Assembly: GCF_003352165.1 (NCBI RefSeq)
Contig: NZ_CP029176.1
Coordinates: 434,001 to 498,000, forward strand
Length of the DNA stretch: 64,000 nt
Source: Acidibrevibacterium fodinaquatile
GTDB taxonomy: Bacteria; Pseudomonadota; Alphaproteobacteria; Acetobacterales; Acetobacteraceae
Direction: 5' to 3'
The translations under genes and the position numbers were made by a program. Of the stretch, positions 1 through 64,000 are shown piece by piece. The notes beneath the pieces are model-generated. The model saw only the letters and a program-made list of their open reading frames with translations, made no database searches and was not told the origin of the DNA. Position 1 is the stretch's first letter. The number at the start of each line of letters is the position of its first letter.

Positions 1-176
1 CGGCGGCGGCGCGCGCGGGGTGACATCGAAGTGACACGGAAAAGTGGTTGACGAAAAGAGACCAAGTTGTTAATGAATAATTAATGATCGATCATCTCAG
101 GAATCTGCGATCCGGCAAATTTTCGTTGTCTTCGCTTTTAGGTCAACCCCGCGCGCTCAATGTCAGGAGAAGCCGC

Positions 177-821
177 ATGCGCCGCCTCATTCTCGCCGCC
201 ACCCTCGCCACGACAGCGTCTCTCGCCGCGCCCCAGGCCTGGGCGAGCGCGATCGCCAATCCCAACGATACCTTCACCCTCACCGGGAGCTTCCCCACGC
301 TCGGCACCAGCGCGCCATTCAGCCCGGGCGCCTTCACCCTGACCGTGACCGCCCCTTCGCAAAGCCAGACGCCATTCGCCTATGACTACGGGCTCAGCAG
401 TGGCTATATGATCGCCGCCACCGCCGACGGCACCTACACCGCCGCCGGCAGTACCGTCGCATTCTCCACCGCCACCATTGACGTCCAGGGCACCTCGCCC
501 GACACGCTGCAGATCGCCGGATATATCGGATCGTATGCGATCCCGGCTGTCTTCACCGTCAACGCGGCGAGCCCGCTCTTCACCGCAACCGCGGATAGCG
601 ACGGGCTCGGCGATACCGGGGTGCTCTATCAATTCACCTCCGGAACTTATACCGCTACCTCCGCCAATGCCAGCGCCCTCGCCGACCCGCCGATCTCTAA
701 CCCGACGCTCACCATCTCCGGCCAGCAAGCGCCATCCGGCAGCGTGCCCGAACCCGCGACCATGGCCCTCCTCGCGGCACCACTCGCCGCCCTCGGCCTG
801 ATCCGCCGCCGCCGCGCCTGA
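177..821 (+). CDS. PEP-CTERM sorting-domain secreted protein
   Basis: Secreted protein of 214 aa with an N-terminal signal peptide (MRRLILAATL then a hydrophobic stretch ending near AWASA) and a C-terminal PEP-CTERM tail: VPEPATM, a hydrophobic helix, then RRRR. Such tails are cleaved and sorted by the exosortase EpsH/XrtA system. The middle is Thr/Ser/Ala-rich beta-type sequence with no recognised enzyme motif. I chose ATG 177 because AGGAGA lies at 164-169 and the signal peptide begins there; an upstream in-frame ATG at 84 would add 31 non-signal residues. A strong terminator follows. It is the only gene left of the tRNA scar, so it may be chromosomal or part of another element. Confidence 0.85.
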   Translation: MRRLILAATLATTASLAAPQAWASAIANPNDTFTLTGSFPTLGTSAPFSPGAFTLTVTAPSQSQTPFAYDYGLSSGYMIAATADGTYTAAGSTVAFSTATIDVQGTSPDTLQIAGYIGSYAIPAVFTVNAASPLFTATADSDGLGDTGVLYQFTSGTYTATSANASALADPPISNPTLTISGQQAPSGSVPEPATMALLAAPLAALGLIRRRRA

Positions 822-854
822 ACCGCCCCGGCGGCAAGCGCGAACGCATCACCC

Positions 855-886
855 AAGCGCGCCGGGGAGCCCTCCTCGGCGCGCTT
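855..886 (+). terminator. Hairpin terminator after PEP-CTERM gene
   Basis: Perfect 10-bp stem AAGCGCGCCG (855-864) and CGGCGCGCTT (877-886) with a 12-nt loop, 34 nt after the stop codon. The T-tract is short. The rest of 822-1160 holds no gene that I can support. Confidence 0.6.
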
Positions 887-1160
887 CTGCGTTGTTGGCC
901 CTGTGTCGTTCCTGGGCCGTGGCCCGCGCTCAGCCGCGCGCCCGCCGCCGTGGCCCTGGCGGTGAAAAGAAACAATGGCGAAGAGGGGGATGGTGCCCAG
1001 GGGCGGAATCGTGCTTCCAGTCTAACATATTCAAGAATGGTGTACTTTTTGGCTTTTCGTCCTGGCCTATACCAACAAAAATACCATCACGACGTTCTAA
1101 TGTGCGGGTTAGACTCCATCAGGACAGCTTGGTTTCGGATCCAGGATGCGGTCGAAGAGT

Positions 1161-1211
1161 ACAACCTTGCCAAGGTTGGGGTCGAGGGTTCGAATCCCTT
1201 CGCCCGCTCCA
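1161..1211 (+). other. 3' fragment of tRNA-Gly(GCC), attachment-site scar
   Basis: The 51 nt match the 3' two thirds of a tRNA-Gly: anticodon arm ACAACCTTGCCAAGGTTG with GCC anticodon, variable loop, T arm GAGGGTTCGAATCCCTT, acceptor strand CGCCCGC and discriminator plus CCA. The 5' acceptor strand and D arm are absent; the bases before 1161 do not pair as a tRNA. The 3' end of tRNA-Gly is a common target of tyrosine-recombinase ICEs, so this is probably one end (att) of an integrated element. With the fragment's 3' end pointing right, the standard geometry puts the element it bounded on the left. No second copy of the T-arm sequence was seen in the window. Confidence 0.75.
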
Positions 1212-1238
1212 GATTTCTTCAAGAAAATGAAGCGGTTA

Positions 1239-1265
1239 AAACGGTCCTTCGGGGCCGTTTTTTGC
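1239..1265 (+). terminator. Rho-independent terminator of the tRNA-Gly fragment
   Basis: Stem AAACGGTCC (1239-1247), tetraloop TTCG, GGGCCGTTT (1252-1260), continuing into a T-run. It lies 27 nt after the tRNA CCA, the usual place for a tRNA terminator, so the tRNA 3' flank was kept at this scar. From here to 1518 I see no gene. Confidence 0.8.
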
Positions 1266-1518
1266 TTCCCCGCCCCCCACGCGAAAGCTGGGGAAGCAGG
1301 GGGGAAGCAGCAGAAAGCGAAAAGCAGCGGGCTACCGGCTGTCGCCGGCATGGAAGGCATCCCAAAGCCACGGTTTGCCGCCTGCGCGACAGGCGGCAAT
1401 GGGTTGCGTTGCGCTCCACCACGAAGGCTGGGTTTGGACGCCATCGCGCTTCCCAGGACGCCCAAGCGAGGCCCATTTTGCTTCACCGGCGCCGATGGCG
1501 ACGCGAATGCGAAACTCA

Positions 1519-2040
1519 TCACTCAGCCCTCCCGCCTGCGAGGCGCATCGGCAGCACAAGCCGCAGCGAGTCGGGTAATCGCACGAACCCATGCGCCGCA
1601 TAGAATCCGGCCGCCGGCTCGTCGAGCGCATCGACGACCACCATCGAGGATCCAACCGTGCCGGCGCTCTCGAACGCCCGCTGCAATGCATCGGCGAGAA
1701 GGAGCGCGCCCAAGCGCTGTCCCTGGTGCTCCGTCGCCACGGCCAGCCGACCGATCAAGGTGGCGCTCACCAGCGGATAGCGCGGGATGTGCTTGCGGGC
1801 TGTCTCCGGCACGTCGCCTTGGGAGACCGCCATCGCGCAAAGGGTATAGTAGCCCAAGATACGGGCCGGCTCGCCGACCTCGCTCAGGACGAACACGGCA
1901 TTCGCCCTCCGGCGGACATCCTGGCCGGCCTGGGTCTTGAGGTAGCGATCCAGGCTCTCCACGCCGCAGGTAAAGCTGCTCCGATCGTGCTGCTCGTCGA
2001 GTAGCGCGACCCGAAGATCCCTGGATGGCTGCTTCGCCAT
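1519..2040 (-). CDS. GNAT acetyltransferase toxin (TacT-like)
   Basis: Protein of 173 aa with the GNAT fold: the acetyl-CoA loop is visible in GRLAVATEHQGQRLGALLL (Q-G-x-x-G-A pattern), and FYAAHGFVRLPD is the usual C-terminal GNAT strand motif. The N-terminus SFTCGVESLDRYLK is typical of the TacT/AtaT group, which acetylates the amino group of charged aminoacyl-tRNAs and stops translation. Its ATG lies directly next to the stop of the upstream DUF1778 antitoxin gene, the standard antitoxin-first operon. Function is from family and context. Such pairs stabilise mobile elements. Confidence 0.85.
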   Translation of the reverse strand: MAKQPSRDLRVALLDEQHDRSSFTCGVESLDRYLKTQAGQDVRRRANAVFVLSEVGEPARILGYYTLCAMAVSQGDVPETARKHIPRYPLVSATLIGRLAVATEHQGQRLGALLLADALQRAFESAGTVGSSMVVVDALDEPAAGFYAAHGFVRLPDSLRLVLPMRLAGGRAE

Positions 2041-2337
2041 TCACCGGACAACCCGGCGCTTGTGCTCCGCGAACGCGCGCTGCAACCGTTCGCTCGGGGC
2101 CGGTGGATTGACCAGGACGTCGAAAAAAACGACGCGGTCCCGATCACACAGGACGAGCGTCTCATGCTCCGCAATCGTCCGCCGGGCAGCGTCCGTAAGC
2201 GCGGTCATGCAGAAATCCGTCAGTTTGCGCCGTTCGAGTTGCGCCGCCCGTTCGATCAGAGCCTTGGTGGGTTGGTCGACCCGAAACCCAAGCCGCTCTT
2301 CCCGAAGCCGTCGGTTGGTTTTTGCTGTCGTGGCCAT
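2041..2337 (-). CDS. DUF1778 ribbon-helix-helix antitoxin (TacA-like)
   Basis: Protein of 98 aa of the DUF1778 family. The N-terminal RLGFRVDQPTKALIERAAQLERRKLTDF is the RHH DNA-binding part; the C-terminal tail (DRVVFFDVLVNPPAPSERLQRAF) is the toxin-neutralising segment. I chose the ATG at 2337 because GGAGG lies 5 nt upstream; a GTG at 2343 would overlap the Shine-Dalgarno. The antitoxin stop is immediately followed by the toxin start, so translation is probably coupled. As in other TacAT pairs it should repress its own promoter, which would lie in 2338-2400. Confidence 0.85.
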   Translation of the reverse strand: MATTAKTNRRLREERLGFRVDQPTKALIERAAQLERRKLTDFCMTALTDAARRTIAEHETLVLCDRDRVVFFDVLVNPPAPSERLQRAFAEHKRRVVR

Positions 2338-2379
2338 GGTCACCTCCAGCCAAATATGTACGTCAATCCGACTAACTTT

Positions 2380-3201
2380 TCAAGGTGCGCTTTGGTTCTC
2401 ACCTTTCGGTGCTCGGCCCTTCAGCTTGGGGACAGAAGGAGGAGGCAGCGACGCCAGAAGCCGCTCGGCATAGGCCACGCCCGCGTCCCACACGCGTGAC
2501 GGTCGAACGATGATCAGAAGAAAGGCTATCCAGAGGAAGAGGAGCACAACCGCCGCGACCTGGGTGGCAGGTGCATCCCGAGCGATCGCCCAGAGCGGCA
2601 TGTTGCCGGTCGTCATTTGGGTGGTTCGCGTTACCACGATGGCGGCTGACGCGCAGACTGCCAACACGAGTGCCGCCCCTCTCATGCCCAGCAGATTGCG
2701 CCAGAAACCATAGGCGATATTGTCATTGTGGATGAGTGGATGTTTGGGGCCGCGCCGTAGGTCGATTAGGCGACGGATCACCGCTCGATAAATGCCATCG
2801 GCTGCGTCCGGATCCTGTGCCTCTGCGCTGGCGTCTGGGAGCCGGAAGTCCGGCGCGAGGTCCTGCAGCACCGCGTGGTATGCACGCTTGGTCGGCATCT
2901 CGATCGTGTTATCTCGAAATCGCAGAACGATCTCCGTCGGAAACCCACCCCATCGCTGCTTGAGCGTGTGCTGCACGGCACGACCGCGAGACCTGGCCAT
3001 GCTCGCGAACGGATAGAGGAGACCTATCATCACGACGCCCGATCCGATGGTCCGATAGATGTTCCCGGTGACGATCTGAGGGAATGCGATCAGCAAGCTG
3101 ATCCCCGGAACAAGCGGCGCCAGGAGCCCTGGTGTTATTCGGGCGAGTATGTCGTAGCGATCAAATATCCGAAACAAGCGCGCCGATTCAGTCATCGTCA
3201 T
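2380..3201 (-). CDS. Four-TM membrane protein in JAB/MBL operon
   Basis: About 273 aa with two N-terminal membrane segments (LLAPLVPGISLLIAF and TIGSGVVMIGLLYPFA), a soluble middle of about 110 aa and two C-terminal segments (GAALVLAVCASAAIVV and QVAAVVLLFLWIAFLLII). The motif KQRWGGFPTEIVLRFRDN follows TM2. The start (ATG 3201, alternatives 3195 and 3213) overlaps the 3' end of the MBL gene, so the two are translationally coupled. I do not recognise a named family. A 2+2 TM protein at the end of a JAB/MBL operon could be a membrane effector; this is inference only. Confidence 0.7.
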   Translation of the reverse strand: MTMTESARLFRIFDRYDILARITPGLLAPLVPGISLLIAFPQIVTGNIYRTIGSGVVMIGLLYPFASMARSRGRAVQHTLKQRWGGFPTEIVLRFRDNTIEMPTKRAYHAVLQDLAPDFRLPDASAEAQDPDAADGIYRAVIRRLIDLRRGPKHPLIHNDNIAYGFWRNLLGMRGAALVLAVCASAAIVVTRTTQMTTGNMPLWAIARDAPATQVAAVVLLFLWIAFLLIIVRPSRVWDAGVAYAERLLASLPPPSVPKLKGRAPKGENQSAP

Positions 3202-4294
3202 AGGCCTCGACAACCGGAGAAAAGTTCATGGCTGCGGCCGGGCCATATCCCGCGCGTAGCGGGAACCCCGAACCGAAGCAGGTAGCAACGCCTTGCGTCC
3301 CAAGCACGCGTGCGCCGCGACGCATGAAGGCGTTCATGACGATCTTGCGCGGGTGCGCACTGTCGTCTTTCGGCGCGGACACGACGTCCGTGAAATGCGG
3401 AACCTGCCCCTCCGACACCACGGGCCCGATCAGGCGGTTAAGGATCGTTGGGCCGACGTTTCGGCGGCTGCCGTGATGGGGCACCTGCACCAGTGCGAAG
3501 TTGCGCAGCACGAGACCGCACGCCTCGGCGAAGGAAGCCGCCCATTCAAGGCCGAGATTTCCCGCATCGCCTGTCAAAAGGATGGGCTTCCATCCGTCAA
3601 ACTGGCCGTAGAGGACAACACTGCTTTCGTTGCGAGCACCTGTTTCGCCGCCGTCGCGCAGCCGCTCGAAGCCCCAAGCTTCCCAAATGCTGGCGGCTGT
3701 CTTGGCGAGCGCCTCAAGCGCCGCCTTCAAGATACCCTGATCCGCAAAGTCGGACATATTGCCGGATGCTCGCGGCGTATCCGGGAAGTGAGAGACCAGT
3801 TGCGGGTAGATGTGCTGCGGCGGCGACAGCACGGTGAATGGCCCGATAGCGGCACCGGCAAACCGCTCGAAGACCGGGATGCCCTTCGTGCCCGCCGTAG
3901 CGACGATCTCGTTGATGACGTCGTATTCGGCCTTCAGGCGTCTGGTCAGGCCATCGACGGTCCACCGTGAATCCTGAAGGTGCGGCAGGATCGCCTCGGC
4001 ATGCCACCAAGGGACATGGGTCCAAACGCGGCGCACATCGGCCTTCTCGAGTACGACGCGGGCGCCGGAGGAGTGATCGATATCCGGGTGGGTGATGACC
4101 AGGTCGCGCACGATCGGCACGGGACCGCCGCAAATCGATGTGAGATGCTCCATCAGCGTCTCGCCGGAGGCGGTCGTCCCGCCATCGACGACGATGAGCT
4201 GAAAGCTGTGGGGATCACCGTACCGGATTGCGATGGCATCGCCGGCGCGGGATTTTTCGTCCACGGGCAGGAATTCGACTTCCAAGCCGGTCAT
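3188..4294 (-). CDS. MBL-fold metallohydrolase, ComEC-C-like
   Basis: Protein of 368 aa with the metallo-beta-lactamase fold: LVITHPDIDHSSG is the HxxxDH metal motif, LLTGDAGN supplies the bridging Asp, and VQVPHHGSRRN is the ComEC/Rec2-type HHGS motif. No signal peptide, so it is cytosolic. ATG 4294 overlaps the stop of the upstream JAB reading frame (ATGA), and its 3' end overlaps the membrane-protein gene: a tight three-gene operon. Substrate is unknown. MBL-fold proteins with this HHGS motif are recurrent partners in bacterial E1/E2/JAB operons, the context suggested here. Confidence 0.8.
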   Translation of the reverse strand: MTGLEVEFLPVDEKSRAGDAIAIRYGDPHSFQLIVVDGGTTASGETLMEHLTSICGGPVPIVRDLVITHPDIDHSSGARVVLEKADVRRVWTHVPWWHAEAILPHLQDSRWTVDGLTRRLKAEYDVINEIVATAGTKGIPVFERFAGAAIGPFTVLSPPQHIYPQLVSHFPDTPRASGNMSDFADQGILKAALEALAKTAASIWEAWGFERLRDGGETGARNESSVVLYGQFDGWKPILLTGDAGNLGLEWAASFAEACGLVLRNFALVQVPHHGSRRNVGPTILNRLIGPVVSEGQVPHFTDVVSAPKDDSAHPRKIVMNAFMRRGARVLGTQGVATCFGSGFPLRAGYGPAAAMNFSPVVEAYDDD

Positions 4295-4584
4295 GACGTG
4301 ACCTCCGGGATCGGAGGCGACTGCGTGGTCAGGTTGTCTGCCAGCACCCCCCAATAGCCTCCAGGGGTTCGAATGAGCAGCACGGACGGGGCGAGACGAG
4401 CCAGTGCAACAGTCGTTGCGGTCGCGTGGTCGATCCCCGAGGGGCCCGAGACCGCGAGGTGGCTGTGCCAAGTGCCGAGACAATACAACGTCCCGCCCGC
4501 TCGATCGGTATAGGTGCGGATCGCCGTCCTGACGCCACCTGTCCCCAGGACGAACTCGCCGGCTAACCGGCGCGACGAGCGCAT
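4291..4584 (-). pseudogene. C-terminal remnant of JAB/MPN metalloprotease
   Basis: The 97-codon frame carries LYCLGTWHSHLAVSGPSGID, which fits the JAMM HxH...S..D motif of prokaryotic JAB proteins; the spacing between the second His and Ser is 6 instead of the common 7. Such proteins remove ubiquitin-like modifiers. The catalytic Glu region that should lie upstream is missing: the sequence 5' of about 4600 changes to DNA shared with the ICE leader before ardC. I therefore call it truncated by recombination at about 4590-4690. The frame stays open further upstream, but only as antisense of ardC. The missing E1/E2 partners would have been on the lost side. Confidence 0.65.
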
Positions 4585-4689
4585 CGTGTGATGGCGCTCG
4601 GCGGCATGACGCCGCCGACACAGCGCGCGGTCGCGACCCGGCAAGGCGGAGATCCGATCATCCGGCGCCACACTCGTGAGCCTCGATTT

Positions 4690-4770
4690 AGAGTGAGAGT
4701 CAGGCCGGGTTGGCCGTAACGGGTTCGATGTCGCGAGAGAGGCTCGCGGCGCCCGTCGCGGAGAACCGCG
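4690..4770 (+). promoter_or_regulatory. ICE leader copy 1 with covarying hairpin (ardC)
   Basis: Begins TAGAGTGAGAG (4690-4700) and ends at the ardC start. Hairpin CGCGAG (4732-4737), loop AGAGG, CTCGCG (4743-4748), then GCGCCCGTCGCGGAG. The same layout precedes parB and the strawberry-notch gene. The stem bases differ from the parB copy by compensating changes, which suggests a structured RNA leader or a protein-binding site. Confidence 0.6.
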
Positions 4771-5733
4771 ATGTCCAGACACACCGCTCGCGCGCGTTCC
4801 GGCCAGGACCGGACGGGCCTTTATCAGGAAATCACTGACAAGATCATCGCCGAGTTGGGGGCCGGCCGTGCGCCATGGGTCCAGCCCTGGGGGACGGCGG
4901 CGGCGAAAGCGCCGCTCGCCATGCCCAAGAACGCCGCGACCCATAGGCGCTACACTGGTATCAACGTGCTCATTCTGTGGGGCGCCGTCATTGAGCACGG
5001 TTTTACGGGCCAGAGTTGGCTGACCTTTCGCCAAGCGCTCAGTCTCGATGGGCATGTGCGCAAGGGCGAGCGCGGCACGACCGTCGTTTACGCCGACCGC
5101 TTCACGCCGGAAGACGAACGCCGCCGGGCCGCTGAGATCGGCTACGAAGCGCAGGCGATCCCGTTCCTCAAGCGCTTCACTGTTTTCAACGTGGCGCAAT
5201 GCGAGGGCCTGCCCGAACAGATCGTGGCGGTCGCGCCGCCGGCCGAAACCAGCCTCATCCTGCCGCAAGCCGAGGCGCTGATCCTGGCTACGGGCGTGGA
5301 CTTCCGGATCGGTGGAGACAGGGCGTTCTACGATCCGATGCATGATTTCGTGCAGGTCCCACCTCCGCAGGCCTATTTCGAACCCATCAACTGGCACCGA
5401 ACCGCCCTGCACGAGGTTGGCCACGCCAGCGGCCATCATTCACGTCTCAACCGCGACCTCACCGGATCCTTCAGGTCGAAGAAATACGCGTTCGAGGAAC
5501 TGATTGCCGAGATTTCCGCCGCTTATCTTTGCGCCTCGCTCAGTATCACCCCGACGGTGCGCCATGCCGACTATATTGCCTCGTGGCTCGAAGTGCTGCG
5601 GGAGGACGACCGCGCCATCGTGCGCGCTGCCAGCGCGGCTTCGAAGGCCGCCGACTTCATCCTGGGGTTCCAACCTGATGCTCCCCAACAGGTCGCGGCC
5701 ACGTCGACCGACGACGAGCGGGAGGCGGCCTGA
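4771..5733 (+). CDS. ardC: ArdC-like antirestriction protein
   Basis: Protein of 320 aa. The N-terminal 120 aa are the ArdC ssDNA-binding domain (YQEITDKIIAELGAGRAPWVQPW, then WGAVIEHGFTGQSWLTFRQA). The C-terminal half is a zincin-like metallopeptidase with HEVGHASGH at residues 214-222 and a downstream Glu in FEELIAEISAAYLC. ArdC proteins protect incoming single-stranded conjugative DNA from type I and II restriction in the new host. It sits at the edge of the ICE block, directly behind the recombination junction, and shares its leader type with parB and the strawberry-notch gene, so the three may be co-controlled on transfer. Confidence 0.9.
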   Translation: MSRHTARARSGQDRTGLYQEITDKIIAELGAGRAPWVQPWGTAAAKAPLAMPKNAATHRRYTGINVLILWGAVIEHGFTGQSWLTFRQALSLDGHVRKGERGTTVVYADRFTPEDERRRAAEIGYEAQAIPFLKRFTVFNVAQCEGLPEQIVAVAPPAETSLILPQAEALILATGVDFRIGGDRAFYDPMHDFVQVPPPQAYFEPINWHRTALHEVGHASGHHSRLNRDLTGSFRSKKYAFEELIAEISAAYLCASLSITPTVRHADYIASWLEVLREDDRAIVRAASAASKAADFILGFQPDAPQQVAATSTDDEREAA

Positions 5734-5825
5734 TCACGCGGCGCTGCTCCCGGCCGGCTTCAGCCGAAACGCGAAGCCGGACATCCGTGCTGCCGCTTTT
5801 CCGGCTTTCCGGATCGGCGGAACCG

Positions 5826-5909
5826 AAGAGTGAGAGGGCTGCGCCGGTTTTCGTGACTGGTTGGAAGTCGAGAGAGAGGCTCTCGGCGCCCGTCGCGGAG
5901 ATTACCGAC
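5826..5909 (+). promoter_or_regulatory. ICE leader copy 2 with covarying hairpin (parB)
   Basis: AGAGTGAGAG at 5826-5835, hairpin CGAGAG (5869-5874), loop AGAGG, CTCTCG (5880-5885), followed by the same GCGCCCGTCGCGGAG as copy 1. Both arms differ from copy 1 at matching positions, keeping all six pairs. Confidence 0.6.
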
Positions 5910-8009
5910 ATGGCTACCGCCGTTCAGAAGATCATCCTCAGCGCCTCGCGTGACATCCCTTTCAACAAACTGGTGCTCAGCCAGGCAAACGTCCGGCGCG
6001 TAACGGCCGGTGTCTCGATCGAGGAGTTGGCCGAGGACATCGCTCACCGCACCCTGCTGCAGGGCCTCAGCGTCCGACCCGTGCTCGACGCGGACGGCCA
6101 GGAGACCGGCATATTCGAGGTGCCTGCCGGTGGGCGCCGATTCCGGGCGCTCGAACTGCTGGTCAAGCAGAAGCGCCTGGCCAAGACCGCGCCGGTGCCC
6201 TGCATCGTGCGTGAGGGCGGGATCGCGGAGGAGGATTCGCTGGCCGAGAACGTCCAGCGCGTCGCCCTCCATCCCCTCGACCAGTTTCGCACCTTCCAGG
6301 CCCTGCGCGACAAGGGCCTGGGTGAGGAGGAGATCGCCGCCCGCTTCTTCGTGACGCCGACCGTGGTGAAGCAGCGCCTGCGCCTCGCCGCCGTCTCTTC
6401 GGTGCTCCTCGACGTCTATGCCGAGGACGGCATGACGCTGGAGCAGTTGATGGCGTTCACGGTCACCAGTGACCATGCCCGTCAGGAACAGGTTTGGGAG
6501 GGCGTCAGCCACTCCTACAACAAGGAGCCCTACCATATCCGGCGCCAGCTCACCGAGGGCGCGGTCCGCGCTGCCGACCGTCGCGCCCAGTTCGTGGGGC
6601 TCGACGGCTATCAGGCCGCTGGTGGCTCGATCCTGCGCGACCTTTTCCAACATGACGATGGCGGCTGGCTGCAAGACCCTGCGCTCCTCGATCGGCTCGT
6701 AATCGAGAAGCTCCAGGCCGAGGCCGAGAGCTTGCGCGCCGAGGGCTGGAAGTGGATCGCGGTCGCCGGCGACTTCCCCTACGGCCACACCGCTGGTCTG
6801 CGTCGGCTGACCGGCGACACCGTTGGCCTCACCGAGGAAGAGCAAGCGAGCCTTGTCGCACTCAAGGCCGAACAAGAAGCCCTTGAGCAGCAAAACGCCG
6901 AGGCCGACGAGTTGCCCGACGAGGTCGACCAGCGACTCGGCGAGATCGAGACGGCCATTGCTGAGCTCGAGGATCGCCCGATCAGCCACGATCCGGCGGC
7001 GATCGCCCGCGCCGGCATCTTCGTGAGCATCGATGGCGAGGGCCGCCTGCGCATTGATCGTGGCTTCGTCCGGCCCGAGGATGAAGCGCCGGTTGAGCCG
7101 GCCGGAGGCGGCGACGGCACGACGGACGGCGACATCCCGTCCGAACCACCGGCGCCTTCGGTCCAGCGCTCCGTCATCACCATCGGCGGAGTGCCCGCTC
7201 CCGAGGCGGAGGCGTCGGACGATGACGACGCCATCCGCCCGCTGTCCGACCGCCTGGTGACGGAACTCACCGCCCACCGCACGCTCGCGCTACGAGACGC
7301 GCTGGCGGGTGAACCGCACGTCGCCTTCAAGACGGTGCTGCATGCGCTCTGCCTCGCGACTTTCTATCGCTATGCCTCTGACACCTGCCTGGAAATCACG
7401 GCGAAGAGTTCGGGTTTCGCCGCCCAGGCGCCGGGCTTGGCAGAATCGCCTTCGGCTAAGGCGATTGAGGCGCGGCACGAACAATGGGGCAAGCAGTTGC
7501 CCGAAACGCCCGCGGATCTTTGGGATGCGCTGACGGAGTTCGACGGCGACAGCCAGGCGACGCTCTTCGCACACTGCGCCTCGCTCGCCGTCAATGTCGT
7601 GAAGGAGCCGTGGAACCGTCGTCCTGGCGCGTTCGCCCATGGCGACCTGCTCGCCCGGGCCGTCAACCTCGACATGGCCGCGGCCGGCTGGCGGCCCACC
7701 GCCGACAATTACCTCGGTCGGGTTCCAAAGGCCCGCATCCTCGATGCAGTCCGCGAAGCCAAGGGCGAACAGTCGGCGCAACTCATCGACCATCTGAAGA
7801 AGGCCGAAATGGCCAAGGAGGCCGAGCGGCTGCTCGACGGCACGGGCTGGCTGCCAGAGCCGCTGCGTTTGGCCGGGATTAAGACCGAGACTGACGTGCC
7901 GGCCGGCGAAGCCGAGGCCTTGCCGGACTTCCTCGCCGGCGAAGATGACGAGGCGGCGACTTCCGACGATCCCGACGAACCGCGGCCGCACGCCATCGCG
8001 GCGGAATGA
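5910..8009 (+). CDS. ParB/Spo0J-domain ICE protein
   Basis: Protein of 699 aa. The N-terminus has the ParB/Srx nuclease-like domain (LVLSQANVRRV, GVSIEELAEDI, AGGRRFRALELL, ENVQRVALHPLDQFRTF) and then the ParB helix-turn-helix (GEEEIAARFFVTPTVVKQRLRLAAVS). The C-terminal 450 aa include an acidic, coiled-coil-like stretch (EEEQASLVALKAEQEALEQQNAE) and a conserved extension typical of ICE ParB-like proteins, longer than chromosomal ParB (about 300 aa). ATG 5910 follows GGAG at 5897-5900; the longer frame from 5787 would run through the conserved leader. Probable role: DNA binding or partition of the excised circle. The CTP-binding function is not shown here. Confidence 0.88.
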   Translation: MATAVQKIILSASRDIPFNKLVLSQANVRRVTAGVSIEELAEDIAHRTLLQGLSVRPVLDADGQETGIFEVPAGGRRFRALELLVKQKRLAKTAPVPCIVREGGIAEEDSLAENVQRVALHPLDQFRTFQALRDKGLGEEEIAARFFVTPTVVKQRLRLAAVSSVLLDVYAEDGMTLEQLMAFTVTSDHARQEQVWEGVSHSYNKEPYHIRRQLTEGAVRAADRRAQFVGLDGYQAAGGSILRDLFQHDDGGWLQDPALLDRLVIEKLQAEAESLRAEGWKWIAVAGDFPYGHTAGLRRLTGDTVGLTEEEQASLVALKAEQEALEQQNAEADELPDEVDQRLGEIETAIAELEDRPISHDPAAIARAGIFVSIDGEGRLRIDRGFVRPEDEAPVEPAGGGDGTTDGDIPSEPPAPSVQRSVITIGGVPAPEAEASDDDDAIRPLSDRLVTELTAHRTLALRDALAGEPHVAFKTVLHALCLATFYRYASDTCLEITAKSSGFAAQAPGLAESPSAKAIEARHEQWGKQLPETPADLWDALTEFDGDSQATLFAHCASLAVNVVKEPWNRRPGAFAHGDLLARAVNLDMAAAGWRPTADNYLGRVPKARILDAVREAKGEQSAQLIDHLKKAEMAKEAERLLDGTGWLPEPLRLAGIKTETDVPAGEAEALPDFLAGEDDEAATSDDPDEPRPHAIAAE

Positions 8010-8068
8010 GGCTCGCCAGCGGGGCGGCTCCGGCCGCTCCGCACCCATTTTTCCATCCAGTTCCATCC

Positions 8069-8096
8069 GAAAGCCCGGCCGTCGTGCCGGGCTTTC
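8069..8096 (+). promoter_or_regulatory. Intergenic hairpin, copy 1
   Basis: Perfect 11-bp stem GAAAGCCCGGC (8069-8079) and GCCGGGCTTTC (8086-8096) with a 6-nt loop, followed by TTTCGGAGACCTG and the next start codon. Nearly the same block recurs before the gene at 9037. No long T-run, so a leaky terminator or an RNA-stability element is possible. Confidence 0.55.
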
Positions 8097-8115
8097 TCAC
8101 TTTCGGAGACCTGTC

Positions 8116-8592
8116 ATGACCGACACCCAAACAGCACCTGTCCCGGCCCTCGACTTCACGGCATGGGACCAGAAGGAGCGCGAGCAAATCCGCGTGGCGG
8201 ATGAATTGCTCCCTGCGAACAAGACTGCCCTGTTCGATGCCCTCGCGGCGGCGGGGATCGAAATCGTCACCGTCATCTTCGATGGCTATGGCGACAGCGG
8301 TCAGATCGAGAACATCGAGGCCCGGGTCGGCGATGCGATCATCGCGCTGCCACCTCACGAGATCGAAGTCGTGAGCCCGGTCTGGGGCAGTTCCGAGATC
8401 GAACGCCGTACCCAGCCGGTCCGCGAGGCCATCGAAACCTTGGCCTACGCCTTCCTCGGCCAGACCCATGGCGGTTGGGAGAACAGCGACGGGGCCTATG
8501 GCGACTTCACCTTCGACGTCGCCGAACGGACCATCACGCTCGACTACAACGAGCGGCACATGGAGTCCGACTATTCCCAGCACGTGTTTTGA
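8116..8592 (+). CDS. DUF6878 family protein
   Basis: Soluble acidic protein of 158 aa matching DUF6878 as I recall it (ANKTALFDALAAAGIEIVTV, FDGYGDSGQIENIEAR, THGGWENSDGAYGDFTFDV, ending DYSQHVF). No catalytic motif is obvious. ATG 8116 has GGAGA 8 nt upstream. It is the first of four small conserved ICE genes (8116-10474) on one strand between parB and the strawberry-notch gene, each with its own Shine-Dalgarno. Function unknown; DUF6878, DUF6915 and DUF6927 commonly occur together in alphaproteobacterial ICEs. Confidence 0.8.
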   Translation: MTDTQTAPVPALDFTAWDQKEREQIRVADELLPANKTALFDALAAAGIEIVTVIFDGYGDSGQIENIEARVGDAIIALPPHEIEVVSPVWGSSEIERRTQPVREAIETLAYAFLGQTHGGWENSDGAYGDFTFDVAERTITLDYNERHMESDYSQHVF

Positions 8593-8602
8593 GGAGGCGG
8601 CA

Positions 8603-8965
8603 ATGGGACATTGCTATCACCACGCCCTCTCCTCGGTGAAGAAATGGGGCGGCGCGGCCGAGGATTATCTGCCGCTGCATCAATGGTTCGACGAGTCGAA
8701 AGCTATCACCGCTGATTTTCGGCACCGCGCGCTGCGCCATCATGCCGAAGGCATCTTCATGCTGGAGCGCTTTTTCGGCCCGACGATCACCATCTCGACC
8801 GGCCGCGTGGTGCCGGTGCGGCTGATCGGCGAGCAGCATGTGCGCGAAGACCTCGGTTTCATTCCGAGCTTCGCGGATTGGGTGCGCTGCATCCGCCCCG
8901 AGCCCTGGATGGGCCGGGCCCAGCCGATCCATCGCGACGTCGATCCCTTCGCCGCCGCCGGCTGA
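8603..8965 (+). CDS. DUF6915 family protein
   Basis: Protein of 120 aa beginning MGHCYHHALSSVKKWGG, with FRHRALRHHAEGIFMLERFFGPTI and GEQHVREDLGFIPSFADWVRCI, which I recall as DUF6915. It is His-rich at the N-terminus and in the RHRALRHH helix, so metal binding is conceivable but not shown. ATG 8603 has GAGGAGG just upstream and lies 10 nt after the DUF6878 stop, so the two are co-transcribed. No membrane or signal sequence. Function unknown. Confidence 0.8.
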   Translation: MGHCYHHALSSVKKWGGAAEDYLPLHQWFDESKAITADFRHRALRHHAEGIFMLERFFGPTITISTGRVVPVRLIGEQHVREDLGFIPSFADWVRCIRPEPWMGRAQPIHRDVDPFAAAG

Positions 8966-8990
8966 TCACTCTTCCACGTCAACGCAACGA

Positions 8991-9016
8991 AAAGCCCGGC
9001 CATCGCGCCGGGCTTT
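8991..9016 (+). promoter_or_regulatory. Intergenic hairpin, copy 2
   Basis: AAAGCCCGGC (8991-9000), loop CATCGC, GCCGGGCTTT (9007-9016), then TTTCTGGAGACCCGAC and ATG 9037. Same stem, loop size and Shine-Dalgarno context as the copy at 8069-8116. Confidence 0.55.
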
Positions 9017-9036
9017 CGCATTTCTGGAGACCCGAC

Positions 9037-9795
9037 ATGGCCGACTACTTCTCACCGACCGTCATTCAGCAACCGATCCCGATCGCCGACATGACGCCGC
9101 TCGAAATTCTCGTGCTCAGCCTCATCTTCGACGCCGACCCGGATGGCGAGACACTGTACTTCCACACCGCCTTTGGCCCGAGCGACGCCATCGGGCTTTC
9201 CATCGACGAGCTCCGGGCGGCGTTCGAAGCGTCCGCCGCAACCGCCAGCACGGCGACCACGTATGTCGCCGAGCGCCTCGCGGCTGTGGCCGCCGACGAC
9301 ACCGAGATCGAGATCGATTTCAGCGGCACGTCCTGGGAGTTCATCTTTCAGGACATCGTGCGCCGTTCCTCAACGCTCCGCTACGTCACGGTCGTCACGT
9401 CTTTCACCTGTTCAAAGATGCGGCCGGATGGCTTTGGCGGGATGGCGGTGCTCATCACCGCCGAGGCCATCACGGGCAAGAGCACAGAGGACATCCTCTG
9501 CGACCTCCTGGACGAGGCCGAACACGGTCCGCTCGCAACCGCCCCGGGCTTCGGCGTCCATGTCTTCCTGCGCCTTGGTGAAGAGAATGTCCGCGCGGAG
9601 ATCACCCACCTCATCGAGGCCGACGAGACGCTGACAACGATCGCCCCCGATGCCGTTACGGACACTGACATCCGCGCTCTCTGCCTCGGTGTGCTCGAGC
9701 GGTTGGACCTGACCGAGGAACAAGGTTCGGCGATCTTCAAAGCAGCCTTGGCGGCGATCAGCCAAGCCGAGCAGCGGCTCGCTCCGACCGGCTGA
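9037..9795 (+). CDS. Conserved ICE protein of unknown function
   Basis: Soluble acidic protein of 252 aa, starting MADYFSPTVIQQPIPIADMTPLEILVLSLIFDAD. I do not recognise a family. Two short Cys motifs (TCSKM and LCLGVLERL) and an Asp/Glu-rich second half are visible, with no transmembrane or enzyme signature. ATG 9037 is preceded by TGGAGAC and the repeated hairpin module. The C-terminal part (DTDIRALCLGVLERLDLTEEQGSAIFKAALAAI) looks helical. Position and codon use match the neighbouring DUF6915 and DUF6927 genes, so it belongs to the same ICE gene set. Confidence 0.65.
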   Translation: MADYFSPTVIQQPIPIADMTPLEILVLSLIFDADPDGETLYFHTAFGPSDAIGLSIDELRAAFEASAATASTATTYVAERLAAVAADDTEIEIDFSGTSWEFIFQDIVRRSSTLRYVTVVTSFTCSKMRPDGFGGMAVLITAEAITGKSTEDILCDLLDEAEHGPLATAPGFGVHVFLRLGEENVRAEITHLIEADETLTTIAPDAVTDTDIRALCLGVLERLDLTEEQGSAIFKAALAAISQAEQRLAPTG

Positions 9796-9874
9796 TCATC
9801 GAGATTTTCCACCTATCACGGCGCGCCTCGTACCAACGCACGCGGTCATCATCCCCCATCGAAAGGAGACGGCT

Positions 9875-10474
9875 ATGGGCTGGCTCTACATGAAATCCCT
9901 CAAGGGCCATTCCGGCCCGCGCCAGTATCTCGACGCCCAGTTCACGTACGAGCGTCCCGACGTGACTTCAAAAGTGCTGCGCTCCGCGCTTGTCGGCATG
10001 CGCGTTTACTATGCCGCCGTGGAGCAGGTCCGCATCGCCGCCGGTCAGCGCGAGGTCTGGGCCGTCATCTGCCTCGTTCGATACAACCCGCGCGACCCCG
10101 AGGGCTACATCTTCGGCTACAAGGATATGGAAGAATCGATGGGTCCATACGAGTGCGATTGCCCCGAACCGATTCTCGATCTGCTGACGCCGACCGACCG
10201 CGAATATGCTGTGCAATGGCGGGCCCGCTGCCGCGAAAACACCGCCGCTCGTCGCGCGAGGGCCGCCAAGCCGAGCCCGCGCGCGGGGCAGGTGATCGTC
10301 TTCGACGAACCGCTTTCTTTCGCCGATGGCCGAAGCTTCGAGCGGTTGGAGGTCGTTGCCAACCCGCGCAGCCATCGCACCGTTCTCTTTCGTGCGCCCG
10401 CCTCCAGCAATCTCTATCGAATCCCCAACATCAAGAACCGAACCTACCGGCTCGTCGATCCGCCGCCGGGATGA
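9875..10474 (+). CDS. DUF6927 family protein
   Basis: Protein of 199 aa beginning MGWLYMKSLKGHSGPRQYLD, with EVWAVICLVRYNPRDPEGYIFGYKDM and CDCPEPILDLLTP, the pattern I recall for DUF6927. The MGWLYM...GP..YLD start resembles proteins that handle incoming DNA or signals, but no function is established. AAAGGAGA lies 9 nt before ATG 9875. The gene ends before a strong terminator at 10501, closing the small-gene cluster. Confidence 0.8.
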   Translation: MGWLYMKSLKGHSGPRQYLDAQFTYERPDVTSKVLRSALVGMRVYYAAVEQVRIAAGQREVWAVICLVRYNPRDPEGYIFGYKDMEESMGPYECDCPEPILDLLTPTDREYAVQWRARCRENTAARRARAAKPSPRAGQVIVFDEPLSFADGRSFERLEVVANPRSHRTVLFRAPASSNLYRIPNIKNRTYRLVDPPPG

Positions 10475-10500
10475 ACGTGCCTTTCTTCTCGGCGACATCA

Positions 10501-10537
10501 AAGGGTCCGGCGCCCAGCGCCGGACCCTTTTCTTCTT
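10501..10537 (+). terminator. Strong rho-independent terminator
   Basis: Perfect 13-bp stem AAGGGTCCGGCGC (10501-10513) and GCGCCGGACCCTT (10517-10529), 3-nt loop, then TTCTTCTT. It separates the DUF6927 gene from the leader of the strawberry-notch gene. Confidence 0.85.
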
Positions 10538-10546
10538 GAGCGTCCC

Positions 10547-10642
10547 TAGAGGGAGAGGACGGCCGGGACGGGTTTGAGCCGTTGGGGTCGAGAGAGAGCG
10601 CCCCTCGGCTCGACCCGTTCCGGCTCTCCCGAGGTTCCCTTC
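10547..10642 (+). promoter_or_regulatory. ICE leader copy 3 (strawberry-notch gene)
   Basis: TAGAGGGAGAG (10547-10557), then 8-bp stem GGGTCGAG (10585-10592) and CTCGACCC (10609-10616). Shares GTCGAGAGAGAG with the parB leader and the upstream block with both other copies. The hairpin loop is larger (16 nt), so this is the most diverged copy. Confidence 0.5.
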
Positions 10643-13600
10643 ATGACGACGAATCCCGCTTCCACGGCCGTTTCTGCGGCCGCGCCGCTCCCTGTCGCGC
10701 CGCCCGCTCCAGCGGTAGCCGACGCGCTGGCTCATGCCGCACGGAGCATCCTTCCCCACCTTGAGCGCGGCCAGCGTGTCGATGCACCGACGCTCCGGGG
10801 ATCGATGGTCTCCGCCTTCGGCGGTTCCGACGCCGATGGCGCCTGGGACTGGAAGACCGCCTACGACGCCTGCGAAGCGGCGACTATCCTGTTCCTGCGC
10901 AAATTCGGCCCAGCCATGCTTGCACGGGCAGCCTCTCCCGCCGCCATGCTGCCGATGCTGGCCAAGATCGCGGGCCTTCTCCCCACCCACACGCGCCGCT
11001 CCGAGGAGAGCCAGGCGCTTCAGCAGTTCTCGACGCCGATTGCCCTCGGCTTGGCGGCCAGCGCCGCCGCGGCGATCACACCCGCCGATCTCGTGCTGGA
11101 GCCTTCGGCGGGCACCGGGCTGCTCGCCATCCTCGCCGAACTCGCCGGCGGGGCGCTTGTTCTCAATGAGCTGGCCGAGACGCGCGCCGGGCTGCTGGAT
11201 CATCTGTTCCCCGCCGTCGCCGTCACCCGTCACGACGCCGCGCAAATCCACGATCATCTCGACGCCAGCGTCGTTCCAAGCGTCGTGCTCATGAACCCGC
11301 CGTTCTCCGCGCTCGCGAACGTCGATCGCCGCATGGCCGACGCCGCCCTGCGCCACATTGCCTCGGCGCTCGCACGTCTCGCCGAGGGCGGCCGATTGGT
11401 CGCGATCACCGGGGCGAACTGCGCGCCCGACAATCCGGTGTGGGCCGACGCCTTCGTCCGGTTGCAGGAACGCGGGCGCATCGTGTTCTCGGCCGCCATC
11501 GATGGATCGGTCTATGCCAAGCATGGCACGACCATCGACACGCGCCTGACCGTGATCGACCGTCTGCCCGCGCCCGATCCGACAGTGTTTCCGGCTTTGC
11601 ACAGTTGCGCACCCGATGCCGCGACCTTGCTTGGCTGGATCGCCAAATTCGTTCCAGCCAGGCTCCCGCTCGCCACCCCGGTCGTCACCCGGGCGACGGT
11701 TCGTTCCGCAGCCGCACGGCCGCAGCGCGTTGCGCCGCGCCCTTCCTCCGTCCCGGCCACGACGCCCGAGCCAGAGGCGGTTGAGCTGTCCTATGAGACC
11801 GTCGACTGGATGCCGGTCGAGGGTGGCCACATCACCGAGGCGCTTTATGAAGGATACGGATTGCAGTCGATCCGTATTCCCGGCTCTCAGGCTCATCCCA
11901 CCAAGCTGGTGCAATCGGCGGCGATGGCGTCGGTGGCACCGCCCAAGCCAAGCTATCGGCCGCACCTGCCCGCCAATGTCGTCACGGACGGCATGCTGTC
12001 CGACGCCCAGCTCGAAAGCGTGATCACCGCCGGCGAGGCCCATTGCGGCCACCTCGCCGGATCGTGGACGGTGGACGAGACCTTCGACATCGTGTCGGCC
12101 GCGCCCGATGACGCTGAAAACGCCGTCCGCTTCCGCCGCGGCTGGTTTCTCGGCGACGGCACCGGCGCCGGAAAGGGCCGACAAGTCGCCGGCATCCTGC
12201 TCGACAACTGGCTGAAGGGTCGCCGCCGCGCGGTCTGGGTGTCGAAATCCGACAAGCTGATCGAGGACGCCCAGCGCGATTGGTCGGCGCTCGGCCAGGA
12301 GCGGCTGCTGGTGACTCCGCTGTCGCGCTTCCGTCAGGGAACGCCGATCCGTTTGGAGCAAGGCGTCCTATTCACCACCTATGCCACGCTACGCACCGAC
12401 GCGCGCGACGAGAAGGTTTCGCGGGTCCGGCAGATCGTCGAATGGTTGGGCTCCGATTTCGATGGGGTGATCATTTTCGACGAGAGCCATGCCATGCAGA
12501 ACGCGGCCGGCGGCAAGGGAGAACGCGGCGACCAGGCCGCCTCGCAGCAGGGACGTGCGGGACTCCGGCTTCAGCACGCGCTGCCGAACGCGCGCGTCGT
12601 CTATGTCTCGGCGACCGGCGCGACCACCGTCCACAATCTCGCCTATGCCCAGCGGCTCGGCCTCTGGGGCGGCGAGGATTTTCCCTTCGCCACGCGGGCA
12701 GAGTTCGTCGAGGCGATCGAGGCCGGCGGTGTCGCGGCCATGGAGGTCCTGGCGCGCGACATGAAGGCGCTCGGCCTCTATGCGGCCCGTTCACTCAGCT
12801 ACGAGGGCGTCGAATATGAGCTGGTCGAGCATCGGCTCACCGACGAGCAGATCCGCATTTACGACGCTTATGCCGGGGCGTTCGGCGTCATCCACAACAA
12901 TCTCGACGCCGCGCTGGAGGCGACCAACGTCACCGGCGAAACGGGCATGCTGAACGCGCAGGCCAAATCCGCCGCGCGGTCGGCTTTCGAGAGCGCCAAG
13001 CAGCGTTTCTTCAATCATCTGATCACGGCGATGAAGACGCCTTCGCTGATCGCCGCGGTCGAGCGCGATCTGACGGCCGGCCATGCCGCCGTCATCCAGA
13101 TTGTCTCGACCGGCGAGGCGCTGATGGAGCGCCGCCTTGCCGAGATTCCGACCGAGGAATGGGGCGATGTTCAGGTCGACATCACTCCACGCGAGTACGT
13201 GCTGGATTATTTGGCGCACAGCTTCCCGACCCAGCTCTACGAGCCCTTCACCGACAGCGAGGGCAATCTCTCCTCGCGCCCGGTCTATCGCGATGGTCAG
13301 CCCGTGCAGTGCCGCGAGGCCGTCGCCCGCCGTGATCGCCTGATCGAGAAGCTGGCGTCGCTGCCGCCGGTCCATGGCGCGCTCGACCAGATCGTTCAGC
13401 GCTTCGGCACGGAGATGGTCGCCGAGGTGACGGGCCGCTCGCGCCGGATCATCCGCAGATGCGGATCGGACGGCGTCGATCGCCTCGCCGTCGAGAACCG
13501 AGCTGGTTCGGCCAATCTCGCCGAAACGCAGGCCTTCATGGACGACGCCAAGCGCATCCTCGTCTTCTCGGACGCTGGCGGCACCGGACGGTCCTATCAT

Positions 13601-14989
13601 GCCGAACTTTCGGCGAAGAACCGCCGCCTGCGCGTCCACTATCTGCTGGAGGCCGGATGGAAGGCGGACGCCGCCATCCAAGGCCTGGGGCGGACCAACC
13701 GCACCAACCAGGCGCAGCCGCCGCTATTTAGGCCGATCGCGACGAACGTGAAGGCCGAGAAGCGCTTCCTCTCGACGATCGCCCGCCGGCTCGACACCTT
13801 GGGCGCCATCACCAAGGGGCAGCGCCAGACCGGTGGCCAGGGCCTATTCAGGCCCGAAGACAATCTGGAGAGCCACTACGCCCGCGACGCGTTGCGCCAG
13901 CTCTATGTCCTGCTGGTCATGGGCAAGGTCGATGGGTGTTCGCTGGGCGCGTTCGAAGATGCAACCGGGCTGAAGCTGACCGACAGCAATGGCATCCGGG
14001 ACGAGCTGCCGCCGATCACCACCTTCCTCAATCGGCTGCTGGCGCTGACCATCGACCTGCAGAATATCCTGTTCACGGCGTTCGAGCAGCTCCTGACCGC
14101 CCGTATCGAGGGCGCGATCGCATCGGGAACCTACGATGTCGGGTTGGAGACGTTGACGGCGGAGAGCTTCGTCGTCACCGGTCGGCAGACAATCTACACC
14201 CACCCCGGCACCTCGGCGGAAACCCGCCTGCTGACGATCACGCAGCGCGAGCGCAACCGACCGGTCACGCTCGACGAGGCGCTGGGGCGGCTCTCCGATC
14301 CCCGCGCCATGTTGCTGGTCAACAGCCAGTCGGGCCGGGCTGCCGTTCAGGTTCCGGCGCCGAGTCTGATGCTCGACGATGGCGAGGTCGAACGCCGCGT
14401 GCGGCTCATCCGGCCGATGGAGCATCCCGCCATGCCGCTTGCGACGATGCCCCAAACGCATTGGCGGGAAGCCGACCGCGAAAGCTTCGCCCGTGCCTGG
14501 ACGGCCGAACTCGCCGGTGTGCCGGAATTCACCGACAGCGAGGTCCATATCGTCGCCGGTCTCCTGTTGCCGATCTGGAAGCGTCTGCCGAACGAGTCGA
14601 GCCGGGTTTATCGGCTCCAAACCGATACCGGGGAACGCATCGTCGGTCGCAAGGTGTCCCCGGCATGGGTGGCCAGTGCGCTTGAAACCAGCCCATCGAA
14701 CCTGTCGGCCGATGACGCCTTCACGGCGCTGGTGGATGGCAGGACCATCCTCGATCTTGCCGAAGGGCTTCAGCTTCGCCGCGTCCGCGTCATGGGCGCC
14801 AACCGCATCGAACTGACCGGCTTCACCGACGCCATGCGTGACCGGCTGCGAGCGTACGGCCTGTTCCATGAGATCATCTCGTGGAAGCTCAGGATGTTCG
14901 TCCCGACCGACGCCGCCGGCCCGGCGATCCTGGCAAAGGTGCTGGAACGCTATCCGCTCGCGCGCGTCGCCGAGCGGGCGGCGGCGTGA
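10643..14989 (+). CDS. Strawberry-notch family methylase/helicase
   Basis: Giant soluble protein of 1,448 aa. The N-terminal third resembles an N6-adenine methyltransferase: LVLEPSAGTGLLAIL (SAM-binding) and NPPFS at about 218-222. The middle is the strawberry-notch AAA/helicase core: Walker A GDGTGAGKGRQ at about 504, Walker B DESH at about 613, ATGATTVHNLAYAQRLG. The C-terminal helicase domain has FSDAGGTGRSYHAEL and the arginine motif GLGRTNRTNQ near 1014. Such proteins occur in ICEs and large phages and are often guessed to remodel or modify incoming DNA. ATG 10643 follows GAGGTTCCCTTC; a longer frame would cross the leader. One intact frame, family-typical size. Confidence 0.9.
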   Translation: MTTNPASTAVSAAAPLPVAPPAPAVADALAHAARSILPHLERGQRVDAPTLRGSMVSAFGGSDADGAWDWKTAYDACEAATILFLRKFGPAMLARAASPAAMLPMLAKIAGLLPTHTRRSEESQALQQFSTPIALGLAASAAAAITPADLVLEPSAGTGLLAILAELAGGALVLNELAETRAGLLDHLFPAVAVTRHDAAQIHDHLDASVVPSVVLMNPPFSALANVDRRMADAALRHIASALARLAEGGRLVAITGANCAPDNPVWADAFVRLQERGRIVFSAAIDGSVYAKHGTTIDTRLTVIDRLPAPDPTVFPALHSCAPDAATLLGWIAKFVPARLPLATPVVTRATVRSAAARPQRVAPRPSSVPATTPEPEAVELSYETVDWMPVEGGHITEALYEGYGLQSIRIPGSQAHPTKLVQSAAMASVAPPKPSYRPHLPANVVTDGMLSDAQLESVITAGEAHCGHLAGSWTVDETFDIVSAAPDDAENAVRFRRGWFLGDGTGAGKGRQVAGILLDNWLKGRRRAVWVSKSDKLIEDAQRDWSALGQERLLVTPLSRFRQGTPIRLEQGVLFTTYATLRTDARDEKVSRVRQIVEWLGSDFDGVIIFDESHAMQNAAGGKGERGDQAASQQGRAGLRLQHALPNARVVYVSATGATTVHNLAYAQRLGLWGGEDFPFATRAEFVEAIEAGGVAAMEVLARDMKALGLYAARSLSYEGVEYELVEHRLTDEQIRIYDAYAGAFGVIHNNLDAALEATNVTGETGMLNAQAKSAARSAFESAKQRFFNHLITAMKTPSLIAAVERDLTAGHAAVIQIVSTGEALMERRLAEIPTEEWGDVQVDITPREYVLDYLAHSFPTQLYEPFTDSEGNLSSRPVYRDGQPVQCREAVARRDRLIEKLASLPPVHGALDQIVQRFGTEMVAEVTGRSRRIIRRCGSDGVDRLAVENRAGSANLAETQAFMDDAKRILVFSDAGGTGRSYHAELSAKNRRLRVHYLLEAGWKADAAIQGLGRTNRTNQAQPPLFRPIATNVKAEKRFLSTIARRLDTLGAITKGQRQTGGQGLFRPEDNLESHYARDALRQLYVLLVMGKVDGCSLGAFEDATGLKLTDSNGIRDELPPITTFLNRLLALTIDLQNILFTAFEQLLTARIEGAIASGTYDVGLETLTAESFVVTGRQTIYTHPGTSAETRLLTITQRERNRPVTLDEALGRLSDPRAMLLVNSQSGRAAVQVPAPSLMLDDGEVERRVRLIRPMEHPAMPLATMPQTHWREADRESFARAWTAELAGVPEFTDSEVHIVAGLLLPIWKRLPNESSRVYRLQTDTGERIVGRKVSPAWVASALETSPSNLSADDAFTALVDGRTILDLAEGLQLRRVRVMGANRIELTGFTDAMRDRLRAYGLFHEIISWKLRMFVPTDAAGPAILAKVLERYPLARVAERAAA

Positions 14990-14991
14990 CG

Positions 14992-16032
14992 ATGGCGCTC
15001 AATGCCGCCGACCTGGCGCACCGGCTCGCGCGCGATGCCGAGGCGGTGTGCCGCCATTATCTCTCCAACGGCCGCCGCGAGGGCCGCTATTGGCTGGTCG
15101 GCGACGTGAGGAATACGCCCGGCCGCTCCCTGTTCGTCCGGCTGAAAGGACCAGAATCCGGCAAGTGCGCGGCCGGCAAATGGACCGACGCGGCGACCGG
15201 CGATCACGGCGACCTCCTCGATGTCATCCGGGAGAGCTGCGGACTTGCCGATTTCCGCGACGTCGCCAACGAGGCCCGGCACTTTCTCAGCCTGCCGAGA
15301 TCGGAGCCGGAACCAGATCATGCGCGGCAACCGTCGTCCGTACCGGCAGGATCGCCGGAATCAGCACGCCGCCTCTTCGCCATGGCACAGCCGATTTCGG
15401 GCACAATCGTCGAAGGGTATTTGCGCAAACGCGGCATTACCGCTTTGCACGGAACCGCAAGCCTCCGCTTCCACCCACGCTGCTACTACCGTCCCGATGC
15501 ATGGTCTCCGACCGAGACCTGGCCGGCGATGATCGCTGCCGTCACCGGCCTCGACGGCAAGATCAGCGGGGCGCATCGCACTTGGCTCGACCCATCAGGG
15601 CGGGGCAAGGCGGCGATCGACACGCCGCGAAGGGCGATGGGCAACCTCCTGGGCAACGCCGTCCGTTTCGATTTGGCGCGCGATGTCCTGGCGGCTGGCG
15701 AAGGCATCGAGACCATGCTCTCGCTGCGATGCGTCATGCCCACCATGCCGATGGTGGCCGCACTCTCGGCCGCGCACCTCGCCGCCATCCTGTTCCCAGC
15801 GACACTGCGCCGGCTCTATATCGCCCGCGACGACGATCCGGCCGGGGACGGCGCCATGGCGAGCCTGATCGACCGCGCGAACGAGGCCGGGATCGAGGCG
15901 ATGGCCTTGTCGCCACGACTGGGCGACTTCAACGAGGATCTCCGCACGCTCGGCATCGATGCGCTACGGGCGGCTTTGCGGGTGCAGATCGCTCCCGAAG
16001 ACGTCGCGCGTTTCATGGAATTGGTGCCATGA
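14992..16032 (+). CDS. Toprim-domain (primase-like) protein
   Basis: Protein of 346 aa. The N-terminus (DAEAVCRHYLSNGRREGRYWLVGDVRNTPGRSLFVRL, KCAAGKWTDAATGDHGDLLDV) matches the DUF7146/primase-like region; the C-terminus is a Toprim fold with the catalytic Glu in AAGEGIETML at about 236 and the acidic motif YIARDDDPAG at about 278. Toprim proteins of this type are primase or topoisomerase-related and probably act on single-stranded ICE DNA after transfer. ATG 14992 lies directly after the strawberry-notch stop (14989), implying co-translation. No zinc-finger of canonical DnaG type is visible. Confidence 0.85.
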   Translation: MALNAADLAHRLARDAEAVCRHYLSNGRREGRYWLVGDVRNTPGRSLFVRLKGPESGKCAAGKWTDAATGDHGDLLDVIRESCGLADFRDVANEARHFLSLPRSEPEPDHARQPSSVPAGSPESARRLFAMAQPISGTIVEGYLRKRGITALHGTASLRFHPRCYYRPDAWSPTETWPAMIAAVTGLDGKISGAHRTWLDPSGRGKAAIDTPRRAMGNLLGNAVRFDLARDVLAAGEGIETMLSLRCVMPTMPMVAALSAAHLAAILFPATLRRLYIARDDDPAGDGAMASLIDRANEAGIEAMALSPRLGDFNEDLRTLGIDALRAALRVQIAPEDVARFMELVP

Positions 16033-16365
16033 AGCGGCACCGAAAATGATGTCCGCGGCGGCGCCGGTCTCATGCCGTATTCGATCGAGGTGCTTCCCAG
16101 CCTTGTCGGAGAGGACCGCGCCCACGGCCTTCTGAGAGGGCGACCCTTGCGGCAAACGGCCCAGACCGGCAATGGCGGATGGCCAACTATTTTCCGTCGG
16201 CGGGCAAGCCCGCCTTTACATCGCGAGGCAAAATAGCCGGCCCCCGCCATCCTCCGCTGCGCTTCGGCCCTTCGCTTTGCTCCGGGTGCAGGTCCGGTCC
16301 GCCCGCCGCCTTTCGTCGCCAAGAAGGCCGCGATGGGCGCGGTCGATCCGACGAAGGAAAGCACC
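16033..16365 (+). promoter_or_regulatory. Gene-free leader with conserved block, copy A
   Basis: 333 bp without a gene. It contains TCGCGAGGCA (16221-16230) and a 26-nt block (16245-16270, starting CGCCATCCTCCGCTGCGCT) that recurs with one mismatch before the DUF736 gene (23028-23053), again after TCGCGAGGCA. The block ends about 96 nt before the DUF2493 start, so it is a shared promoter or leader element. Confidence 0.5.
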
Positions 16366-17304
16366 ATGACGACCGAACACGACGACACCAGCTACGAGCC
16401 GCCGCACAGCTCATCCCCGACCGATCACGTCCTCGCCGAACTCCAACTCTACGGCTATCGCCCCTTCCAGGACGAACCCGACCCGAGACCACTCCCCGAT
16501 GGCAATGCCGTCGCCGGCGCCGCGGCCGACATCTTCGACGCCCTCGTCGTCACCCTGGCGGACACCCGCCTCGAACCCGACCTCGAAGACCTGCTCTGGT
16601 CGACCGTCAATCTCTTCCACCGCGCCGTCAGCCGGATCGAGCGCGAGCTGGACGACAATGAGCAGGCGCAGAAGCGTAGCCAGAAGGAGCAGGACGGCTC
16701 CGAAATCCGCTCGGTCGAACTGGAGCGTCTCACCGCCGAGGGGCAGACGTTGATCGAACGCCGGAACAGCATGGAGTTCTTCCGCGACCAGGCCGCCGAC
16801 CAGTTTGAGCGCCACACAAATTCGGCCTGGCGCCCGCGATCAGGATCGAAGGTCAACCACCGCAACCTGACCTCGGCCATGATCGACAGCCGCGACTTCC
16901 TCGCCGCCAGGCGCAGGGCCTCCAACGAGGTGCTATTGCCCGCCGGCCCGAAGATCGCCTTCACTGGTGGGCTCGACTTCAACGATCATCGCCTGATCTG
17001 GGACAAGCTCGACCGCGTCCACGCCAAGCATCCCGACATGGTGCTGCTGCACGGCGGATCACCGAAGGGTGCCGAACTTATCGCAGCCAAATGGGCCGAC
17101 CATCGCAAGGTCCCGCAGATCGCCTTCAAGCCCGACTGGACCAAGCATGCCAAGGCCGCGCCGTTCAAACGCAACGACCAGATGCTTGACGTCCTGCCGA
17201 TCGGGGTCATGGTGTTCCCCGGCACCGGCATTCAGGACAACCTCGCTGACAAGGCCAAGAAGTTCGGCATTCCGGTCTGGAAGTTCGGCAGCGGCGGCGT
17301 GTGA
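16366..17304 (+). CDS. DUF2493 (YspA-like SLOG) protein
   Basis: Protein of 312 aa. The C-terminal 120 aa are DUF2493, a cpYpsA-related SLOG domain: KIAFTGGLDFNDHRLIWDKLDRV near 195, VLLHGGSPKGAELIAAKWA near 225 and VMVFPGTGIQDNLADKAKK. SLOG domains bind nucleotides or nucleotide-derived ligands. The N-terminal 190 aa are helical and charged (ERELDDNEQAQKRSQKEQDG) with no known motif. Start ATG 16366 has AAGGAAA upstream. It is the last gene of the ICE block before IS debris. Ligand and role are unknown. Confidence 0.85.
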   Translation: MTTEHDDTSYEPPHSSSPTDHVLAELQLYGYRPFQDEPDPRPLPDGNAVAGAAADIFDALVVTLADTRLEPDLEDLLWSTVNLFHRAVSRIERELDDNEQAQKRSQKEQDGSEIRSVELERLTAEGQTLIERRNSMEFFRDQAADQFERHTNSAWRPRSGSKVNHRNLTSAMIDSRDFLAARRRASNEVLLPAGPKIAFTGGLDFNDHRLIWDKLDRVHAKHPDMVLLHGGSPKGAELIAAKWADHRKVPQIAFKPDWTKHAKAAPFKRNDQMLDVLPIGVMVFPGTGIQDNLADKAKKFGIPVWKFGSGGV

Positions 17305-17320
17305 CAGGCTGTGTGAGAAC

Positions 17321-17350
17321 GCTGGCGCTTCGTTGCAACGAAACGCCAGC
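17321..17350. repeat. 30-nt inverted repeat after DUF2493 gene
   Basis: GCTGGCG (17321-17327) pairs with CGCCAGC (17344-17350), and TTCGTT with AACGAA inside, giving a near-perfect hairpin 16 nt after the DUF2493 stop. No T-run follows. It may terminate transcription or mark the border with the IS debris on its right. Confidence 0.5.
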
Positions 17351-17384
17351 GACAGCCGGTCTGATCCTCAGCTCGGCTGCGCTC

Positions 17385-17545
17385 GTAGGTTAATGCTCTG
17401 GATCATATTGAAGGCCAGCACTCAGAGCGCCATTTCGGTGCTGGTTCCCTTGATGCCTCGGGTCAGGAACCGTCCCGTCATCATTCCGCTTCATCGTTCC
17501 GAACGGGTGCTCGGCCGAGCATCGTCGACGACGCATCAGTTCGAG
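17385..17545 (-). pseudogene. 3' remnant of IS1182-like transposase
   Basis: Read on the minus strand it gives EHPFGTMKR, then after a 1-nt shift MMTGRFLTRGIKGTSTEMAL, a TGA stop, VLAFNMIQSINL. This is the usual C-terminus of IS1182-family transposases (EHPFG...KR...FLTRG...TEM.L...AYN). Frameshift, stop and absence of the rest of the gene show it is dead. Confidence 0.7.
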
Positions 17546-17649
17546 GGCGGCGATTATGCGAGCTGTCATGCGCTCCAGGGAAAGGGCCTCTGAAGACAGA
17601 AGAATAGGGACTCTGGGTGGCGACAACTTGGCTGGCGAGTGTGCGACAA

Positions 17650-18279
17650 TTACGACGACGATTTCGGGCGCTTTGGCTTGGGCTGGTGGAGACGTCGGCG
17701 GACATTTGGTTTGAGAGCATTTCGAACGTCCTTGTTGGCAGTGGCCAGATCGAACCATTCGGGATCGAAGTGTCCACCACACCAGCTCTTGGTTTCGGCG
17801 TGTTCGGGGTCTTTCGGATCGGCGATGACGGCGAGGAACTGTTCGTAGCCGGGGATGCCGCCGACGTCCTCGGGCGGCCTGGCTCGTGCGCCGTCGATGC
17901 AGCTTGCCTGTTTTGGCGAGGCGTCGAGAGCGAGGAGTTTCTCGATCTCGACCGTGTGACGCCAATTGTCGCCGAAGTCGTAGATGTAGGCGAATGCCGT
18001 CCCCGGCCCCTCGAAGTCGCGGAAACGGACCTCGCGCTGATCGAAAGCCCGTGAATCGCCCTCGACTGAGCCTTCCTCGAGGAGCGCGATATCGCCGTAT
18101 CGCAAACCGCCAATGCGGAACTCGTGGAGATGATAATTCCACCAGTTGAAGGCCGCCTGGATCACCAGATGGAACTGTTCGAGGTTCCATTGCAGCGGCA
18201 CGATGAGACGGCGCCAGACCTCGGGCGCGATATCGTCGAGCGAAACGCGGATCTGGACGGCGTTGGGTTCGGTGAGCAT
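17650..18279 (-). CDS. Plasmid pRiA4b ORF-3 family protein
   Basis: About 209 aa of the pRiA4b ORF-3 family: QIRVSLDDIAPEVWRRLIVP, FHLVIQAAFNWWNYHLHEFRI, FAYIYDFGDNWRHTVEIEKLL, CIDGARARPPEDVGGIPGYEQFL, HFDPEWFDLATAN. All the family landmarks are present in order, so it is full length at the C-terminus. I placed the start at the ATG at 18279 where similarity begins; an in-frame ATG at 18381 would add 34 residues. The molecular role of the family is not established; it is common on plasmids and ICEs. Confidence 0.85.
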   Translation of the reverse strand: MLTEPNAVQIRVSLDDIAPEVWRRLIVPLQWNLEQFHLVIQAAFNWWNYHLHEFRIGGLRYGDIALLEEGSVEGDSRAFDQREVRFRDFEGPGTAFAYIYDFGDNWRHTVEIEKLLALDASPKQASCIDGARARPPEDVGGIPGYEQFLAVIADPKDPEHAETKSWCGGHFDPEWFDLATANKDVRNALKPNVRRRLHQPKPKRPKSSS

Positions 18280-18536
18280 GGAGATAAATGGACCTGCGAA
18301 GCTGATCGGCGTCAAGCCAGCAAGTCCATCGGCGACGATTGGAAACGGGCGCTCATTCCAATCGTCGCCGTACAGCCGCATCCGAAGGCGAGGCTCGCAG
18401 CGTATTCATACAGCCTGGTGAGCGCCCCTGCCGCGATCCCGGAACCAAAGCCGACCTTGCGAGCGGTGCTTTTGACGGCGGCTCACGGCAACCTAACGGG
18501 ACGGGACTACGGAATGCGATGCAAGATCTCGGTTGT

Positions 18537-18553
18537 ATAGGGTAGGCCCCTAT
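18537..18553. promoter_or_regulatory. RcnR/DmeR-type operator
   Basis: Inverted repeat ATAGGG (18537-18542), TAGGC, CCCTAT (18548-18553), 14 nt upstream of dmeR. G/C-tract dyads flanked by AT are the known site type of RcnR/CsoR-family repressors, so DmeR probably represses its own operon here. Confidence 0.65.
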
Positions 18554-18567
18554 GCTAAATGGCCGTC

Positions 18568-18846
18568 ATGACTCATACCGTTCGCGAAAAGCAGAAGCTG
18601 CTGGCAAGGGTGCGCCGTATCCGGGGCCAGGTTGAAGCCGTCGAGCGCGCCCTCGAAGCGGAGTCCGGTTGCGAAGAGGTCATGCACTTGCTGGCCAGCA
18701 CGCGGGCCGCGATGGCCGGGCTGATGGCGGAGGTCGTCGAGGATCACGTCCTTACCCACCTGGTCGATGCCGAGAAGCATCCGGGCGCCCTGAACGGCGA
18801 AGCCGCGGAGGCATTGCTCTCAGTCGTCCGCACCTACCTCAAGTAA
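18568..18846 (+). CDS. dmeR: Ni/Co-responsive RcnR-type repressor DmeR
   Basis: All-helical CsoR/RcnR/FrmR-family repressor of 92 aa. With the start at ATG 18568 the residues are H3, C35, H60 and H64, exactly the Ni(II)/Co(II) ligand set of RcnR; FrmR has Glu at 64 and CsoR a second Cys. This numbering is why I prefer 18568 over ATG 18559. The repressor binds DNA without metal and releases it on Ni or Co binding. It is followed 12 nt later by dmeF, the same dmeRF order as described in Rhizobium leguminosarum. A matching operator lies upstream. Confidence 0.88.
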   Translation: MTHTVREKQKLLARVRRIRGQVEAVERALEAESGCEEVMHLLASTRAAMAGLMAEVVEDHVLTHLVDAEKHPGALNGEAAEALLSVVRTYLK

Positions 18847-18858
18847 AGGATATCGAGA

Positions 18859-20115
18859 ATGGCCGACATGCAGACGGCGCCCGTCGGACACAGCCACGTC
18901 TTCCTCGGTGAAAGCCACGAGAAGTCGGAGCGGCGGACCTGGGCCGTGATCTGGCTGTGCGGTGCGATGATGGCGTTGGAGATCATCGGCGGCTTGCTCT
19001 TCGGCTCGATCGCGCTGGTCGCGGATGGCCTGCACATGAGCACGCATGCTGGCGCGCTGGCGCTGGCGGCCTTAGCTTACACCTACTCCCGCAGTCACGC
19101 GAACGACTCCCGCTACACCTTCGGAACCGGGAAGCTCGGCGATCTCGCCGGATTCACCAGTGCAATCATCTTGGCGACGATCGCGATCCTCATCGGCTAC
19201 GAGTCCATCGCTCGCCTCTTCGCACCTGTGCCCATCCACTTCGCCGAGGCAATCCCCATCGCGTGCCTCGGACTGGCAGTCAACGTGGCTTCGGTGTGGC
19301 TCCTGTCCGGTGGTGGACACCATCATGGCCACAACCATGGGCATGGCCACGGTCATGCTGACGAGGCCAACCACGGCCACGACGAGGAGCACCGCATTCC
19401 CATGCCCGACGGAACGCTGGTGCTGAGTGTCTTCGAGGAAAACCACCCGCCTGTCTTTCGCCTTCAGGCCGAAGGAGGGGCCGCACCGGCCGCGCCAGCC
19501 GTCATTATCGAAACGGTCCGCCCCGACGGTGTGCGCCAGTCCTTCGTGATGGAAGACCGTGGCAGCTACCTGCAAAGCGTTCAGGACATTCCGGAGCCGC
19601 ATGCCTTCACAGCGAACGTGCACCTGGACGGCCGCAGCCATCCAGTCATCTTCCAGGAGCACGGCCATGGTCACGAGGCGCATGGAGCCTCGCACCGGGA
19701 CAACAACATGCGTGCTGCCATCATCCATGTCATGGCGGATGCCGCGGTGTCGGTGCTCGTCATCGTCGGGTTGCTGCTGGCTCGGACGTTTGGCTGGGTC
19801 TGGATGGACCCGCTGGCGGGCATCATCGGCGCGTGCGTCATCGCCTCGTGGTCCTGCGGCCTGATCAGAGATACAGGGGCCATCCTGCTCGACATGAACC
19901 CCGACAAACGTGTCAGCGAGGGCGTCCGTCAAGCCGTCGAGCAAGACGGCGATCGACTGACCGACCTCCATGTCTGGCGGCTCGGCCCGGGACACCTCGG
20001 GGCCATCGTCTCCGTCGCAACTGGCGGGCGGCGGGACGCCCAGTTCTACCGGCAGAAGCTGGCCCGGTTTCCAACCCTCTCCCACTTGACTGTTGAGGTT
20101 CACCGAGCCGCTTGA
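18859..20115 (+). CDS. dmeF: CDF family Co/Ni efflux transporter DmeF
   Basis: Inner-membrane cation diffusion facilitator of 418 aa. TM1-TM2 have the family pattern EIIGGLLFGSIALVADGLHMSTHA with the metal-site H/D, and TM5 has HVMADAAVSVLVI. Between TM4 and TM5 lie two His-rich stretches (GGGHHHGHNHGHGHGHADE, HGHGHEAHGASH) around a beta-rich insert of about 90 aa (RIPMPDGTLVLSVFEENHPP), as in DmeF proteins. It exports Co and Ni in exchange for protons. The C-terminal cytosolic domain is short. Co-transcribed with dmeR and controlled by it. Confidence 0.88.
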   Translation: MADMQTAPVGHSHVFLGESHEKSERRTWAVIWLCGAMMALEIIGGLLFGSIALVADGLHMSTHAGALALAALAYTYSRSHANDSRYTFGTGKLGDLAGFTSAIILATIAILIGYESIARLFAPVPIHFAEAIPIACLGLAVNVASVWLLSGGGHHHGHNHGHGHGHADEANHGHDEEHRIPMPDGTLVLSVFEENHPPVFRLQAEGGAAPAAPAVIIETVRPDGVRQSFVMEDRGSYLQSVQDIPEPHAFTANVHLDGRSHPVIFQEHGHGHEAHGASHRDNNMRAAIIHVMADAAVSVLVIVGLLLARTFGWVWMDPLAGIIGACVIASWSCGLIRDTGAILLDMNPDKRVSEGVRQAVEQDGDRLTDLHVWRLGPGHLGAIVSVATGGRRDAQFYRQKLARFPTLSHLTVEVHRAA

Positions 20116-20233
20116 GCTTTTGTGCGACGACCTCTTTTCTGGCCGGAAGCTTGCATCCATGGCTTGATCGACGCGATCGAAAGTTACGCTGCGGCAGCAG
20201 TTGGTTTCATGGTCAGACTTCCTGGCTCGGACA

Positions 20234-20638
20234 TCAGGCCGGGGCCAGTGCCTCGATGATCCGGCATTCGGCAACCGTTCCCTGGCGGCACTGTCCGATC
20301 ATGGAATCGAGCTCCCGGCGCAGGGCGGCGAGGTCGGCGAGTTTTCGGTCCACTTCGGCGAGGTGTTCCCGTGCGATGACGTCCACCGCCTCACAGGGGC
20401 GGTCCCGCTGGTCGGCCAGGTCGAGCAGCGCGCGCACCTGCTCGATGGGAAATCCCAAGTCTCTGGCGCGCCGGATGAAGCTGAGACGGGCCAAGTGATC
20501 GGGACCGTACGCTCGGTAGTTCCCGCCTGTCCGCGGGGGCGACGGCAGGAGGCCAGTCCGCTCGTAGTAGCGAACGGTTTCAACCTTCGTGGCTGTCGCC
20601 CGGGCGAGGTCTCCAATGCTGAAGCTGCCGATTTTCAC
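20234..20638 (-). CDS. MerR family metal regulator (ZntR/CadR type)
   Basis: Protein of 134 aa. N-terminal MerR winged helix: FSIGDLARATATKVETVRYYERTGLL, NYRAYGPDHLARLSFIRRARDLGF. The effector region has Cys in DRPCEAVD and the loop CRQGTVAECRII, matching the Zn/Cd/Pb-sensing ZntR/CadR/PbrR branch rather than CueR. It is divergent from the CDF transporter at 20705, and a dyad with 19-bp promoter spacing lies between them, so it should activate that transporter by unwinding the promoter when metal is bound. Confidence 0.85.
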   Translation of the reverse strand: MKIGSFSIGDLARATATKVETVRYYERTGLLPSPPRTGGNYRAYGPDHLARLSFIRRARDLGFPIEQVRALLDLADQRDRPCEAVDVIAREHLAEVDRKLADLAALRRELDSMIGQCRQGTVAECRIIEALAPA

Positions 20639-20645
20639 GCGCTTG

Positions 20646-20666
20646 ACCCTATAGCTGCTACAGGGT
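20646..20666 (+). promoter_or_regulatory. MerR-type operator/promoter of the CDF gene
   Basis: Two-level dyad: ACCCT (20646-20650) with AGGGT (20662-20666), and TAGC with GCTA inside. The -35 TTGACC (20643-20648) is followed about 19 bp later by CATATG, the long spacing typical of MerR-activated promoters. Confidence 0.7.
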
Positions 20667-20704
20667 CCATATGGGAAGCCTTGTCGAAGCCGTCGAGGGG
20701 ACCC

Positions 20705-21355
20705 ATGGCCTGTTGCAATGATACCTGCTGCGCGAGCACCAGCAGCCCCAAGGACCTGAACACTCCCCGATGGCGCCGGGCGCTCTGGATCGCTCTGGTC
20801 ATCAACGCCGGGTTCTTCGTGGCTGAGATCGTGGCGGGTGCCGCCGCTGGATCAGCCTCCCTCCAGGCTGACGCGCTGGATTTCTTTGGAGACGCCGCGA
20901 ACTACGCCATCAGCCTGGGTGTCGCCGGAATGGTGCTGGCCTGGCGCGCTCGGGCGGCCGTGGTGAAAGGCTGGACCTTGCTCGCCTTCGCCTTGTGGGT
21001 GCTCGGCAGCACGGCCTTGCACGCGTGGTTCGGAACGCTTCCGCGGGCCGAAGTGATGGGCATAATAGGAGCCGCCGCCCTCGTGGCCAACGGTGGCGTT
21101 GCGCTGATGCTCTACCGCTTCCGCACCGGGGACGCGAACATGCGCTCGGTGTGGATTTGTTCCAGGAATGACGCCATCGGCAATCTGGCAGTGTTACTTG
21201 CGGCGGCTGGCGTGTTCGGCACAGGCACCAGATGGCCCGACCTGGTCGTGGCGGTCATCATGGGCACCCTCGGCCTCCAGGGAGGCTGGCAGATAATCAC
21301 TCAGGCGCGGCGGGAACTCCAGCAGCCAATACCTGCATTGGCAGCGGCCGAGTAG
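20705..21355 (+). CDS. Short CDF-like cation transporter
   Basis: Membrane protein of 216 aa with six predicted helices and no C-terminal cytosolic domain. The N-terminus is Cys-rich (MACCNDTCCAS). TM2 has SLQADALDFFGDAANYAIS and TM5 SRNDAIGNLAVLLAAAG, the paired Asp sites of CDF proteins. Short CDF proteins with an MACC...CC start behind MerR regulators are known for divalent metal efflux. The MerR neighbour and operator suggest Zn, Cd or Pb. ATG 20705 follows GAGGGG. Confidence 0.8.
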   Translation: MACCNDTCCASTSSPKDLNTPRWRRALWIALVINAGFFVAEIVAGAAAGSASLQADALDFFGDAANYAISLGVAGMVLAWRARAAVVKGWTLLAFALWVLGSTALHAWFGTLPRAEVMGIIGAAALVANGGVALMLYRFRTGDANMRSVWICSRNDAIGNLAVLLAAAGVFGTGTRWPDLVVAVIMGTLGLQGGWQIITQARRELQQPIPALAAAE

Positions 21356-21803
21356 CCCTCGGCCGAGCGCCTTCGACAAGATCGTACCGCCGTCAGGCGT
21401 TTAAAGAGCAGGTCCGGCCGCCGAAAGTCCGGTTTCCACCAACCGCGGCGGTTGAGCGGACCCAAAATTTGGACTGACGCCCGCGTCGCAGCGGATGGAA
21501 GGCAGTTCAGCGCCCTCCGATCGCACCTGACCCGCGTGCGGCATATCGGATCCCAGCGTCACTCAACCTTAGCGCTAAACACGTGTTTTAAGCTTCCAGA
21601 CCCGGCAAGCGAGCACCACCCCGCTCCCAGGTGCGCTGATCCTTGGTCCAGCCCATGGCCTGACCATCAACCCGTGAAGGGTCCGCTACGCGAGCGTGCG
21701 GCCTCTTCGGCTTCGCCTGCGCGGTGATTGCGGCCCTTGGCCCGACACATCGGGCGCCTGTCGCGCGGGGATGGTCCCCGCCTCCAAGACAGGAGCCGGA
21801 ACG
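21356..21803. other. Gene-free spacer with hairpin before small ORF
   Basis: 448 bp with no gene I can support. A hairpin GGGGA-TGG-TCCCC (about 21768-21780) lies just before the Shine-Dalgarno AGGAG of the next gene. Codon statistics of the overlapping frames look like shadows. Confidence 0.4.
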
Positions 21804-21977
21804 ATGCCTCAAGCCCTTTCGATCGCTCACGCCCGTGGTTGGAACCTCGCCACCACGTTGATGGTCTGCATCACCGTCTTTCATGCCGGCAACGGCGAAT
21901 ACGGCGTCATGCCGTCAGCCGAATATGACGGCGACCCAGCCACGATCATTCATGAATTCGACCCCTTCCAACCCTGA
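21804..21977 (+). CDS. Small conserved ICE protein
   Basis: 57 aa: helical N-terminus (ALSIAHARGWNLATTLMVCITVF) and acidic tail ending EYDGDPATIIHEFDPFQP. ATG 21804 is preceded by AGGAGCCGG. The D-G-D-P...EFDPF tail is reminiscent of short proteins that recur in ICEs of this class, but I cannot name a family. Function unknown. Confidence 0.55.
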   Translation: MPQALSIAHARGWNLATTLMVCITVFHAGNGEYGVMPSAEYDGDPATIIHEFDPFQP

Positions 21978-22123
21978 AGGGGCGCCGATCACACCAAGCG
22001 ACGGCGGAAATCCCACCAAGATTTCCGCTGCCTCCCTCCATCACCTTCGGCTATACTCGCAAGCGCGCCGTGGTGGTGGTGGAAGGCGCGACCGTTCGAC
22101 CCTTTGTCACGGAGATCTCCACC

Positions 22124-22600
22124 ATGCTCATCATCGGACTTGTTCTGAGCGTTGCCGGTATCGGCTTCCTCTGCTGGCTGCTGTTCACACTCGCGGTCTA
22201 CGCGCTGCCGTTCTTCGCGGGCCTGACAGCCGGACTCGCCGTCTTCCACAGCGGCTCGGGCGTCATCGGCGCGCTCGTAGTCGGCGTTCTCGCCGGCGGC
22301 GCGACCCTGGCGATCGGGCAGATCGCCTTCGCGACGGTGCGGACGCCGCTCATCCGCGCCGCAATCGCGCTCCTCTTCGCCGCGCCGGCCGCTGTCGCCG
22401 GCTACCACGCGACGTTTGGGCTCGCCCATATCGGTGTGCCGTCCGAATTCTGGCGCGAGGCCTTCGCGATTGTCGGCGCTGTCCTTGTCGGCGGCACGGC
22501 CTGGGCGCGCATGTCTCTGTTTGTCCCGCCCCATGTCGATCGGCGGGGCGCGGGAGGTCCGGCATCGTTTCCATTGGCAGGAGCGACCCGGGACGGGTGA
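22124..22600 (+). CDS. Small polytopic membrane protein
   Basis: 158 aa with four to five hydrophobic helices: LIIGLVLSVAGIGFLCWLLFTLAVYALPFFAGL, GVIGALVVGVLAGGATLAIGQIAF, AAIALLFAAPAAVAGYHATF, EAFAIVGAVLVGGTAWARM. No signal peptide, soluble domain or catalytic motif. GGAG lies 8 nt before ATG 22124. Glycine-rich helices suggest a tightly packed inner-membrane protein. Function unknown; its place between other small ICE genes suggests it belongs to the element. Confidence 0.65.
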   Translation: MLIIGLVLSVAGIGFLCWLLFTLAVYALPFFAGLTAGLAVFHSGSGVIGALVVGVLAGGATLAIGQIAFATVRTPLIRAAIALLFAAPAAVAGYHATFGLAHIGVPSEFWREAFAIVGAVLVGGTAWARMSLFVPPHVDRRGAGGPASFPLAGATRDG

Positions 22601-23144
22601 GTCGGAGCCGTCCTCATCGTCGAAGATGTTGAATTTAGGCGCGGTGAATGAGGCTCGTCCGCGTGACCGGGAACGCCAAGGTCTTCGTTTCAGCGCTCGG
22701 GTTTGCCGCCGCCTCTAGGCCAACAGAGACAATTTCCATCGGCAGCGTCGCCGTCGTGCACGGATTGTCGGGGTGTGACGTTGTCCTTTCTGAACGCCAG
22801 GGTTTCCTTTTCTTCGCCTGGAAAGCCGAGCCTCTTGTGCGGGACATTCGACGTCCGCCACGTCTTCTCCCGAGGATGCTGTTCGGCGTGCGGACCACAC
22901 GGCCTCTCCATGGCTTGATCTGGCCGAAGGCCGGCTGCGCCTCGATCGCCTGAGACGCAACGGCGGACGGATCGACTTTCTTCCCCTGGCCTTTGGCCAT
23001 TCCTCGCGAGGCAAGAAAGTCTACCGCCGCCATCCTCCGCTGCGCTCCGGCCCGCGAACGGGTGCGTCGTCGATCGCCTTCGGCTTCCCGATCGCCATCG
23101 AGGCCGCGGTGGTCGCGGGCTCGAAACAGCCAAGGAGAAGTGAC
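22601..23144 (+). promoter_or_regulatory. Gene-free leader with conserved block, copy B
   Basis: 544 bp without a supportable gene. TCGCGAGGCA at 23004-23013 and the 26-nt block at 23028-23053 repeat the DUF2493 leader (16221-16270) with one mismatch. The distance to the DUF736 start (about 91 nt) is nearly the same as for DUF2493, which supports a shared regulatory element. Confidence 0.5.
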
Positions 23145-23468
23145 ATGGCCAACATCGGTTCCTTCAAGAAGTCCGGCAGCGAGTTCCAGGGCGAGATCGT
23201 CACCCTGAGCGTCCAGACCAAGAACGTCCGCATCGTCCCCGAGACCAACCGCGCCAACGACAACGCCCCCAGCCATCGGATCTATGTCGGCCGGGCCGAG
23301 ATCGGGGCCGCCTGGTCGAAGCGCTCCAACGAAGGCCGCGACTATCTCTCGGTCAAGCTGGACGATCCGAGCTTCAACGCGCCGATCTACGCCAACCTTT
23401 TCGACGACGAGGACGGCGACGGCTACACCCTGATCTGGTCCCGCGGCCGCAAGGCCAACGGCGACTAA
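23145..23468 (+). CDS. DUF736 family protein
   Basis: 107 aa, full-length DUF736: MANIGSFKKSGSEFQGEIVTLSVQTKNVRIVPE, SHRIYVGRAEIGAAWSKRS, GRDYLSVKLDDPSFNAPIYANLFDDEDGDGYTLIWSR. Small beta-rich cytosolic protein found in many ICEs and rhizobial plasmids; role not established. AAGGAGA lies 8 nt upstream of ATG 23145. Its leader shares a block with the DUF2493 gene, so the two are probably controlled together. Confidence 0.88.
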   Translation: MANIGSFKKSGSEFQGEIVTLSVQTKNVRIVPETNRANDNAPSHRIYVGRAEIGAAWSKRSNEGRDYLSVKLDDPSFNAPIYANLFDDEDGDGYTLIWSRGRKANGD

Positions 23469-23527
23469 GCCGGACCAGCGAGCCCCGCCCGGAACGACCG
23501 GGCGGGGCTATTTTTCTGCCACGATAT

Positions 23528-23785
23528 CTATGACGGCGGCGAACCTTCAGTTGCGCCACTGTCGCCGGCAGCGGCGAAGTCTTCGTGGATGAGGTCAACA
23601 GGCTTTACTCCGAGCGCCTGCGCCGTATGCCATAGCGTCAGGAGCGTGACGTTCTGCTGGCCGCGTTCCATACTGCTGACATACGCCCGGTCCACGCCCA
23701 TTCGTTCAGCGACGGCCTCTTGGCTGAGGCCGGCTTGCGTGCGAAATCGGCGAAGATTGTCTCCGAACACCTGTCGAATATCCAT
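23528..23785 (-). CDS. XRE family HTH regulator
   Basis: About 85 aa, essentially one Cro/C1 helix-turn-helix: FGDNLRRFRTQAGLSQEAVAERMGVDRAYVSSMERGQQNVTLLTLWHTAQALGVKPVDLI. Start placed at ATG 23785 (MDIRQVFGDNL), the family norm; an ATG at 23800 adds five residues. A 33-bp palindromic site lies just upstream, so it probably represses itself. Such regulators often control ICE maintenance genes. Confidence 0.85.
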   Translation of the reverse strand: MDIRQVFGDNLRRFRTQAGLSQEAVAERMGVDRAYVSSMERGQQNVTLLTLWHTAQALGVKPVDLIHEDFAAAGDSGATEGSPPS

Positions 23786-23804
23786 CCACAGGATGGACAC
23801 CCAT

Positions 23805-23837
23805 CGCGTATTTTGGCGCTACGCACTATAATACGCG
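23805..23837. promoter_or_regulatory. Palindromic operator upstream of XRE gene
   Basis: CGCGTATT (23805-23812) and AATACGCG (23830-23837), perfect 8-nt arms separated by 17 nt, ending 20 nt from the XRE start. A minus-strand TATTATAGTG-like -10 lies within it. The likely binder is the XRE protein itself. Confidence 0.6.
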
Positions 23838-24059
23838 GAGCGCTACCGACCGGCTTGGCGGTCACGTCCGTCAACATGGTGGAAATTCGGGTGTAGCTGA
23901 GGTGGCCACGGATCAGGCGGCCACGGTGGAAATCTGGGCAGGCACGACGTCGAGCAGCGGCGGGATCAGTTCCGCCATCGCCTCGGTTTGCATGTAGCGG
24001 TGCTGCAGCTGCCACTCGTCGTTGGCCTCCAGCAGCACGGCGCCGATCAGCCGGATGAT

Positions 24060-26087
24060 GGCTCCTCCCACAATGTTGCAAGTTTTCAGTGGAGCGCCTT
24101 GTTGGAGCGCGGTTATTTGCAGGCGCAGTATGGCGACGGGTTTCAGAGTGGCCTGACGGGACAGCGCCAGCGCGCGCCCGAGCGGGCGCGGGAGGGCGCT
24201 CATGGCCCGGCGCAAGGGCGCTGCGGAATTGCAGGTGCGGGCCGCCTTCGAGGCGACGCGAACTGCACCGCAGTGCCTGATCGCCGCGTACGAGCGCCTG
24301 GTCCCGATCAGGTGTCGCCTCACCGGACCGAAGACGCAGAGCGAGACCTTACCCCAGGCCACGGCGGCGGTGGTGTCACCGCAACGCAGGAGAGCTGAAC
24401 GTGGGTAGAATCATGGCTGCTTTTTACGCCCGCGTGTCGAGCGAAGGTCAGGCTCGCGGCAATACGATTGCGAGCCAGGTCGCAGCTCTGCATGAGCGAG
24501 CGGCGGCCGATGACGCGGCCGTTGGCCCGGAACACGCCTATGTCGACGAAGGCCGCAGCGGGGCGACCCTTGCGCGTCCGGCGCTGGAGCGACTGCGAGA
24601 TGCCGTGGCCGGGGGCGAGATCGATCGGGTTTACGTGCATGCGCCTGACCGGCTGGCGCGGCGGTATGCCTACCAGGTGTTGCTGGTCGATGAGTTCCGC
24701 CGGGGCGGCGTCGAGGTGGTGTTCCTGAATCGACCCATCGGCGGCTCGGCCGAGGATGACCTGCTGCTGCAGGTGCAGGGCGTGATCGCCGAATACGAGC
24801 GTGCTCGCATTCTCGAGCGGAACCGGCGCGGCCGCCGCCATGCCGCTCGCTCAGGCGCGGTCAGCGCCATGTGTGCGGCTCCCTTTGGCTACCGTTACGT
24901 CAGCCGACATTTCGGCGGTGGCACTGCGCAATTCGAGGTGGTGGAGGATGAGGCACGCGTGGTGCGCCAGCTCTTCACCTGGGTAGGCATCGAACGGATC
25001 AGCCTGCGCGAGGCTTGCCGTCGTCTGCAGAGCATGGGCTGCGCCACCCGCACCGGCTTGACGCAGTGGGACACGACCACGATCTGCGGCATGCTGCGCA
25101 ATCCGGCCTACCAGGGAACCGCCATGTTTGGCCGCACGCGCTCGACCGCATCGGCGCAGGTTCGTCTGCGTCCCATTCGCGGCCATCCTCTTCCGCCACG
25201 CCAGGCCTCCAGCTCGCACACGGCAGTGCCCCGCGAAGAATGGATCGCCATTCCGGTACCAGCTCTCGTGGACACCGACTTGTTCGACACGGTGCAGGCT
25301 CAAGTGGACGAGAACCGCCGACGCAAGCGCGATGGACGGCGCCGACCGGGGTGGCTGCTCCAGGGGCTCGTAGTCTGCCGGCAATGCGGCTACGCGTTCT
25401 ACGGCAAGATGGCACGCGGCACGGTCGGTGGCCGCCAGCCAGCCGACTACGGCTACTATCGCTGCACCGGCACGGATGCGTACAAGTTCGGCGGCCAGGC
25501 GCTTTGCGGCAATCGTTCGGTGCGCAGCGACAAGCTTGAGCAGGCGGTGTGGCGACAGGTGGAAATGGTGCTGGACGACCCGCAGCGTGTGGCCATCGAA
25601 CACGAGCGGCGCGCCGCGGAGGCGCGGGATGGCAAGGCCCACGAGAACGTGGACGCGATCGACCGGCAGATCGCCCGCATGCAGCGCGGTATCGACCGGC
25701 TGATCGACAGCTATACGGAGCAGATCATCGAAGAGGATGAGTTCAAGCCGCGCATCGCCGGGCTCAAGCAGCGCGTGGCCCGGATACAGGCAGAGCGGGA
25801 TGCCGCAGTCGCAACGTATGAAGCCGAGCGCAGCCTGCAGCTGGTGATCGGGCGGCTGAGCGAGTTCGTGGGACGTGTCCGGACTGGTCTGGATCAACTC
25901 GACTGGCACGGTCGGCGCGAGGTGATCCGTGCTCTCGTGCGCCGGATTGAGATCGACCATGATCAGGTCGAGGTGGTGTTCCGCATCCCGGGAGGGCCTT
26001 CCCCTTCAGGCGGCGGCGTCAACATCGAGACGGGCAGGGGCACGACAGGCAACCCGCCAGTTATTTGGCAACATTGTGGGAGGAGCC
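24060..26087 (+). mobile_element. TIR-flanked serine-recombinase element, 2,028 bp
   Basis: Ends are perfect 20-bp inverted repeats: GGCTCCTCCCACAATGTTGC at 24060-24079 and its complement at 26068-26087. AT dinucleotides flank both sides (24058-24059, 26088-26089); removing the element and one AT restores the IS256 reading frame (GS-II). The only sizeable gene is a large-type serine recombinase on the plus strand, with about 340 bp of leader. A 2-bp duplication equals the dinucleotide crossover of serine recombinases. Known families built this way with long TIRs are not familiar to me. Confidence 0.85.
24202..24408 (+). CDS. Possible small ORF upstream of recombinase
   Basis: 68 aa, basic (MARRKGAAELQVRAAFEATR...), ending 8 nt inside the recombinase gene. 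It lies wholly within the element's leader. Nothing in it is recognisable and the Shine-Dalgarno is weak, so it may be a chance frame; kept because the overlap with the recombinase start could allow coupling. Confidence 0.3.
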   Translation: MARRKGAAELQVRAAFEATRTAPQCLIAAYERLVPIRCRLTGPKTQSETLPQATAAVVSPQRRRAERG

Positions 26088-26158
26088 ATCGACCCCTCGT
26101 TGGGGAAGATGCCGACGACATCGGCGCGACGCTTCACCTCCTTGTTCAGCCGTTCTAG
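24401..26158 (+). CDS. Large serine recombinase of the TIR element
   Basis: About 585 aa. The N-terminal resolvase domain has FYARVSSEGQARGNTIASQV (catalytic Ser in RVSS), VYVHAPDRLARR and AEYERARILERNRRGR. A recombinase domain follows (CAAPFGYRYV, ISLREACRRLQSMG, MLRNPAYQGTAMFGRT), then a zinc ribbon (VCRQCGYAFYGKM, with C in ALCGNRSV) and a coiled coil (IDRQIARMQRGIDRLIDSY). GTG 24401 has AGGAGAG 6 nt upstream. There is no stop codon in this frame before the element's right end: the frame runs through the TIR and terminates in the IS256 sequence at 26158, so the C-terminal tail depends on the target site. Confidence 0.9.
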   Translation: MGRIMAAFYARVSSEGQARGNTIASQVAALHERAAADDAAVGPEHAYVDEGRSGATLARPALERLRDAVAGGEIDRVYVHAPDRLARRYAYQVLLVDEFRRGGVEVVFLNRPIGGSAEDDLLLQVQGVIAEYERARILERNRRGRRHAARSGAVSAMCAAPFGYRYVSRHFGGGTAQFEVVEDEARVVRQLFTWVGIERISLREACRRLQSMGCATRTGLTQWDTTTICGMLRNPAYQGTAMFGRTRSTASAQVRLRPIRGHPLPPRQASSSHTAVPREEWIAIPVPALVDTDLFDTVQAQVDENRRRKRDGRRRPGWLLQGLVVCRQCGYAFYGKMARGTVGGRQPADYGYYRCTGTDAYKFGGQALCGNRSVRSDKLEQAVWRQVEMVLDDPQRVAIEHERRAAEARDGKAHENVDAIDRQIARMQRGIDRLIDSYTEQIIEEDEFKPRIAGLKQRVARIQAERDAAVATYEAERSLQLVIGRLSEFVGRVRTGLDQLDWHGRREVIRALVRRIEIDHDQVEVVFRIPGGPSPSGGGVNIETGRGTTGNPPVIWQHCGRSHRPLVGEDADDIGATLHLLVQPF

Positions 26159-27353
26159 CGGGTTGGTGGAGTGTATTTTGCTTCGGTGTTGGGCCGGGAA
26201 GTCCAAGTGCGCCAAAACGTCGGCCTCGCTGTCGTCGATGAATGCACCCAGCTTCGGCCACTTCGCGCGCAGCTGGTCGGCAACGTGACGCAACGTCTGG
26301 CTGGCGGCCGGGCGATCGGGCTGAATGAACGCCTGGCGCAGCGCCGCCGAAGCCATGTTCTGCTGGCCCTTTGGCACGTAGGACAGGGCGTTGCGCATCC
26401 AATGCACGCGGCAGCGTTGCCAGGACGCACCCATCACCCGCCGGATCGCCGCCTTCAGCCCCTCATGGGCGTCCGAGATGACCAGCTTGACGCCTCGCAA
26501 ACCGCGGCGAACCAGGCTTTTCAGGAAGCCGCTCCAAAAGGTCTCGGCTTCGCTCGGACCGATGTGCAATCCGACGATCTCGCGCTTGCCATCAGTGTTG
26601 GCGGCCACGGCGATTATCGCCGCGACTGAGACGATCCGGCCGCCCTCGCGCTGCTTGAGATAGGTCGCATCCAGCCAGAGATAGGGCCAGTCGCCGGCAA
26701 GGGGGCGGTCGAGGAAGGCGTTCACCCGGTCGTCGATGTCCTTGCACAGCTTGCTCACCGTGCTCTTGCTGATCCCCGACAGCCCCATCGCCTGCACCAG
26801 GTCGTCAACTCGCCGGGTGGACACGCCGCCGATCCAGGCTTCCTGGATCACCGCCACCAGCGCCTTCTCGGTCGTCTTTCTGGGCTCGAGGAAGGCAGGG
26901 AAGTAGCTGCCCTGCCGCAGCTTCGGGATGCGCAGCTGCAGAGCGCCCAGCCGGGTATCCCGCGTCCGGTCCCGGTAGCCATTGCGGTAGGTCGTGCGGT
27001 CGCCGGTTCGCTCGTGCCGTCCCGCGCCGATCACACCCTCCACGTCCGTCTCCATGAGCAGTTGCACCACGGCCTCGGCCACGCTGCGGAGAAAGTCACC
27101 ATCACCAGCCTTCGCCAGCAGCTCGGCCAGCGGTAGTCTGTCCTCGGTCATCGGGTCCTCGTCGGTTTGGGATGAAGCCTCGCAACTCCACCTTAGCCAG
27201 CCGAGCCGATGACCACCTCCGCCTACACCGCCTCTGTCAGCAAATTCCCACCACGTCCTCGGACGCTACCGGCTTGGCCACCGACGCGTTCCAGGATCGG
27301 CGTCCCAGCTTGGGGAATGTCGGTCCTCCATCATGGGGAAACACGAGAACATC

Positions 27354-27623
27354 ATGCCCTCTCAGCCTGCTCCTCCCATCGCCGAGACCGCGCCAACCAG
27401 TGCCCAGGTGACGGACTACGACCGGGCGCATCTGCCAACCTATCTCCGGTTGCTCGATGCTACGTCCGAGGGAGCCCCCTGGGAGGAGGTTGCGCGCATC
27501 GTGCTTGACCTCGACCCGGCGCTGGAACCCGATCGGGCGCGCCGCGCCCACGAGACGCACCTGGCGCGCGCCCGCTGGCTTACCGAACACGGCTATCGCG
27601 ACCTGCTTCGCTCCCCGCGCTGA
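27354..27623 (+). CDS. QseM-like DUF2285-type antiactivator (putative)
   Basis: 89 aa, compact helical: AQVTDYDRAHLPTYLRLLDATSEGAPWEEVARIVLDLDPALEPDRARRAHETHLARARWLTEHGYRDLL. The size, helical layout and position directly before the fseA-like gene match QseM of ICEMlSymR7A, a small DUF2285-superfamily protein that binds and blocks TraR and FseA. The identification is by context and pattern, not alignment. ATG 27354 is used; an ATG at 27333 adds seven residues. The IS256 element ends only about 100 bp upstream and may have displaced its promoter, which could loosen control of ICE excision. Confidence 0.6.
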   Translation: MPSQPAPPIAETAPTSAQVTDYDRAHLPTYLRLLDATSEGAPWEEVARIVLDLDPALEPDRARRAHETHLARARWLTEHGYRDLLRSPR

Positions 27624-27819
27624 CGACGGCGATCGGCGGCTCCGGCGTCAGTCTCCCATCAGACGCGTGCTTCCGGCTTTACGGCGTTCCTGAAAACCGC
27701 CGATCCGGTTTGGGCATGACCGGATGCCGACTCGCAGCCTGCAAACCGCGCGACCGACGACACAGATTAGACCTGCACTACCCCAGGCATCCGGTGATCC
27801 CCCGCAAGGAGACAGGCCC

Positions 27820-28576
27820 ATGTCGAAGGAGGATTGGCGGTCGCGAGCCGCCTATCAATACGCGGCCACCATGGAGCCCGCCGGCCTCGCCTGGGAGTTC
27901 CTGCGCCGCAACCCTGACTATCGGGTCGCGTACGACACCGCCCCAGCCCAAGCCGATCACGGGACCGATGGCCCCGCCCGGCGCTGGGGGTTACGATTTC
28001 CTGGCAGACCCAAACCGACGCGCCGATGACGTCCCCGTCTTCTGGCGTCCCGACGAACTGGCGTCGGTCGTCGTCCTGACAGCGGCGCCCGCCGGAACGG
28101 AAATACCCTCGATCTCGCTCGCCGACTTGCCGGGCGAATTCATGCGGCGTGACGCCGAGGATGGCGCGCATCTGCTGATCAGAGACCACACGATCAGCCA
28201 CCAGCTCTGGCTGATCGATCCGCCGAGCGGTGCGACGCCGGTGGTGGCGCTCATCGCGCTCGACCTCACCGCGCCGCAGCGGGCTGACGCGACCTTGCGC
28301 TTTTGGCGGTACGTCGCGCATGGACGGCCTCGAACACCGCCAAGCCCGCCTCATCGCGTCGACCGCTTGGTCTCCGCCCTGCGCGCGCTCGACGCTCGGC
28401 TGGCCGGCGCCAGCTACCGTGCCATCGCCGAAGCTCTTTTCGACCCAAGCCGTCTCACCTCCGAACCATGGAAGACATCGTCCCTCCGCGACACGGTCAT
28501 CCGCCTGACGCGCACCGGCTTCGCCATGATGCGCGGCGGCTATTGCAACCTTCTCGGTCCACGCCGGCCGGATTGA
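27820..28576 (+). CDS. FseA-like excision activator, two frames (+1 shift)
   Basis: Frame 1 starts at ATG 27820 (AAGGAGA at 27806-27812) with a DUF6499 domain: DWRSRAAYQYAATMEPAGLAWEFLRRNPDYRVAY, then RRWGLRF, and stops at TGA 28027. The second domain, DUF2285, lies in the +1 frame: FLADPNRRADDVPVFWRPDE, then LRFWRYVAHG, RVDRLVSALRALDARLAGASYRAIAEALF, MMRGGYCNLL, stop at 28576. A shift at CGA-UUU-C (27994-28000), with tRNA-Phe moving from UUU to UUC, joins RWGLRF to LADP and gives 251 aa. ICEMlSymR7A makes FseA from two frames by programmed +1 frameshifting; this is the same layout. FseA activates rdfS transcription. A simple indel mutation is the alternative. Confidence 0.8.
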
Positions 28577-28732
28577 TTGATCGGGCAACGCCCCAGATCG
28601 CCGTTGCCATGCGGGGTGGCGAATTTGGCGCCCCCCATTTTCACCATCCCCCTACGCGCGTCTGCTTCGCCACCGTGATCGCCAACGGCCGCCGATACCC
28701 GGCAGCCATCCTCGGCATCACGGAGGTCGCCC

Positions 28733-29017
28733 ATGTCCGCCGCACTCTCCCAACTCCCGCCACGCTATCTGCGCACGCCAGAAGCCGCGAGGTTCCTCGG
28801 CCTCTCCGGGCGCACACTCGAGAAACACCGCATCTATGGCACCGGCCCGCGCTATTCCAAGCTCGGAGGCCGCGTCGTTTACCGGCTCGAAGACCTTCAG
28901 GCCTGGGTCGAACTCGGCGCCAGGGCATCGACCTCCGATCCGGGGATTGGCCAGGTGCTTCCCGCCAAGCGCCATCCTTCCATCACGCCGGCCCAGGCCG
29001 CCCAAGCGCGTCGCTGA
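28733..29017 (+). CDS. RdfS-like excisionase (HTH_17/AlpA type)
   Basis: 94 aa with a winged-helix MerR/AlpA-type DNA-binding domain: RYLRTPEAARFLGLSGRTLEKHRIYGTGPRYSKLGGRVVYRLEDLQAWVELGARAST. In ICEMlSym-type elements the gene behind fseA is rdfS, the recombination directionality factor that turns the integrase towards excision. Same order here: qseM-like, fseA-like, this gene, repA. The basic tail may bind DNA. No integrase is in the window to pair with it. Confidence 0.78.
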   Translation: MSAALSQLPPRYLRTPEAARFLGLSGRTLEKHRIYGTGPRYSKLGGRVVYRLEDLQAWVELGARASTSDPGIGQVLPAKRHPSITPAQAAQARR

Positions 29018-29790
29018 GCCCCTCCCGTCATGTCCGTGCGCCATCGCACCCGCTCCGAACGCGAGCAGCTCGAACTCTTCCGGGCTCTGCCCGGCGACCT
29101 CGCACCGAGGGACGCGCAGGATCTCATGGCCTATCCGTTCTTCAGCCTCGCCAAGACCCATCGCACGACGCCGATCGATTTCCGGATGAACGAGATCGCC
29201 ATCCGCGTCGAGGCGGTGCCCGAGCACGGCATGGCGACCATCTGGGATGCCGACGTGCTGATCTGGGCCGCGAGCCAGATCGTCGAAGCGCGCGATGCCG
29301 GCCTGCGCACCTCGCGCCTGATGGCGGCGACACCGCGCGAAATTCTGACCTTCACCGGCCGCGGCACAGGCGCACGCGATTATCACCGTCTGAAGGCGGC
29401 GCTCGATCGCCTGCAATCGACGACGGTCGCGACGTCCCTGCGCCAGATAAACGAACGGCGCATGCACCGCTTCTCCTGGATCAACGAATGGACCGAGCGC
29501 GCCGATGCGCACGGCAATGCCGATGGCATCGATCTCATCATGCCGGACTGGTTCTATCGCGCGGTCCTTGACGACGCGCTTGTGCTCACCATCGACCCTG
29601 CATATTTCAGTCTGACCGGCGGCCTGGAACGCTGGCTCTATCGTCTGGTCCGCAAGCACGCCGGCCACCAAAGGGCCGGCTGGCGGTTCGATTTCCGACA
29701 TCTGCACGTCAAATCGGCGAGCCTTTCGCCGTTCAAACGCTTCGCATTCGAGCTGCGCGACATTGCACGCAGGCAACCGCTACCGGGCTA

Positions 29791-30928
29791 TTGCTTTGAA
29801 CCAAACAGAGGATTCACAACGGGGCTGATTTGTGAGATTCTGTGTGCATGGCACAGACCGTCATCCCCATCGTCAACTCCGCGGACCGCGAGCGTTTGGC
29901 CGCCATTGTGGAGGATCGCAACCGTTCTCAGAAGCATGTTCAGCGTGCCAGGATCATTCTGCTATCGGCGGAGCGTCTGACCGTGCTGGAGGTGGCGGCG
30001 CGCAGTGGAGCAAGCCGGCCGTCGGTATGGCGCTGGCAGCGGCGCTTTGCCGAGCAAGGTGTCGATGGATTGCTGCGCGACAAGACACGCAAGCCGGGCA
30101 AGGCGCCGTTGTCGCCGGCGACCATCGCCCGCGTGCTGGCGCTGCCCTGCGGGGAGGCACCGAAAGCGGCGACCCACTGGACCGGCCGTATGGTGGCCAG
30201 CGCCGTCGGCATCAGCCTGAGCGCGGTGCAGCGCATCTGGCGGGCCCATCGCCTGCAGCCACACCGCATCAGGACCTTCAAGAAATCCAACGACCCGGCT
30301 TTCGCCGCCAAGGTCGAGGATATCGTTGGGCTCTACATGAACCCGCCTGCGCACGCCGTCGTCGTCTCGATCGACGAGAAAAGCCAGATCCAGGCGCTCG
30401 ACCGCACCCAGCCCGGCCTGCCGATCAAGCCTGGCCGCTGCGGCACCATGACCCATGATTACAAGCGCCACGGCACCACCACCCTGTTCGCCGCTCTGAA
30501 TGTCCTCGACGGCACCGTCGTCGGCCGCTGCATGCCCCGGCACACCCATCAGGAATTCGTCAGGTTCCTCAACGCCGTCGAGCGCGCCGTCCCCGCCGGC
30601 AAGATCATCCACGCCATCGCCGACAACTACGCCACCCACAAACATCCTAAAGTCAGGGAGTGGCTGGCCGATCATCCGCGCTGGGTCTTCCATTTCACGC
30701 CAACCTCCGCGTCCTGGATCAACGCCGTCGAAAACTTCTTCTCTGTCATCACCCGACGGCGCATCCGGCGCGGCGTGTTCACCTCCGTCGCCGATCTCCA
30801 ACGCGCCATCCGCAGCTACATCCGCGAGCACAACCGCAACCCCAGGCCATTCGTCTGGACCAAGCCGGCTGACGACATCCTCGCCAAGCTCAGCCGGCTG
30901 CCTGTAGCGTCCGATTGAGTCAGAGCAC
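29791..30928 (+). mobile_element. IS630-family element in repA
   Basis: 1,138 bp flanked by TA on both sides (29789-29790, 30929-30930), the standard IS630 target duplication. Imperfect ends TTGCTTTGAACCAAACAG and GTGCTCTGACTCAATCGG (complement of the right end) share 12 of 18 positions. One intact transposase gene. Confidence 0.88.
29848..30918 (+). CDS. IS630 family transposase
   Basis: 356 aa, intact. N-terminal helix-turn-helix (LTVLEVAARSGASRPSVWRWQRRFAEQG) and a DDE catalytic core: VVSIDEKSQIQALDR, IHAIADNYATHKHPKVREWL, FTPTSASWINAVENFFSVITRRRI. The ATG at 29848 is preferred; a GTG two codons earlier is possible. The gene is in one frame and should be active. It reads in the same direction as repA. 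Confidence 0.92.
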   Translation: MAQTVIPIVNSADRERLAAIVEDRNRSQKHVQRARIILLSAERLTVLEVAARSGASRPSVWRWQRRFAEQGVDGLLRDKTRKPGKAPLSPATIARVLALPCGEAPKAATHWTGRMVASAVGISLSAVQRIWRAHRLQPHRIRTFKKSNDPAFAAKVEDIVGLYMNPPAHAVVVSIDEKSQIQALDRTQPGLPIKPGRCGTMTHDYKRHGTTTLFAALNVLDGTVVGRCMPRHTHQEFVRFLNAVERAVPAGKIIHAIADNYATHKHPKVREWLADHPRWVFHFTPTSASWINAVENFFSVITRRRIRRGVFTSVADLQRAIRSYIREHNRNPRPFVWTKPADDILAKLSRLPVASD

Positions 30929-30991
30929 TATTGCCTCGTCGTCGAGCGCGAGACCGGCGGACGCGAGCTGCTGGCGTTTACGCAAGCGAAG

Positions 30992-31092
30992 TCATCCACA
31001 GGTTCCTGTGGACAAGTTGTGGAAGCGCACGTGCTATCGGGAACCAATGGGCACGTGCCATCAGGAACCGGACCCACGTGCTATCAGGAACC
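30992..31092 (+). other. Candidate oriV: DnaA boxes and iterons in repA 3' end
   Basis: DnaA-box-like TCATCCACA (30992-31000) and, inverted, TGTGGACAA (31007-31015), followed by three direct repeats of 18 nt with 23-24 bp periodicity: CACGTGCTATCGGGAACC (31028), CACGTGCCATCAGGAACC (31052), CACGTGCTATCAGGAACC (31075). This is the layout of an iteron-controlled origin, placed inside the 3' coding part of repA. Confidence 0.65.
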
Positions 31093-31267
31093 CAAACAGG
31101 CAAATTCGCGAGGCCGATCAATCGCTTCCGAGCCGCCTAACTTAGAGTCTAACGTAGAAGAATCTAACCCTTCTGTTGTTGGCCACCACCGTGATCGTGT
31201 CGGGGCGCGAGGTTTCGCGAACCGGGGCGAGGAATCATGAACTCGCTCCAGGATACGCGAACCGGAT

Positions 31268-32815
31268 TCACGGACCAGGAGCAGGATCATGAATAGATCC
31301 TGCTCTTCGGCGACGGCCGTGTTTCGGTCCCCACAATCGACGGCGGCGCCCAGGCTTCGCGCGGCGATGCTTGGTCAGCAGCTTCGAGGCAGCGTCCAGG
31401 TCAAGGTCGACGCCGAACATCTCTCTGGCCCGAACGGCGATCGCTTGCCGGTTCTGGCGAAGACGATCGCCAGCAATCCACTGGCCCATGGCTTCGGCCT
31501 GAACACCGGTGAGAGCGGGCTTGCCCGTCGGACGTTCCAATGCGGCCTCCAGGCCTCCGGCTGCGCCCCGATGGAGCCAGCGGTAAACGCTGCGTGGTTC
31601 GACGCCAACGAGCGTAGCAACGGCTTCGACCAGAGCGCCGTCCTTCAGTTCCGCCAAGGCCCTGAGCCGCTGACGCCGATGCTTGTAGCGATCCTGCATG
31701 GATTGTTCACGCAGGTGCGAGGCGCTGAGGCTATCCAGCCACGGTTTCCACGCGCGCTGGCCCTCCGGCCGTTTGGTGCTCGCCGCTGCGAGTATGACCC
31801 GCAGCCGGTCTTTCACGATGGCCTCGAAGTCCGTGAAGGGAGCGAGCAGCCCTTCGAGGCGCGGCGTCAGCAGTGTAGCGATGGTTCTCGGCAGGCGCTG
31901 GCCGAGATCGCCCAGCAACCAGGCCAGAAACAACAACCCGCCGTAGTTCTCCTTCCACGGGATGCGCTGCCACTCACGCTCGGTCATTCCGAGATCGCGG
32001 CAGATGCCGGCGAACAGACGATCACGTCGTCTCGGCGCGAGATAGTCACGTTGCTTCTTCGCGCGACGCGTCCAGAGCATCGCGAGGAGCACGTCGGCGA
32101 GCGCCATGGTCGTTGGCCAGTTGAGCGCGCCGATGCCGGGGAGGATAGTCGTTCCGCTTCGCTTGCCTGCGGCGAGAGCCGCTTGCAAATCGAGAACGGC
32201 GGGATGCGCCGGAAGACTCTCCGCGTGAGTCAGCGGAGCTGCGCAGCGCCTGCAAAGAAAATCGATCGGCTCCAAACCGGTCAGGCCGCGCAACCGCAGC
32301 GCCTTGCCGCAGAAGGGGCACCTTCCGCTGAGCGCCGTCTCGTGACGAGGGCACGCGCCCGCCCAGCCGAGCGTCCAGATCAACTGGAGATGCGGGCGCG
32401 GCGCTTCGGCGAGGCACTCTGTACAGACGTCGATCCGGCCGAGACGAACCTTACCATTCTCACGAACGGTCCACCGGTTCGCGGCAAATCGATCCGCTTC
32501 CTCATCGTTCGGCGTGGCGGCCCAATCGCACAACGTCATCTCGACGAGACGCGTCGCATCGACGCCAGTCCGGCTTTCGATCCGCTTCAACGCCGGGGGA
32601 TCGGGGCGACGCCACCATTCACGGTCCCGCCGAACATCGACGCCGAATGCATCGCGGCAAAGAACGCGCGGCGTCATGCCGAGAACGGTGGAAAGCGCCG
32701 CCACCCAGGAGATCAGAGCCTCGCCGTCGACCGGAGCAACATGCCTCGGCAAGCCGGCGCGACCGTGAAAAGGCGCCGGCCACGGCGCCACCTCGAACAA
32801 ATCAGACCGCAACAC
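31268..32815 (-). CDS. tniQ: TniQ family target-selection protein
   Basis: 515 aa. N-terminal TniQ domain: PWPAPFHGRAGLPRHVAPVDGEALISWVAALS, then two zinc-ribbon-like clusters CTECLAEAPRPHLQLIWTLGWAGACPRHETAL and CPFCGKAL / CRRCAAPL. The C-terminus has a helix-turn-helix (LVEAVATLVGVEPRSVYRWLHRGA), fitting a TnsD-like DNA-binding target selector rather than the short TniQ of CRISPR-associated transposons. The start overlaps tniB by 14 nt. It should recruit TniB to the target site. The 3' end overlaps a perfect hairpin. Confidence 0.85.
   Translation of the reverse strand: MLRSDLFEVAPWPAPFHGRAGLPRHVAPVDGEALISWVAALSTVLGMTPRVLCRDAFGVDVRRDREWWRRPDPPALKRIESRTGVDATRLVEMTLCDWAATPNDEEADRFAANRWTVRENGKVRLGRIDVCTECLAEAPRPHLQLIWTLGWAGACPRHETALSGRCPFCGKALRLRGLTGLEPIDFLCRRCAAPLTHAESLPAHPAVLDLQAALAAGKRSGTTILPGIGALNWPTTMALADVLLAMLWTRRAKKQRDYLAPRRRDRLFAGICRDLGMTEREWQRIPWKENYGGLLFLAWLLGDLGQRLPRTIATLLTPRLEGLLAPFTDFEAIVKDRLRVILAAASTKRPEGQRAWKPWLDSLSASHLREQSMQDRYKHRRQRLRALAELKDGALVEAVATLVGVEPRSVYRWLHRGAAGGLEAALERPTGKPALTGVQAEAMGQWIAGDRLRQNRQAIAVRAREMFGVDLDLDAASKLLTKHRRAKPGRRRRLWGPKHGRRRRAGSIHDPAPGP
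31279..31305. repeat. Perfect hairpin over the tniQ 3' end
   Basis: GAGCAGGATC (31279-31288), loop ATGAATA, GATCCTGCTC (31296-31305). It codes for the last TniQ residues and lies 8 nt from its stop. It could terminate tniQ transcription or belong to the transposon end. Confidence 0.6.
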
Positions 32816-33704
32816 GACGACGCTCGGAGGGACGGATGAAGCCTGTATCCTCGATCACGCGCGCAGAGATCGTCTCCGCGCCCGTATCCACCGCCCGAAC
32901 CGCGGCACGGATGACGACCGCGATCATCTCGCCGAGCACGCCTTCGGATGCCGAGAGGATGCGGGCGCCAAGCGCGGTATCGGCGAGATGCGACGGCTTG
33001 CGCAGCGGGAGCACGGCCTCGAGCGTGCTCAGCAGCCGGCGATACTCGTCGTCATCGCTCCACAGCGGTAGAGGGTGCGGCTCGAAGCGGTTGACGAGTT
33101 GGTCGTCGCTGCGGATCGCGCGCAGCGCCTCGGCCGTGCCGACGCCGACCAGCGGGATCTGGAGCTCGTTGCCGAGCCAGCGCAGCAGATTGAGCAACCG
33201 GCGCTGCTGCATCGCCGAACCCGACAGCACGTTGTGCAACTCGTCGATCACCAGCATCCGCGTTCCCGTCGAGCGCATGACGCAGACCACCGTGTCCTGC
33301 TTGGTCGCGATTCGATCGCGCGGGCTGAACGGCATTCCCAGCGCATCGAGAATCGCCCCGAAGAACCGGCCTTCGTCCGGGCCAGGCGGCATCTGCACCT
33401 TCACGACGGGAAAAAGCGCAATGCCGTCACCGCTCTCGCCGGCGGTGGTCCCCGGGTGCGCCCGCCGGAACTTCTCGACGATCATCGTCTTGCCGTTGTT
33501 TGTCGGACCGACCAGCAACAGGTTCGGCATCCGCGTCCGCTTCGGGAAGCTCAGCAGGTCCTCCAGCGCCGCCAGGACGGCTTCCGCCCGTGCATAGCCG
33601 ATCCAACGATCTGTGCGGATGCGTCGTATGCGCGACGGGGCGTCTTCGTCAGCGAAGCGCCGGACCGAGGGATGCAGGTGCGCATAGTCGTCGCTCATTC
33701 CCAT
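32802..33704 (-). CDS. tniB: TniB/TnsC-like AAA+ ATPase
   Basis: 300 aa AAA+ ATPase of the TniB family: Walker A LLVGPTNNGKTMIV, Walker B RMLVIDELHNVL, sensor GNELQIPLVGVGT, and the C-terminal lid LSTLEAVLPLRKPS. TniB-type ATPases polymerise on target DNA and pass the site chosen by TniQ to the TniA transposase. Overlaps tniA by 10 nt and tniQ by 14 nt, so the four genes form one translationally coupled unit. Confidence 0.88.
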   Translation of the reverse strand: MGMSDDYAHLHPSVRRFADEDAPSRIRRIRTDRWIGYARAEAVLAALEDLLSFPKRTRMPNLLLVGPTNNGKTMIVEKFRRAHPGTTAGESGDGIALFPVVKVQMPPGPDEGRFFGAILDALGMPFSPRDRIATKQDTVVCVMRSTGTRMLVIDELHNVLSGSAMQQRRLLNLLRWLGNELQIPLVGVGTAEALRAIRSDDQLVNRFEPHPLPLWSDDDEYRRLLSTLEAVLPLRKPSHLADTALGARILSASEGVLGEMIAVVIRAAVRAVDTGAETISARVIEDTGFIRPSERRRVAV

Positions 33705-35365
33705 TCCTCGACCGGGAACATCCGTTCGTGCGGCGCCAGGCCCTCGTTGATCTGCCGAAACCGATCGGCTTCATCATGCTCGATCGGAAGCAGATCAGAG
33801 CGGCCTTCGACAACGGCGTGCGGACGCCGCTCGCGCTGGCGCCGCGCCGTTTTGCTGGCGCGAACGGCGCCGTCAGCGATCATCCGCATGGCCTCGATGG
33901 TGCGGAAGATAGCTTCCTCGTCGACCAGCGAGCGGCCGTTCTCGTGCAGCCGCTTCAGCGCCAGACGGTGCTCCCACAGGCTGATCGGCGGGCGCCGCAG
34001 ATCGCGGTAGCTGAGGTCGTAATACACTCCGTCGGGACCGAGCAGATAGATCCGGCTGAGGTCACGCGGGTCGTAGCGGACGATCATCGGCTCTGGATGG
34101 CCGATCCAGGTGCTCAGCACATCCGCCCAATAAGCGATCGAGTGCAGCGCCACGCCATCCCGGCGAATCCTGCGACGCGCAATCGGCAGGAAATCGATCA
34201 GGAAGCGGCGTGGATCGGCCACAGCAGTCGGCTCGCCGCGCCCCAACGTCGTGTCGTCCCCGGAAACGCCTCGCTTCCAGGCAGCCAACGGCGTGATGCC
34301 GAGGCTGCGATGCAGATCACGATGATAGACGCCTGCGATCGCGTGACCGAGCCAGCGCTCCACCTCGTCGAGCGTCATCGCAGCCGTCTTCTCCGGGTCC
34401 AAATCGCCTTTTTCCCGCACGTCGGAGAAGGTGGTTCCCGGCAGCAGATGGACTTTGCCCATCATCGTGCCGATCAGTCGCTCGATGTGGCCGCCATAGT
34501 GAGGCGTGCGCACAGGCCGGTAGTCGATGGCGATCCCATACTGTTCGCAGCCGCGCTTCAGCGCCTCGGACCGGAACTCCTTGGCGTTGTCCAGATGCAG
34601 GCGTTCGGGGATGCCACGCACCGGCCAATCTGCGTCGATGCGTCGCTCGGCCAGCCAGCTCTCCTTGGAAAGCGCAGCATGGCTCAGGCACAACGCGACC
34701 GACGTTGCGGATGGCGGCGCCAACGACAAATGGAAACCGGCGACGCAACGCGTGCAGACGTCGATCGCCAGCGTCAACCAGGGCCGCTGGATCGGCGCCC
34801 GCGTCTCGCTGTCGACCACGATCACGTCGACCAGCGTATGGTCGATCTGGATCAGCGACAGAGGCCAGTGGGCTTCCAGCGATCCGACCGCCGGGAAATA
34901 GCGCTCGCGTGCCGCCTTGCGGCCCTCGCGCTTCGCGACGACCTCGCGAGCGGGACGCGCCTGCACCCGGGCCGTGATCGCCTTGCGGCTCGGAACCCGC
35001 AGACCTTCCGCAACGCAGCGGCGTTGGACTTCCTCGACCAGATGAACGATCCGAGGTCGCTGGCGCGTCAGATAGACCGAGTCGATGACCTCACGGATCA
35101 CCGCGTCCACCGCTTCATCGAGCAAAGAGATGCCGCGTTCGGGACCACGACGACGTGGCAGCAGGCCGGTAAGGCGTGCATCGGTGAGATAGCGCCGCAG
35201 CAGGGCATACGCGTGGGTTGGCCCACAACCGAGCTCCTCGGCGGCCGCCACCACGTCGCTTCGCGTACGTACCGGATTCTCCGCCAGCCGCCGGATCACC
35301 GGGAGACAGCGCCGCGCTTCATCCCATGCCGCGGCGTCAATCATCGAGAGATCGGGCGTGCTCAT
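33695..35365 (-). CDS. tniA: TniA/TnsB-like DDE transposase
   Basis: 556 aa Mu/TnsB-type integrase. N-terminal helical DNA-binding region, then an RNase H core with Asp in LIQIDHTLVDVIVVD, Asp in ERLHLDNAKEF and Glu in YGGHIERLIGTMMG, followed by the Mu-transposase C-terminal beta barrel (ISLWEHRLALKRLHENG). It cuts and joins the 3' ends of the element. With TnsA present, cut-and-paste is expected instead of cointegrate formation. Size and motifs are intact. Confidence 0.88.
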   Translation of the reverse strand: MSTPDLSMIDAAAWDEARRCLPVIRRLAENPVRTRSDVVAAAEELGCGPTHAYALLRRYLTDARLTGLLPRRRGPERGISLLDEAVDAVIREVIDSVYLTRQRPRIVHLVEEVQRRCVAEGLRVPSRKAITARVQARPAREVVAKREGRKAARERYFPAVGSLEAHWPLSLIQIDHTLVDVIVVDSETRAPIQRPWLTLAIDVCTRCVAGFHLSLAPPSATSVALCLSHAALSKESWLAERRIDADWPVRGIPERLHLDNAKEFRSEALKRGCEQYGIAIDYRPVRTPHYGGHIERLIGTMMGKVHLLPGTTFSDVREKGDLDPEKTAAMTLDEVERWLGHAIAGVYHRDLHRSLGITPLAAWKRGVSGDDTTLGRGEPTAVADPRRFLIDFLPIARRRIRRDGVALHSIAYWADVLSTWIGHPEPMIVRYDPRDLSRIYLLGPDGVYYDLSYRDLRRPPISLWEHRLALKRLHENGRSLVDEEAIFRTIEAMRMIADGAVRASKTARRQRERRPHAVVEGRSDLLPIEHDEADRFRQINEGLAPHERMFPVEEWE

Positions 35366-35985
35366 GGCGCTGTCACCCGCGTCTCGGCCGTGATCGGCAC
35401 GGTGAGATCGACGGCGAGCGCTCCGCGCGCGATCAGCCGCCAGAGCAAGGCGAGGCCGGCCTCGCGCGCGGCCGGTAAATCATCCACCAGATCGCCGAAA
35501 CTCACGGTATTGGCGCGCGCACGGGCGACGGCTCGTTCCGCCAGCACCGTGTCGATCGGCGCGCTCCTGAGCGGCAGTAGCCGCTTCGCGACGTCGAGCC
35601 GCGGTCCGCGGATGCCGCGCTCGGTCGCGATCCTGAAGCGGGCGCCATTGCTATGCGCCCAATGCCGCGCAGCAGCAAAAGCCGGCCGGAAGCCACGCCA
35701 GCCCTCGCGCAAGTCCACACGGTATTTGATCTCGACGATCTCGCAGCGGCCGTCGCTCCAGTCGACGCGAAAGTCCGGCGTATATCGCCGTTGGCGGCCC
35801 TCATGCTCGAACCGGATCGTCACCGGCTGGGCTGTCACCACGGCGCCGGCATCCATGAAGCTCACGAGCGTTACGAAGTCACGCTCCAGCGCGCTTTCAT
35901 GCTCCACCGTCCCAGTTGCCAGTGTCTGGAACCCGGTCACATGCGACCGATGGCTGAGAGGAATTTGCCGCAAATCGCTCTCCAT
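35362..35985 (-). CDS. tnsA: TnsA-like endonuclease
   Basis: 207 aa from ATG 35985. PD-(D/E)xK nuclease of the TnsA type: Glu in VEHESALERDFVTLV, Asp in YTPDFRVDW and the EIK motif in IVEIKYRVDL; C-terminal helical domain with ERAVARARANTVSFGDLVDDL. TnsA makes the 5' strand cuts that let Tn7-like elements excise cleanly. A longer frame starts at 36081, but homology begins at MESDLRQIPLSHRSH. Overlaps tniA by 4 nt. Confidence 0.85.
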   Translation of the reverse strand: MESDLRQIPLSHRSHVTGFQTLATGTVEHESALERDFVTLVSFMDAGAVVTAQPVTIRFEHEGRQRRYTPDFRVDWSDGRCEIVEIKYRVDLREGWRGFRPAFAAARHWAHSNGARFRIATERGIRGPRLDVAKRLLPLRSAPIDTVLAERAVARARANTVSFGDLVDDLPAAREAGLALLWRLIARGALAVDLTVPITAETRVTAP

Positions 35986-36151
35986 TTGCGGGACGATTCG
36001 GTACGTAAACCTAGCACATTTTGGGGTCAGTTCACAAACATGGAACCGTGTCAATGCACGCAAACCATTATGCGGATTCATATTCGCCTACTCGTCGATT
36101 CACGAAACCTCGAACACCAACAGATCGGTGGAAAACCGACAGGAGCGCCCG

Positions 36152-36790
36152 ATGATCGTGGCGCTCCTCAACCAGAAGGGCGGTGTCGGCAAGACGACGC
36201 TCGCCCTGCATCTCGCCGGCGAATGGGCCCGGAAAGGGAAAAGAGTCACCCTGATCGACGCCGATCCGCAAGGCTCGGCACTCGACTGGTCGGAGCAGCG
36301 GGCAAGGGAAGGGCTGCCGAGGCTGTTCGGCGTCATCGGCCTGGCGCGCGACACCCTGCACCGCGAAGCCCCCGAGTTGGCCCGTGATGCCGATCACGTC
36401 GTGATCGACGGGCCGCCGCGCGTCGCCGGCCTGATGCGCTCGGCGCTGCTCGCTGCCGACGTCGTGCTGGTCCCCGCCCAGCCATCGCCGTTCGATGGCT
36501 GGGCATCGGGCGAGATGCTGAAGCTGATCGCGGAGGCGCGCATCTTCCGGCCGCAGATCATCGCCCGCTTCGTGCTGAACCGCTGCGCCGCCCGCACCAT
36601 CATCGCCCGCGAGACCGCCGAGGCGCTCGCCGAGCACGATCCGCCGGTGCTCGCGGCCAGGATCGGCCAGCGTGTCGTTTTCGCCGACGCCGCGCAGTCC
36701 GGCCGTCTCGTCTTCGACATCGACGAGACCAGTCCGGCCGCGCGCGAGATCACCGCTCTTGCCGACGAAATCGGGAGCCTCGTTCGATGA
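36152..36790 (+). CDS. parA: ParA family partition ATPase
   Basis: 212 aa. Deviant Walker A LLNQKGGVGKTTLALHLAG, Walker A' LIDADPQGSALDW, Walker B-like VVIDGPPR, as in short ParA/MinD-type plasmid partition proteins. No N-terminal DNA-binding domain. AGGAG lies 7 nt before ATG 36152. It begins the transfer-gene run (parA to relaxase), where successive genes overlap by 4 nt. Expected to help segregate the excised ICE. Confidence 0.92.
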   Translation: MIVALLNQKGGVGKTTLALHLAGEWARKGKRVTLIDADPQGSALDWSEQRAREGLPRLFGVIGLARDTLHREAPELARDADHVVIDGPPRVAGLMRSALLAADVVLVPAQPSPFDGWASGEMLKLIAEARIFRPQIIARFVLNRCAARTIIARETAEALAEHDPPVLAARIGQRVVFADAAQSGRLVFDIDETSPAAREITALADEIGSLVR

Positions 36791-37041
36791 CCGCGCGCGC
36801 ACCCAGGCGCGGCTTCGCCTCCCGTCCCGGCGACGCCGACAGCTGGGTGAAGGCGCCCGACGTGACCGCAGCGCGCGACCCGGATGCGCAATCCTATGCG
36901 GCCCGACTGACGATCGATGTCACGCCCGAGCTGCGAGGCCGGATCAAGGTCAGCGCTTTCCGGCGCGGCGTGACGGTCGCCGACATGCTGCGCGCCCTGC
37001 TGCTGCGCGAGTTCCCCGAGGACGGGGGAGGCGCGGCATGA
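36787..37041 (+). CDS. Small RHH-like protein after parA
   Basis: 84 aa. The C-terminal half, YAARLTIDVTPELRGRIKVSAFRRGVTVADMLRALLLREF, has the strand-helix-helix pattern of ribbon-helix-helix DNA-binding proteins; the N-terminus is basic and disordered. Position after parA (ATGA overlap) fits a centromere-binding partner of ParA, but that is inference. It overlaps the next gene by 4 nt. Confidence 0.7.
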   Translation: MTARAPRRGFASRPGDADSWVKAPDVTAARDPDAQSYAARLTIDVTPELRGRIKVSAFRRGVTVADMLRALLLREFPEDGGGAA

Positions 37042-37514
37042 GCCCGTCGCCTGACGCGTTCACCCATGTCGAACTGACCTGGATCGAAAAGCGCATCGAG
37101 CACTGGATCCGGTTCGGCCACGACGTCAGCGAGAAGATTCTCGATCGCCGCCGCCGCGTCCTCAGCTTCGCGCCCGACAGCGTCATCGCCTATATCCGCT
37201 GGGCCTCGAACGACTTCGGCACCGTCGTCTCACGCATCGACATTCTGCGCGCCGTCCATCCCGGCGAGGCGTTCTCGACCGTGCCCTTCGTGCGGCCCGG
37301 CGGCGAGATTCTCTTGCGCCTCTCCGGCTGGCCGAAGGTCGAGCGCGTGTTGCGGGCGATCGACGCCGTCGAAGCGCTCGGCATCGATCCAACCGACGCC
37401 GCTCCCGATCATTGGCGGCATGTCCACAACCGCCTGATCGCCGGCTACGAGCCACGGCCGTACGCGCGCGATCAACATTCCGCATGGCTCAAGCGTCGGA
37501 GGATCGCGTCATGA
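37038..37514 (+). CDS. DUF2840 family protein
   Basis: 158 aa, DUF2840: THVELTWIEKRIEHWIRFGHDVSEKILDRRRRVLSFAPDSVIAYIRWASNDFGTVVSRIDILRA, then GEILLRLSGWPKVERVLRAIDAVEALGIDP. Soluble, arginine-rich. DUF2840 genes lie between parA and traF in this ICE class and on related plasmids; function not established. Overlaps both neighbours by 4 nt, so the order is a true operon. Confidence 0.85.
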   Translation: MSPSPDAFTHVELTWIEKRIEHWIRFGHDVSEKILDRRRRVLSFAPDSVIAYIRWASNDFGTVVSRIDILRAVHPGEAFSTVPFVRPGGEILLRLSGWPKVERVLRAIDAVEALGIDPTDAAPDHWRHVHNRLIAGYEPRPYARDQHSAWLKRRRIAS

Positions 37515-38023
37515 CGCGTTTCGGAGCAGTTATGGTGACCTATTTCGCGACGATGGCGATCGGCGTTTCCGCCTTCGTTCATCCGGCGCCGAAGCTGATC
37601 TGGAACGCCAGCGCCAGCGTGCCGATCGGGCTGTATCGCGTGCGACCGGTCGGCGACCTGCACGTCACCGAGTTGGTCGTGGTGCGCCCGCCGCCGCCGC
37701 TGGCGAACTTCCTCGACGAGCGTGGCTATCTGCCCAAGAGCGTGCCCCTCCTGAAGCGAATCCAGGCACTCCCCGGACAAACCGTCTGCCGTGCGGGCCG
37801 CACCATCACCGTCGATGCCACCGTCATGGGCAAGGCGCTCGAACGCGATCGCCGAGGTCGCCCCCTTCCTGTCTGGCAGGGCTGCCGTCTCATCGCCGAG
37901 GGCCAAGTCTTCCTCATGAATCGGCAGTCCGAGGACTCCCTCGACGGTCGGTATTTCGGGCCGTTGCCGGCGACAACCATCGTCGGCGAAGCGGCGCCCC
38001 TCTGGACCGACGAGGAGCAATGA
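37511..38023 (+). CDS. traF: TraF-type S26 signal peptidase
   Basis: 170 aa. One N-terminal membrane helix (VMVTYFATMAIGVSAFV), then the S26 catalytic Ser in WNASASVPIGLYRV and Lys in LLKRIQALPGQTVC, and the box NRQSEDSLDGRYFGPL. TraF proteases of the IncP type mature the TrbC pilin and circularise it. It acts at the periplasmic face of the inner membrane. Overlaps DUF2840 upstream and the lytic transglycosylase downstream by 4 nt each. Confidence 0.88.
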   Translation: MTRFGAVMVTYFATMAIGVSAFVHPAPKLIWNASASVPIGLYRVRPVGDLHVTELVVVRPPPPLANFLDERGYLPKSVPLLKRIQALPGQTVCRAGRTITVDATVMGKALERDRRGRPLPVWQGCRLIAEGQVFLMNRQSEDSLDGRYFGPLPATTIVGEAAPLWTDEEQ

Positions 38024-38865
38024 CCGTGTCTCAGTCCTGCCCGCACACAGCCCTTCAGCGCCAACCATCCCGCCCGGTCTCTTCCTCCTTCCCGGCCATA
38101 CCGCCCGTCGTCGAGCGCCGCTCGATGACCAGGCGTGCGCGTGGATGGCGGCGGCTCCTTTGCGGCTCGATCGCGATCACGCTGTTGGTCGGCGGTGGCG
38201 TTGCCTGCGCCGAACCGATCGCCGCGAAGCCTCCGAGCGTCGCCGCGACGACCGATCACTTTGCGGTCTTTGTGGCCGAAGCCTCGCAGCGCTTCGGCAT
38301 TCCGGCGTCCTGGATACGCGCCGTGATGCGGGTCGAAAGCCTCGGCGACGTGCGGGCTCTGTCGCCCAAAGGCGCCATGGGTTTGATGCAGATCATGCCG
38401 GCGACATGGGCCGGCCTGCGTCTTCGCTATGGCCTCGGCACTGACCCATACAATGCGCACGACAACATCTTCGCCGGCGCGGCGTATCTGCGGGAGCTGC
38501 ATGATCGCTACGGTGCGCCTGGTTTCCTTGCAGCCTACAACGCCGGCCCGGCACGCTATGAGGATCATCTGGCGACAGGCCGAACGCTGCCCGCCGAGAC
38601 GCGCGCCTACGTCGCTGTTCTCGCCCCGCTGATCGGCGGAGGTTCGGTCGATGATGCGTTGGTTGTCGCCGTTGTGGCGCGCTCCTGGACGCAAGCGCCG
38701 CTGTTCGCGTCGCATACGGCGAACAGCCCGGCGCGCCCCCAACTATCGTCCGCCCCGCAATCGGAACAGTTGTCGATCAACGAAACAGCGGAGGATTGGA
38801 CCGCGCTCGCCCCGCAATCGGACGGTCTGTTCGTCAGGACGTCGGGGCGGAATCCACGGCCATGA
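38020..38865 (+). CDS. Lytic transglycosylase (VirB1-like)
   Basis: 281 aa. A signal-anchor or signal peptide starts at the internal Met of RRSMTRRARGWRRLLCGSIAITLLVGGGVACAEP. The SLT domain has the catalytic Glu in IRAVMRVESLGDVRALSPKGAMGLMQIMPATWAGL and the AYNAGPARYEDHL motif. It opens peptidoglycan for the conjugation channel. The first ATG (38020) overlaps traF; ATG 38125 would give the signal peptide directly. The C-terminal 70 aa are low-complexity. Confidence 0.88.
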   Translation: MTVSQSCPHTALQRQPSRPVSSSFPAIPPVVERRSMTRRARGWRRLLCGSIAITLLVGGGVACAEPIAAKPPSVAATTDHFAVFVAEASQRFGIPASWIRAVMRVESLGDVRALSPKGAMGLMQIMPATWAGLRLRYGLGTDPYNAHDNIFAGAAYLRELHDRYGAPGFLAAYNAGPARYEDHLATGRTLPAETRAYVAVLAPLIGGGSVDDALVVAVVARSWTQAPLFASHTANSPARPQLSSAPQSEQLSINETAEDWTALAPQSDGLFVRTSGRNPRP

Positions 38866-39112
38866 GCGAGATCTGGCTTCATCGTGGTCTGGCGGGCTTT
38901 GGCGCATTTTTGTGTGTCAGACTGGGGGTGCGGAGAAACACGACCAACGGACGGCAAGGGAAAAGGCTGGCCCTCCGGGCGGCGCAAGTGGTTGGTTGGA
39001 TTGAGGAATTTGAGCACTCGACCACGCTGCCCTGCTGGCGCTCAAGGAATTTTCGTCAAGGATTTCAATATCCCGAGCGCCGTCTCCGCCCATTCCTGCC
39101 CGCCTTGCGGCC
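38866..39112 (+). other. Intergenic region before relaxase, candidate oriT
   Basis: 247 bp with no convincing gene. It lies directly upstream of the relaxase gene, the usual place of oriT in this ICE class. A small inverted repeat GCCC-TCC-GGGC is seen near 38971-38981. A nic sequence cannot be assigned by eye. Confidence 0.35.
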
Positions 39113-40861
39113 ATGAGCACCAACGACGACGACATCCACGTCCGCCCAGGCCGCATTCGTCACGGCAACCGCGGCGCCAAGCGTCCGCAGACCTTCGTCG
39201 GCGAGGTCATGCGAGCCGCGAAGAGGGCCGGTCATGTGGGCTCCAGCTTCCGCTCAAGCCAGGGTCGCAGCCGCTCGCGATTCGGGCGTGGCCGCCGGGC
39301 GGCGGTCTCGATCCGGCTCCGCTCCAACGCAAGACGCGTCGTGATGAAGGCGCGCGTCGTCCGGCATTACGGCACGCGCTTTCGCTCGGCGCCGCTGCCC
39401 AAGCACATGGCCTATCTGAAGCGCGACGGCGTAACCCGGGACGGCGCCGACGCCCGCATGTTCGACGCCACGTCGGATGCGGCCGATGAACGGGCCTTCG
39501 CCGAGCGGTGCGAGGATGACCGCCATCATTTCCGGTTCATCATCTCGCCGGAAGACGCCGCGGAGCTGGAGAGCCTGCGCGGCTTCACGCGCGAGCTGAT
39601 GGCCGACGTCGAACGCGACCTCGGCACCAAGCTCGACTGGGTGGCGGTCGATCACTGGAACACCGACAACCCGCACGTCCACGTCCTGATCCGCGGCAGG
39701 GCAGACGATGGCCAGGACCTAGTCATCAGCCGCGACTATATCAGCCGAGGCTTTCGCGATCGGGCAGCCGAGCGCGTCACCATCGAACTCGGCCCGCGCA
39801 GCGAGCATGAAATCCGAACTGCCCTGGAAAGGGAAGTCGAGGCCGAACGCTGGACCAGCCTCGACCGCGCCCTACGCGATGTCTCCGATGATGGCGGCGG
39901 TGTCGCTGACTTGCGGCCAGGCGGTGCGGACGATCCGGAGACGCGACGCCTGATGCTCGGCCGCGCCGCGAAGCTCGAACGGCTGGGCCTTGCCGAGCAG
40001 GTTGGCCCGGCCCAATGGACTCTGAAGCCTGGCATTGAGCCTGCCATGCGTGACCTCGGCATCCGCGGCGACATCATCAAGACGATGCATCGGGCGATGA
40101 GCAGGGCAGATCGGGAGCCAGACGTCACTGGCTTCGCGATCCATGGCGACGCGCCCGCCAATCCGGTGCTGGGCCGCCTGGTCGAGCGCGGGCTAGACGA
40201 CGAGCTGAAGGGCACCGCCTACGCCATCGTCGAAGGCGTCGATGGCCACACACATCATCTCCGTTTCTCAGACCTCGAACTGACCGGCGACGCGCGACCC
40301 GGCGCGATCGTCGAGGCGCGGTCCTACGAAGATGCCAATGGCCGCCACCGCCTATCCCTCGCCACGCGATCCGACTTCACGATCGAAGCACAGATCTCGG
40401 CGACCGGCGCGACCTGGATCGACCGCCAGCTACTCGCGAAAGAGCCGGCGCTCAGCGGCGGCGGCTTCGGCGCCGAGGTCCGCGAGGCAATGGATCGGCG
40501 AATCGACCATCTTGCCCGACAGGGCTTAGCGAAGCGGCAGGGCCAGCGCGTCGGGTTCGCGCGGGACCTCCTCAACACGCTGCGCCGGCGCGAACTGGAC
40601 GATGTCGCCACAATGCTCTCGGCGGAGACGGGACTTGCACATCGCCCCTCCGCTGAAGGCGAGCACGTGCCCGGCATCTACCGCCAGCGCATCACCCTCT
40701 CCTCCGGCCGGTTCGCCATGATCGATGATGGGATGGGGTTCCAGCTCGTGCCTTGGCGGCCGGCGTTGGAGAAGGAACTCGGTCACCAGGTCAGTGGCAT
40801 AGTGACGCCGGGAGGAAACATAGACTGGAGTCTTGGGCGCAAGCGGGGGCTGAATATCTAA
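39113..40861 (+). CDS. RlxS-type relaxase, DUF3363
   Basis: 582 aa. N-terminal relaxase region with a possible catalytic Tyr in VVRHYGTRF, then DRHHFRFIISPEDAAELE and the metal-binding HxH of DWVAVDHWNTDNPHVHVLIRG. The C-terminal half is DUF3363 (LERLGLAEQVGPAQWTLKPG, GRLVERGLDDELKGTAYAIVEGVDG). In ICEMlSymR7A the homologous RlxS nicks oriT and pilots the strand. Slightly shorter than typical (about 630-680 aa) but with an ordinary end (GGNIDWSLGRKRGLNI). The TraG coupling protein and Trb genes that normally follow are absent; a metal island with an IS5 scar starts instead. Confidence 0.9.
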   Translation: MSTNDDDIHVRPGRIRHGNRGAKRPQTFVGEVMRAAKRAGHVGSSFRSSQGRSRSRFGRGRRAAVSIRLRSNARRVVMKARVVRHYGTRFRSAPLPKHMAYLKRDGVTRDGADARMFDATSDAADERAFAERCEDDRHHFRFIISPEDAAELESLRGFTRELMADVERDLGTKLDWVAVDHWNTDNPHVHVLIRGRADDGQDLVISRDYISRGFRDRAAERVTIELGPRSEHEIRTALEREVEAERWTSLDRALRDVSDDGGGVADLRPGGADDPETRRLMLGRAAKLERLGLAEQVGPAQWTLKPGIEPAMRDLGIRGDIIKTMHRAMSRADREPDVTGFAIHGDAPANPVLGRLVERGLDDELKGTAYAIVEGVDGHTHHLRFSDLELTGDARPGAIVEARSYEDANGRHRLSLATRSDFTIEAQISATGATWIDRQLLAKEPALSGGGFGAEVREAMDRRIDHLARQGLAKRQGQRVGFARDLLNTLRRRELDDVATMLSAETGLAHRPSAEGEHVPGIYRQRITLSSGRFAMIDDGMGFQLVPWRPALEKELGHQVSGIVTPGGNIDWSLGRKRGLNI

Positions 40862-40944
40862 TGGTGCCAGCAAACGCATCGTGCCAAGCGTCATGCGTTG
40901 GCACGGGTCTTCCGAACTTGCGCAAATGCGGGCCCAAACATTGG

Positions 40945-41110
40945 GTTTGTTGACGAAGTAACTCACCCACAGCCGGATGGATGCGACGATCATGAAGCCG
41001 ATGTAGCTGTCGGCGGTTTTGTCTTACCGGGTAGCCTGTCTCCGGCTTTGCTTGAGCTTTGAGAAACACCGATCGACCAGATTTCACACGGCGTAGTGTC
41101 GCTGAAGCTG
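40945..41110 (-). pseudogene. 3' remnant of IS5-family transposase
   Basis: The minus strand reads YAV, stop, NLVDRCFSKLKQSRRQATR, stop, DKTADSYIGFMIVASIRLWVSYFVNK, the C-terminal end of IS5-type transposases with two in-frame stops. Only about 50 residues remain. It marks the junction where ICE transfer genes end and the metal island begins. The stretch 40862-41188 holds nothing else. Confidence 0.75.
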
Positions 41111-41188
41111 CGGAGCCGGAGCGGGTGATCGCTGCGAATACCGATGCAGGCTGAGATGGCGAACGCTTGGCAGCCTGACGGAAGCGGG

Positions 41189-41404
41189 ATGGCCGACACC
41201 GTACCGTTCCTGGTCTCAACCATCATGTGCCGGCGATGCGGCTACGTCGAGGTGGAAACCATGCTGACCAACGCCTGCCAGTTCTTCTACGACTGCAAGA
41301 GTTGCTGCGCGACGCCGCGGCTGAAGCCCGGCCATTGCTGCGTTTTCTGCTCATACGGCAGCACGCCGTGCCCGCCGATGCAGCGGCCGGATGTGAACCC
41401 TTGA
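41189..41404 (+). CDS. GDCCVxC-type small Cys-rich protein
   Basis: 71 aa with nine Cys: MCRRCGY, NACQFFYDCKSCC and the family box PGHCCVFCSYGSTPCPP. It matches the GDCCVxC (seleno)protein family found near metal and mercury genes, with His in place of the usual Asp. All positions are Cys codons here, with no in-frame TGA. Probably binds metal or acts in thiol chemistry; function not established. ATG 41189 gives the family-typical length; longer frames begin in the IS5 scar. Confidence 0.75.
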   Translation: MADTVPFLVSTIMCRRCGYVEVETMLTNACQFFYDCKSCCATPRLKPGHCCVFCSYGSTPCPPMQRPDVNP

Positions 41405-41435
41405 GCGGCCCCATCATCATGCCTATACTACCGCC

Positions 41436-41798
41436 ATGACCTTGAGTCGCATCGGCTGGTTCATGTCGTGGCTGTCTGTTATCGCCCTCATCCTCACGGT
41501 GGCGATGCCGCAGCGCGTGATGGCGGTGCCCATGACGGTCATGATGCAGACGACCCATTGTGCGGATTGTCCGGACGATGCGCCGATGCCGGGCAAGGCA
41601 GGTGGCGATCACGCAAAGGCTTTGCCCTGTGGTCCGAGCATGTGCGTTGGTGCGCTCGCCGCTGTTCTGCCCGCGCCTGACGTCGTCAACGCGACGGTCT
41701 GGCAGCCGACTGTCTATGCGCCCGGCCCGCTTGCTGGTCCGAGCGGACGGCCGCTGGCTCCCGATCCCATACCCCCGAGACCCCCCGTCCAGGCCTGA
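41436..41798 (+). CDS. DUF2946-like periplasmic protein
   Basis: 120 aa with an N-terminal signal/anchor (WFMSWLSVIALILTVAMPQRVMA), then Met/His/Cys residues (MMQTTHCADCPDD, LPCGPSMCVGAL) and a Pro-rich tail. Small proteins of this type recur in copper operons of Alphaproteobacteria. Probably exported, possible Cu binding. It begins the plus-strand copper run. Assignment to DUF2946 is tentative. Confidence 0.6.
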   Translation: MTLSRIGWFMSWLSVIALILTVAMPQRVMAVPMTVMMQTTHCADCPDDAPMPGKAGGDHAKALPCGPSMCVGALAAVLPAPDVVNATVWQPTVYAPGPLAGPSGRPLAPDPIPPRPPVQA

Positions 41799-41881
41799 CA
41801 GCGGCGCTGCGAGCGTCCGCCTGACACCGGAAATGCGCGCTGCGCCAACACGCCGCCGCTGCGCCGATTTGGACGGAGAAC

Positions 41882-43309
41882 ATGACAACATCATTCTTGC
41901 CGGCGCTCAGCCGTCGGCGGCTGTTGACGACCGTGGCAGCGAGTTCTGTTGCGGTAATTGCCTCGCAATCCAACCGGCTGCATGCAGAAGCCGAATCACC
42001 AAAGGTCTCGCGGATTCGGCCAGCGCCGGCCGAAGTCTCGATGGTCGGCAACGACGCGCTGCGCACCCGTGTCTTGGCCTATGATGGCCTGGTACCGGGC
42101 CCCGTCCTTCGTCTTCGCCAGGGGACAATGTTGCGGGCGGTTGTCGAGAACGGATTGACCGAGGGCACCACGGTGCACTGGCACGGGATCCGTCTGCCGA
42201 ACGCCATGGATGGCGTACCGGGCCTCACTCAGCCGACCATCCGGCCCGGCGGTCGCTTCGATTACGCGTTCAGTCCGCCCGACGCCGGCACCTTCTGGTA
42301 TCATTCGCACGACGACAGCCTGGTGCAGATGGGTCGCGGGCTTGCCGGCCCGCTGATCGTCGAAGAACTCGAACCGCCGGCAGTGGACCGCGACCTGCTC
42401 TGGACGATCCAGGACTGGCGGCTGGAACCGGATGCCCAGATCGCGCCCGGCTTCAGCAACCGCATGGAAGCGGCGATGGACGGCCGGGTTGGCAACACCG
42501 TCACGATCAACGGCCGGCTGCCGGATAATCTGCGCGTCCGCGCCGGTGAGCGCGTGCGGCTGCGGCTGCTCAACGCCGCGATCGCCCGCATCATGGCGCT
42601 GCGCTTCGTGGGGCACAGTCCAATCGTCGTCGCCTTGGACGGACAGCCGTGTGACCCGCACGAACCGGCCGCCGGCCGGATCCTGCTCGGCCCCGCCATG
42701 CGTGCCGACGTCATGCTGGACATGCAGGGTGAGCCCGGCCGGTCATATCCTGTGGTGGACGACTTCTACGACAGACTCTCCTACACGCTGGTCCGTCTGT
42801 CCTACGATGCCGCCCCGCCGCTGCGCCCGCACCCCTCGGATGCACCACTCCGCCTGCCGCCCAATCCCGTGCCGCGTCCGGATCTGGCTACTGCGGTGTT
42901 CCACGACATCCGCCTGCAGGGCGGGATGATGAGCGGCACGGGCGGAGGCGGAATGATGGGCATGGGTGGGGGCGCCGCCTGGGGCATCAACGGCCAGTCG
43001 ATGACCGGCGACGGCAGCGCCGACATGCCGCCGCTGTTCCGCATCGACCGCGGACGGAGCTGCATTCTGGACTTCCGCAACGAGACGGCCTGGTGGCACC
43101 CGATGCACCTGCACGGCCACAGTTTTTCAGTGCTCAAGCGCGACGGCGCGCCGGTGCCGCACGACGAGTGGGGCGACACAGTGCTGGTTCGCCCGCGCGA
43201 GAACGTGCGCGTTGCCTTCGTGGCCGACAATCCCGGCGATTGGATGCTGCATTGCCACGTCATGGAGCACCAGGCCGGCGGGCTCATGACGACCATCCGT
43301 GTGAGTTGA
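41882..43309 (+). CDS. Multicopper oxidase, CopA/CueO type
   Basis: 475 aa. Tat signal peptide LSRRRLLTTVAASSVAVIA, then cupredoxin domains with all four copper boxes: TTVHWHGIRLPN, TFWYHSHDDSL, WWHPMHLHGHSF and WMLHCHVMEHQAGGL. A Met-rich loop GGMMSGTGGGGMMGMGGG before domain 3 fits cuprous oxidases that turn periplasmic Cu(I) to the less toxic Cu(II). Followed 16 nt later by DUF411, itself with a Tat-like signal. Confidence 0.9.
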   Translation: MTTSFLPALSRRRLLTTVAASSVAVIASQSNRLHAEAESPKVSRIRPAPAEVSMVGNDALRTRVLAYDGLVPGPVLRLRQGTMLRAVVENGLTEGTTVHWHGIRLPNAMDGVPGLTQPTIRPGGRFDYAFSPPDAGTFWYHSHDDSLVQMGRGLAGPLIVEELEPPAVDRDLLWTIQDWRLEPDAQIAPGFSNRMEAAMDGRVGNTVTINGRLPDNLRVRAGERVRLRLLNAAIARIMALRFVGHSPIVVALDGQPCDPHEPAAGRILLGPAMRADVMLDMQGEPGRSYPVVDDFYDRLSYTLVRLSYDAAPPLRPHPSDAPLRLPPNPVPRPDLATAVFHDIRLQGGMMSGTGGGGMMGMGGGAAWGINGQSMTGDGSADMPPLFRIDRGRSCILDFRNETAWWHPMHLHGHSFSVLKRDGAPVPHDEWGDTVLVRPRENVRVAFVADNPGDWMLHCHVMEHQAGGLMTTIRVS

Positions 43310-43325
43310 ACAGGAGAACCAGACC

Positions 43326-43787
43326 ATGACCCGACGGAAGTTTGCCGCACTGCTGATGGCGTCGACCACGTCGATGCCTGCGCTCCTCATGTCGCGAACC
43401 GTGCCCGCGGCTGAACCGATCCCGGTGACGCTGTATAAAAATCCGTCTTGCACCTGCTGCGAAGGTTACGCACAGTACCTCGGCCAGAACGGCTTCAAGG
43501 TGGACGTGAAGCCGACCAACGACCTCGCCGAGATCAGCCGCAAGGCCGGCGTCCCCGAGGAACTGGAAGGCTGTCACACCAGTTTCATCGGCGACTACGT
43601 CGTGGACGGACATGTTCCGGTAAAGACGATTCGCAAGCTGCTCGATGAGAAGCCAGCCATCGCCGGCATCACCCTGCCGGGCATGCCGTCCGGATCACCC
43701 GGCATGTTCGGAGAGAAGACCGGACCGCTGACGATCTACGCTGTGAGCCGCGATGGCACGCCACCGCGCGTCTTCGATGTGGATTAG
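43326..43787 (+). CDS. DUF411 metal-binding protein
   Basis: 153 aa. Tat-like signal (MTRRKFAALLMASTTSMPALLM), then the DUF411 domain: VTLYKNPSCTCCEGYAQYLGQNGFKVDV, LEGCHTSFIGDYVVDGHVPVKTI, GITLPGMPSGSPGMFG. The CTCC and Cys/His/Met positions suggest copper binding in the periplasm. AGGAG precedes ATG 43326. Commonly found behind multicopper oxidase genes, as here. Confidence 0.88.
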   Translation: MTRRKFAALLMASTTSMPALLMSRTVPAAEPIPVTLYKNPSCTCCEGYAQYLGQNGFKVDVKPTNDLAEISRKAGVPEELEGCHTSFIGDYVVDGHVPVKTIRKLLDEKPAIAGITLPGMPSGSPGMFGEKTGPLTIYAVSRDGTPPRVFDVD

Positions 43788-43800
43788 GAGCGCGCGGACC

Positions 43801-44106
43801 ATGCAGACAACCGTATCCGATCCGGCAGTCGCCCGACCGCTGTCGATCGCCCCGCCTGGCCGCGTGCGCCTTGTGCTTGGTGCCGCCGCGCTCGGCGTCA
43901 TCGCCGTTGCCGCCGCGTGGCAATGGAGTTGGCTGGTCGCGATCGGCGCTGTCCCGCTGCTGTTCAGCGTCGCCCCCTGTGCCGCAATGTGCGGCCTCGG
44001 CCTGTGCATGCATGGCATGGGCGGCCGTGCGAGCGTGCCGGCGCAGCAGGGCGGACAGGCCGTTCGCGCGACTCTTGAAAATCTTCCAGCAACGCAGGAG
44101 AGGTAG
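43801..44106 (+). CDS. Small membrane protein of copper run
   Basis: 101 aa with two hydrophobic helices (RLVLGAAALGVIAVAAAWQW, WLVAIGAVPLLFSVAPCAAMCGLGLCMHGMGG), the second carrying Cys and Met residues. It sits 13 nt after DUF411 and 1 nt before the next gene, so it is co-transcribed. I do not recognise a family. A role in copper handling is inferred from context only. Confidence 0.6.
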   Translation: MQTTVSDPAVARPLSIAPPGRVRLVLGAAALGVIAVAAAWQWSWLVAIGAVPLLFSVAPCAAMCGLGLCMHGMGGRASVPAQQGGQAVRATLENLPATQER

Positions 44107-44107
44107 C

Positions 44108-44332
44108 ATGTGCGTCCGACAGACGTTGATCATCGCCGTGCTTGGCGCCGTGCTTGCCGCCGGGATTGGCGCCCTGATCGTGCCCGCGTTCGCGATGGGT
44201 CACGGCATGATGGGTGGCGGCATGATGTCCGGCGGTTGTGCCGGCATGATGCAGTCGATGAACGGCGGTGACGGCCGGCCGAACAGCCAGTGGCAGTCCC
44301 ATGCGCCTGCCGCCGGGTCGGTGCCGGACTGA
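44108..44332 (+). CDS. Met/His-rich small exported protein
   Basis: 74 aa: signal peptide (LIIAVLGAVLAAGIGALIVPAFA) followed by MGHGMMGGGMMSGGCAGMMQSMNGG, a methionine-rich motif of the kind that binds Cu(I) in periplasmic carriers. No cupredoxin or CopZ-like fold. Start ATG 44108 overlaps a GGTAGC spacer. Probably a periplasmic copper sponge or lipoprotein-like peptide; inferred. Confidence 0.6.
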   Translation: MCVRQTLIIAVLGAVLAAGIGALIVPAFAMGHGMMGGGMMSGGCAGMMQSMNGGDGRPNSQWQSHAPAAGSVPD

Positions 44333-44336
44333 GATC

Positions 44337-44831
44337 ATGCGAGCGCTGGAGACTGCGACAGGCAAGAGACTTCTCGGCACCCCGATGATCAGACGCGCCA
44401 TCGTCCGCTATGCTATCGTCGCCGCCATTGGAAACCTCATGTGGGAGGTATTCCAGTTGCCGCTATTCACGCTGTGGCAGACCGCCCGTCCGGGTTACCT
44501 GGCTTTTGCGGTATTCCATTGCTGGGTTGGCGACTTGCTGATCACGTTGTTTTCTCTTGGATTGGGCGTCCTGGCCGTGGGGCGCTCCTGGCCGTCGCGG
44601 GACTACCTACAAGTTGCGATCGTCACGCTGCTTCTCGGGCTTGCCTACACTGTGTTCAGCGAGTGGCTGAACGTGGAGGTTCGCGGCAGTTGGGGCTATG
44701 CGTCCGCCATGCCTCGCGTGCCGCTACTCGGCACAGGGCTGTCGCCGCTGCTGCAATGGGTCGTCGTTCCGCTTGTCGCCTTCACCTGGGCGCGGCCGTC
44801 TATTGCCCTGACCGGGAGACCACGACCATGA
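44337..44831 (+). CDS. Conserved membrane protein before scsB
   Basis: 164 aa, four membrane helices (IVRYAIVAAIGNLMWEVFQLPL, FAVFHCWVGDLLITLFSLGLGVL, LQVAIVTLLLGLAYTVFSEWLN, LQWVVVPLVAFTW). The WEVFQLPL and FHCWVGDL motifs are conserved in hypothetical proteins I have seen in copper operons, without known function. The stop overlaps the scsB-like start by 4 nt, so they are coupled. Confidence 0.65.
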   Translation: MRALETATGKRLLGTPMIRRAIVRYAIVAAIGNLMWEVFQLPLFTLWQTARPGYLAFAVFHCWVGDLLITLFSLGLGVLAVGRSWPSRDYLQVAIVTLLLGLAYTVFSEWLNVEVRGSWGYASAMPRVPLLGTGLSPLLQWVVVPLVAFTWARPSIALTGRPRP

Positions 44832-46960
44832 AGCGCGCGCGGTTTCTTGCTACGCCGCTTGCTCTGCTCGGCCTGCTGGCTTTTCCGGGATCGTCCTTCG
44901 CCGCGGCGAGCGACTGGGCCAGCAATGCCCATGGAGCGGCGCGCCTGATTACAGCGGTCGAAGCGACCGGATCAGGCACACAGGTCGATGTGGGGCTGCA
45001 ACTCCGCCTGACCCCTGGATGGCACACCTACTGGCGGACGCCGGGCGATGCCGGCATCCCGCCGACCATCGACTGGCAGGGTTCGGAGAATCTGGCTGGC
45101 GCCTGGATCGCCTGGCCGGCGCCAAGCCGTCTGCCGCCGCTCGGTGGCCTGGAGACGCTGGGCTACGTGGACGGCGTGGTGCTGCCGATCGCCGTCACAC
45201 TGGCCCATCCCGGTGCACCGCTGCGTCTGCATGCCGAGGTGGATTATGCCTCCTGCAAGGACGTGTGCATCCCCTATCACGCGAGCCTGGACCTGACGCT
45301 GCCGGCCGGGCTTGCGCTGCCCGGCCCGGAAGCGCCGCTGATTGCGGCGGCGCGCGACCGCGTGCCGGGCGACTTTGCGTCCGCGCAGCTCAGGCTGCTC
45401 AATGCGGTCGTTGGACCCGGGGAGAATGGCGCCGTCCTATCCGTCCGGCTTGCCAGCACCGGGGCGGAGCTGCGAGCGCCCGACCTGTTCGTCGAAGGCG
45501 CGGCGAATGGCTCGCCTGCGCGCGCCGATATCGCGCTGGCAGACGCCGGCCGGGTGGCGACGTTGCGTGTGCCGATCCGGGGGATGACGGCCGACGCGCT
45601 GGCGGGACAGGCATTGCATCTGACCGTGGTCGATGGTCCGCGCGCCGCCGAGGCCGACGCCATCCCGCTGCTCGGCGCTTTGCCGCCTCGGCATGACCAA
45701 TTTGGGCCGGGGCGGACGATGCGCGTTGCCATCATCGGCATCGCCCTGCTCGGCGGCCTGGTGCTGAACCTGATGCCCTGCATACTGCCGGTGCTGTCGC
45801 TGAAGCTGCTGGCGCTGGTCGGCTATGGCGGCGCCGAGCGCCGTGCGGCCCGTCTCGGCCTGCTCGCGACGGCCGCGGGGATCGTGGGCTCGTTCGGTGT
45901 GCTCGCGCTCGGCCTGATCGGGCTGAAGGCAACGGGAGCGGCGATCGGCTGGGGTATCCAGTTCCAGCAACCCTGGTTCCTCGCCGGCATGGCGCTGGTC
46001 ACGACGCTGTTCGCCGCAAGCCTGTGGGACTGGCTGCCGCTGGCGCTGCCGGGCAGCGTGGCGGGCACGGTCGGCGCGGTGCGCGGGCGTGGCCGGTTCA
46101 GCGATGCGTTCCTGCTGGGCGCCTTCGCGACATTGCTCGCCGCTTCCTGCTCGGCGCCGTTCGTCGGCACGGCCATCGGCTTCGCGCTCACGGGCGGACC
46201 GCTGGACATCGCGCTGGTATTCGCCGCTCTCGGCCTCGGCATGGCGTCACCCTTCCTGGCCGTCGCAGTGGCGCCGGGGCTGGTGGGGTGGCTGCCACGG
46301 CCGGGGCCATGGATGGGCTGGCTCCGCCGCGCCCTCGGGCTGGCGCTGCTCGGCGCCGCCGCCTGGCTTGTCTCCGTGCTGGCGCTGGAATCCGGTGCGG
46401 CTTCGGCCCTGCTTGCCGGTATGGCACTCGCCGTCCTGCTCGGCGTGCTCGCCTGGCGTCACCGCCTGCCCTCGGGCCGCGGGCCTGCCGCAGCCGCGGC
46501 CGTGGTTCTGGCGACGGTCGCGGTGCTGGTCCCGGCGCTGCGCGGCCAGGCGGTGCCGATCGCGGCACCGGCACCGAATGCAGCCGCCCACCCGTGGCGG
46601 CCGTTCGATGAGGCGGGGCTGCACCGCCTGGTGGCGCAGCAGAAGGTCGTGTTCGTGGACGTGACCGCTGCCTGGTGCCTGACCTGCAAGGTCAACGAGC
46701 TGGCCGTACTGGACCGGGCGCCGGTCGCGGACCGGCTCCGCGCTCCCGGCGTGGTAACGATGCGGGCAGACTGGACTCGTCCCGATCCGGCCATCACCGC
46801 CTACTTGCAGAGTTTCGGCCGCTATGGCGTGCCGCTCGACGTGGTCTATGGACCGGACGCACCCGAGGGCATCGCGCTGCCCGAGCTGCTGACGCAAGAC
46901 GCCGTGACGGACGCCTTCCGCCACGCCGGTGCCGCGCGCCGCCAGGAAGCCGTGCAATGA
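44828..46960 (+). CDS. scsB: ScsB/DsbD-like thiol:disulfide transporter
   Basis: 710 aa in three parts, as in ScsB/DsbD: a periplasmic N-terminal domain with C-x-x-x-C in YASCKDVCIPY, an eight-helix membrane domain with LVLNLMPCILPVLSLKLLAL and LAASCSAPFVGTAIGF, and a C-terminal thioredoxin domain with TAAWCLTCKVNELAVL. It passes electrons from cytosol to periplasm to keep copper-stressed thiols reduced. Signal peptide at the N-terminus. Start ATG 44828; the longer frame is the antisense-free shadow of the previous gene. Next gene overlaps by 4 nt. Confidence 0.88.
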   Translation: MKRARFLATPLALLGLLAFPGSSFAAASDWASNAHGAARLITAVEATGSGTQVDVGLQLRLTPGWHTYWRTPGDAGIPPTIDWQGSENLAGAWIAWPAPSRLPPLGGLETLGYVDGVVLPIAVTLAHPGAPLRLHAEVDYASCKDVCIPYHASLDLTLPAGLALPGPEAPLIAAARDRVPGDFASAQLRLLNAVVGPGENGAVLSVRLASTGAELRAPDLFVEGAANGSPARADIALADAGRVATLRVPIRGMTADALAGQALHLTVVDGPRAAEADAIPLLGALPPRHDQFGPGRTMRVAIIGIALLGGLVLNLMPCILPVLSLKLLALVGYGGAERRAARLGLLATAAGIVGSFGVLALGLIGLKATGAAIGWGIQFQQPWFLAGMALVTTLFAASLWDWLPLALPGSVAGTVGAVRGRGRFSDAFLLGAFATLLAASCSAPFVGTAIGFALTGGPLDIALVFAALGLGMASPFLAVAVAPGLVGWLPRPGPWMGWLRRALGLALLGAAAWLVSVLALESGAASALLAGMALAVLLGVLAWRHRLPSGRGPAAAAAVVLATVAVLVPALRGQAVPIAAPAPNAAAHPWRPFDEAGLHRLVAQQKVVFVDVTAAWCLTCKVNELAVLDRAPVADRLRAPGVVTMRADWTRPDPAITAYLQSFGRYGVPLDVVYGPDAPEGIALPELLTQDAVTDAFRHAGAARRQEAVQ

Positions 46961-47571
46961 GCCTCTACCAGCGCCATGTGCTGCCCCGCCTTCTGCATCT
47001 GACAATGCGGCAGAAGCAGCTGCTGCCGTTCCGCCGGCGCGTGATCGGTGCGGCGGAAGGGCGGGTACTGGAGGTCGGCATCGGCTCGGGGATCAACCTG
47101 CCGCTGTATGGGCCGTCGGTCCGCACGGTGATCGGACTGGATCCGTCGCCCGAACTGCTGCGCATGGCCCGCGACCGCGCGGCGAGCGCACCGGTTCTCG
47201 TCGAGCTGCTCGAAGCGTCCGCCGAGGCGGTGCCGCTGGAGGCCGCCAGCATCGACACTGTGGTAACGACCTGGACGCTCTGCACCATCCCCGACGCGCA
47301 TCGCGCGCTGGCCGAACTCAGGCGCGTGCTGAAGCCCGGCGGGACACTGCTGTTCGTCGAGCATGGGCGCGCGCCGGAGCCGGGTGTTGCACACTGGCAG
47401 GACCGGCTCGACCCGATCTGGCGGCGCATTGCCGGCGGCTGCCACCTCAACCGCAAGATCGACGACCTGATTGCCGGCAGCGGCTTTCGCATCGACGCGC
47501 TGGCGAATGCGCGGCTATCGGGGCCGAAGACCCACACTTTCCTCTATGAAGGCCGGGCGAGGCCGGCATGA
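46957..47571 (+). CDS. Class I SAM-dependent methyltransferase
   Basis: 204 aa, Rossmann methyltransferase: RVLEVGIGSGINLPLYG (motif I), TVIGLDPSPELL (motif II), SIDTVVTTWTLCTIPD and LKPGGTLLFVEHGRAPEPGVAHWQDRL. Closest in pattern to small-molecule or phospholipid/UbiE-like methyltransferases that recur in copper and SCO operons. Substrate unknown. Overlaps the scsB-like gene, so it is translated with it. Confidence 0.85.
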   Translation: MSLYQRHVLPRLLHLTMRQKQLLPFRRRVIGAAEGRVLEVGIGSGINLPLYGPSVRTVIGLDPSPELLRMARDRAASAPVLVELLEASAEAVPLEAASIDTVVTTWTLCTIPDAHRALAELRRVLKPGGTLLFVEHGRAPEPGVAHWQDRLDPIWRRIAGGCHLNRKIDDLIAGSGFRIDALANARLSGPKTHTFLYEGRARPA

Positions 47572-47584
47572 CGGGAGGACCAGC

Positions 47585-48241
47585 ATGACCAGGACGCTCC
47601 GCATCATCCGCTGGACCACGCTCGGCGTGATCGTGCTGCTGGCACTCGGGATAGTGGTTCTGGAATTCGGCTCGGGCGGCGGCATAGGCGGGCTGATCCG
47701 GCCGGCCACTGAAGATGCGTCAGCAGGAACGGCCTCCATTCCGGCGGGCGTGTCGATCGGCGGCCCGTTCCATCTGACCGACGACAAGGGCCACACTGTC
47801 ACCCAGGCCGACTATCGCGATCGCTGGATGCTCGTGTTCTTCGGCTATACCAACTGCCCCGACGAATGCCCGCTGACGTTGCAGAAGATGGCTGCCGCAC
47901 TCAACAAGCTCGGGCCGCTCGCCGACAGGATCGCGCCGCTGTTCATCACCGTCGATCCTGCTCGCGATACGTCCGCCCGGCTAGCATCGTACCTCGCAAA
48001 CTTCGATCCGCGGATTGTCGGCCTGACCGGCAGTGATGCGCAGATCGCCGAGGCGGCCAAGGCATATCGGGTGTACTACGCGCCGGCGCGGCATGAGGAA
48101 TCTGGCGCCGATCTCGTCAGCCACTCGATCTTTCTGTACCTGATGGACCCGACTGGGAAGTTCAGCGCGCTGCTCCCGTCGGATGTCGATGCCGACAAGC
48201 TGGCTGCCATGCTGCGAGCAAAGCTGAAGGCGACGCCTTGA
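47585..48241 (+). CDS. SCO1/SenC family copper chaperone
   Basis: 218 aa: an N-terminal membrane anchor (IIRWTTLGVIVLLALGIVVLEF), then the SCO thioredoxin fold with the copper Cys pair in GYTNCPDECPLTLQKM and the distant His in DLVSHSIFLYLMD. SCO proteins load copper into the CuA site of cytochrome oxidase or act as periplasmic thiol and copper shuttles. Last plus-strand gene of this run; it ends just before the broken merR. Confidence 0.9.
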   Translation: MTRTLRIIRWTTLGVIVLLALGIVVLEFGSGGGIGGLIRPATEDASAGTASIPAGVSIGGPFHLTDDKGHTVTQADYRDRWMLVFFGYTNCPDECPLTLQKMAAALNKLGPLADRIAPLFITVDPARDTSARLASYLANFDPRIVGLTGSDAQIAEAAKAYRVYYAPARHEESGADLVSHSIFLYLMDPTGKFSALLPSDVDADKLAAMLRAKLKATP

Positions 48242-48487
48242 GCGCGCGAGAGCTATAGCCCAGTCCCGCCATGTCCTTCGTGCAGGCAATGCGCGTGCGA
48301 CTGGTCGGCCAGCACCTCGATGACGTGGCATTCCGCCACGCGCCCGCGGCCGCACACGGCGACCATGCGCGCGAGTTCCGCCTCCAGCGTCCGCAGGCGA
48401 GCGATGCGGCTGCGCACCGCCGCCAGGTGCTCGCTGGCGATCGCATCCACCTCGGCGCAGGGCGCTGCGGATCGTCCGCCAGCGCTA

Positions 48488-49542
48488 GAGCGGTTTCACG
48501 GTGACCGTCTGTAGCCTGCGGCGGCGAGATAGTTACGGCACTCGTTTGGGGCGAAGTGGGCGAGGCAGTTGCCGATGGTTTGCCAGAGGGTGTCGTGCTG
48601 ACGCGGCGCGGCGCTTCGGACGAGGTGCTTGAGTTTGGCGAACACCTGCTCGATGGGGTTCAGGTCGGGGCTGTAAGGCGGCAGGAAGAGCAGGCTGGCG
48701 CCACGCGCCTCGATCGCCTCGCGGACACCGCTGACCTTGTGACTGCCGAGATTGTCGGCGACGACGACGTCACCGGGCGCGAGCGTTGGTGCGAGGAACT
48801 GCTCGATGTAGGCGCGGAAGCTGCGGCCGTTGATCGCACCGTCGAGCACCAACGGGGCGACGATCCGATCGTGACGCAGGCCGGCGAGGAAGGTGCTGGT
48901 CTTCCAATGGCCGTGCGGTACCGCGGCCACCAAGCGCTGACCGCGCGGGGCGCGGCCGCGCAGCCGGGTCATGTTCGTCTTGGTCCAGGTTTCGTCGAGA
49001 AAGACCAGCCGATCCGGGCTCAGCCGTCGCTGCAGGTCACGCCACTGTCGGCGGGCTTCGGCGACATCGGCGCGGGCTTGCTCGGCAGCATGGAGCGTCT
49101 TTTTTTCAGCGTCAGCCCGAGCCGGGCGAGGGTGTTCCACATCAGGCCCATGCTCGCCGTCGTCCCATGTGCCTCGCGCAACCACGCCCGTAGCTCGTTG
49201 AGCGTCGCGTCAGGGCGCTCACGAACATGGGCAGCGATGGCGTCGTGCAGCCCGGCGAGTTGTCGCTGCATCCGGCAGCGTTGCGGCCGCGCCGTCATCT
49301 CGGCAGCTCGATCACGCCGCTGCCGCGCCTTCACCACGTAGGACACGCTGACGCCGAAGCGCTCGGCCGTCTCACGCGCGCTGCCAGAGGCCGATAACAC
49401 CCGCAGCCGTAGGTCCGTCGAGTACGCCTGCCCGTTCCGCCACGCCATCTTATGCCTCCGGTCCATGCCGGAGACCCATGAATCACAGAATAGCCCCGCG
49501 CCGGAACCCCCAGCCGCGATTCAGGTCACCATGAAACCGCTC
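48488..49542 (-). mobile_element. IS630-family element in merR copy 1
   Basis: 1,055 bp with 20-bp inverted ends AGAGCGGTTTCACGGTGACC and AGAGCGGTTTCATGGTGACC (preceded by G at the tip on each side), one mismatch, flanked by TA duplications at 48486-48487 and 49543-49544. Different from the IS630 element in repA: shorter, two-frame transposase. Confidence 0.9.
48496..49466 (-). CDS. IS630 transposase, two frames with A7 slip site
   Basis: Frame 1 (49466 to about 49100) has the helix-turn-helix (YSTDLRLRVLSASGSARETAERFGVSVSYVVKARQRR) and runs to GLTLKKRRS. Frame 2 (from about 49100 to 48496) has the DDE core: LVFLDETWTKTNMTRLRG, VVVADNLGSHKVSGV, LLFLPPYSPDLNPIEQVFAKLKHLV. A run of seven A (49100-49106 on the minus strand) allows a -1 shift that joins TLKK to KTLHAAEQARADVA, as in many IS630 elements. 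The fused product is the active transposase. Confidence 0.85.
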
Positions 49543-49897
49543 TAGCAGCGCCCGCACATCCTCCAGCGGAAAGCCAAGTTCGCGGGCGTGGCGGATGAAG
49601 GCGAGGCGGTCGAGATGGGTCCGGGTATAGAGGCGATGCCCACCTGCCGTCCGCACGGGTGCGGGCATGATCCCGTCGCGCTCGTACCAGCGGATCGTCT
49701 CGACCTTCGTGCCGGTCTGCCGAGCCAGATCGCCGATCGCATAGACCGCACCGCTCATCGTCGCGTTCCTCGCGCTGTGGCCACTCCCAGCAGTGCGGCC
49801 ATCGCGATCACGCCCTTCGTTGTGTTCATCTGAGCCAGTTTGGAACTCCATCATGTGGCCTTCCTGATCTGCGGCGAGGGAGGGTGACGCGCCGTTC

Positions 49898-52800
49898 TCA
49901 CTCGGCAGGAAGTGCCGCCTGCTTACGAGCAGGGGCAGGTGCTTCGACGCGGTGAGGCAGCCGCCATCCTTTGACGATCGCGTAGATCGCAGGGATGACG
50001 AGGAGGGTGAGGAGGGTGGACGAGACCATCCCTCCCACCATGGGGACGGCGATGCGCCGCATGACCTCCGAACCGGTGCCGGTGCTCCACAGGATAGGCA
50101 ACAGCCCCGCCATGATCGCCACGACCGTCATCATCTTCGGCCGCACCCGCTCCACGGCGCCGTGCATGATGGCCCGGCGCAGGTCGGCGCGGCTGAGCGG
50201 TACCCCTTCGAGCAATCGCTGCTGCCTGATCTCGGCAAGCGCGTGGTCGAGGTAGATCAGCATGACCACACCGGTCTCCGCCGCGACACCAGCAAGCGCG
50301 ATGAAGCCGACGGCGACAGCGACACTCATGTTGTAGCCCAACAGCCACATCAGCCACGCGCCACCGACGAGTGCAAAGGGCACGGAAAGCATCACAATAA
50401 ACGTCTCCGTCAGCCGTCCGAAGTTGAGGAACAGCAGTACCATGATCACCACCAGTGTCGCCGGAACCACGATCTTCAGCTTGGCTTCGGCGCGCTGGAG
50501 GTACTCGAACTGGCCGCTCCATTCGATGTGATAGCCCGCCGGCATCTTCACCTGCTCGGCCACCTTGCGCGACGCCTCGGCGACGTAGCCGCCAAGATCG
50601 CGCCCTTGGAGGTCGACATAGATGTAGGCGACGGGCTGCGCGTTCTCCGTGCGGATGCTCGGCGGACCTGTGGTGACGTGGATGCTGGCGACTTGGCCAA
50701 GCGGGACCATGGCGCCCCCCATCGTCGGGACCAGGACTTGGTTCGCGATGGCCCTGGGGTCGTCGCGCAGGCCGCGCGGGTAGCGCACGTTCACGCCGTA
50801 GCGCTCGCGGCCCTCGACTGTCGTGGTGACCGTCTCGCCGCCGAGGGCGGTCGCCACCACCTTCTGCACGTCTTCCACCGACAGGCCGTAGCGGGCAGCG
50901 GCCTGTCGGTCCGGTTCGATCTCGACGTAGTGCCCACCCTCCAGCCGCTCAGCGAAGGCGCTCGTAGTGCCGGGCACGTCATGAACGACATGTTCGACCT
51001 CCGTCGCCAGACGCTCCAGCTCATGCAGGTCCGGGCCGAACACCTTCACGCCGACCGGGGTGCGGATGCCGGTCGAGAGCATGTCGATGCGCGCCTTGAT
51101 CGGCATGGTCCAGGCGTTGCTGACACCGGGGAACTGCAAGGCCGCGTTCATCTTGGCGATGAGCTGGTCGAGCGTCTTGCCCGCTGGCCACTCGCTCGGG
51201 GGTTTCAGGTTGACGACCGTCTCGCTCATTTCGACCGGTGCCGGATCTGTCGCCGTCATCGCGCGGCCTGCCTTGCCGAACACGGACTCGACCTCGGGAA
51301 ACGACTTGATGATACGATCCTGAGTTTGCAGGAGCTCGGCGGCCTTGGTGACGGACAGACCCGGTAGGGTCACCGGCATGAACAGCAGCGTCCCCTCGTT
51401 GAGGCTCGGCATGAACTCGCTGCCGAGCTGCAAGGCGGGCCACACCGTGGCACCCAGGATAGCGATGGCGGCGACCACGGTGAGTGCCGGAATACGGAGG
51501 ACGAGGCGGATCACCGGGCGGTAGAGCCAGATCAGCGCCCTGTTGATGGGGTTTTTCGCCTCGGGAATGATGTGTCCGCGCACGAAGAACAGCATCAACA
51601 CCGGCACGAGCGTGATTGAAAGGAGAGCGCCGCCGGCCATTGCGAAGGTCTTGGTGTAGGCGAGCGGCTTGAACAGCCGCCCCTCCTGGTCCTCGAGCGC
51701 GAACACCGGCAGGAACGCAGCGACGATCACCAGCAGGCTGAAGAATAGCGAGGGACCGACTTCCTTGGCGGCGGCGATCAGCGCCGGGCCGCGCGGTTCA
51801 CCGGGCTTGAGTCGCTCGACGTGCTTGTGGGCATTCTCGATCATGACGATCGCCGCGTCCACCATCGCGCCGAGAGCAATGGCGATACCGCCCAAGCTCA
51901 TGATGTTGGAGCCGATGCCGAGCGCGTACATTCCTATGAAGGCCATCAATATGCCGATCGGCAGCGTCAGGATCGCCACCAACGCGCTGCGGAAATGCAG
52001 CAGGAAGATCACGCACACGGCGGCGACGATCAGGCTTTCCTCCACAAGCGTGTGCTTGAGCGTGTGGATGGCGCCGTCGATGAGTTGAGAGCGGTCGTAG
52101 ACGGGCGCGATCGAGACGCCCTGTGGCAGGCCCGGCTTTATCTCCGCCAGCTTGGCCTTGATGTTGTTGATGGTCGTCAACGCATCCGCGCCGTCCCGCT
52201 TCAAGGCGATACCGCCGACCACCTCGCCGGTGCCGTTCATCTCGGCGATGCCGCGCCGCTCGTCCGGGCCGAGCTCGATCCGCGCCACGTCCTTCAGCAG
52301 CACGGGCGTGCCGGAGCCGCTCGGATCGGCCTTTAGCACGACGTTACCGAGGTCCTTCATGTTGCGCAGATAGCCCCGACCGCGGACCATGTACTCGGTC
52401 TCGCTCATCTCGATCGTGCGGCCGCCTACGTCGTTGTTGCTCGCCCGGATCGCGTCCGACACGCGGTCGAGAGGAATGCCGAACGCTTGCAGCTTTCTTG
52501 GATCGACGACGACCTGATATTGCTTTTCGAAGCCGCCGACGCTGGCGACCTCAGACACGCCTTTCGCCGTCACGAGATCATAGCGTACGATCCAGTCCTG
52601 AATGCTGCGCAACTCGGCCAAAGTGCGCTGCGCCCCGAGGACGACGTACTCGTATACCCAGCCAACACCGCTCGCATCCGGCCCGAGCGCGGGTGTCACG
52701 CCCGCTGGCAGGCGCTTGGCAGCGAAGTTCAGGTATTCCAGGACACGCGAGCGCGCCCAGTACAGGTCGGTGCCGTCGTCAAACACGACGTAGACGAACG

Positions 52801-53071
52801 AAAGTCCGAAGTCGGAGAACCCGCGCACGACTTTGGCATGCGGTACCGCCAACAGTGCCGTGGTCAGAGGATAGGTGACCTGATCCTCGACCACCTGCGG
52901 CGCCTGGCCCGGGTACTCGGTATAGACGATGACCTGAGTGTCCGAGAGATCAGGGAGAGCGTCGAGCGGCGTGTTGGCGATCGACCACACGCCAATACCA
53001 ACCACAAAAAAAGTCGCGAGCAGCACCAAAATCTTATTGATCGCACAAAGGTCGATGAGGCGGCCGATCAT
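49898..53071 (-). CDS. cusA: CusA-type heavy-metal RND efflux pump
   Basis: 1,057 aa inner-membrane RND protein. TM1 region MIGRLIDLCAINKILVLLATFFVVGIGVWS, then TPLDALPDLSDTQVIVYTEYPGQAPQVVEDQVTYPL, proton-relay region GGIAIALGAMVDAAIVMIENAHKHVE and the C-terminal repeat ALAGVAAETGVVMLIYLDHAL. Met and other residues along the porter domain fit Cu/Ag (CusA) better than Zn (CzcA), supported by the copper neighbours. The start overlaps the adaptor gene stop by 4 nt. Complete, no lesions. Confidence 0.9.
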   Translation of the reverse strand: MIGRLIDLCAINKILVLLATFFVVGIGVWSIANTPLDALPDLSDTQVIVYTEYPGQAPQVVEDQVTYPLTTALLAVPHAKVVRGFSDFGLSFVYVVFDDGTDLYWARSRVLEYLNFAAKRLPAGVTPALGPDASGVGWVYEYVVLGAQRTLAELRSIQDWIVRYDLVTAKGVSEVASVGGFEKQYQVVVDPRKLQAFGIPLDRVSDAIRASNNDVGGRTIEMSETEYMVRGRGYLRNMKDLGNVVLKADPSGSGTPVLLKDVARIELGPDERRGIAEMNGTGEVVGGIALKRDGADALTTINNIKAKLAEIKPGLPQGVSIAPVYDRSQLIDGAIHTLKHTLVEESLIVAAVCVIFLLHFRSALVAILTLPIGILMAFIGMYALGIGSNIMSLGGIAIALGAMVDAAIVMIENAHKHVERLKPGEPRGPALIAAAKEVGPSLFFSLLVIVAAFLPVFALEDQEGRLFKPLAYTKTFAMAGGALLSITLVPVLMLFFVRGHIIPEAKNPINRALIWLYRPVIRLVLRIPALTVVAAIAILGATVWPALQLGSEFMPSLNEGTLLFMPVTLPGLSVTKAAELLQTQDRIIKSFPEVESVFGKAGRAMTATDPAPVEMSETVVNLKPPSEWPAGKTLDQLIAKMNAALQFPGVSNAWTMPIKARIDMLSTGIRTPVGVKVFGPDLHELERLATEVEHVVHDVPGTTSAFAERLEGGHYVEIEPDRQAAARYGLSVEDVQKVVATALGGETVTTTVEGRERYGVNVRYPRGLRDDPRAIANQVLVPTMGGAMVPLGQVASIHVTTGPPSIRTENAQPVAYIYVDLQGRDLGGYVAEASRKVAEQVKMPAGYHIEWSGQFEYLQRAEAKLKIVVPATLVVIMVLLFLNFGRLTETFIVMLSVPFALVGGAWLMWLLGYNMSVAVAVGFIALAGVAAETGVVMLIYLDHALAEIRQQRLLEGVPLSRADLRRAIMHGAVERVRPKMMTVVAIMAGLLPILWSTGTGSEVMRRIAVPMVGGMVSSTLLTLLVIPAIYAIVKGWRLPHRVEAPAPARKQAALPAE

Positions 53072-54444
53072 GGGGTGGCTCCCTGCTGAGTGGGCTTCGT
53101 CTTGTCGCCGTCCGCAAAACCCTGCAGCGCGGCCCGCAGGTTGCTCTCAGCGTCGATCAGGAAGTTGGCGCCGACCACGACGCGATCGCCCGGCTTGATG
53201 CCGCCGAGAACCTGCACCCAGTCGTCGCCGTGTACGCCGAGCTGCACCGGCCTCGGCTCAAACCGACCTTCACCGCGCGCAACCAGCACGATTTGCCTCG
53301 TGCCACTGTCGAGAACGGCGGAGTTGGGCACCGACAGCACCGGTTCGCCCGCCGCTGCCGCGTCAATCTGCACGTTTGCGAACATCGCGGCGCGCAGCGC
53401 GCCGTCGGGATTGGGGAGCACGATGCGCACGCGGGCCGTGCGGGTCTCGGCAGACAACGTCGGATAGATAAAATCGACGCGACCCTCGAAGGTTCGGCCT
53501 GGGAACGCGACGAAGGTTGCGCGCGCACCCTCTCCGGGTACGATCGCACCCAAATCCTGCTCCTGTACTTGCGCGATCAGCCACAGGTTCGACAGGTCGG
53601 CGGTCTTGTAGAGCGCTTCCCCGGCGTCCACCCGCATGCCTTGCTGAACGGGCTTATCGATGACGACGCCGTCGGCCTGGGCCATGACGGCGATACGCCG
53701 GGCTGGCCGACCAGACCGGCGCAAGCGTGCAATTTCATCGTCCGGAATGTCGAGGGCACGCAGGCGCTGGACGGACGCTGCGCCCACGGCGCCCCCCATA
53801 CGGGCAGCAACGAGATACTCGTCCTCGGACGCGACCATCTCGGGCGAATAGATCTCGGCCAGGACCTGGCCGCGCTTGACCGGATCACCGGTCGCAGCCA
53901 CGGCGAGGTGCTCAAGCCAGCCCGGCACGCGCGTCGTGACCGTCACCAGGTGCCGCTCGTCGAACTGCAGGATTCCAGTCGCGCGAACGCTGCGTGCGCT
54001 GGCCGGTCGCATCTCGGCCGCTTCAGTGCGCACGCCGAGGGTTTGCAAGCGGCCGGGTGTGATCCGGACAGTACCGGGTGGGTCGTCCTGGGTATCCTCG
54101 TCGGCATAGACGGGCAAGTAGTCCATGCCCATCGAGTCCTTCTTGGGCTTGGGCGAGGTGTCCGGCAGCCCCATGGGATTGCGATAGTAAAGAACGCGGT
54201 GATCCCGGCCGCCGGCCGGTTTTGCGGGTGCTGCCGGTTCGGCCGCCGCCTGCGGAGCCGGGCCATCCTCGAACACCGGTTTGTAGTCCCGCCCGTCTGC
54301 CGTCCTCTTGGGGCCGTCAGCGTAGAACGGCTTACCGTCAGGGTCCTGGTAGAACAGCGGTTGGCGGGGGGTATCATCAGCGCGAGCAAAGCCGACAATG
54401 GCCAAGCCGATCAGTGTCAACGCCAGAAACAAATGCCGCATCAC
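53068..54444 (-). CDS. cusB: CusB-type periplasmic adaptor
   Basis: 458 aa membrane-fusion protein. Signal peptide MMRHLFLALTLIGLAIVGFARA, then an extended N-terminus with a heavy-metal-binding box (YYRNPMGLPDTSPKPKKDSMGMDYLPVY, the M/P-rich pattern that passes Cu to CusA), followed by barrel-sandwich and beta-barrel domains (TTRVPGWLEHLAVAATGDPVKRGQVLAEIYSPEM, DGVVIDKPVQQGMRVDAGEALYKTADLSNLWL). It links CusA to the outer-membrane channel. 4-nt overlaps with both neighbours. Confidence 0.9.
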   Translation of the reverse strand: MMRHLFLALTLIGLAIVGFARADDTPRQPLFYQDPDGKPFYADGPKRTADGRDYKPVFEDGPAPQAAAEPAAPAKPAGGRDHRVLYYRNPMGLPDTSPKPKKDSMGMDYLPVYADEDTQDDPPGTVRITPGRLQTLGVRTEAAEMRPASARSVRATGILQFDERHLVTVTTRVPGWLEHLAVAATGDPVKRGQVLAEIYSPEMVASEDEYLVAARMGGAVGAASVQRLRALDIPDDEIARLRRSGRPARRIAVMAQADGVVIDKPVQQGMRVDAGEALYKTADLSNLWLIAQVQEQDLGAIVPGEGARATFVAFPGRTFEGRVDFIYPTLSAETRTARVRIVLPNPDGALRAAMFANVQIDAAAAGEPVLSVPNSAVLDSGTRQIVLVARGEGRFEPRPVQLGVHGDDWVQVLGGIKPGDRVVVGANFLIDAESNLRAALQGFADGDKTKPTQQGATP

Positions 54445-55724
54445 AGGTCCCCACCGATCAGGCGTTCAATCGCGGCCAGCTCGACCTGCTCGTCGAGTTG
54501 CGTCTGGAGGAGCCGAAGCTCGACGTCGTGCATCTGGTGCTCGGCGGTGATGGCGGCGGTCAGCTCGCCTCTGCCCTGGCTGTAGTTGGCCAGAACTGTC
54601 TGGAAGGCAGCCCGCGCCTGCGGCATCGCCTCTTTGCGCAATAGCGCCTCCGTCGAGCGGGCTGCCCGCAGCTTGGCGACGGCCTCGCCCAGGGCGCCCT
54701 CGATCTCCAGCCGATCTGCATCGTAGCGTTGCTGCGTCGCGCCAAGCTGCGCCGCTGCCTCCCGCTGCCCGGCTGCTTCACGTCCCCAAGGGAGCGGGAT
54801 GTTAAGCCCAACCGTTGCCGCGAAACCGACCGGCTGGTTGTTGGTTTGGATCAGAGGCCCCGCGCCGATCGTCACGTCCGGATACCAGGCTTTGTCCGCG
54901 AGGGTACTGCGGGTGCGAGCCGCTTGGATCGCCGCGTTGCTTGCCGACAAGGTGGGGTTGGCCGCGCGGGCGCGATCGATCAGGGCTGCCAGAACAGGCT
55001 CCGAAGCGGGAAGGGGCTTGAGACGCTGCGGCTCAGCGAGCGGTGCATCCGCGGATCGTCCGACCAGAGTGTTCAGTCGCGCACGGGCTGCACTCTTCAC
55101 GCCCTCCAGCCTCACGGCCTCGATCTTCGCCGTCGTCTCCTCGCCGAGCGCCTGGATGACGGCAACTTGGTCGCCGCCACCCTGACCGTAGCGTGCGGAG
55201 GCTGCAGCACGCATACGTCGCCCGAGCCCCGCGATTTCCTGATTTACTGCGATGTCGCGACTGGTCAGGTAGTACTGCGCGTAGGCGACCTTGATCTTTT
55301 CGTCGAGTTCGTCCTGCGCGGCCCGCTCCCGGCCGCGGCTCGCATCGACATCGGCCATGGCTGCCTGCCGGCGCAGGCTGCGCTTGCCCCATAGTGGGAA
55401 GGCCTGGGTCAGCATCACGGTGTGCGCGCTGAAGACTCCGGGGTCCTTGTAGTAGGTATAGCTGTCGGTGATGGTCGGGTCGTCGAGCGCGTCGGCCCCC
55501 CCGGCCTTGGCGGCGGCGGCCTCCGTGTCGAGGGCCGCAGCCCGCAGTCCAGGGCTGAGGTGGCGCCCCGCACTCAGCAATCCGTCAACGGTCGTGCCTA
55601 ACAGAGCGTCTGCCGACTGGGCGTGGGCGGGTGCATAGGCAAGCAGGCCAGCCACCAGCGTTACGCCTGCGCCGAGCCGCCAACAGGCCGACATGCGCGG
55701 CCGACGAACGACAGAATGAGTCAC
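54441..55724 (-). CDS. cusC: TolC/CusC-like outer-membrane channel
   Basis: 427 aa from GTG 55724; its GTGA overlap with the stop of the upstream gene decides the start over ATG 55694. Signal peptide CWRLGAGVTLVAGLLAYAPAHA, then two OEP repeats of long helices (AKAGGADALDDPTITDSYTYYKDPG, LDEKIKVAYAQYYLTSRDIAVNQEIAGLGRRM, AAQLGATQQRYDADRLEIEGALGEAVAKLRAARS). Trimeric efflux duct for CusBA. Its first 40 residues resemble those of the next gene's product. Confidence 0.85.
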   Translation of the reverse strand: MTHSVVRRPRMSACWRLGAGVTLVAGLLAYAPAHAQSADALLGTTVDGLLSAGRHLSPGLRAAALDTEAAAAKAGGADALDDPTITDSYTYYKDPGVFSAHTVMLTQAFPLWGKRSLRRQAAMADVDASRGRERAAQDELDEKIKVAYAQYYLTSRDIAVNQEIAGLGRRMRAAASARYGQGGGDQVAVIQALGEETTAKIEAVRLEGVKSAARARLNTLVGRSADAPLAEPQRLKPLPASEPVLAALIDRARAANPTLSASNAAIQAARTRSTLADKAWYPDVTIGAGPLIQTNNQPVGFAATVGLNIPLPWGREAAGQREAAAQLGATQQRYDADRLEIEGALGEAVAKLRAARSTEALLRKEAMPQARAAFQTVLANYSQGRGELTAAITAEHQMHDVELRLLQTQLDEQVELAAIERLIGGDL

Positions 55725-56386
55725 AGCCTCGTTCCACTTTGTGAGTTCAGCACAACGCCATCGGCGGGGAGGCAGGCCTGACCGAGGCTGGTAATTTCGT
55801 CCGCAGACTCGACACCATTCGCCGCAGCGCGCATGGCGATCTGGAGGGATGGCCACACCCAATCCATCGCCGCTCTGATCACCTGTTCCATTCGCACTCG
55901 GTCCTCGTCGGCGAGTGCGCCGTCATGCTGCAGGTTCGGCAGCGTCAGCCGTGACAACATGAGGCTCAGTCCCTTCGCGATCTCAATGTGTCTGTCGGTC
56001 AGCATCACTTGAATGGACGCCTTGATAGGCTCAGAACATGTCGTCTCGCTTTCGATGCTTACTTCGACAATCACCCGATATCCGGTCTTCGCAATGCTGA
56101 AGCCAAGCGGAGCGTGATTGCCCGTCCAGCCACTTTGCTCAGCCCAATGACCGATTTCAGACAAGGTGAAGTTCATCGCCACGTCGACCGGTTCGTGCAG
56201 AGCTTCGATGGAGAATGCTGCCCTGGCTGGCACGGAGGGGGCGGTTGCGTTCAGCCAAAGGCTCGAAGCCGGCTCGCTCGCCGGGGCACCCAGCAGAGCG
56301 TCGGCTGGTTGGGCAAGCGCCGGGACACAGGCAACCAGGCTGCCCGCCAGCATCCCCGCGCCGCACTGCATCCGCTGGGCGCGCAC
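55721..56386 (-). CDS. Secreted protein with CusC-like N-terminus
   Basis: 221 aa. The signal peptide and start of the mature chain (GAGMLAGSLVACVPALAQPADALLGAPAS) parallel the CusC-like protein (GAGVTLVAGLLAYAPAHAQSADALLGTTVD). The rest is unrelated: AAFSIEALHEPVDVAMNFTLSEIGHWAEQSGWTGNHAPLGFSIAKTGYRVIVEVSIES and a helical C-terminus. I do not recognise the domain. It overlaps cusC by 4 nt and lies 1 nt from the FixH-like gene, so it is part of the operon. Confidence 0.65.
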   Translation of the reverse strand: MRAQRMQCGAGMLAGSLVACVPALAQPADALLGAPASEPASSLWLNATAPSVPARAAFSIEALHEPVDVAMNFTLSEIGHWAEQSGWTGNHAPLGFSIAKTGYRVIVEVSIESETTCSEPIKASIQVMLTDRHIEIAKGLSLMLSRLTLPNLQHDGALADEDRVRMEQVIRAAMDWVWPSLQIAMRAAANGVESADEITSLGQACLPADGVVLNSQSGTRL

Positions 56387-56387
56387 G

Positions 56388-56801
56388 TCACTTCACCAGA
56401 TCGGCGTTGACGGTACCCCGAACGGTCTCCGGCTCGCCTTGCACTTTTGCCGCCAAGTGCAGCGCCCAGGTACCGGCCATTCCCGGTTCCACCTCGAAGC
56501 TGTACACGCCGTTCTTTGCGGGCATCGCCTTTACCGGAGCGGGCATCGTTGGCATGCCGGCCGGCCCCATGTCGGCCTTACTCTCGAAAATTACGGCATC
56601 CGGCACCGGCTTGCCGTCGGCGACATGCACGAGTCGTACTCGAACTATATTCTTGCCGGCCGACACGGTTGGTTTTCCAGCCAATTCGAAGCGATAGTCG
56701 TTGGCCGCCGCGTGAGCCACGGAGATACTGATTAGACTTGCTGTCAACAGAACGCCGGCAGCAAGCACGCGGTTAGGAAAACCAGGAGTCTTGGCTGTCA
56801 T
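56388..56801 (-). CDS. FixH/YtkA-like periplasmic protein A
   Basis: 137 aa from ATG 56801 (AAGGAAA upstream). Signal peptide VLAAGVLLTASLISISVAHA, then a single Ig-like FixH/YtkA domain: YRFELAGKPTVSAGKNIVRVRLVHVADGKPVPDAVIFESKADMGPAGMPTMPAPVKAMPAKNGVYSFEVEPGMAGTWALHLAAKVQGEPETV. Methionines in AGMPTMPAPVKAM could bind Cu. Commonly found in cus operons; exact role not established. Confidence 0.75.
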   Translation of the reverse strand: MTAKTPGFPNRVLAAGVLLTASLISISVAHAAANDYRFELAGKPTVSAGKNIVRVRLVHVADGKPVPDAVIFESKADMGPAGMPTMPAPVKAMPAKNGVYSFEVEPGMAGTWALHLAAKVQGEPETVRGTVNADLVK

Positions 56802-56892
56802 TGCCCATTTCCTTGATTTGACGGTGAAGAAGAAGCGACGAGAAGGTGCCACGACCGCCGACCGCCCACACGGGAGGCGATCGTGGCATCCA

Positions 56893-57525
56893 TTATTTCG
56901 CCAAAGCGACGGTTAGGACCTGACGGACCGATTCCGGGTGGTCGGTCATGTGTGCGTCGAGCGTCACAGCCCATCGGCCCGCCATCAGCGGGTGGACTTC
57001 TACGCGGTACGTGCCGGGATCGCTGTACGGCCGGACGTAAGAGCGAGCCGTCATCTCGCCCATCCCGTCGGGCGACATGTCGACTCGCAACAGAGCGACC
57101 TGGGCATTGGTGATGGGCGCGCCGTCACTGGCCCAAACAAGGCGCACGAAAAATATGCTTTCGCTGTCGGCCTGATGCATCTTGCCAATGTCGCCGTTCT
57201 GCCTCGGCTGTCCGATTAGCTCGAACCGGAAACCTGGAGGCGCGTCGAGTGCGACGCGAGGCCCATTGCCGTCTCCCAGAGCAGGCTGGCCAGCAAAATC
57301 CTGGTAGTCCTGCGACCCCGACGCGTGGGCCGCCATATTCGAGCGGGTTTGGGCGCTTGCTCCGCCAAACTTCGGGTAGGCTTCCGAACCGGCGATCCCG
57401 GTGCTCAGTGTCGAGTACATCGACCTTGTAGGCCCGGCGACAGGCTGCTCGTTGTCCGCAAAGGCGGCGCTGGTGGACGCGACAGCCATCACCGTCACGG
57501 CGACGCCGAGGATCTTGTTCATCAT
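56893..57525 (-). CDS. FixH/YtkA-like periplasmic protein B
   Basis: 210 aa. Signal peptide GVAVTVMAVASTSAAFA, a Gly/Ser linker of about 70 aa (SMYSTLSTGIAGSEAYPKFGG), then the same FixH-like domain as protein A: FRFELIGQPRQNGDIGKMHQADSESIFFVRLVWASDGAPITNAQVALLRVDMSPDGMGEM, HPLMAGRWAVTLDAHMTDHPESV. A paralogue with an added linker. First gene of the minus-strand cus run with a clear gap (91 bp) to protein A. Confidence 0.75.
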   Translation of the reverse strand: MMNKILGVAVTVMAVASTSAAFADNEQPVAGPTRSMYSTLSTGIAGSEAYPKFGGASAQTRSNMAAHASGSQDYQDFAGQPALGDGNGPRVALDAPPGFRFELIGQPRQNGDIGKMHQADSESIFFVRLVWASDGAPITNAQVALLRVDMSPDGMGEMTARSYVRPYSDPGTYRVEVHPLMAGRWAVTLDAHMTDHPESVRQVLTVALAK

Positions 57526-57699
57526 GTTGGGCTCACTTCCCTGAGCCGTCCCGTCGCGTGCGCGCGACTGAGAAGAGACGGATGCGTTGACTGACCAGAT
57601 AGGGGTCGCTGCCAGGAGCCCAGCCGCAATAGACCTGCGGGGCCAGATTCAGCTGGACAGAAATTCCCCTCGGCGCGCGCTAAATGCGCGCCGGGTGGT

Positions 57700-58083
57700 T
57701 CACACTGCTAAGGGAGGAGAAAGTTCGGGCTCGTATGTCAGCCCGGAACGGACGAATGCGCTCACACGGTATTTCACGACCGTGAAAACAGCAGATCCGA
57801 CACTCAGATCGGCACGCTCTGGCAAGGCCGCTTGGTGCAAGCAGATCATCTTCTTTACGCCATCCGGCGTGATCGTGTTGCAGGGCATCCTACTCTTGCC
57901 CGTGCTGTCAGCCCTATGCATCGCCACCATCATCCCGCACGGGGCGCCAACTGCTTGGCTTTGCTCTGCCGCCATGACCATCTGACCCGCCGCTGCCGGC
58001 GTGACAAACGCCATCGCGCCGGCCGACAAGCCGAGAACGATAAGAGCGATGATCAAGCGGCGAAGGGTGACAAGCAATGGCAT
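57700..58083 (-). CDS. Small exported DUF2946-like protein
   Basis: 127 aa. Signal peptide LVTLRRLIIALIVLGLSAGAMAFVTPAAAG, then CGMMVAMHRADSTGKSRMPCNTITPDGVKKMICLHQAALP, with paired Cys, Met and His as in copper-linked small periplasmic proteins. No named function. Comparable to the plus-strand protein at 41436. It starts the minus-strand metal run after the IS630 scar. Confidence 0.6.
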   Translation of the reverse strand: MPLLVTLRRLIIALIVLGLSAGAMAFVTPAAAGQMVMAAEQSQAVGAPCGMMVAMHRADSTGKSRMPCNTITPDGVKKMICLHQAALPERADLSVGSAVFTVVKYRVSAFVRSGLTYEPELSPPLAV

Positions 58084-58183
58084 CTTACCCCAAACCTAGA
58101 CTGACGCCGCCAAACTTACAAGAGAGGTGGCCGGCTTCGTCGCAACAGCGTTTCGCCTTCGATAAGTGGAGCATCTGCCGGTT

Positions 58184-58372
58184 AGAGCGTCCTCAGGCTG
58201 ATTGGAAATGGCCGGAGTTTCGAAGGTAGTTGGCGCACTCGGCTGGTGTGATGGCGTCAGCGATCTTGCCGAGCGCGGCGATGCCCAGCACGAGCAGAAA
58301 CAAGAGCAGAAGGCCGACCCGCATCATCGGCCAGCCATCATCCCGCCGCCCATGATGCCGGCGTTCATCATG
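58184..58372 (-). pseudogene. IS630 3' remnant joined to a small ORF
   Basis: TAGAGCG at 58183-58189 looks like an IS630 tip, and the minus strand ends ITPAECANYLRNSGHFQSA, the C-terminus of an IS630 transposase (compare NECRNYLAAAGY in the intact copy). Upstream of it the frame reads MMRVGLLLLFLLVLGIAALGKIADA, a single membrane helix from another gene, whose other frame starts MMNAGIMGGGMMAG. A junction of two broken genes. Confidence 0.6.
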
Positions 58373-58373
58373 G

Positions 58374-58823
58374 CTACAACCCCGTCCCGCCATGTCCTTC
58401 ATGCAGGCAATGCGCGTGCGACTGGTCGGCCAGCACTTCGATGACGCGGCATTCCGCCACGCGCCCCCCTCCACACACGGCGACCATGCGCGCGAGTTCC
58501 GCCTCCAGCGTTTGCAGGCGGGCGATGCGGCTGCGCACCGCGGCCAAGTGCTGGCTGGCGATCGCATCTACCTGATCGCAGGGCCGTTCCGGGTCGTCAG
58601 CGAGCCGCAGCAGCGCCCGCACATCCTCCAGCGGAAAGCCCAGTTCGCGCGCGTGGCGGATGAACGCGAGGCGGTCGAGATGGGTCCGGGTATAGACGCG
58701 ATGGCCGCCTGCGGTCCGCACGGGTGCGGGCATGATCCCGTCACGCTCGTACCAGCGGATCGTCTCGACCTTCGTGCCGGTCTGCCGGGCCAGATCGCCG
58801 ATCGCATACATCGCACCGCTCAT
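58374..58823 (-). CDS. MerR family metal regulator, intact copy
   Basis: 149 aa from ATG 58823. MerR winged helix (MYAIGDLARQTGTKVETIRWYERDGIM, HRVYTRTHLDRLAFIRHARELGFPLEDVRALL), sensing Cys in DDPERPCDQVD and loop CGGGRVAECRV, and a His/Cys tail HAHCLHEGHGG as in CadR. Divergent from the P-type ATPase gene, with a perfect MerR dyad between, so it should activate that gene with Zn, Cd or Pb. Its duplicate at 48253-49758 is broken. Confidence 0.88.
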   Translation of the reverse strand: MSGAMYAIGDLARQTGTKVETIRWYERDGIMPAPVRTAGGHRVYTRTHLDRLAFIRHARELGFPLEDVRALLRLADDPERPCDQVDAIASQHLAAVRSRIARLQTLEAELARMVAVCGGGRVAECRVIEVLADQSHAHCLHEGHGGTGL

Positions 58824-58907
58824 CGTCTCGTTTCTCGCGCGGGAGCCGCTGCCGGCCGCGTCGGGCCGCCAATCCCGGCGGGCAAGAAAGCGGCGAAAGG
58901 GGCTTGA

Positions 58908-58926
58908 ACCTATAGTCACTATAGGT
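58908..58926 (+). promoter_or_regulatory. MerR-type operator of the P-type ATPase
   Basis: Perfect dyad ACCTATAGT-C-ACTATAGGT between a -35 TTGAAC (58904-58909) and a weak -10 CATCTT (58929-58934) with 19-bp spacing. The start codon of the ATPase is 36 nt further right. Confidence 0.78.
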
Positions 58927-58962
58927 CCCATCTTGGCTGCAGCAAGTGGGTGAGGCCGGAGC

Positions 58963-61233
58963 ATGTCGGAATTGGTGGAGCGGGAAGGTGCGGGGGAAAC
59001 CCGGTCATGGCGGGTCAGCGGCATGGATTGCCCGTCCTGCGTTGCCAAGATCGAGAGGGCCGTCTCCCGCGTTGCCGGGGTGCGGGACGTTTCGGTCAAC
59101 CTGATGGCCGAAACCCTCACCGCCCGTCTCGGAACCGGCGGCGACCCGGCCATTGTCGCCCGCACGGTCGCGGCGCTCGGCTACGAGACCGCGCCGCTGG
59201 AACGACCGGCGCTGGCCGTCTCCCGGACGCATGACCACGCCCACGACCATGCGCACGCGCACGCGCCAACGGGCGGCCATGTCCACGCGCATGGCGACGA
59301 AGACGATGCGGCCGGCGCGTCCTGGTGGCGCACGGGCAAGGCGAGGCTGGTCTGGCTGCTGGCCGGCCTCGTCGCCGCCGCGTGGCTCGGCGCAAGCCTG
59401 TTCGTGGCGCAAGCACCTTGGATCTTTGCCGCCGCCACGCTCCTCGCGGTACTCCCCATCGGCCGGCGCGCGCTGGCGCTGGCCCGCGCCGGCAGCCCAT
59501 TCTCGATCGAGACCTTGATGTGCGTGGCCGCCCTCGGCGCCGTGGTCATCGGCGCGGCAGAGGAAGCCGCCATCGTCGTGCTGCTGTTCGCCATCGGTGA
59601 GCTGCTGGAGAACGTGGCCGCCGGCCGTGCCCGCGCCGGGATCAAGGCGCTGGGCAGCCTGATGCCGCGCACCGCCCGCGTCGAACGCGACGGCGCTCTC
59701 AGCGAGGTTCCGGCAGACGCGCTCCGGCCCGGCGATGTGGTCCAGGTCCGACCGGGCGATCGCATTCCCTGCGATGGTGTGGTCGTGGAAGGCCTGTCCG
59801 CGGTCGATGAAAGCCCGGTCACCGGGGAGAGCATGCCGGTCTCGCGCGGCCCTGGCGATGCGGTGGTCGCAGCCTCCGTGAACACGGCGGCACTGCTGCG
59901 CGTGCGGGTAACCGCCGCGGCGTCGGACAATACGATCAGCCGCATCGTCCGCCTGGTCGAGGAGGCGACCGCTTCCCGCGCGCCGACGCAGCGCTTCATC
60001 GAAAAATTCTCGACCTACTGGACGCCGGGTGCGATGGCGGTGTCGGTGCTGGTGATGCTGGTGCCGCCCCTGGCCTTCGGCGGCGACTGGTGGACCTGGA
60101 TCTACCGCGGCCTTGCGGTGTTGCTGATTGCCTGCCCCTGCGCGCTGGTGATCTCGGTGCCGGCCGCGATGGCCTCCGGCCTGTCCGCCGGCGCGCGGCG
60201 CGGCCTGCTGATCAAGGGCGGCGCGGCGCTGGAGACCATCGGCCGCGCGCGGACGGTCGCCTTCGACAAGACCGGCACACTGACCGCCGGCAAGCCGCGC
60301 GTGACCGATATCCTGCCGATGCCGGGCACCGATGAGGCAGCCCTGCTGCGCGCGGCGGCGGGTGTGGAGGTCGGCTCCGCCCATCCGCTTGCCCGCGCCG
60401 TGCTGGACGCAGCCGCGGCGCGCGGCATCCAGGTGCCAGCGGCGACCGATGCCGAGGGCATCCCCGGCAAGGCCGCGACCGCGATCGTCGAAGGGCGGCT
60501 TGTGGTGGTCGGCAGCCCCAGCCATGCCCGGGAACAGGGCATTCTGTTGCGGAACGTGGACAACATCACCGCACTTGAAGCGGCCGGCAAGACGGTGGTG
60601 GTCGTGCTGGCGGTTCGGCAGCCCCTCGGCCTGCTGGCCCTGCGCGACGAACCGCGAGAGGACGCGGTCATCGCGGTTGCGGCGCTCAAGGCGATGGGGT
60701 TGTCGAGCGTGATGCTGACCGGCGACAACGAGCGCACCGGCCGCGCCATCGCCCTCGGCCTGGGGATGGAGGTGCGTGCGCACCTGCTGCCCGAGCAGAA
60801 GCTGCGCGAGATCGAGGCGCTGAAGGCGCGCGGCCCGGTCGTCATGATCGGCGACGGCATCAACGACGCCCCCGCGCTGGCCGCCGCGTCCGTCGGGGTC
60901 GCGATGGGCGGCGGGACGGCGGTGGCGCTGGAGACGGCGGACGCGGCGCTGCTGCACGAGCGTCTCTCGGGGGTCGCGGAGCTGATCGCGCTCTCGCGGG
61001 CCACGCTGGCGAACGTGAAGCAGAACGTGGCGATCGCGGTAGGGCTGAAGCTGGTGCTTCTTGTCACGACCATGCTCGGTGTCACCGGGCTGTGGATGGC
61101 CATCCTCGCCGACACCGGCGCCACGGTGCTGGTGACGATCAACGCCTTGCGCCTGCTGCGCTGGCACGGCCCGTTCGCGCGGTTGCCGGGCAAACGGGCC
61201 GTGCCAGCGGACAGCGTCACCGGCAACGCCTGA
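58963..61233 (+). CDS. ZntA/CadA-like P-type ATPase
   Basis: 756 aa P1B-ATPase. N-terminal metal-binding domain with GMDCPSC, a His-rich linker (THDHAHDHAHAHAPTGGHVHAHGDEDD), then the A domain DESPVTGESMPVS, TM6 LLIACPCALVIS, phosphorylation motif AFDKTGTLTAGKP, and GDGINDAPALAAASVGVAMG. CPC plus the C-terminal region with Asp (ILADTGATVLVTINALRL) is the ZntA/CadA (Zn, Cd, Pb) signature; copper ATPases have a different TM7-8. Controlled by the divergent MerR. Complete. Confidence 0.9.
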   Translation: MSELVEREGAGETRSWRVSGMDCPSCVAKIERAVSRVAGVRDVSVNLMAETLTARLGTGGDPAIVARTVAALGYETAPLERPALAVSRTHDHAHDHAHAHAPTGGHVHAHGDEDDAAGASWWRTGKARLVWLLAGLVAAAWLGASLFVAQAPWIFAAATLLAVLPIGRRALALARAGSPFSIETLMCVAALGAVVIGAAEEAAIVVLLFAIGELLENVAAGRARAGIKALGSLMPRTARVERDGALSEVPADALRPGDVVQVRPGDRIPCDGVVVEGLSAVDESPVTGESMPVSRGPGDAVVAASVNTAALLRVRVTAAASDNTISRIVRLVEEATASRAPTQRFIEKFSTYWTPGAMAVSVLVMLVPPLAFGGDWWTWIYRGLAVLLIACPCALVISVPAAMASGLSAGARRGLLIKGGAALETIGRARTVAFDKTGTLTAGKPRVTDILPMPGTDEAALLRAAAGVEVGSAHPLARAVLDAAAARGIQVPAATDAEGIPGKAATAIVEGRLVVVGSPSHAREQGILLRNVDNITALEAAGKTVVVVLAVRQPLGLLALRDEPREDAVIAVAALKAMGLSSVMLTGDNERTGRAIALGLGMEVRAHLLPEQKLREIEALKARGPVVMIGDGINDAPALAAASVGVAMGGGTAVALETADAALLHERLSGVAELIALSRATLANVKQNVAIAVGLKLVLLVTTMLGVTGLWMAILADTGATVLVTINALRLLRWHGPFARLPGKRAVPADSVTGNA

Positions 61234-61265
61234 CATCCTGTTCCTCATCCTATAAGCGCACGACG

Positions 61266-62335
61266 ATGAACCGCATCGCACTGGCTTGGCCCGGCGCGCC
61301 GATGGCACTGGCCTCGGCGGCCCTGTTCGGGGCCAGCACGCCATTCGCCAAGCTGCTGCTGGGCACGGTGGATCCGTGGCTGCTGGCCGGCCTGCTCTAT
61401 CTCGGCTCCGGTATCGGGCTTGGGCTGGTGTGGCTTGCCCGCCGGCCGCTCGGCCTCGGCGCGGCCGAGGCGCCGCTACGGTGGGCCGACATGCCCTGGC
61501 TCGCGCTGGTGGTGCTCGCGGGCGGCGTCGCCGGGCCGGTGCTGCTGATGTTCGGCCTCGCCCGCACATCGGCCGCCAATGCCGCGCTGCTGCTCAATCT
61601 CGAAGGCCTCGCCACCATGGCGATCGCCTGGATGGTGTTCCGCGAGAACGTGGACCGCCGCATCCTGCTCGGCGCGCTCGCCATCCTGGCCGGGGCGGTG
61701 CTGCTGTCCTGGCAGGGTGGACCCGCGGGCATCGGCTGGGGCGCGCTGCTGATTGCCGGCGCCTGCGTCGCCTGGGGTATCGACAACAACCTGACCCGCA
61801 AGCTGAGCGGCGCGGATCCGGTCCAGATCGCGATGCTGAAGGGGCTAGCGGCCGGCGCGGTCAATCTCGGCATCGCGCTCTGACGCGCGGGGCCGTGCCG
61901 CCGGCCCCAGCCACGCTGCTGGGCGCCGGGCTGATCGGTTTCCTGGGCTATGGCGTCAGCCTGACGCTGTTCGTGCTGGCCTTGCGCCATCTTGGGACCG
62001 CGCGCACCGGCGCGTATTTCTCGACCGCGCCCTTCATCGGCGGCGCGGTCGCCGTGGTGCTGTTCGGCGAGCCGATCACCGCCCGCCTGCTGGGCGCGGC
62101 GCTGCTGATGGCGATCGGCATTGCCCTGTATCTCCTCGAACGGCACGAGCATGCGCATGTGCATGAGAAACTCGCGCACGAGCACGCGCATACGCATGAC
62201 GAGCATCATCAGCACGCACACGCGCCGGATGATCCGCCGGGCGAACCGCATGTCCACGCCCACCGGCACACACGGCTGGCGCACCGGCACCCGCACTACC
62301 CGGACCTGCATCATCGGCACGAGCACGCGGGCTGA
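61266..62335 (+). pseudogene. EamA transporter with His-rich tail, frameshifted
   Basis: The first frame (61266-61883) has EamA/DMT helices (ALASAALFGASTPFAKLLLG, AWMVFRENVDRRILLGALAILAGAVLL) and stops at TGA after AVNLGIAL. The second half continues in another frame (61884-62335): TLLGAGLIGFLGYGVSLTLFVLALRHLGTARTGAYFSTAPFIGGAVAVVLFGEPI, then a His-rich tail (HEHAHVHEKLAHEHAHTHDEHHQHAHA). The two halves need a -1 or +2 change at about 61880; no slippery run is visible, so I call it an indel. The intact form would be a 10-TM metal or metabolite exporter. Confidence 0.75.
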
Positions 62336-62338
62336 TCG

Positions 62339-63139
62339 TCAGGCGAAGCCGCATCCGCGCGCGGCCGCCGCGATGACGGCAAGCGCCTCGCCCGCGCCGT
62401 CGGCGTCGCCTTTCTCGAAATCGCCCTCGATCCGCGCCATCTGGTTGGTCACGTGCGCGAAGCACAGCACCGGCTTGCCGCGGGCGCGAGCGAAGGCATA
62501 CAGCGCGGCGGCTTCCATCTCGACCGCCAGCGCGCCATGTTCGGCCGCCGCGGCGATCGCGTCCTCGGTCTCGCGATAGGGCGCGTCGGTGGTCCAGCTG
62601 GTGCCGCGATGCATCGGCTCGGGCAAGCCCGCCATCGCATCGAAGGCGCGATCGGCGAGCGCGGGGTCGGCGTCGGCGAACCGCGATGGCGGCAGGTAGT
62701 GATGGCTGGTGCCCTCGTCGCGCAGCGCCCGGTCGATCAACACGAAATAGGGCGTCGGCCCGCGCGGCACGATCTGCCCGGCCGAGGTGACGCTGAGCAG
62801 CAGCCGGCAGCCCGAGGCAAAAAGCTGTTCGGCGACGAGCACCGCGAACGGCGCGCCCACCGCCAGACCGACGACACCGATCTCGATTCCCTGATGCTCG
62901 ATCACGAGCAGTTCGGTGTGATAGCAGGCCCAGCCCGGCGCCGGTCGGCCCAGCCCTGAATGACGCAGCGCCCGCGCGAGGTCGCCATCCGGGTCCAGCG
63001 CACAGACCGCCGGAACGGGTTGGTCCGGCAAGCCGCGCTGCCGGCGCGCCTCGCGCAGGAGGTTCTCCGGCCGGAAGACCGAGGGCGCGCTGTACTGCTT
63101 GGTGGCCAGAATGCTGGGGGCGGCAGGTTTATCTTGCAT
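62339..63139 (-). CDS. Nucleoside phosphorylase (PNP/UDP family)
   Basis: 266 aa with the PNP_UDP_1 pattern: GWACYHTELLVIEHQGIEIGVVGLAVGAPFAVLVAEQLFASGCRLLLSVTSAGQI, then YRETEDAIAAAAEHGALAVEMEAAALYAFARARGKPVLC (VEMEAAALY is the nucleoside-binding signature). It cleaves purine or uridine nucleosides with phosphate. ATG 63139 preferred over 63151. Its stop is 3 nt from the EamA stop on the other strand. No obvious link to metals. Confidence 0.82.
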   Translation of the reverse strand: MQDKPAAPSILATKQYSAPSVFRPENLLREARRQRGLPDQPVPAVCALDPDGDLARALRHSGLGRPAPGWACYHTELLVIEHQGIEIGVVGLAVGAPFAVLVAEQLFASGCRLLLSVTSAGQIVPRGPTPYFVLIDRALRDEGTSHHYLPPSRFADADPALADRAFDAMAGLPEPMHRGTSWTTDAPYRETEDAIAAAAEHGALAVEMEAAALYAFARARGKPVLCFAHVTNQMARIEGDFEKGDADGAGEALAVIAAAARGCGFA

Positions 63140-63279
63140 GGTCCCTCGCATGGTCCCTCGGCGGCGAACGCGGATCAGCGGGTCAGAAGGCGGCGGCCTC
63201 CACCGTGAGGCCGGCCGCCGACGCAGCGTTGCTTCTCACCCTCGAAGGGATCGTCAAGAACGCAGCTACGAAATTCCGC

Positions 63280-63690
63280 CTACGTTCTCACTGCACGCGG
63301 AACACGACAGGACAAACCTACCTGCCGCCGTGCCCGGAATGCCAGAATGTTTCCGACCACCATGCATATGAAACCTGCCCCTTCGATACCGAGCGCTTCG
63401 GCGTTCAGGCTTGACGGAAGGAATTTGCTTGCAGCAATCAAGATGAATCCGATCAGACCGAGGACGACAGCCGGGCGGCTGTGGTGTCGCTTATAGGAAC
63501 CAGCCAGGCTGGCCGCCGCAATTCCAGAAAATAGAATGATGAGCGGCGCCCGAAATGGGAGCGCGACGCTAATTCCGATCAGGGACAAGACTCCTATCGC
63601 AGCGGACACTCCATAGCATGCGAGCATCGCCATTGCCGTACCGACCGGCGCCAGCCATCTACTGCGGCTGACACTGACAGTTTGCTCCAT
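63280..63690 (-). CDS. Small membrane protein, MerC-like layout
   Basis: 136 aa with four helices (WLAPVGTAMAMLACYGVSAAIGVLSLIGISV, APLIILFSGIAAASLAGSY, VVLGLIGFILIAASKF, GAGFICMVVGNILAFRARRQ). The layout recalls MerC or other four-helix mercury and metal proteins, but only one Cys (ACYG) is in helix 1 where MerC has a pair, so I do not assign function. ATG 63690 preferred over 63711. Confidence 0.5.
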   Translation of the reverse strand: MEQTVSVSRSRWLAPVGTAMAMLACYGVSAAIGVLSLIGISVALPFRAPLIILFSGIAAASLAGSYKRHHSRPAVVLGLIGFILIAASKFLPSSLNAEALGIEGAGFICMVVGNILAFRARRQVGLSCRVPRAVRT

Positions 63691-63764
63691 TTGTGTGTTC
63701 TCGTTCAGCATATTGACACCTCTCCGATGCGCTATCGGCCACTCATCACAATAGACGGACTTGG

Positions 63765-64000
63765 TCAGCTCGACAAAAGCAGCGGGACGGTCATCGTCCT
63801 GATGAGCGTACGCACGCTACTCCCGAACATCAACTCGCGGACACGGGAGCTGATGAAGCACCTGCAATCATCAGGTCTGCACCGAAGTCCGCAGCGTACG
63901 AAAGCAGTGCCTCTCCCGTTTCGATCTCTTTATCCATGACAAAGCCTCCTACCTTGGCGTCAATGCCGTGACGCGCAAGATGAGCAAGGATCTCTCTTCC
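63765..64000 (-). pseudogene. Universal stress protein, partial and frameshifted
   Basis: The minus strand enters the window as GREILAHLARHGIDAKVG, continues ETGEALLSYAADFGADLMIAGAS, then a frame change at about 63850 gives SSRVRELMFGSSVRTLIRTMTVPLLLSS and a stop at 63765. These are the last two thirds of a UspA domain (ATP-loop GxxGHSRxRExxxGGVTRxxL). The Gly/His part of the nucleotide motif falls at the break, so the copy is probably dead. The gene continues beyond the window. Confidence 0.7.

Follow-up and report, generated by a model that had tools for sequence, protein, structure and literature searches.

The locus considered here raises the question of how an FseA-type activator can be obtained from a gene whose two conserved halves lie in different reading frames, and whether this offset is a functional +1 shift or the trace of a broken gene. 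We addressed it in a 64,000-nucleotide stretch of the Acidibrevibacterium fodinaquatile chromosome (contig NZ_CP029176.1), hereafter the window, whose relevant features are collected in Table 1. With a probability that we put at about 0.9, the locus is the fseA gene of an integrative/conjugative element, and its FseA activator is made through a +1 slip at UUU-C.

Table 1. Features of the window around fseA, numbered from the first base of the window.
Feature	Position	Strand	Basis
qseC-like HTH regulator, divergent from qseM in relatives	23588..23785	-	tblastn with qseM neighbours from relatives
Insertion between qseC and qseM: Mutator/IS256-type transposase (26006-27151) and serine recombinase element with 23-bp inverted ends (24056-26089)	23853..27273	.	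alignment to L010; Pfam; repeats
qseM-like antiactivator, lone DUF2285	27333..27623	+	Pfam; PDB 7UQT QseM E 1.9e-17
fseA 5' frame (DUF6499 / PF20109, Trans_reg_dom)	27820..28029	+	Pfam E 1e-20
SD-like UGGGGGUU (codons of W-G-L), 6 nt upstream of the slip codon	27985..27992	+	direct read; codon selection, anti-SD pairing
+1 slip site UUU-C	27997..28000	+	direct read and comparison with relatives
fseA 3' frame (DUF2285 / PF10074 RovC_DNA-bd; DUF7012 middle domain below cut-off)	28001..28576	+	Pfam E 2.2e-29
FseA-box-like inverted repeat GGCGAA-N16-TTCACC, upstream of rdfS	28618..28645	+	arm covariation among relatives
rdfS-like recombination directionality factor (HTH_17)	28733..29017	+	Pfam; PDB 8DGL RdfS E 2.4e-9
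repA (RPA), interrupted at about residue 254 by IS630, resumes at about 30913	29030..29791	+	Pfam E 2.3e-86; comparison with paralogue L001
IS630-type transposase (DDE_3) within repA	29842..30918	+	Pfam
Tn7/Tn5053-type transposon genes TniQ, TniB, TniA (Mu-type), TnsA-like	31268..36081	-	between repA and parA-traF-rlxS
parA, RHH protein, DUF2840, TraF-like S26 peptidase (37511-38023), SLT transglycosylase (38020-38865)	36152..38865	+	
Relaxase (DUF3363, VirD2-like), RlxS-like	39113..40861	+	Pfam E 1.6e-89

Frame 0 of fseA opens at the ATG at 27820, reads CGC TGG GGG TTA CGA TTT CCT (R W G L R F P, then G R) across the junction and, if unshifted, ends at the stop codon 28027-28029. The TTT codon of this frame occupies 27997-27999 and the following C is base 28000. 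The +1 frame, TTC CTG GCA GAC CCA (F L A D P), remains open until the stop at 28574-28576, and when TTTC is read as a single Phe step the translation comprises 251 amino acids with no stop. A preliminary description, in which a DUF6499 frame ran to RRWGLRF and a DUF2285 frame continued from LADP in +1 with UUU-C as the junction, was thus correct to the base: both halves match their Pfam profiles, and the same site recurs in relatives. PF20109 (formerly DUF6499) is matched over 60 of its 60 profile positions, the read-through translation carries the AWEFLRRN motif in this N-terminal domain (LAWEFLRRNPDY), and a sub-threshold DUF7012 match lies between the two Pfam domains. Both fseA and rdfS are intact in the window.

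The neighbouring genes also agree with that description, which had placed a QseM-like gene before fseA and an RdfS-like gene after it. The upstream product is a lone DUF2285 without AWEFLRRN upstream, and its closest solved structure is QseM itself; the downstream product is a wHTH/HTH_17 protein matching RdfS over residues 9-60. Downstream of the latter lie repA and, later, genes for parA, DUF2840, a TraF-like S26 peptidase, an SLT transglycosylase and a DUF3363 relaxase. The order qseM, DUF6499, DUF2285, HTH, repA is also found on Azospirillum, Indioceanicola and Bradyrhizobium plasmids, on which a divergent HTH regulator precedes qseM where the retrieved stretch extends far enough. The genome itself holds three qseM-fseA modules on one chromosome, within a span of 230 kb (C1:338 kb, 462 kb, 567 kb). 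A relaxase lies some 6-12 kb from each of them, and every one has the +1 offset with UUU-C. Identity between the 462-kb and 567-kb copies is about 53 %, the third module being more distant.

Twenty-two of the 23 relatives having both halves (from named genome contigs and other assemblies) keep the +1 offset at the identical base, the exception being L016; as the same relation holds in all three paralogous modules, neither sequencing error nor chance indel explains the offset. Whole-genome hits from the family, order, class and phylum were then added, giving 142 non-identical loci; clustering at 70 % identity reduced them to 79 representatives, of which 64 are shifted and 15 are continuous. The slip site of the shifted representatives is UUUC in 55, UUUU in 6 and UGUC in 3 (L100 being scored at its UUU one codon later), so that UUU-C, whose conservation among homologues had been proposed for verification, is indeed the prevailing site. 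UUUA and UUUG occur in none of these 64, though a Phe codon at other places in these genes is most often followed by G, and TTT accounts for only 29 % of their Phe codons. A fourth base that is C or U and never A or G is the pattern predicted by re-pairing of tRNA-Phe(GAA) on UUC or UUU. UUU-C is also present in the Mesorhizobium loti NZP2037 plasmid copy.

Substitutions relative to other copies fall mainly at third positions, in frame 0 before the slip and in frame +1 after it; compared with the relative L010, the first, second and third codon positions show 5/4/15 differences before the slip and 37/20/88 after it, each half being counted in its own frame. This pattern indicates that both halves of fseA are under protein-level selection. 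The unshifted tail ranges from 3 to more than 200 codons across shifted genes, and the end of the short product is therefore not conserved. In one further locus, L115, the second half is offset by one more base, and this gene is likely broken.

We further gained insight into the codons that precede the slip. In 45/61 shifted genes, GGG encodes the Gly of WGL, the background being 15 % (p 6e-25, with representatives taken as independent; since they are related, this and the other binomial p values on codon and slip-site counts are optimistic), and the codon after it is TTG or TTA in 41/64. Among continuous genes, GGG is found in 6/15 and the Leu codon is mostly CTN; UGGGGGUU is absent from every continuous gene of the tree set. 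Anti-SD pairing averages -8.8 kcal/mol, compared with -6.15 +/- 0.19 under synonymous randomisation. An independent-pairs test of the SD-like signal against shift status gave averages of 2.9 for and 0.0 against, with 5 supported pairs, too few for significance. The WGL codons had earlier been remarked to resemble a ribosome-binding site that might stall translation (PMC10359603). What the present comparison would add is a statistical tie, at the codon level, between the SD-like UGGGGGUUR and shift status, for which the phylogenetically controlled test had too few pairs.

A second class of junctions carries UGU-C (or UGU-U) in place of UUU-Y. It comprises L029-L033 (Aquabacter relatives), L163, L089, L192 and L196, two Azospirillum plasmids being among them; the site of Azospirillum lipoferum is UGU-C. 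Slippage of Phe-tRNA cannot explain the shift at such sites, and tRNA-Cys would be expected to re-pair poorly on GUC. Except at L089, where AGG replaces the expected GGG and the copy may have decayed, the second frames are long and intact. In the Aquabacter group, the codon after UGU is CCC, followed by C or G, and slippage of Pro-tRNA at this CCC is conceivable; in Azospirillum oryzae, UUU-U stands one codon before UGU-Y. Taken together, these observations lead us to a tentative proposal, to which we give slightly less than even odds: the FseA-family signal would consist of two parts under selection, UUU-Y and, 6 nt before it, an SD-like UGGGGGUUR by which the shift is stimulated or paced, whereas Azospirillum and the Aquabacter relatives would shift on UGU-Y by another route.

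If an ordinary one-base indel had broken a formerly continuous gene and left a pseudogene, close relatives with a single frame would be expected, and the preliminary description had named such relatives as the observation that would overturn it. One was found: in L016, which shares 51 % identity, a single frame runs through the junction, with UUC in place of UUU-C, and the several insertions borne by the element also fit a decaying locus. However, a quick tree, which requires 8 changes between shifted and continuous states, places L016 in a supported clade of seven that includes the window copy and whose remaining six members are shifted; given this nesting and the replacement of UUU-C by UUC, L016 reads as a derived loss and lends no support to an indel in the window copy. 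The same offset at the same base in 64/79 representative lineages and the three paralogues, together with a codon-position bias that continues past the junction, makes the pseudogene reading very improbable.

The DUF2285 part might also be a separate protein translated from its own start, which we regard as improbable, if a little less so than the indel. An in-frame ATG of the +1 frame does occur at 27968, 11 codons upstream of the junction, as it does in several close relatives, with an SD-like GGGGG close to it, and annotation pipelines call two genes. Yet the open +1 frame lacks an ATG upstream in 40/65 shifted representatives, and past the junction the first start codon mostly comes 16 to more than 59 codons in, at a variable place, so that separate initiation is no general answer; nor does it give any reason for the fixation of UUU-Y or fit a homology that starts exactly at the junction. 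Least probable of all is the loss of the extra base by transcriptional slippage rather than at the ribosome. The site does have a few T in a row (UUU or UUUU), but the slippage of bacterial RNA polymerase is known on runs longer than 3-4 T and an SD-like signal acts on ribosomes; moreover, the published mechanism for msi172-msi171 is programmed ribosomal frameshifting (PMC10359603).

According to the +1 slip reading, most ribosomes would end in frame 0 and yield a short DUF6499 protein. In a minority, the Phe-tRNA paired with UUU in the P site would re-pair one base on, at UUC, and continue in +1 to give the 251-aa FseA. This protein would bind the inverted repeat upstream of rdfS and switch that gene on, the RdfS-like product would promote excision, and QseM would block FseA by binding the DUF6499 helix. 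The present analysis supports the identities and order of the genes, the kept +1 offset and UUU-Y, selection on both halves, the shift-linked SD-like codons and a covarying FseA box. That slippage occurs at all, and at a low rate, that FseA activates rdfS and that QseM blocks it would hold by analogy with ICEMlSymR7A, where the frameshift circuit has experimental precedent (PMC10359603, PMC5882170, PMC5009743); FseA as a DNA-binding dimer activating rdfS has been published for R7A only (PMC10359603).

The arms of the candidate FseA box contain one mismatch, and their spacing fits inverted hexamers 15-16 bp apart, the published box of ICEMlSymR7A consisting of two inverted hexamers 16 bp apart. 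By itself in the window, this repeat is no better than shuffled sequence, and only comparison across relatives supports the box. There, the arm pairs are TGGCGAA/TTCRCCA, TGCCGAA/TTCGGCA in Bradyrhizobium and TGTCGAA/TTCGACA in others. When the arms were re-paired at random 20,000 times, no set was equally complementary, a value that becomes 0.00015 once identical pairs are collapsed; visual choice of the arms within the aligned region biases this result slightly in their favour, and the count leaves aside the genome's more distant third module.

The surroundings of fseA are less well preserved, and the evidence points to a damaged element as the location of this copy. Bases 23401-23852 and 27274-27418 of the window match adjoining bases of L010 (2000-2453 and 2454-2600), and since these flanks are contiguous there, the 3.4 kb that separates the qseC-like gene from qseM is an insertion. 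This insertion has probably cut qseM off from its own control region or promoter; in R7A, a switch on qseM transcription decides which cells transfer (PMC10359603). The IS630-type element interrupting repA spans 29792-30913 of the window. The insertions may have silenced the fseA circuit. No tyrosine integrase (PF00589) was matched within the window, the nearest being at C1:375222 and 524804. No traI was found near the fseA module; a search of the genome for AHL synthase genes gave a single one, C1:850996, about 390 kb away and outside the window. As judged from these synthase genes, quorum-sensing control of fseA by traI/traR, as in R7A, was not recovered here. The window also contains metal-related genes at 18859-20115, 20201-21355, 41882-43309, 44441-46960 and 49898-54444, which encode cation efflux proteins, a multicopper oxidase, DsbD and a CusA/CusB-type efflux system.

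With FseA (msi172-msi171) of ICEMlSymR7A from Mesorhizobium japonicum R7A, the locus shares DUF6499 and DUF2285 halves split over two frames, with the +1 shift after WGL, and a circuit that includes qseM and rdfS. The gene set resembles rdfS-traF-msi107-rlxS of that element (PMC5882170, PMC11963761), with replication and partition genes included. Unlike in R7A, where fseA follows traI2 in a TraR-driven operon, qseM, fseA and rdfS are here contiguous and followed by repA, and insertions part qseM from qseC and rdfS from traF-rlxS. RovC of Yersinia (PDB 6xz5) is a DUF6499/DUF2285 relative with an AWEFLRRN-type helix, at a weak sequence match, but it is encoded in a single frame and regulates a type VI secretion system. 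In prfB, the bacterial gene for RF2, an SD-like AGGGGGU stands just upstream of a +1 slip codon, as in fseA; that slip codon is CUU before a stop codon, the SD spacing is 3 nt instead of 6, and the shift is autoregulatory. No FseA-like protein was found in phage records.

The suggestion that frameshift control reaches well beyond the rhizobial element holds as regards its spread, but not as a novelty: a 2023 survey had already reported that about 61 % of 4,709 FseA homologues, from alpha-, beta- and gammaproteobacteria, need a +1 shift (PMC10359603). The window gene belongs with those homologues that conserve the +1 frameshifting site, differs from them in no mechanistic respect, and adds a genome to a known mechanism, not a new mechanism. 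The codon-level signal yields a simple, testable prediction about the stimulation of the shift, and the slippage model could be probed with the UGU-Y lineages as naturally occurring variants. Translational braking of ICE excision, a basic point already in the literature, is an old, retained feature and not a rhizobial oddity, found here in a genome with three modules.
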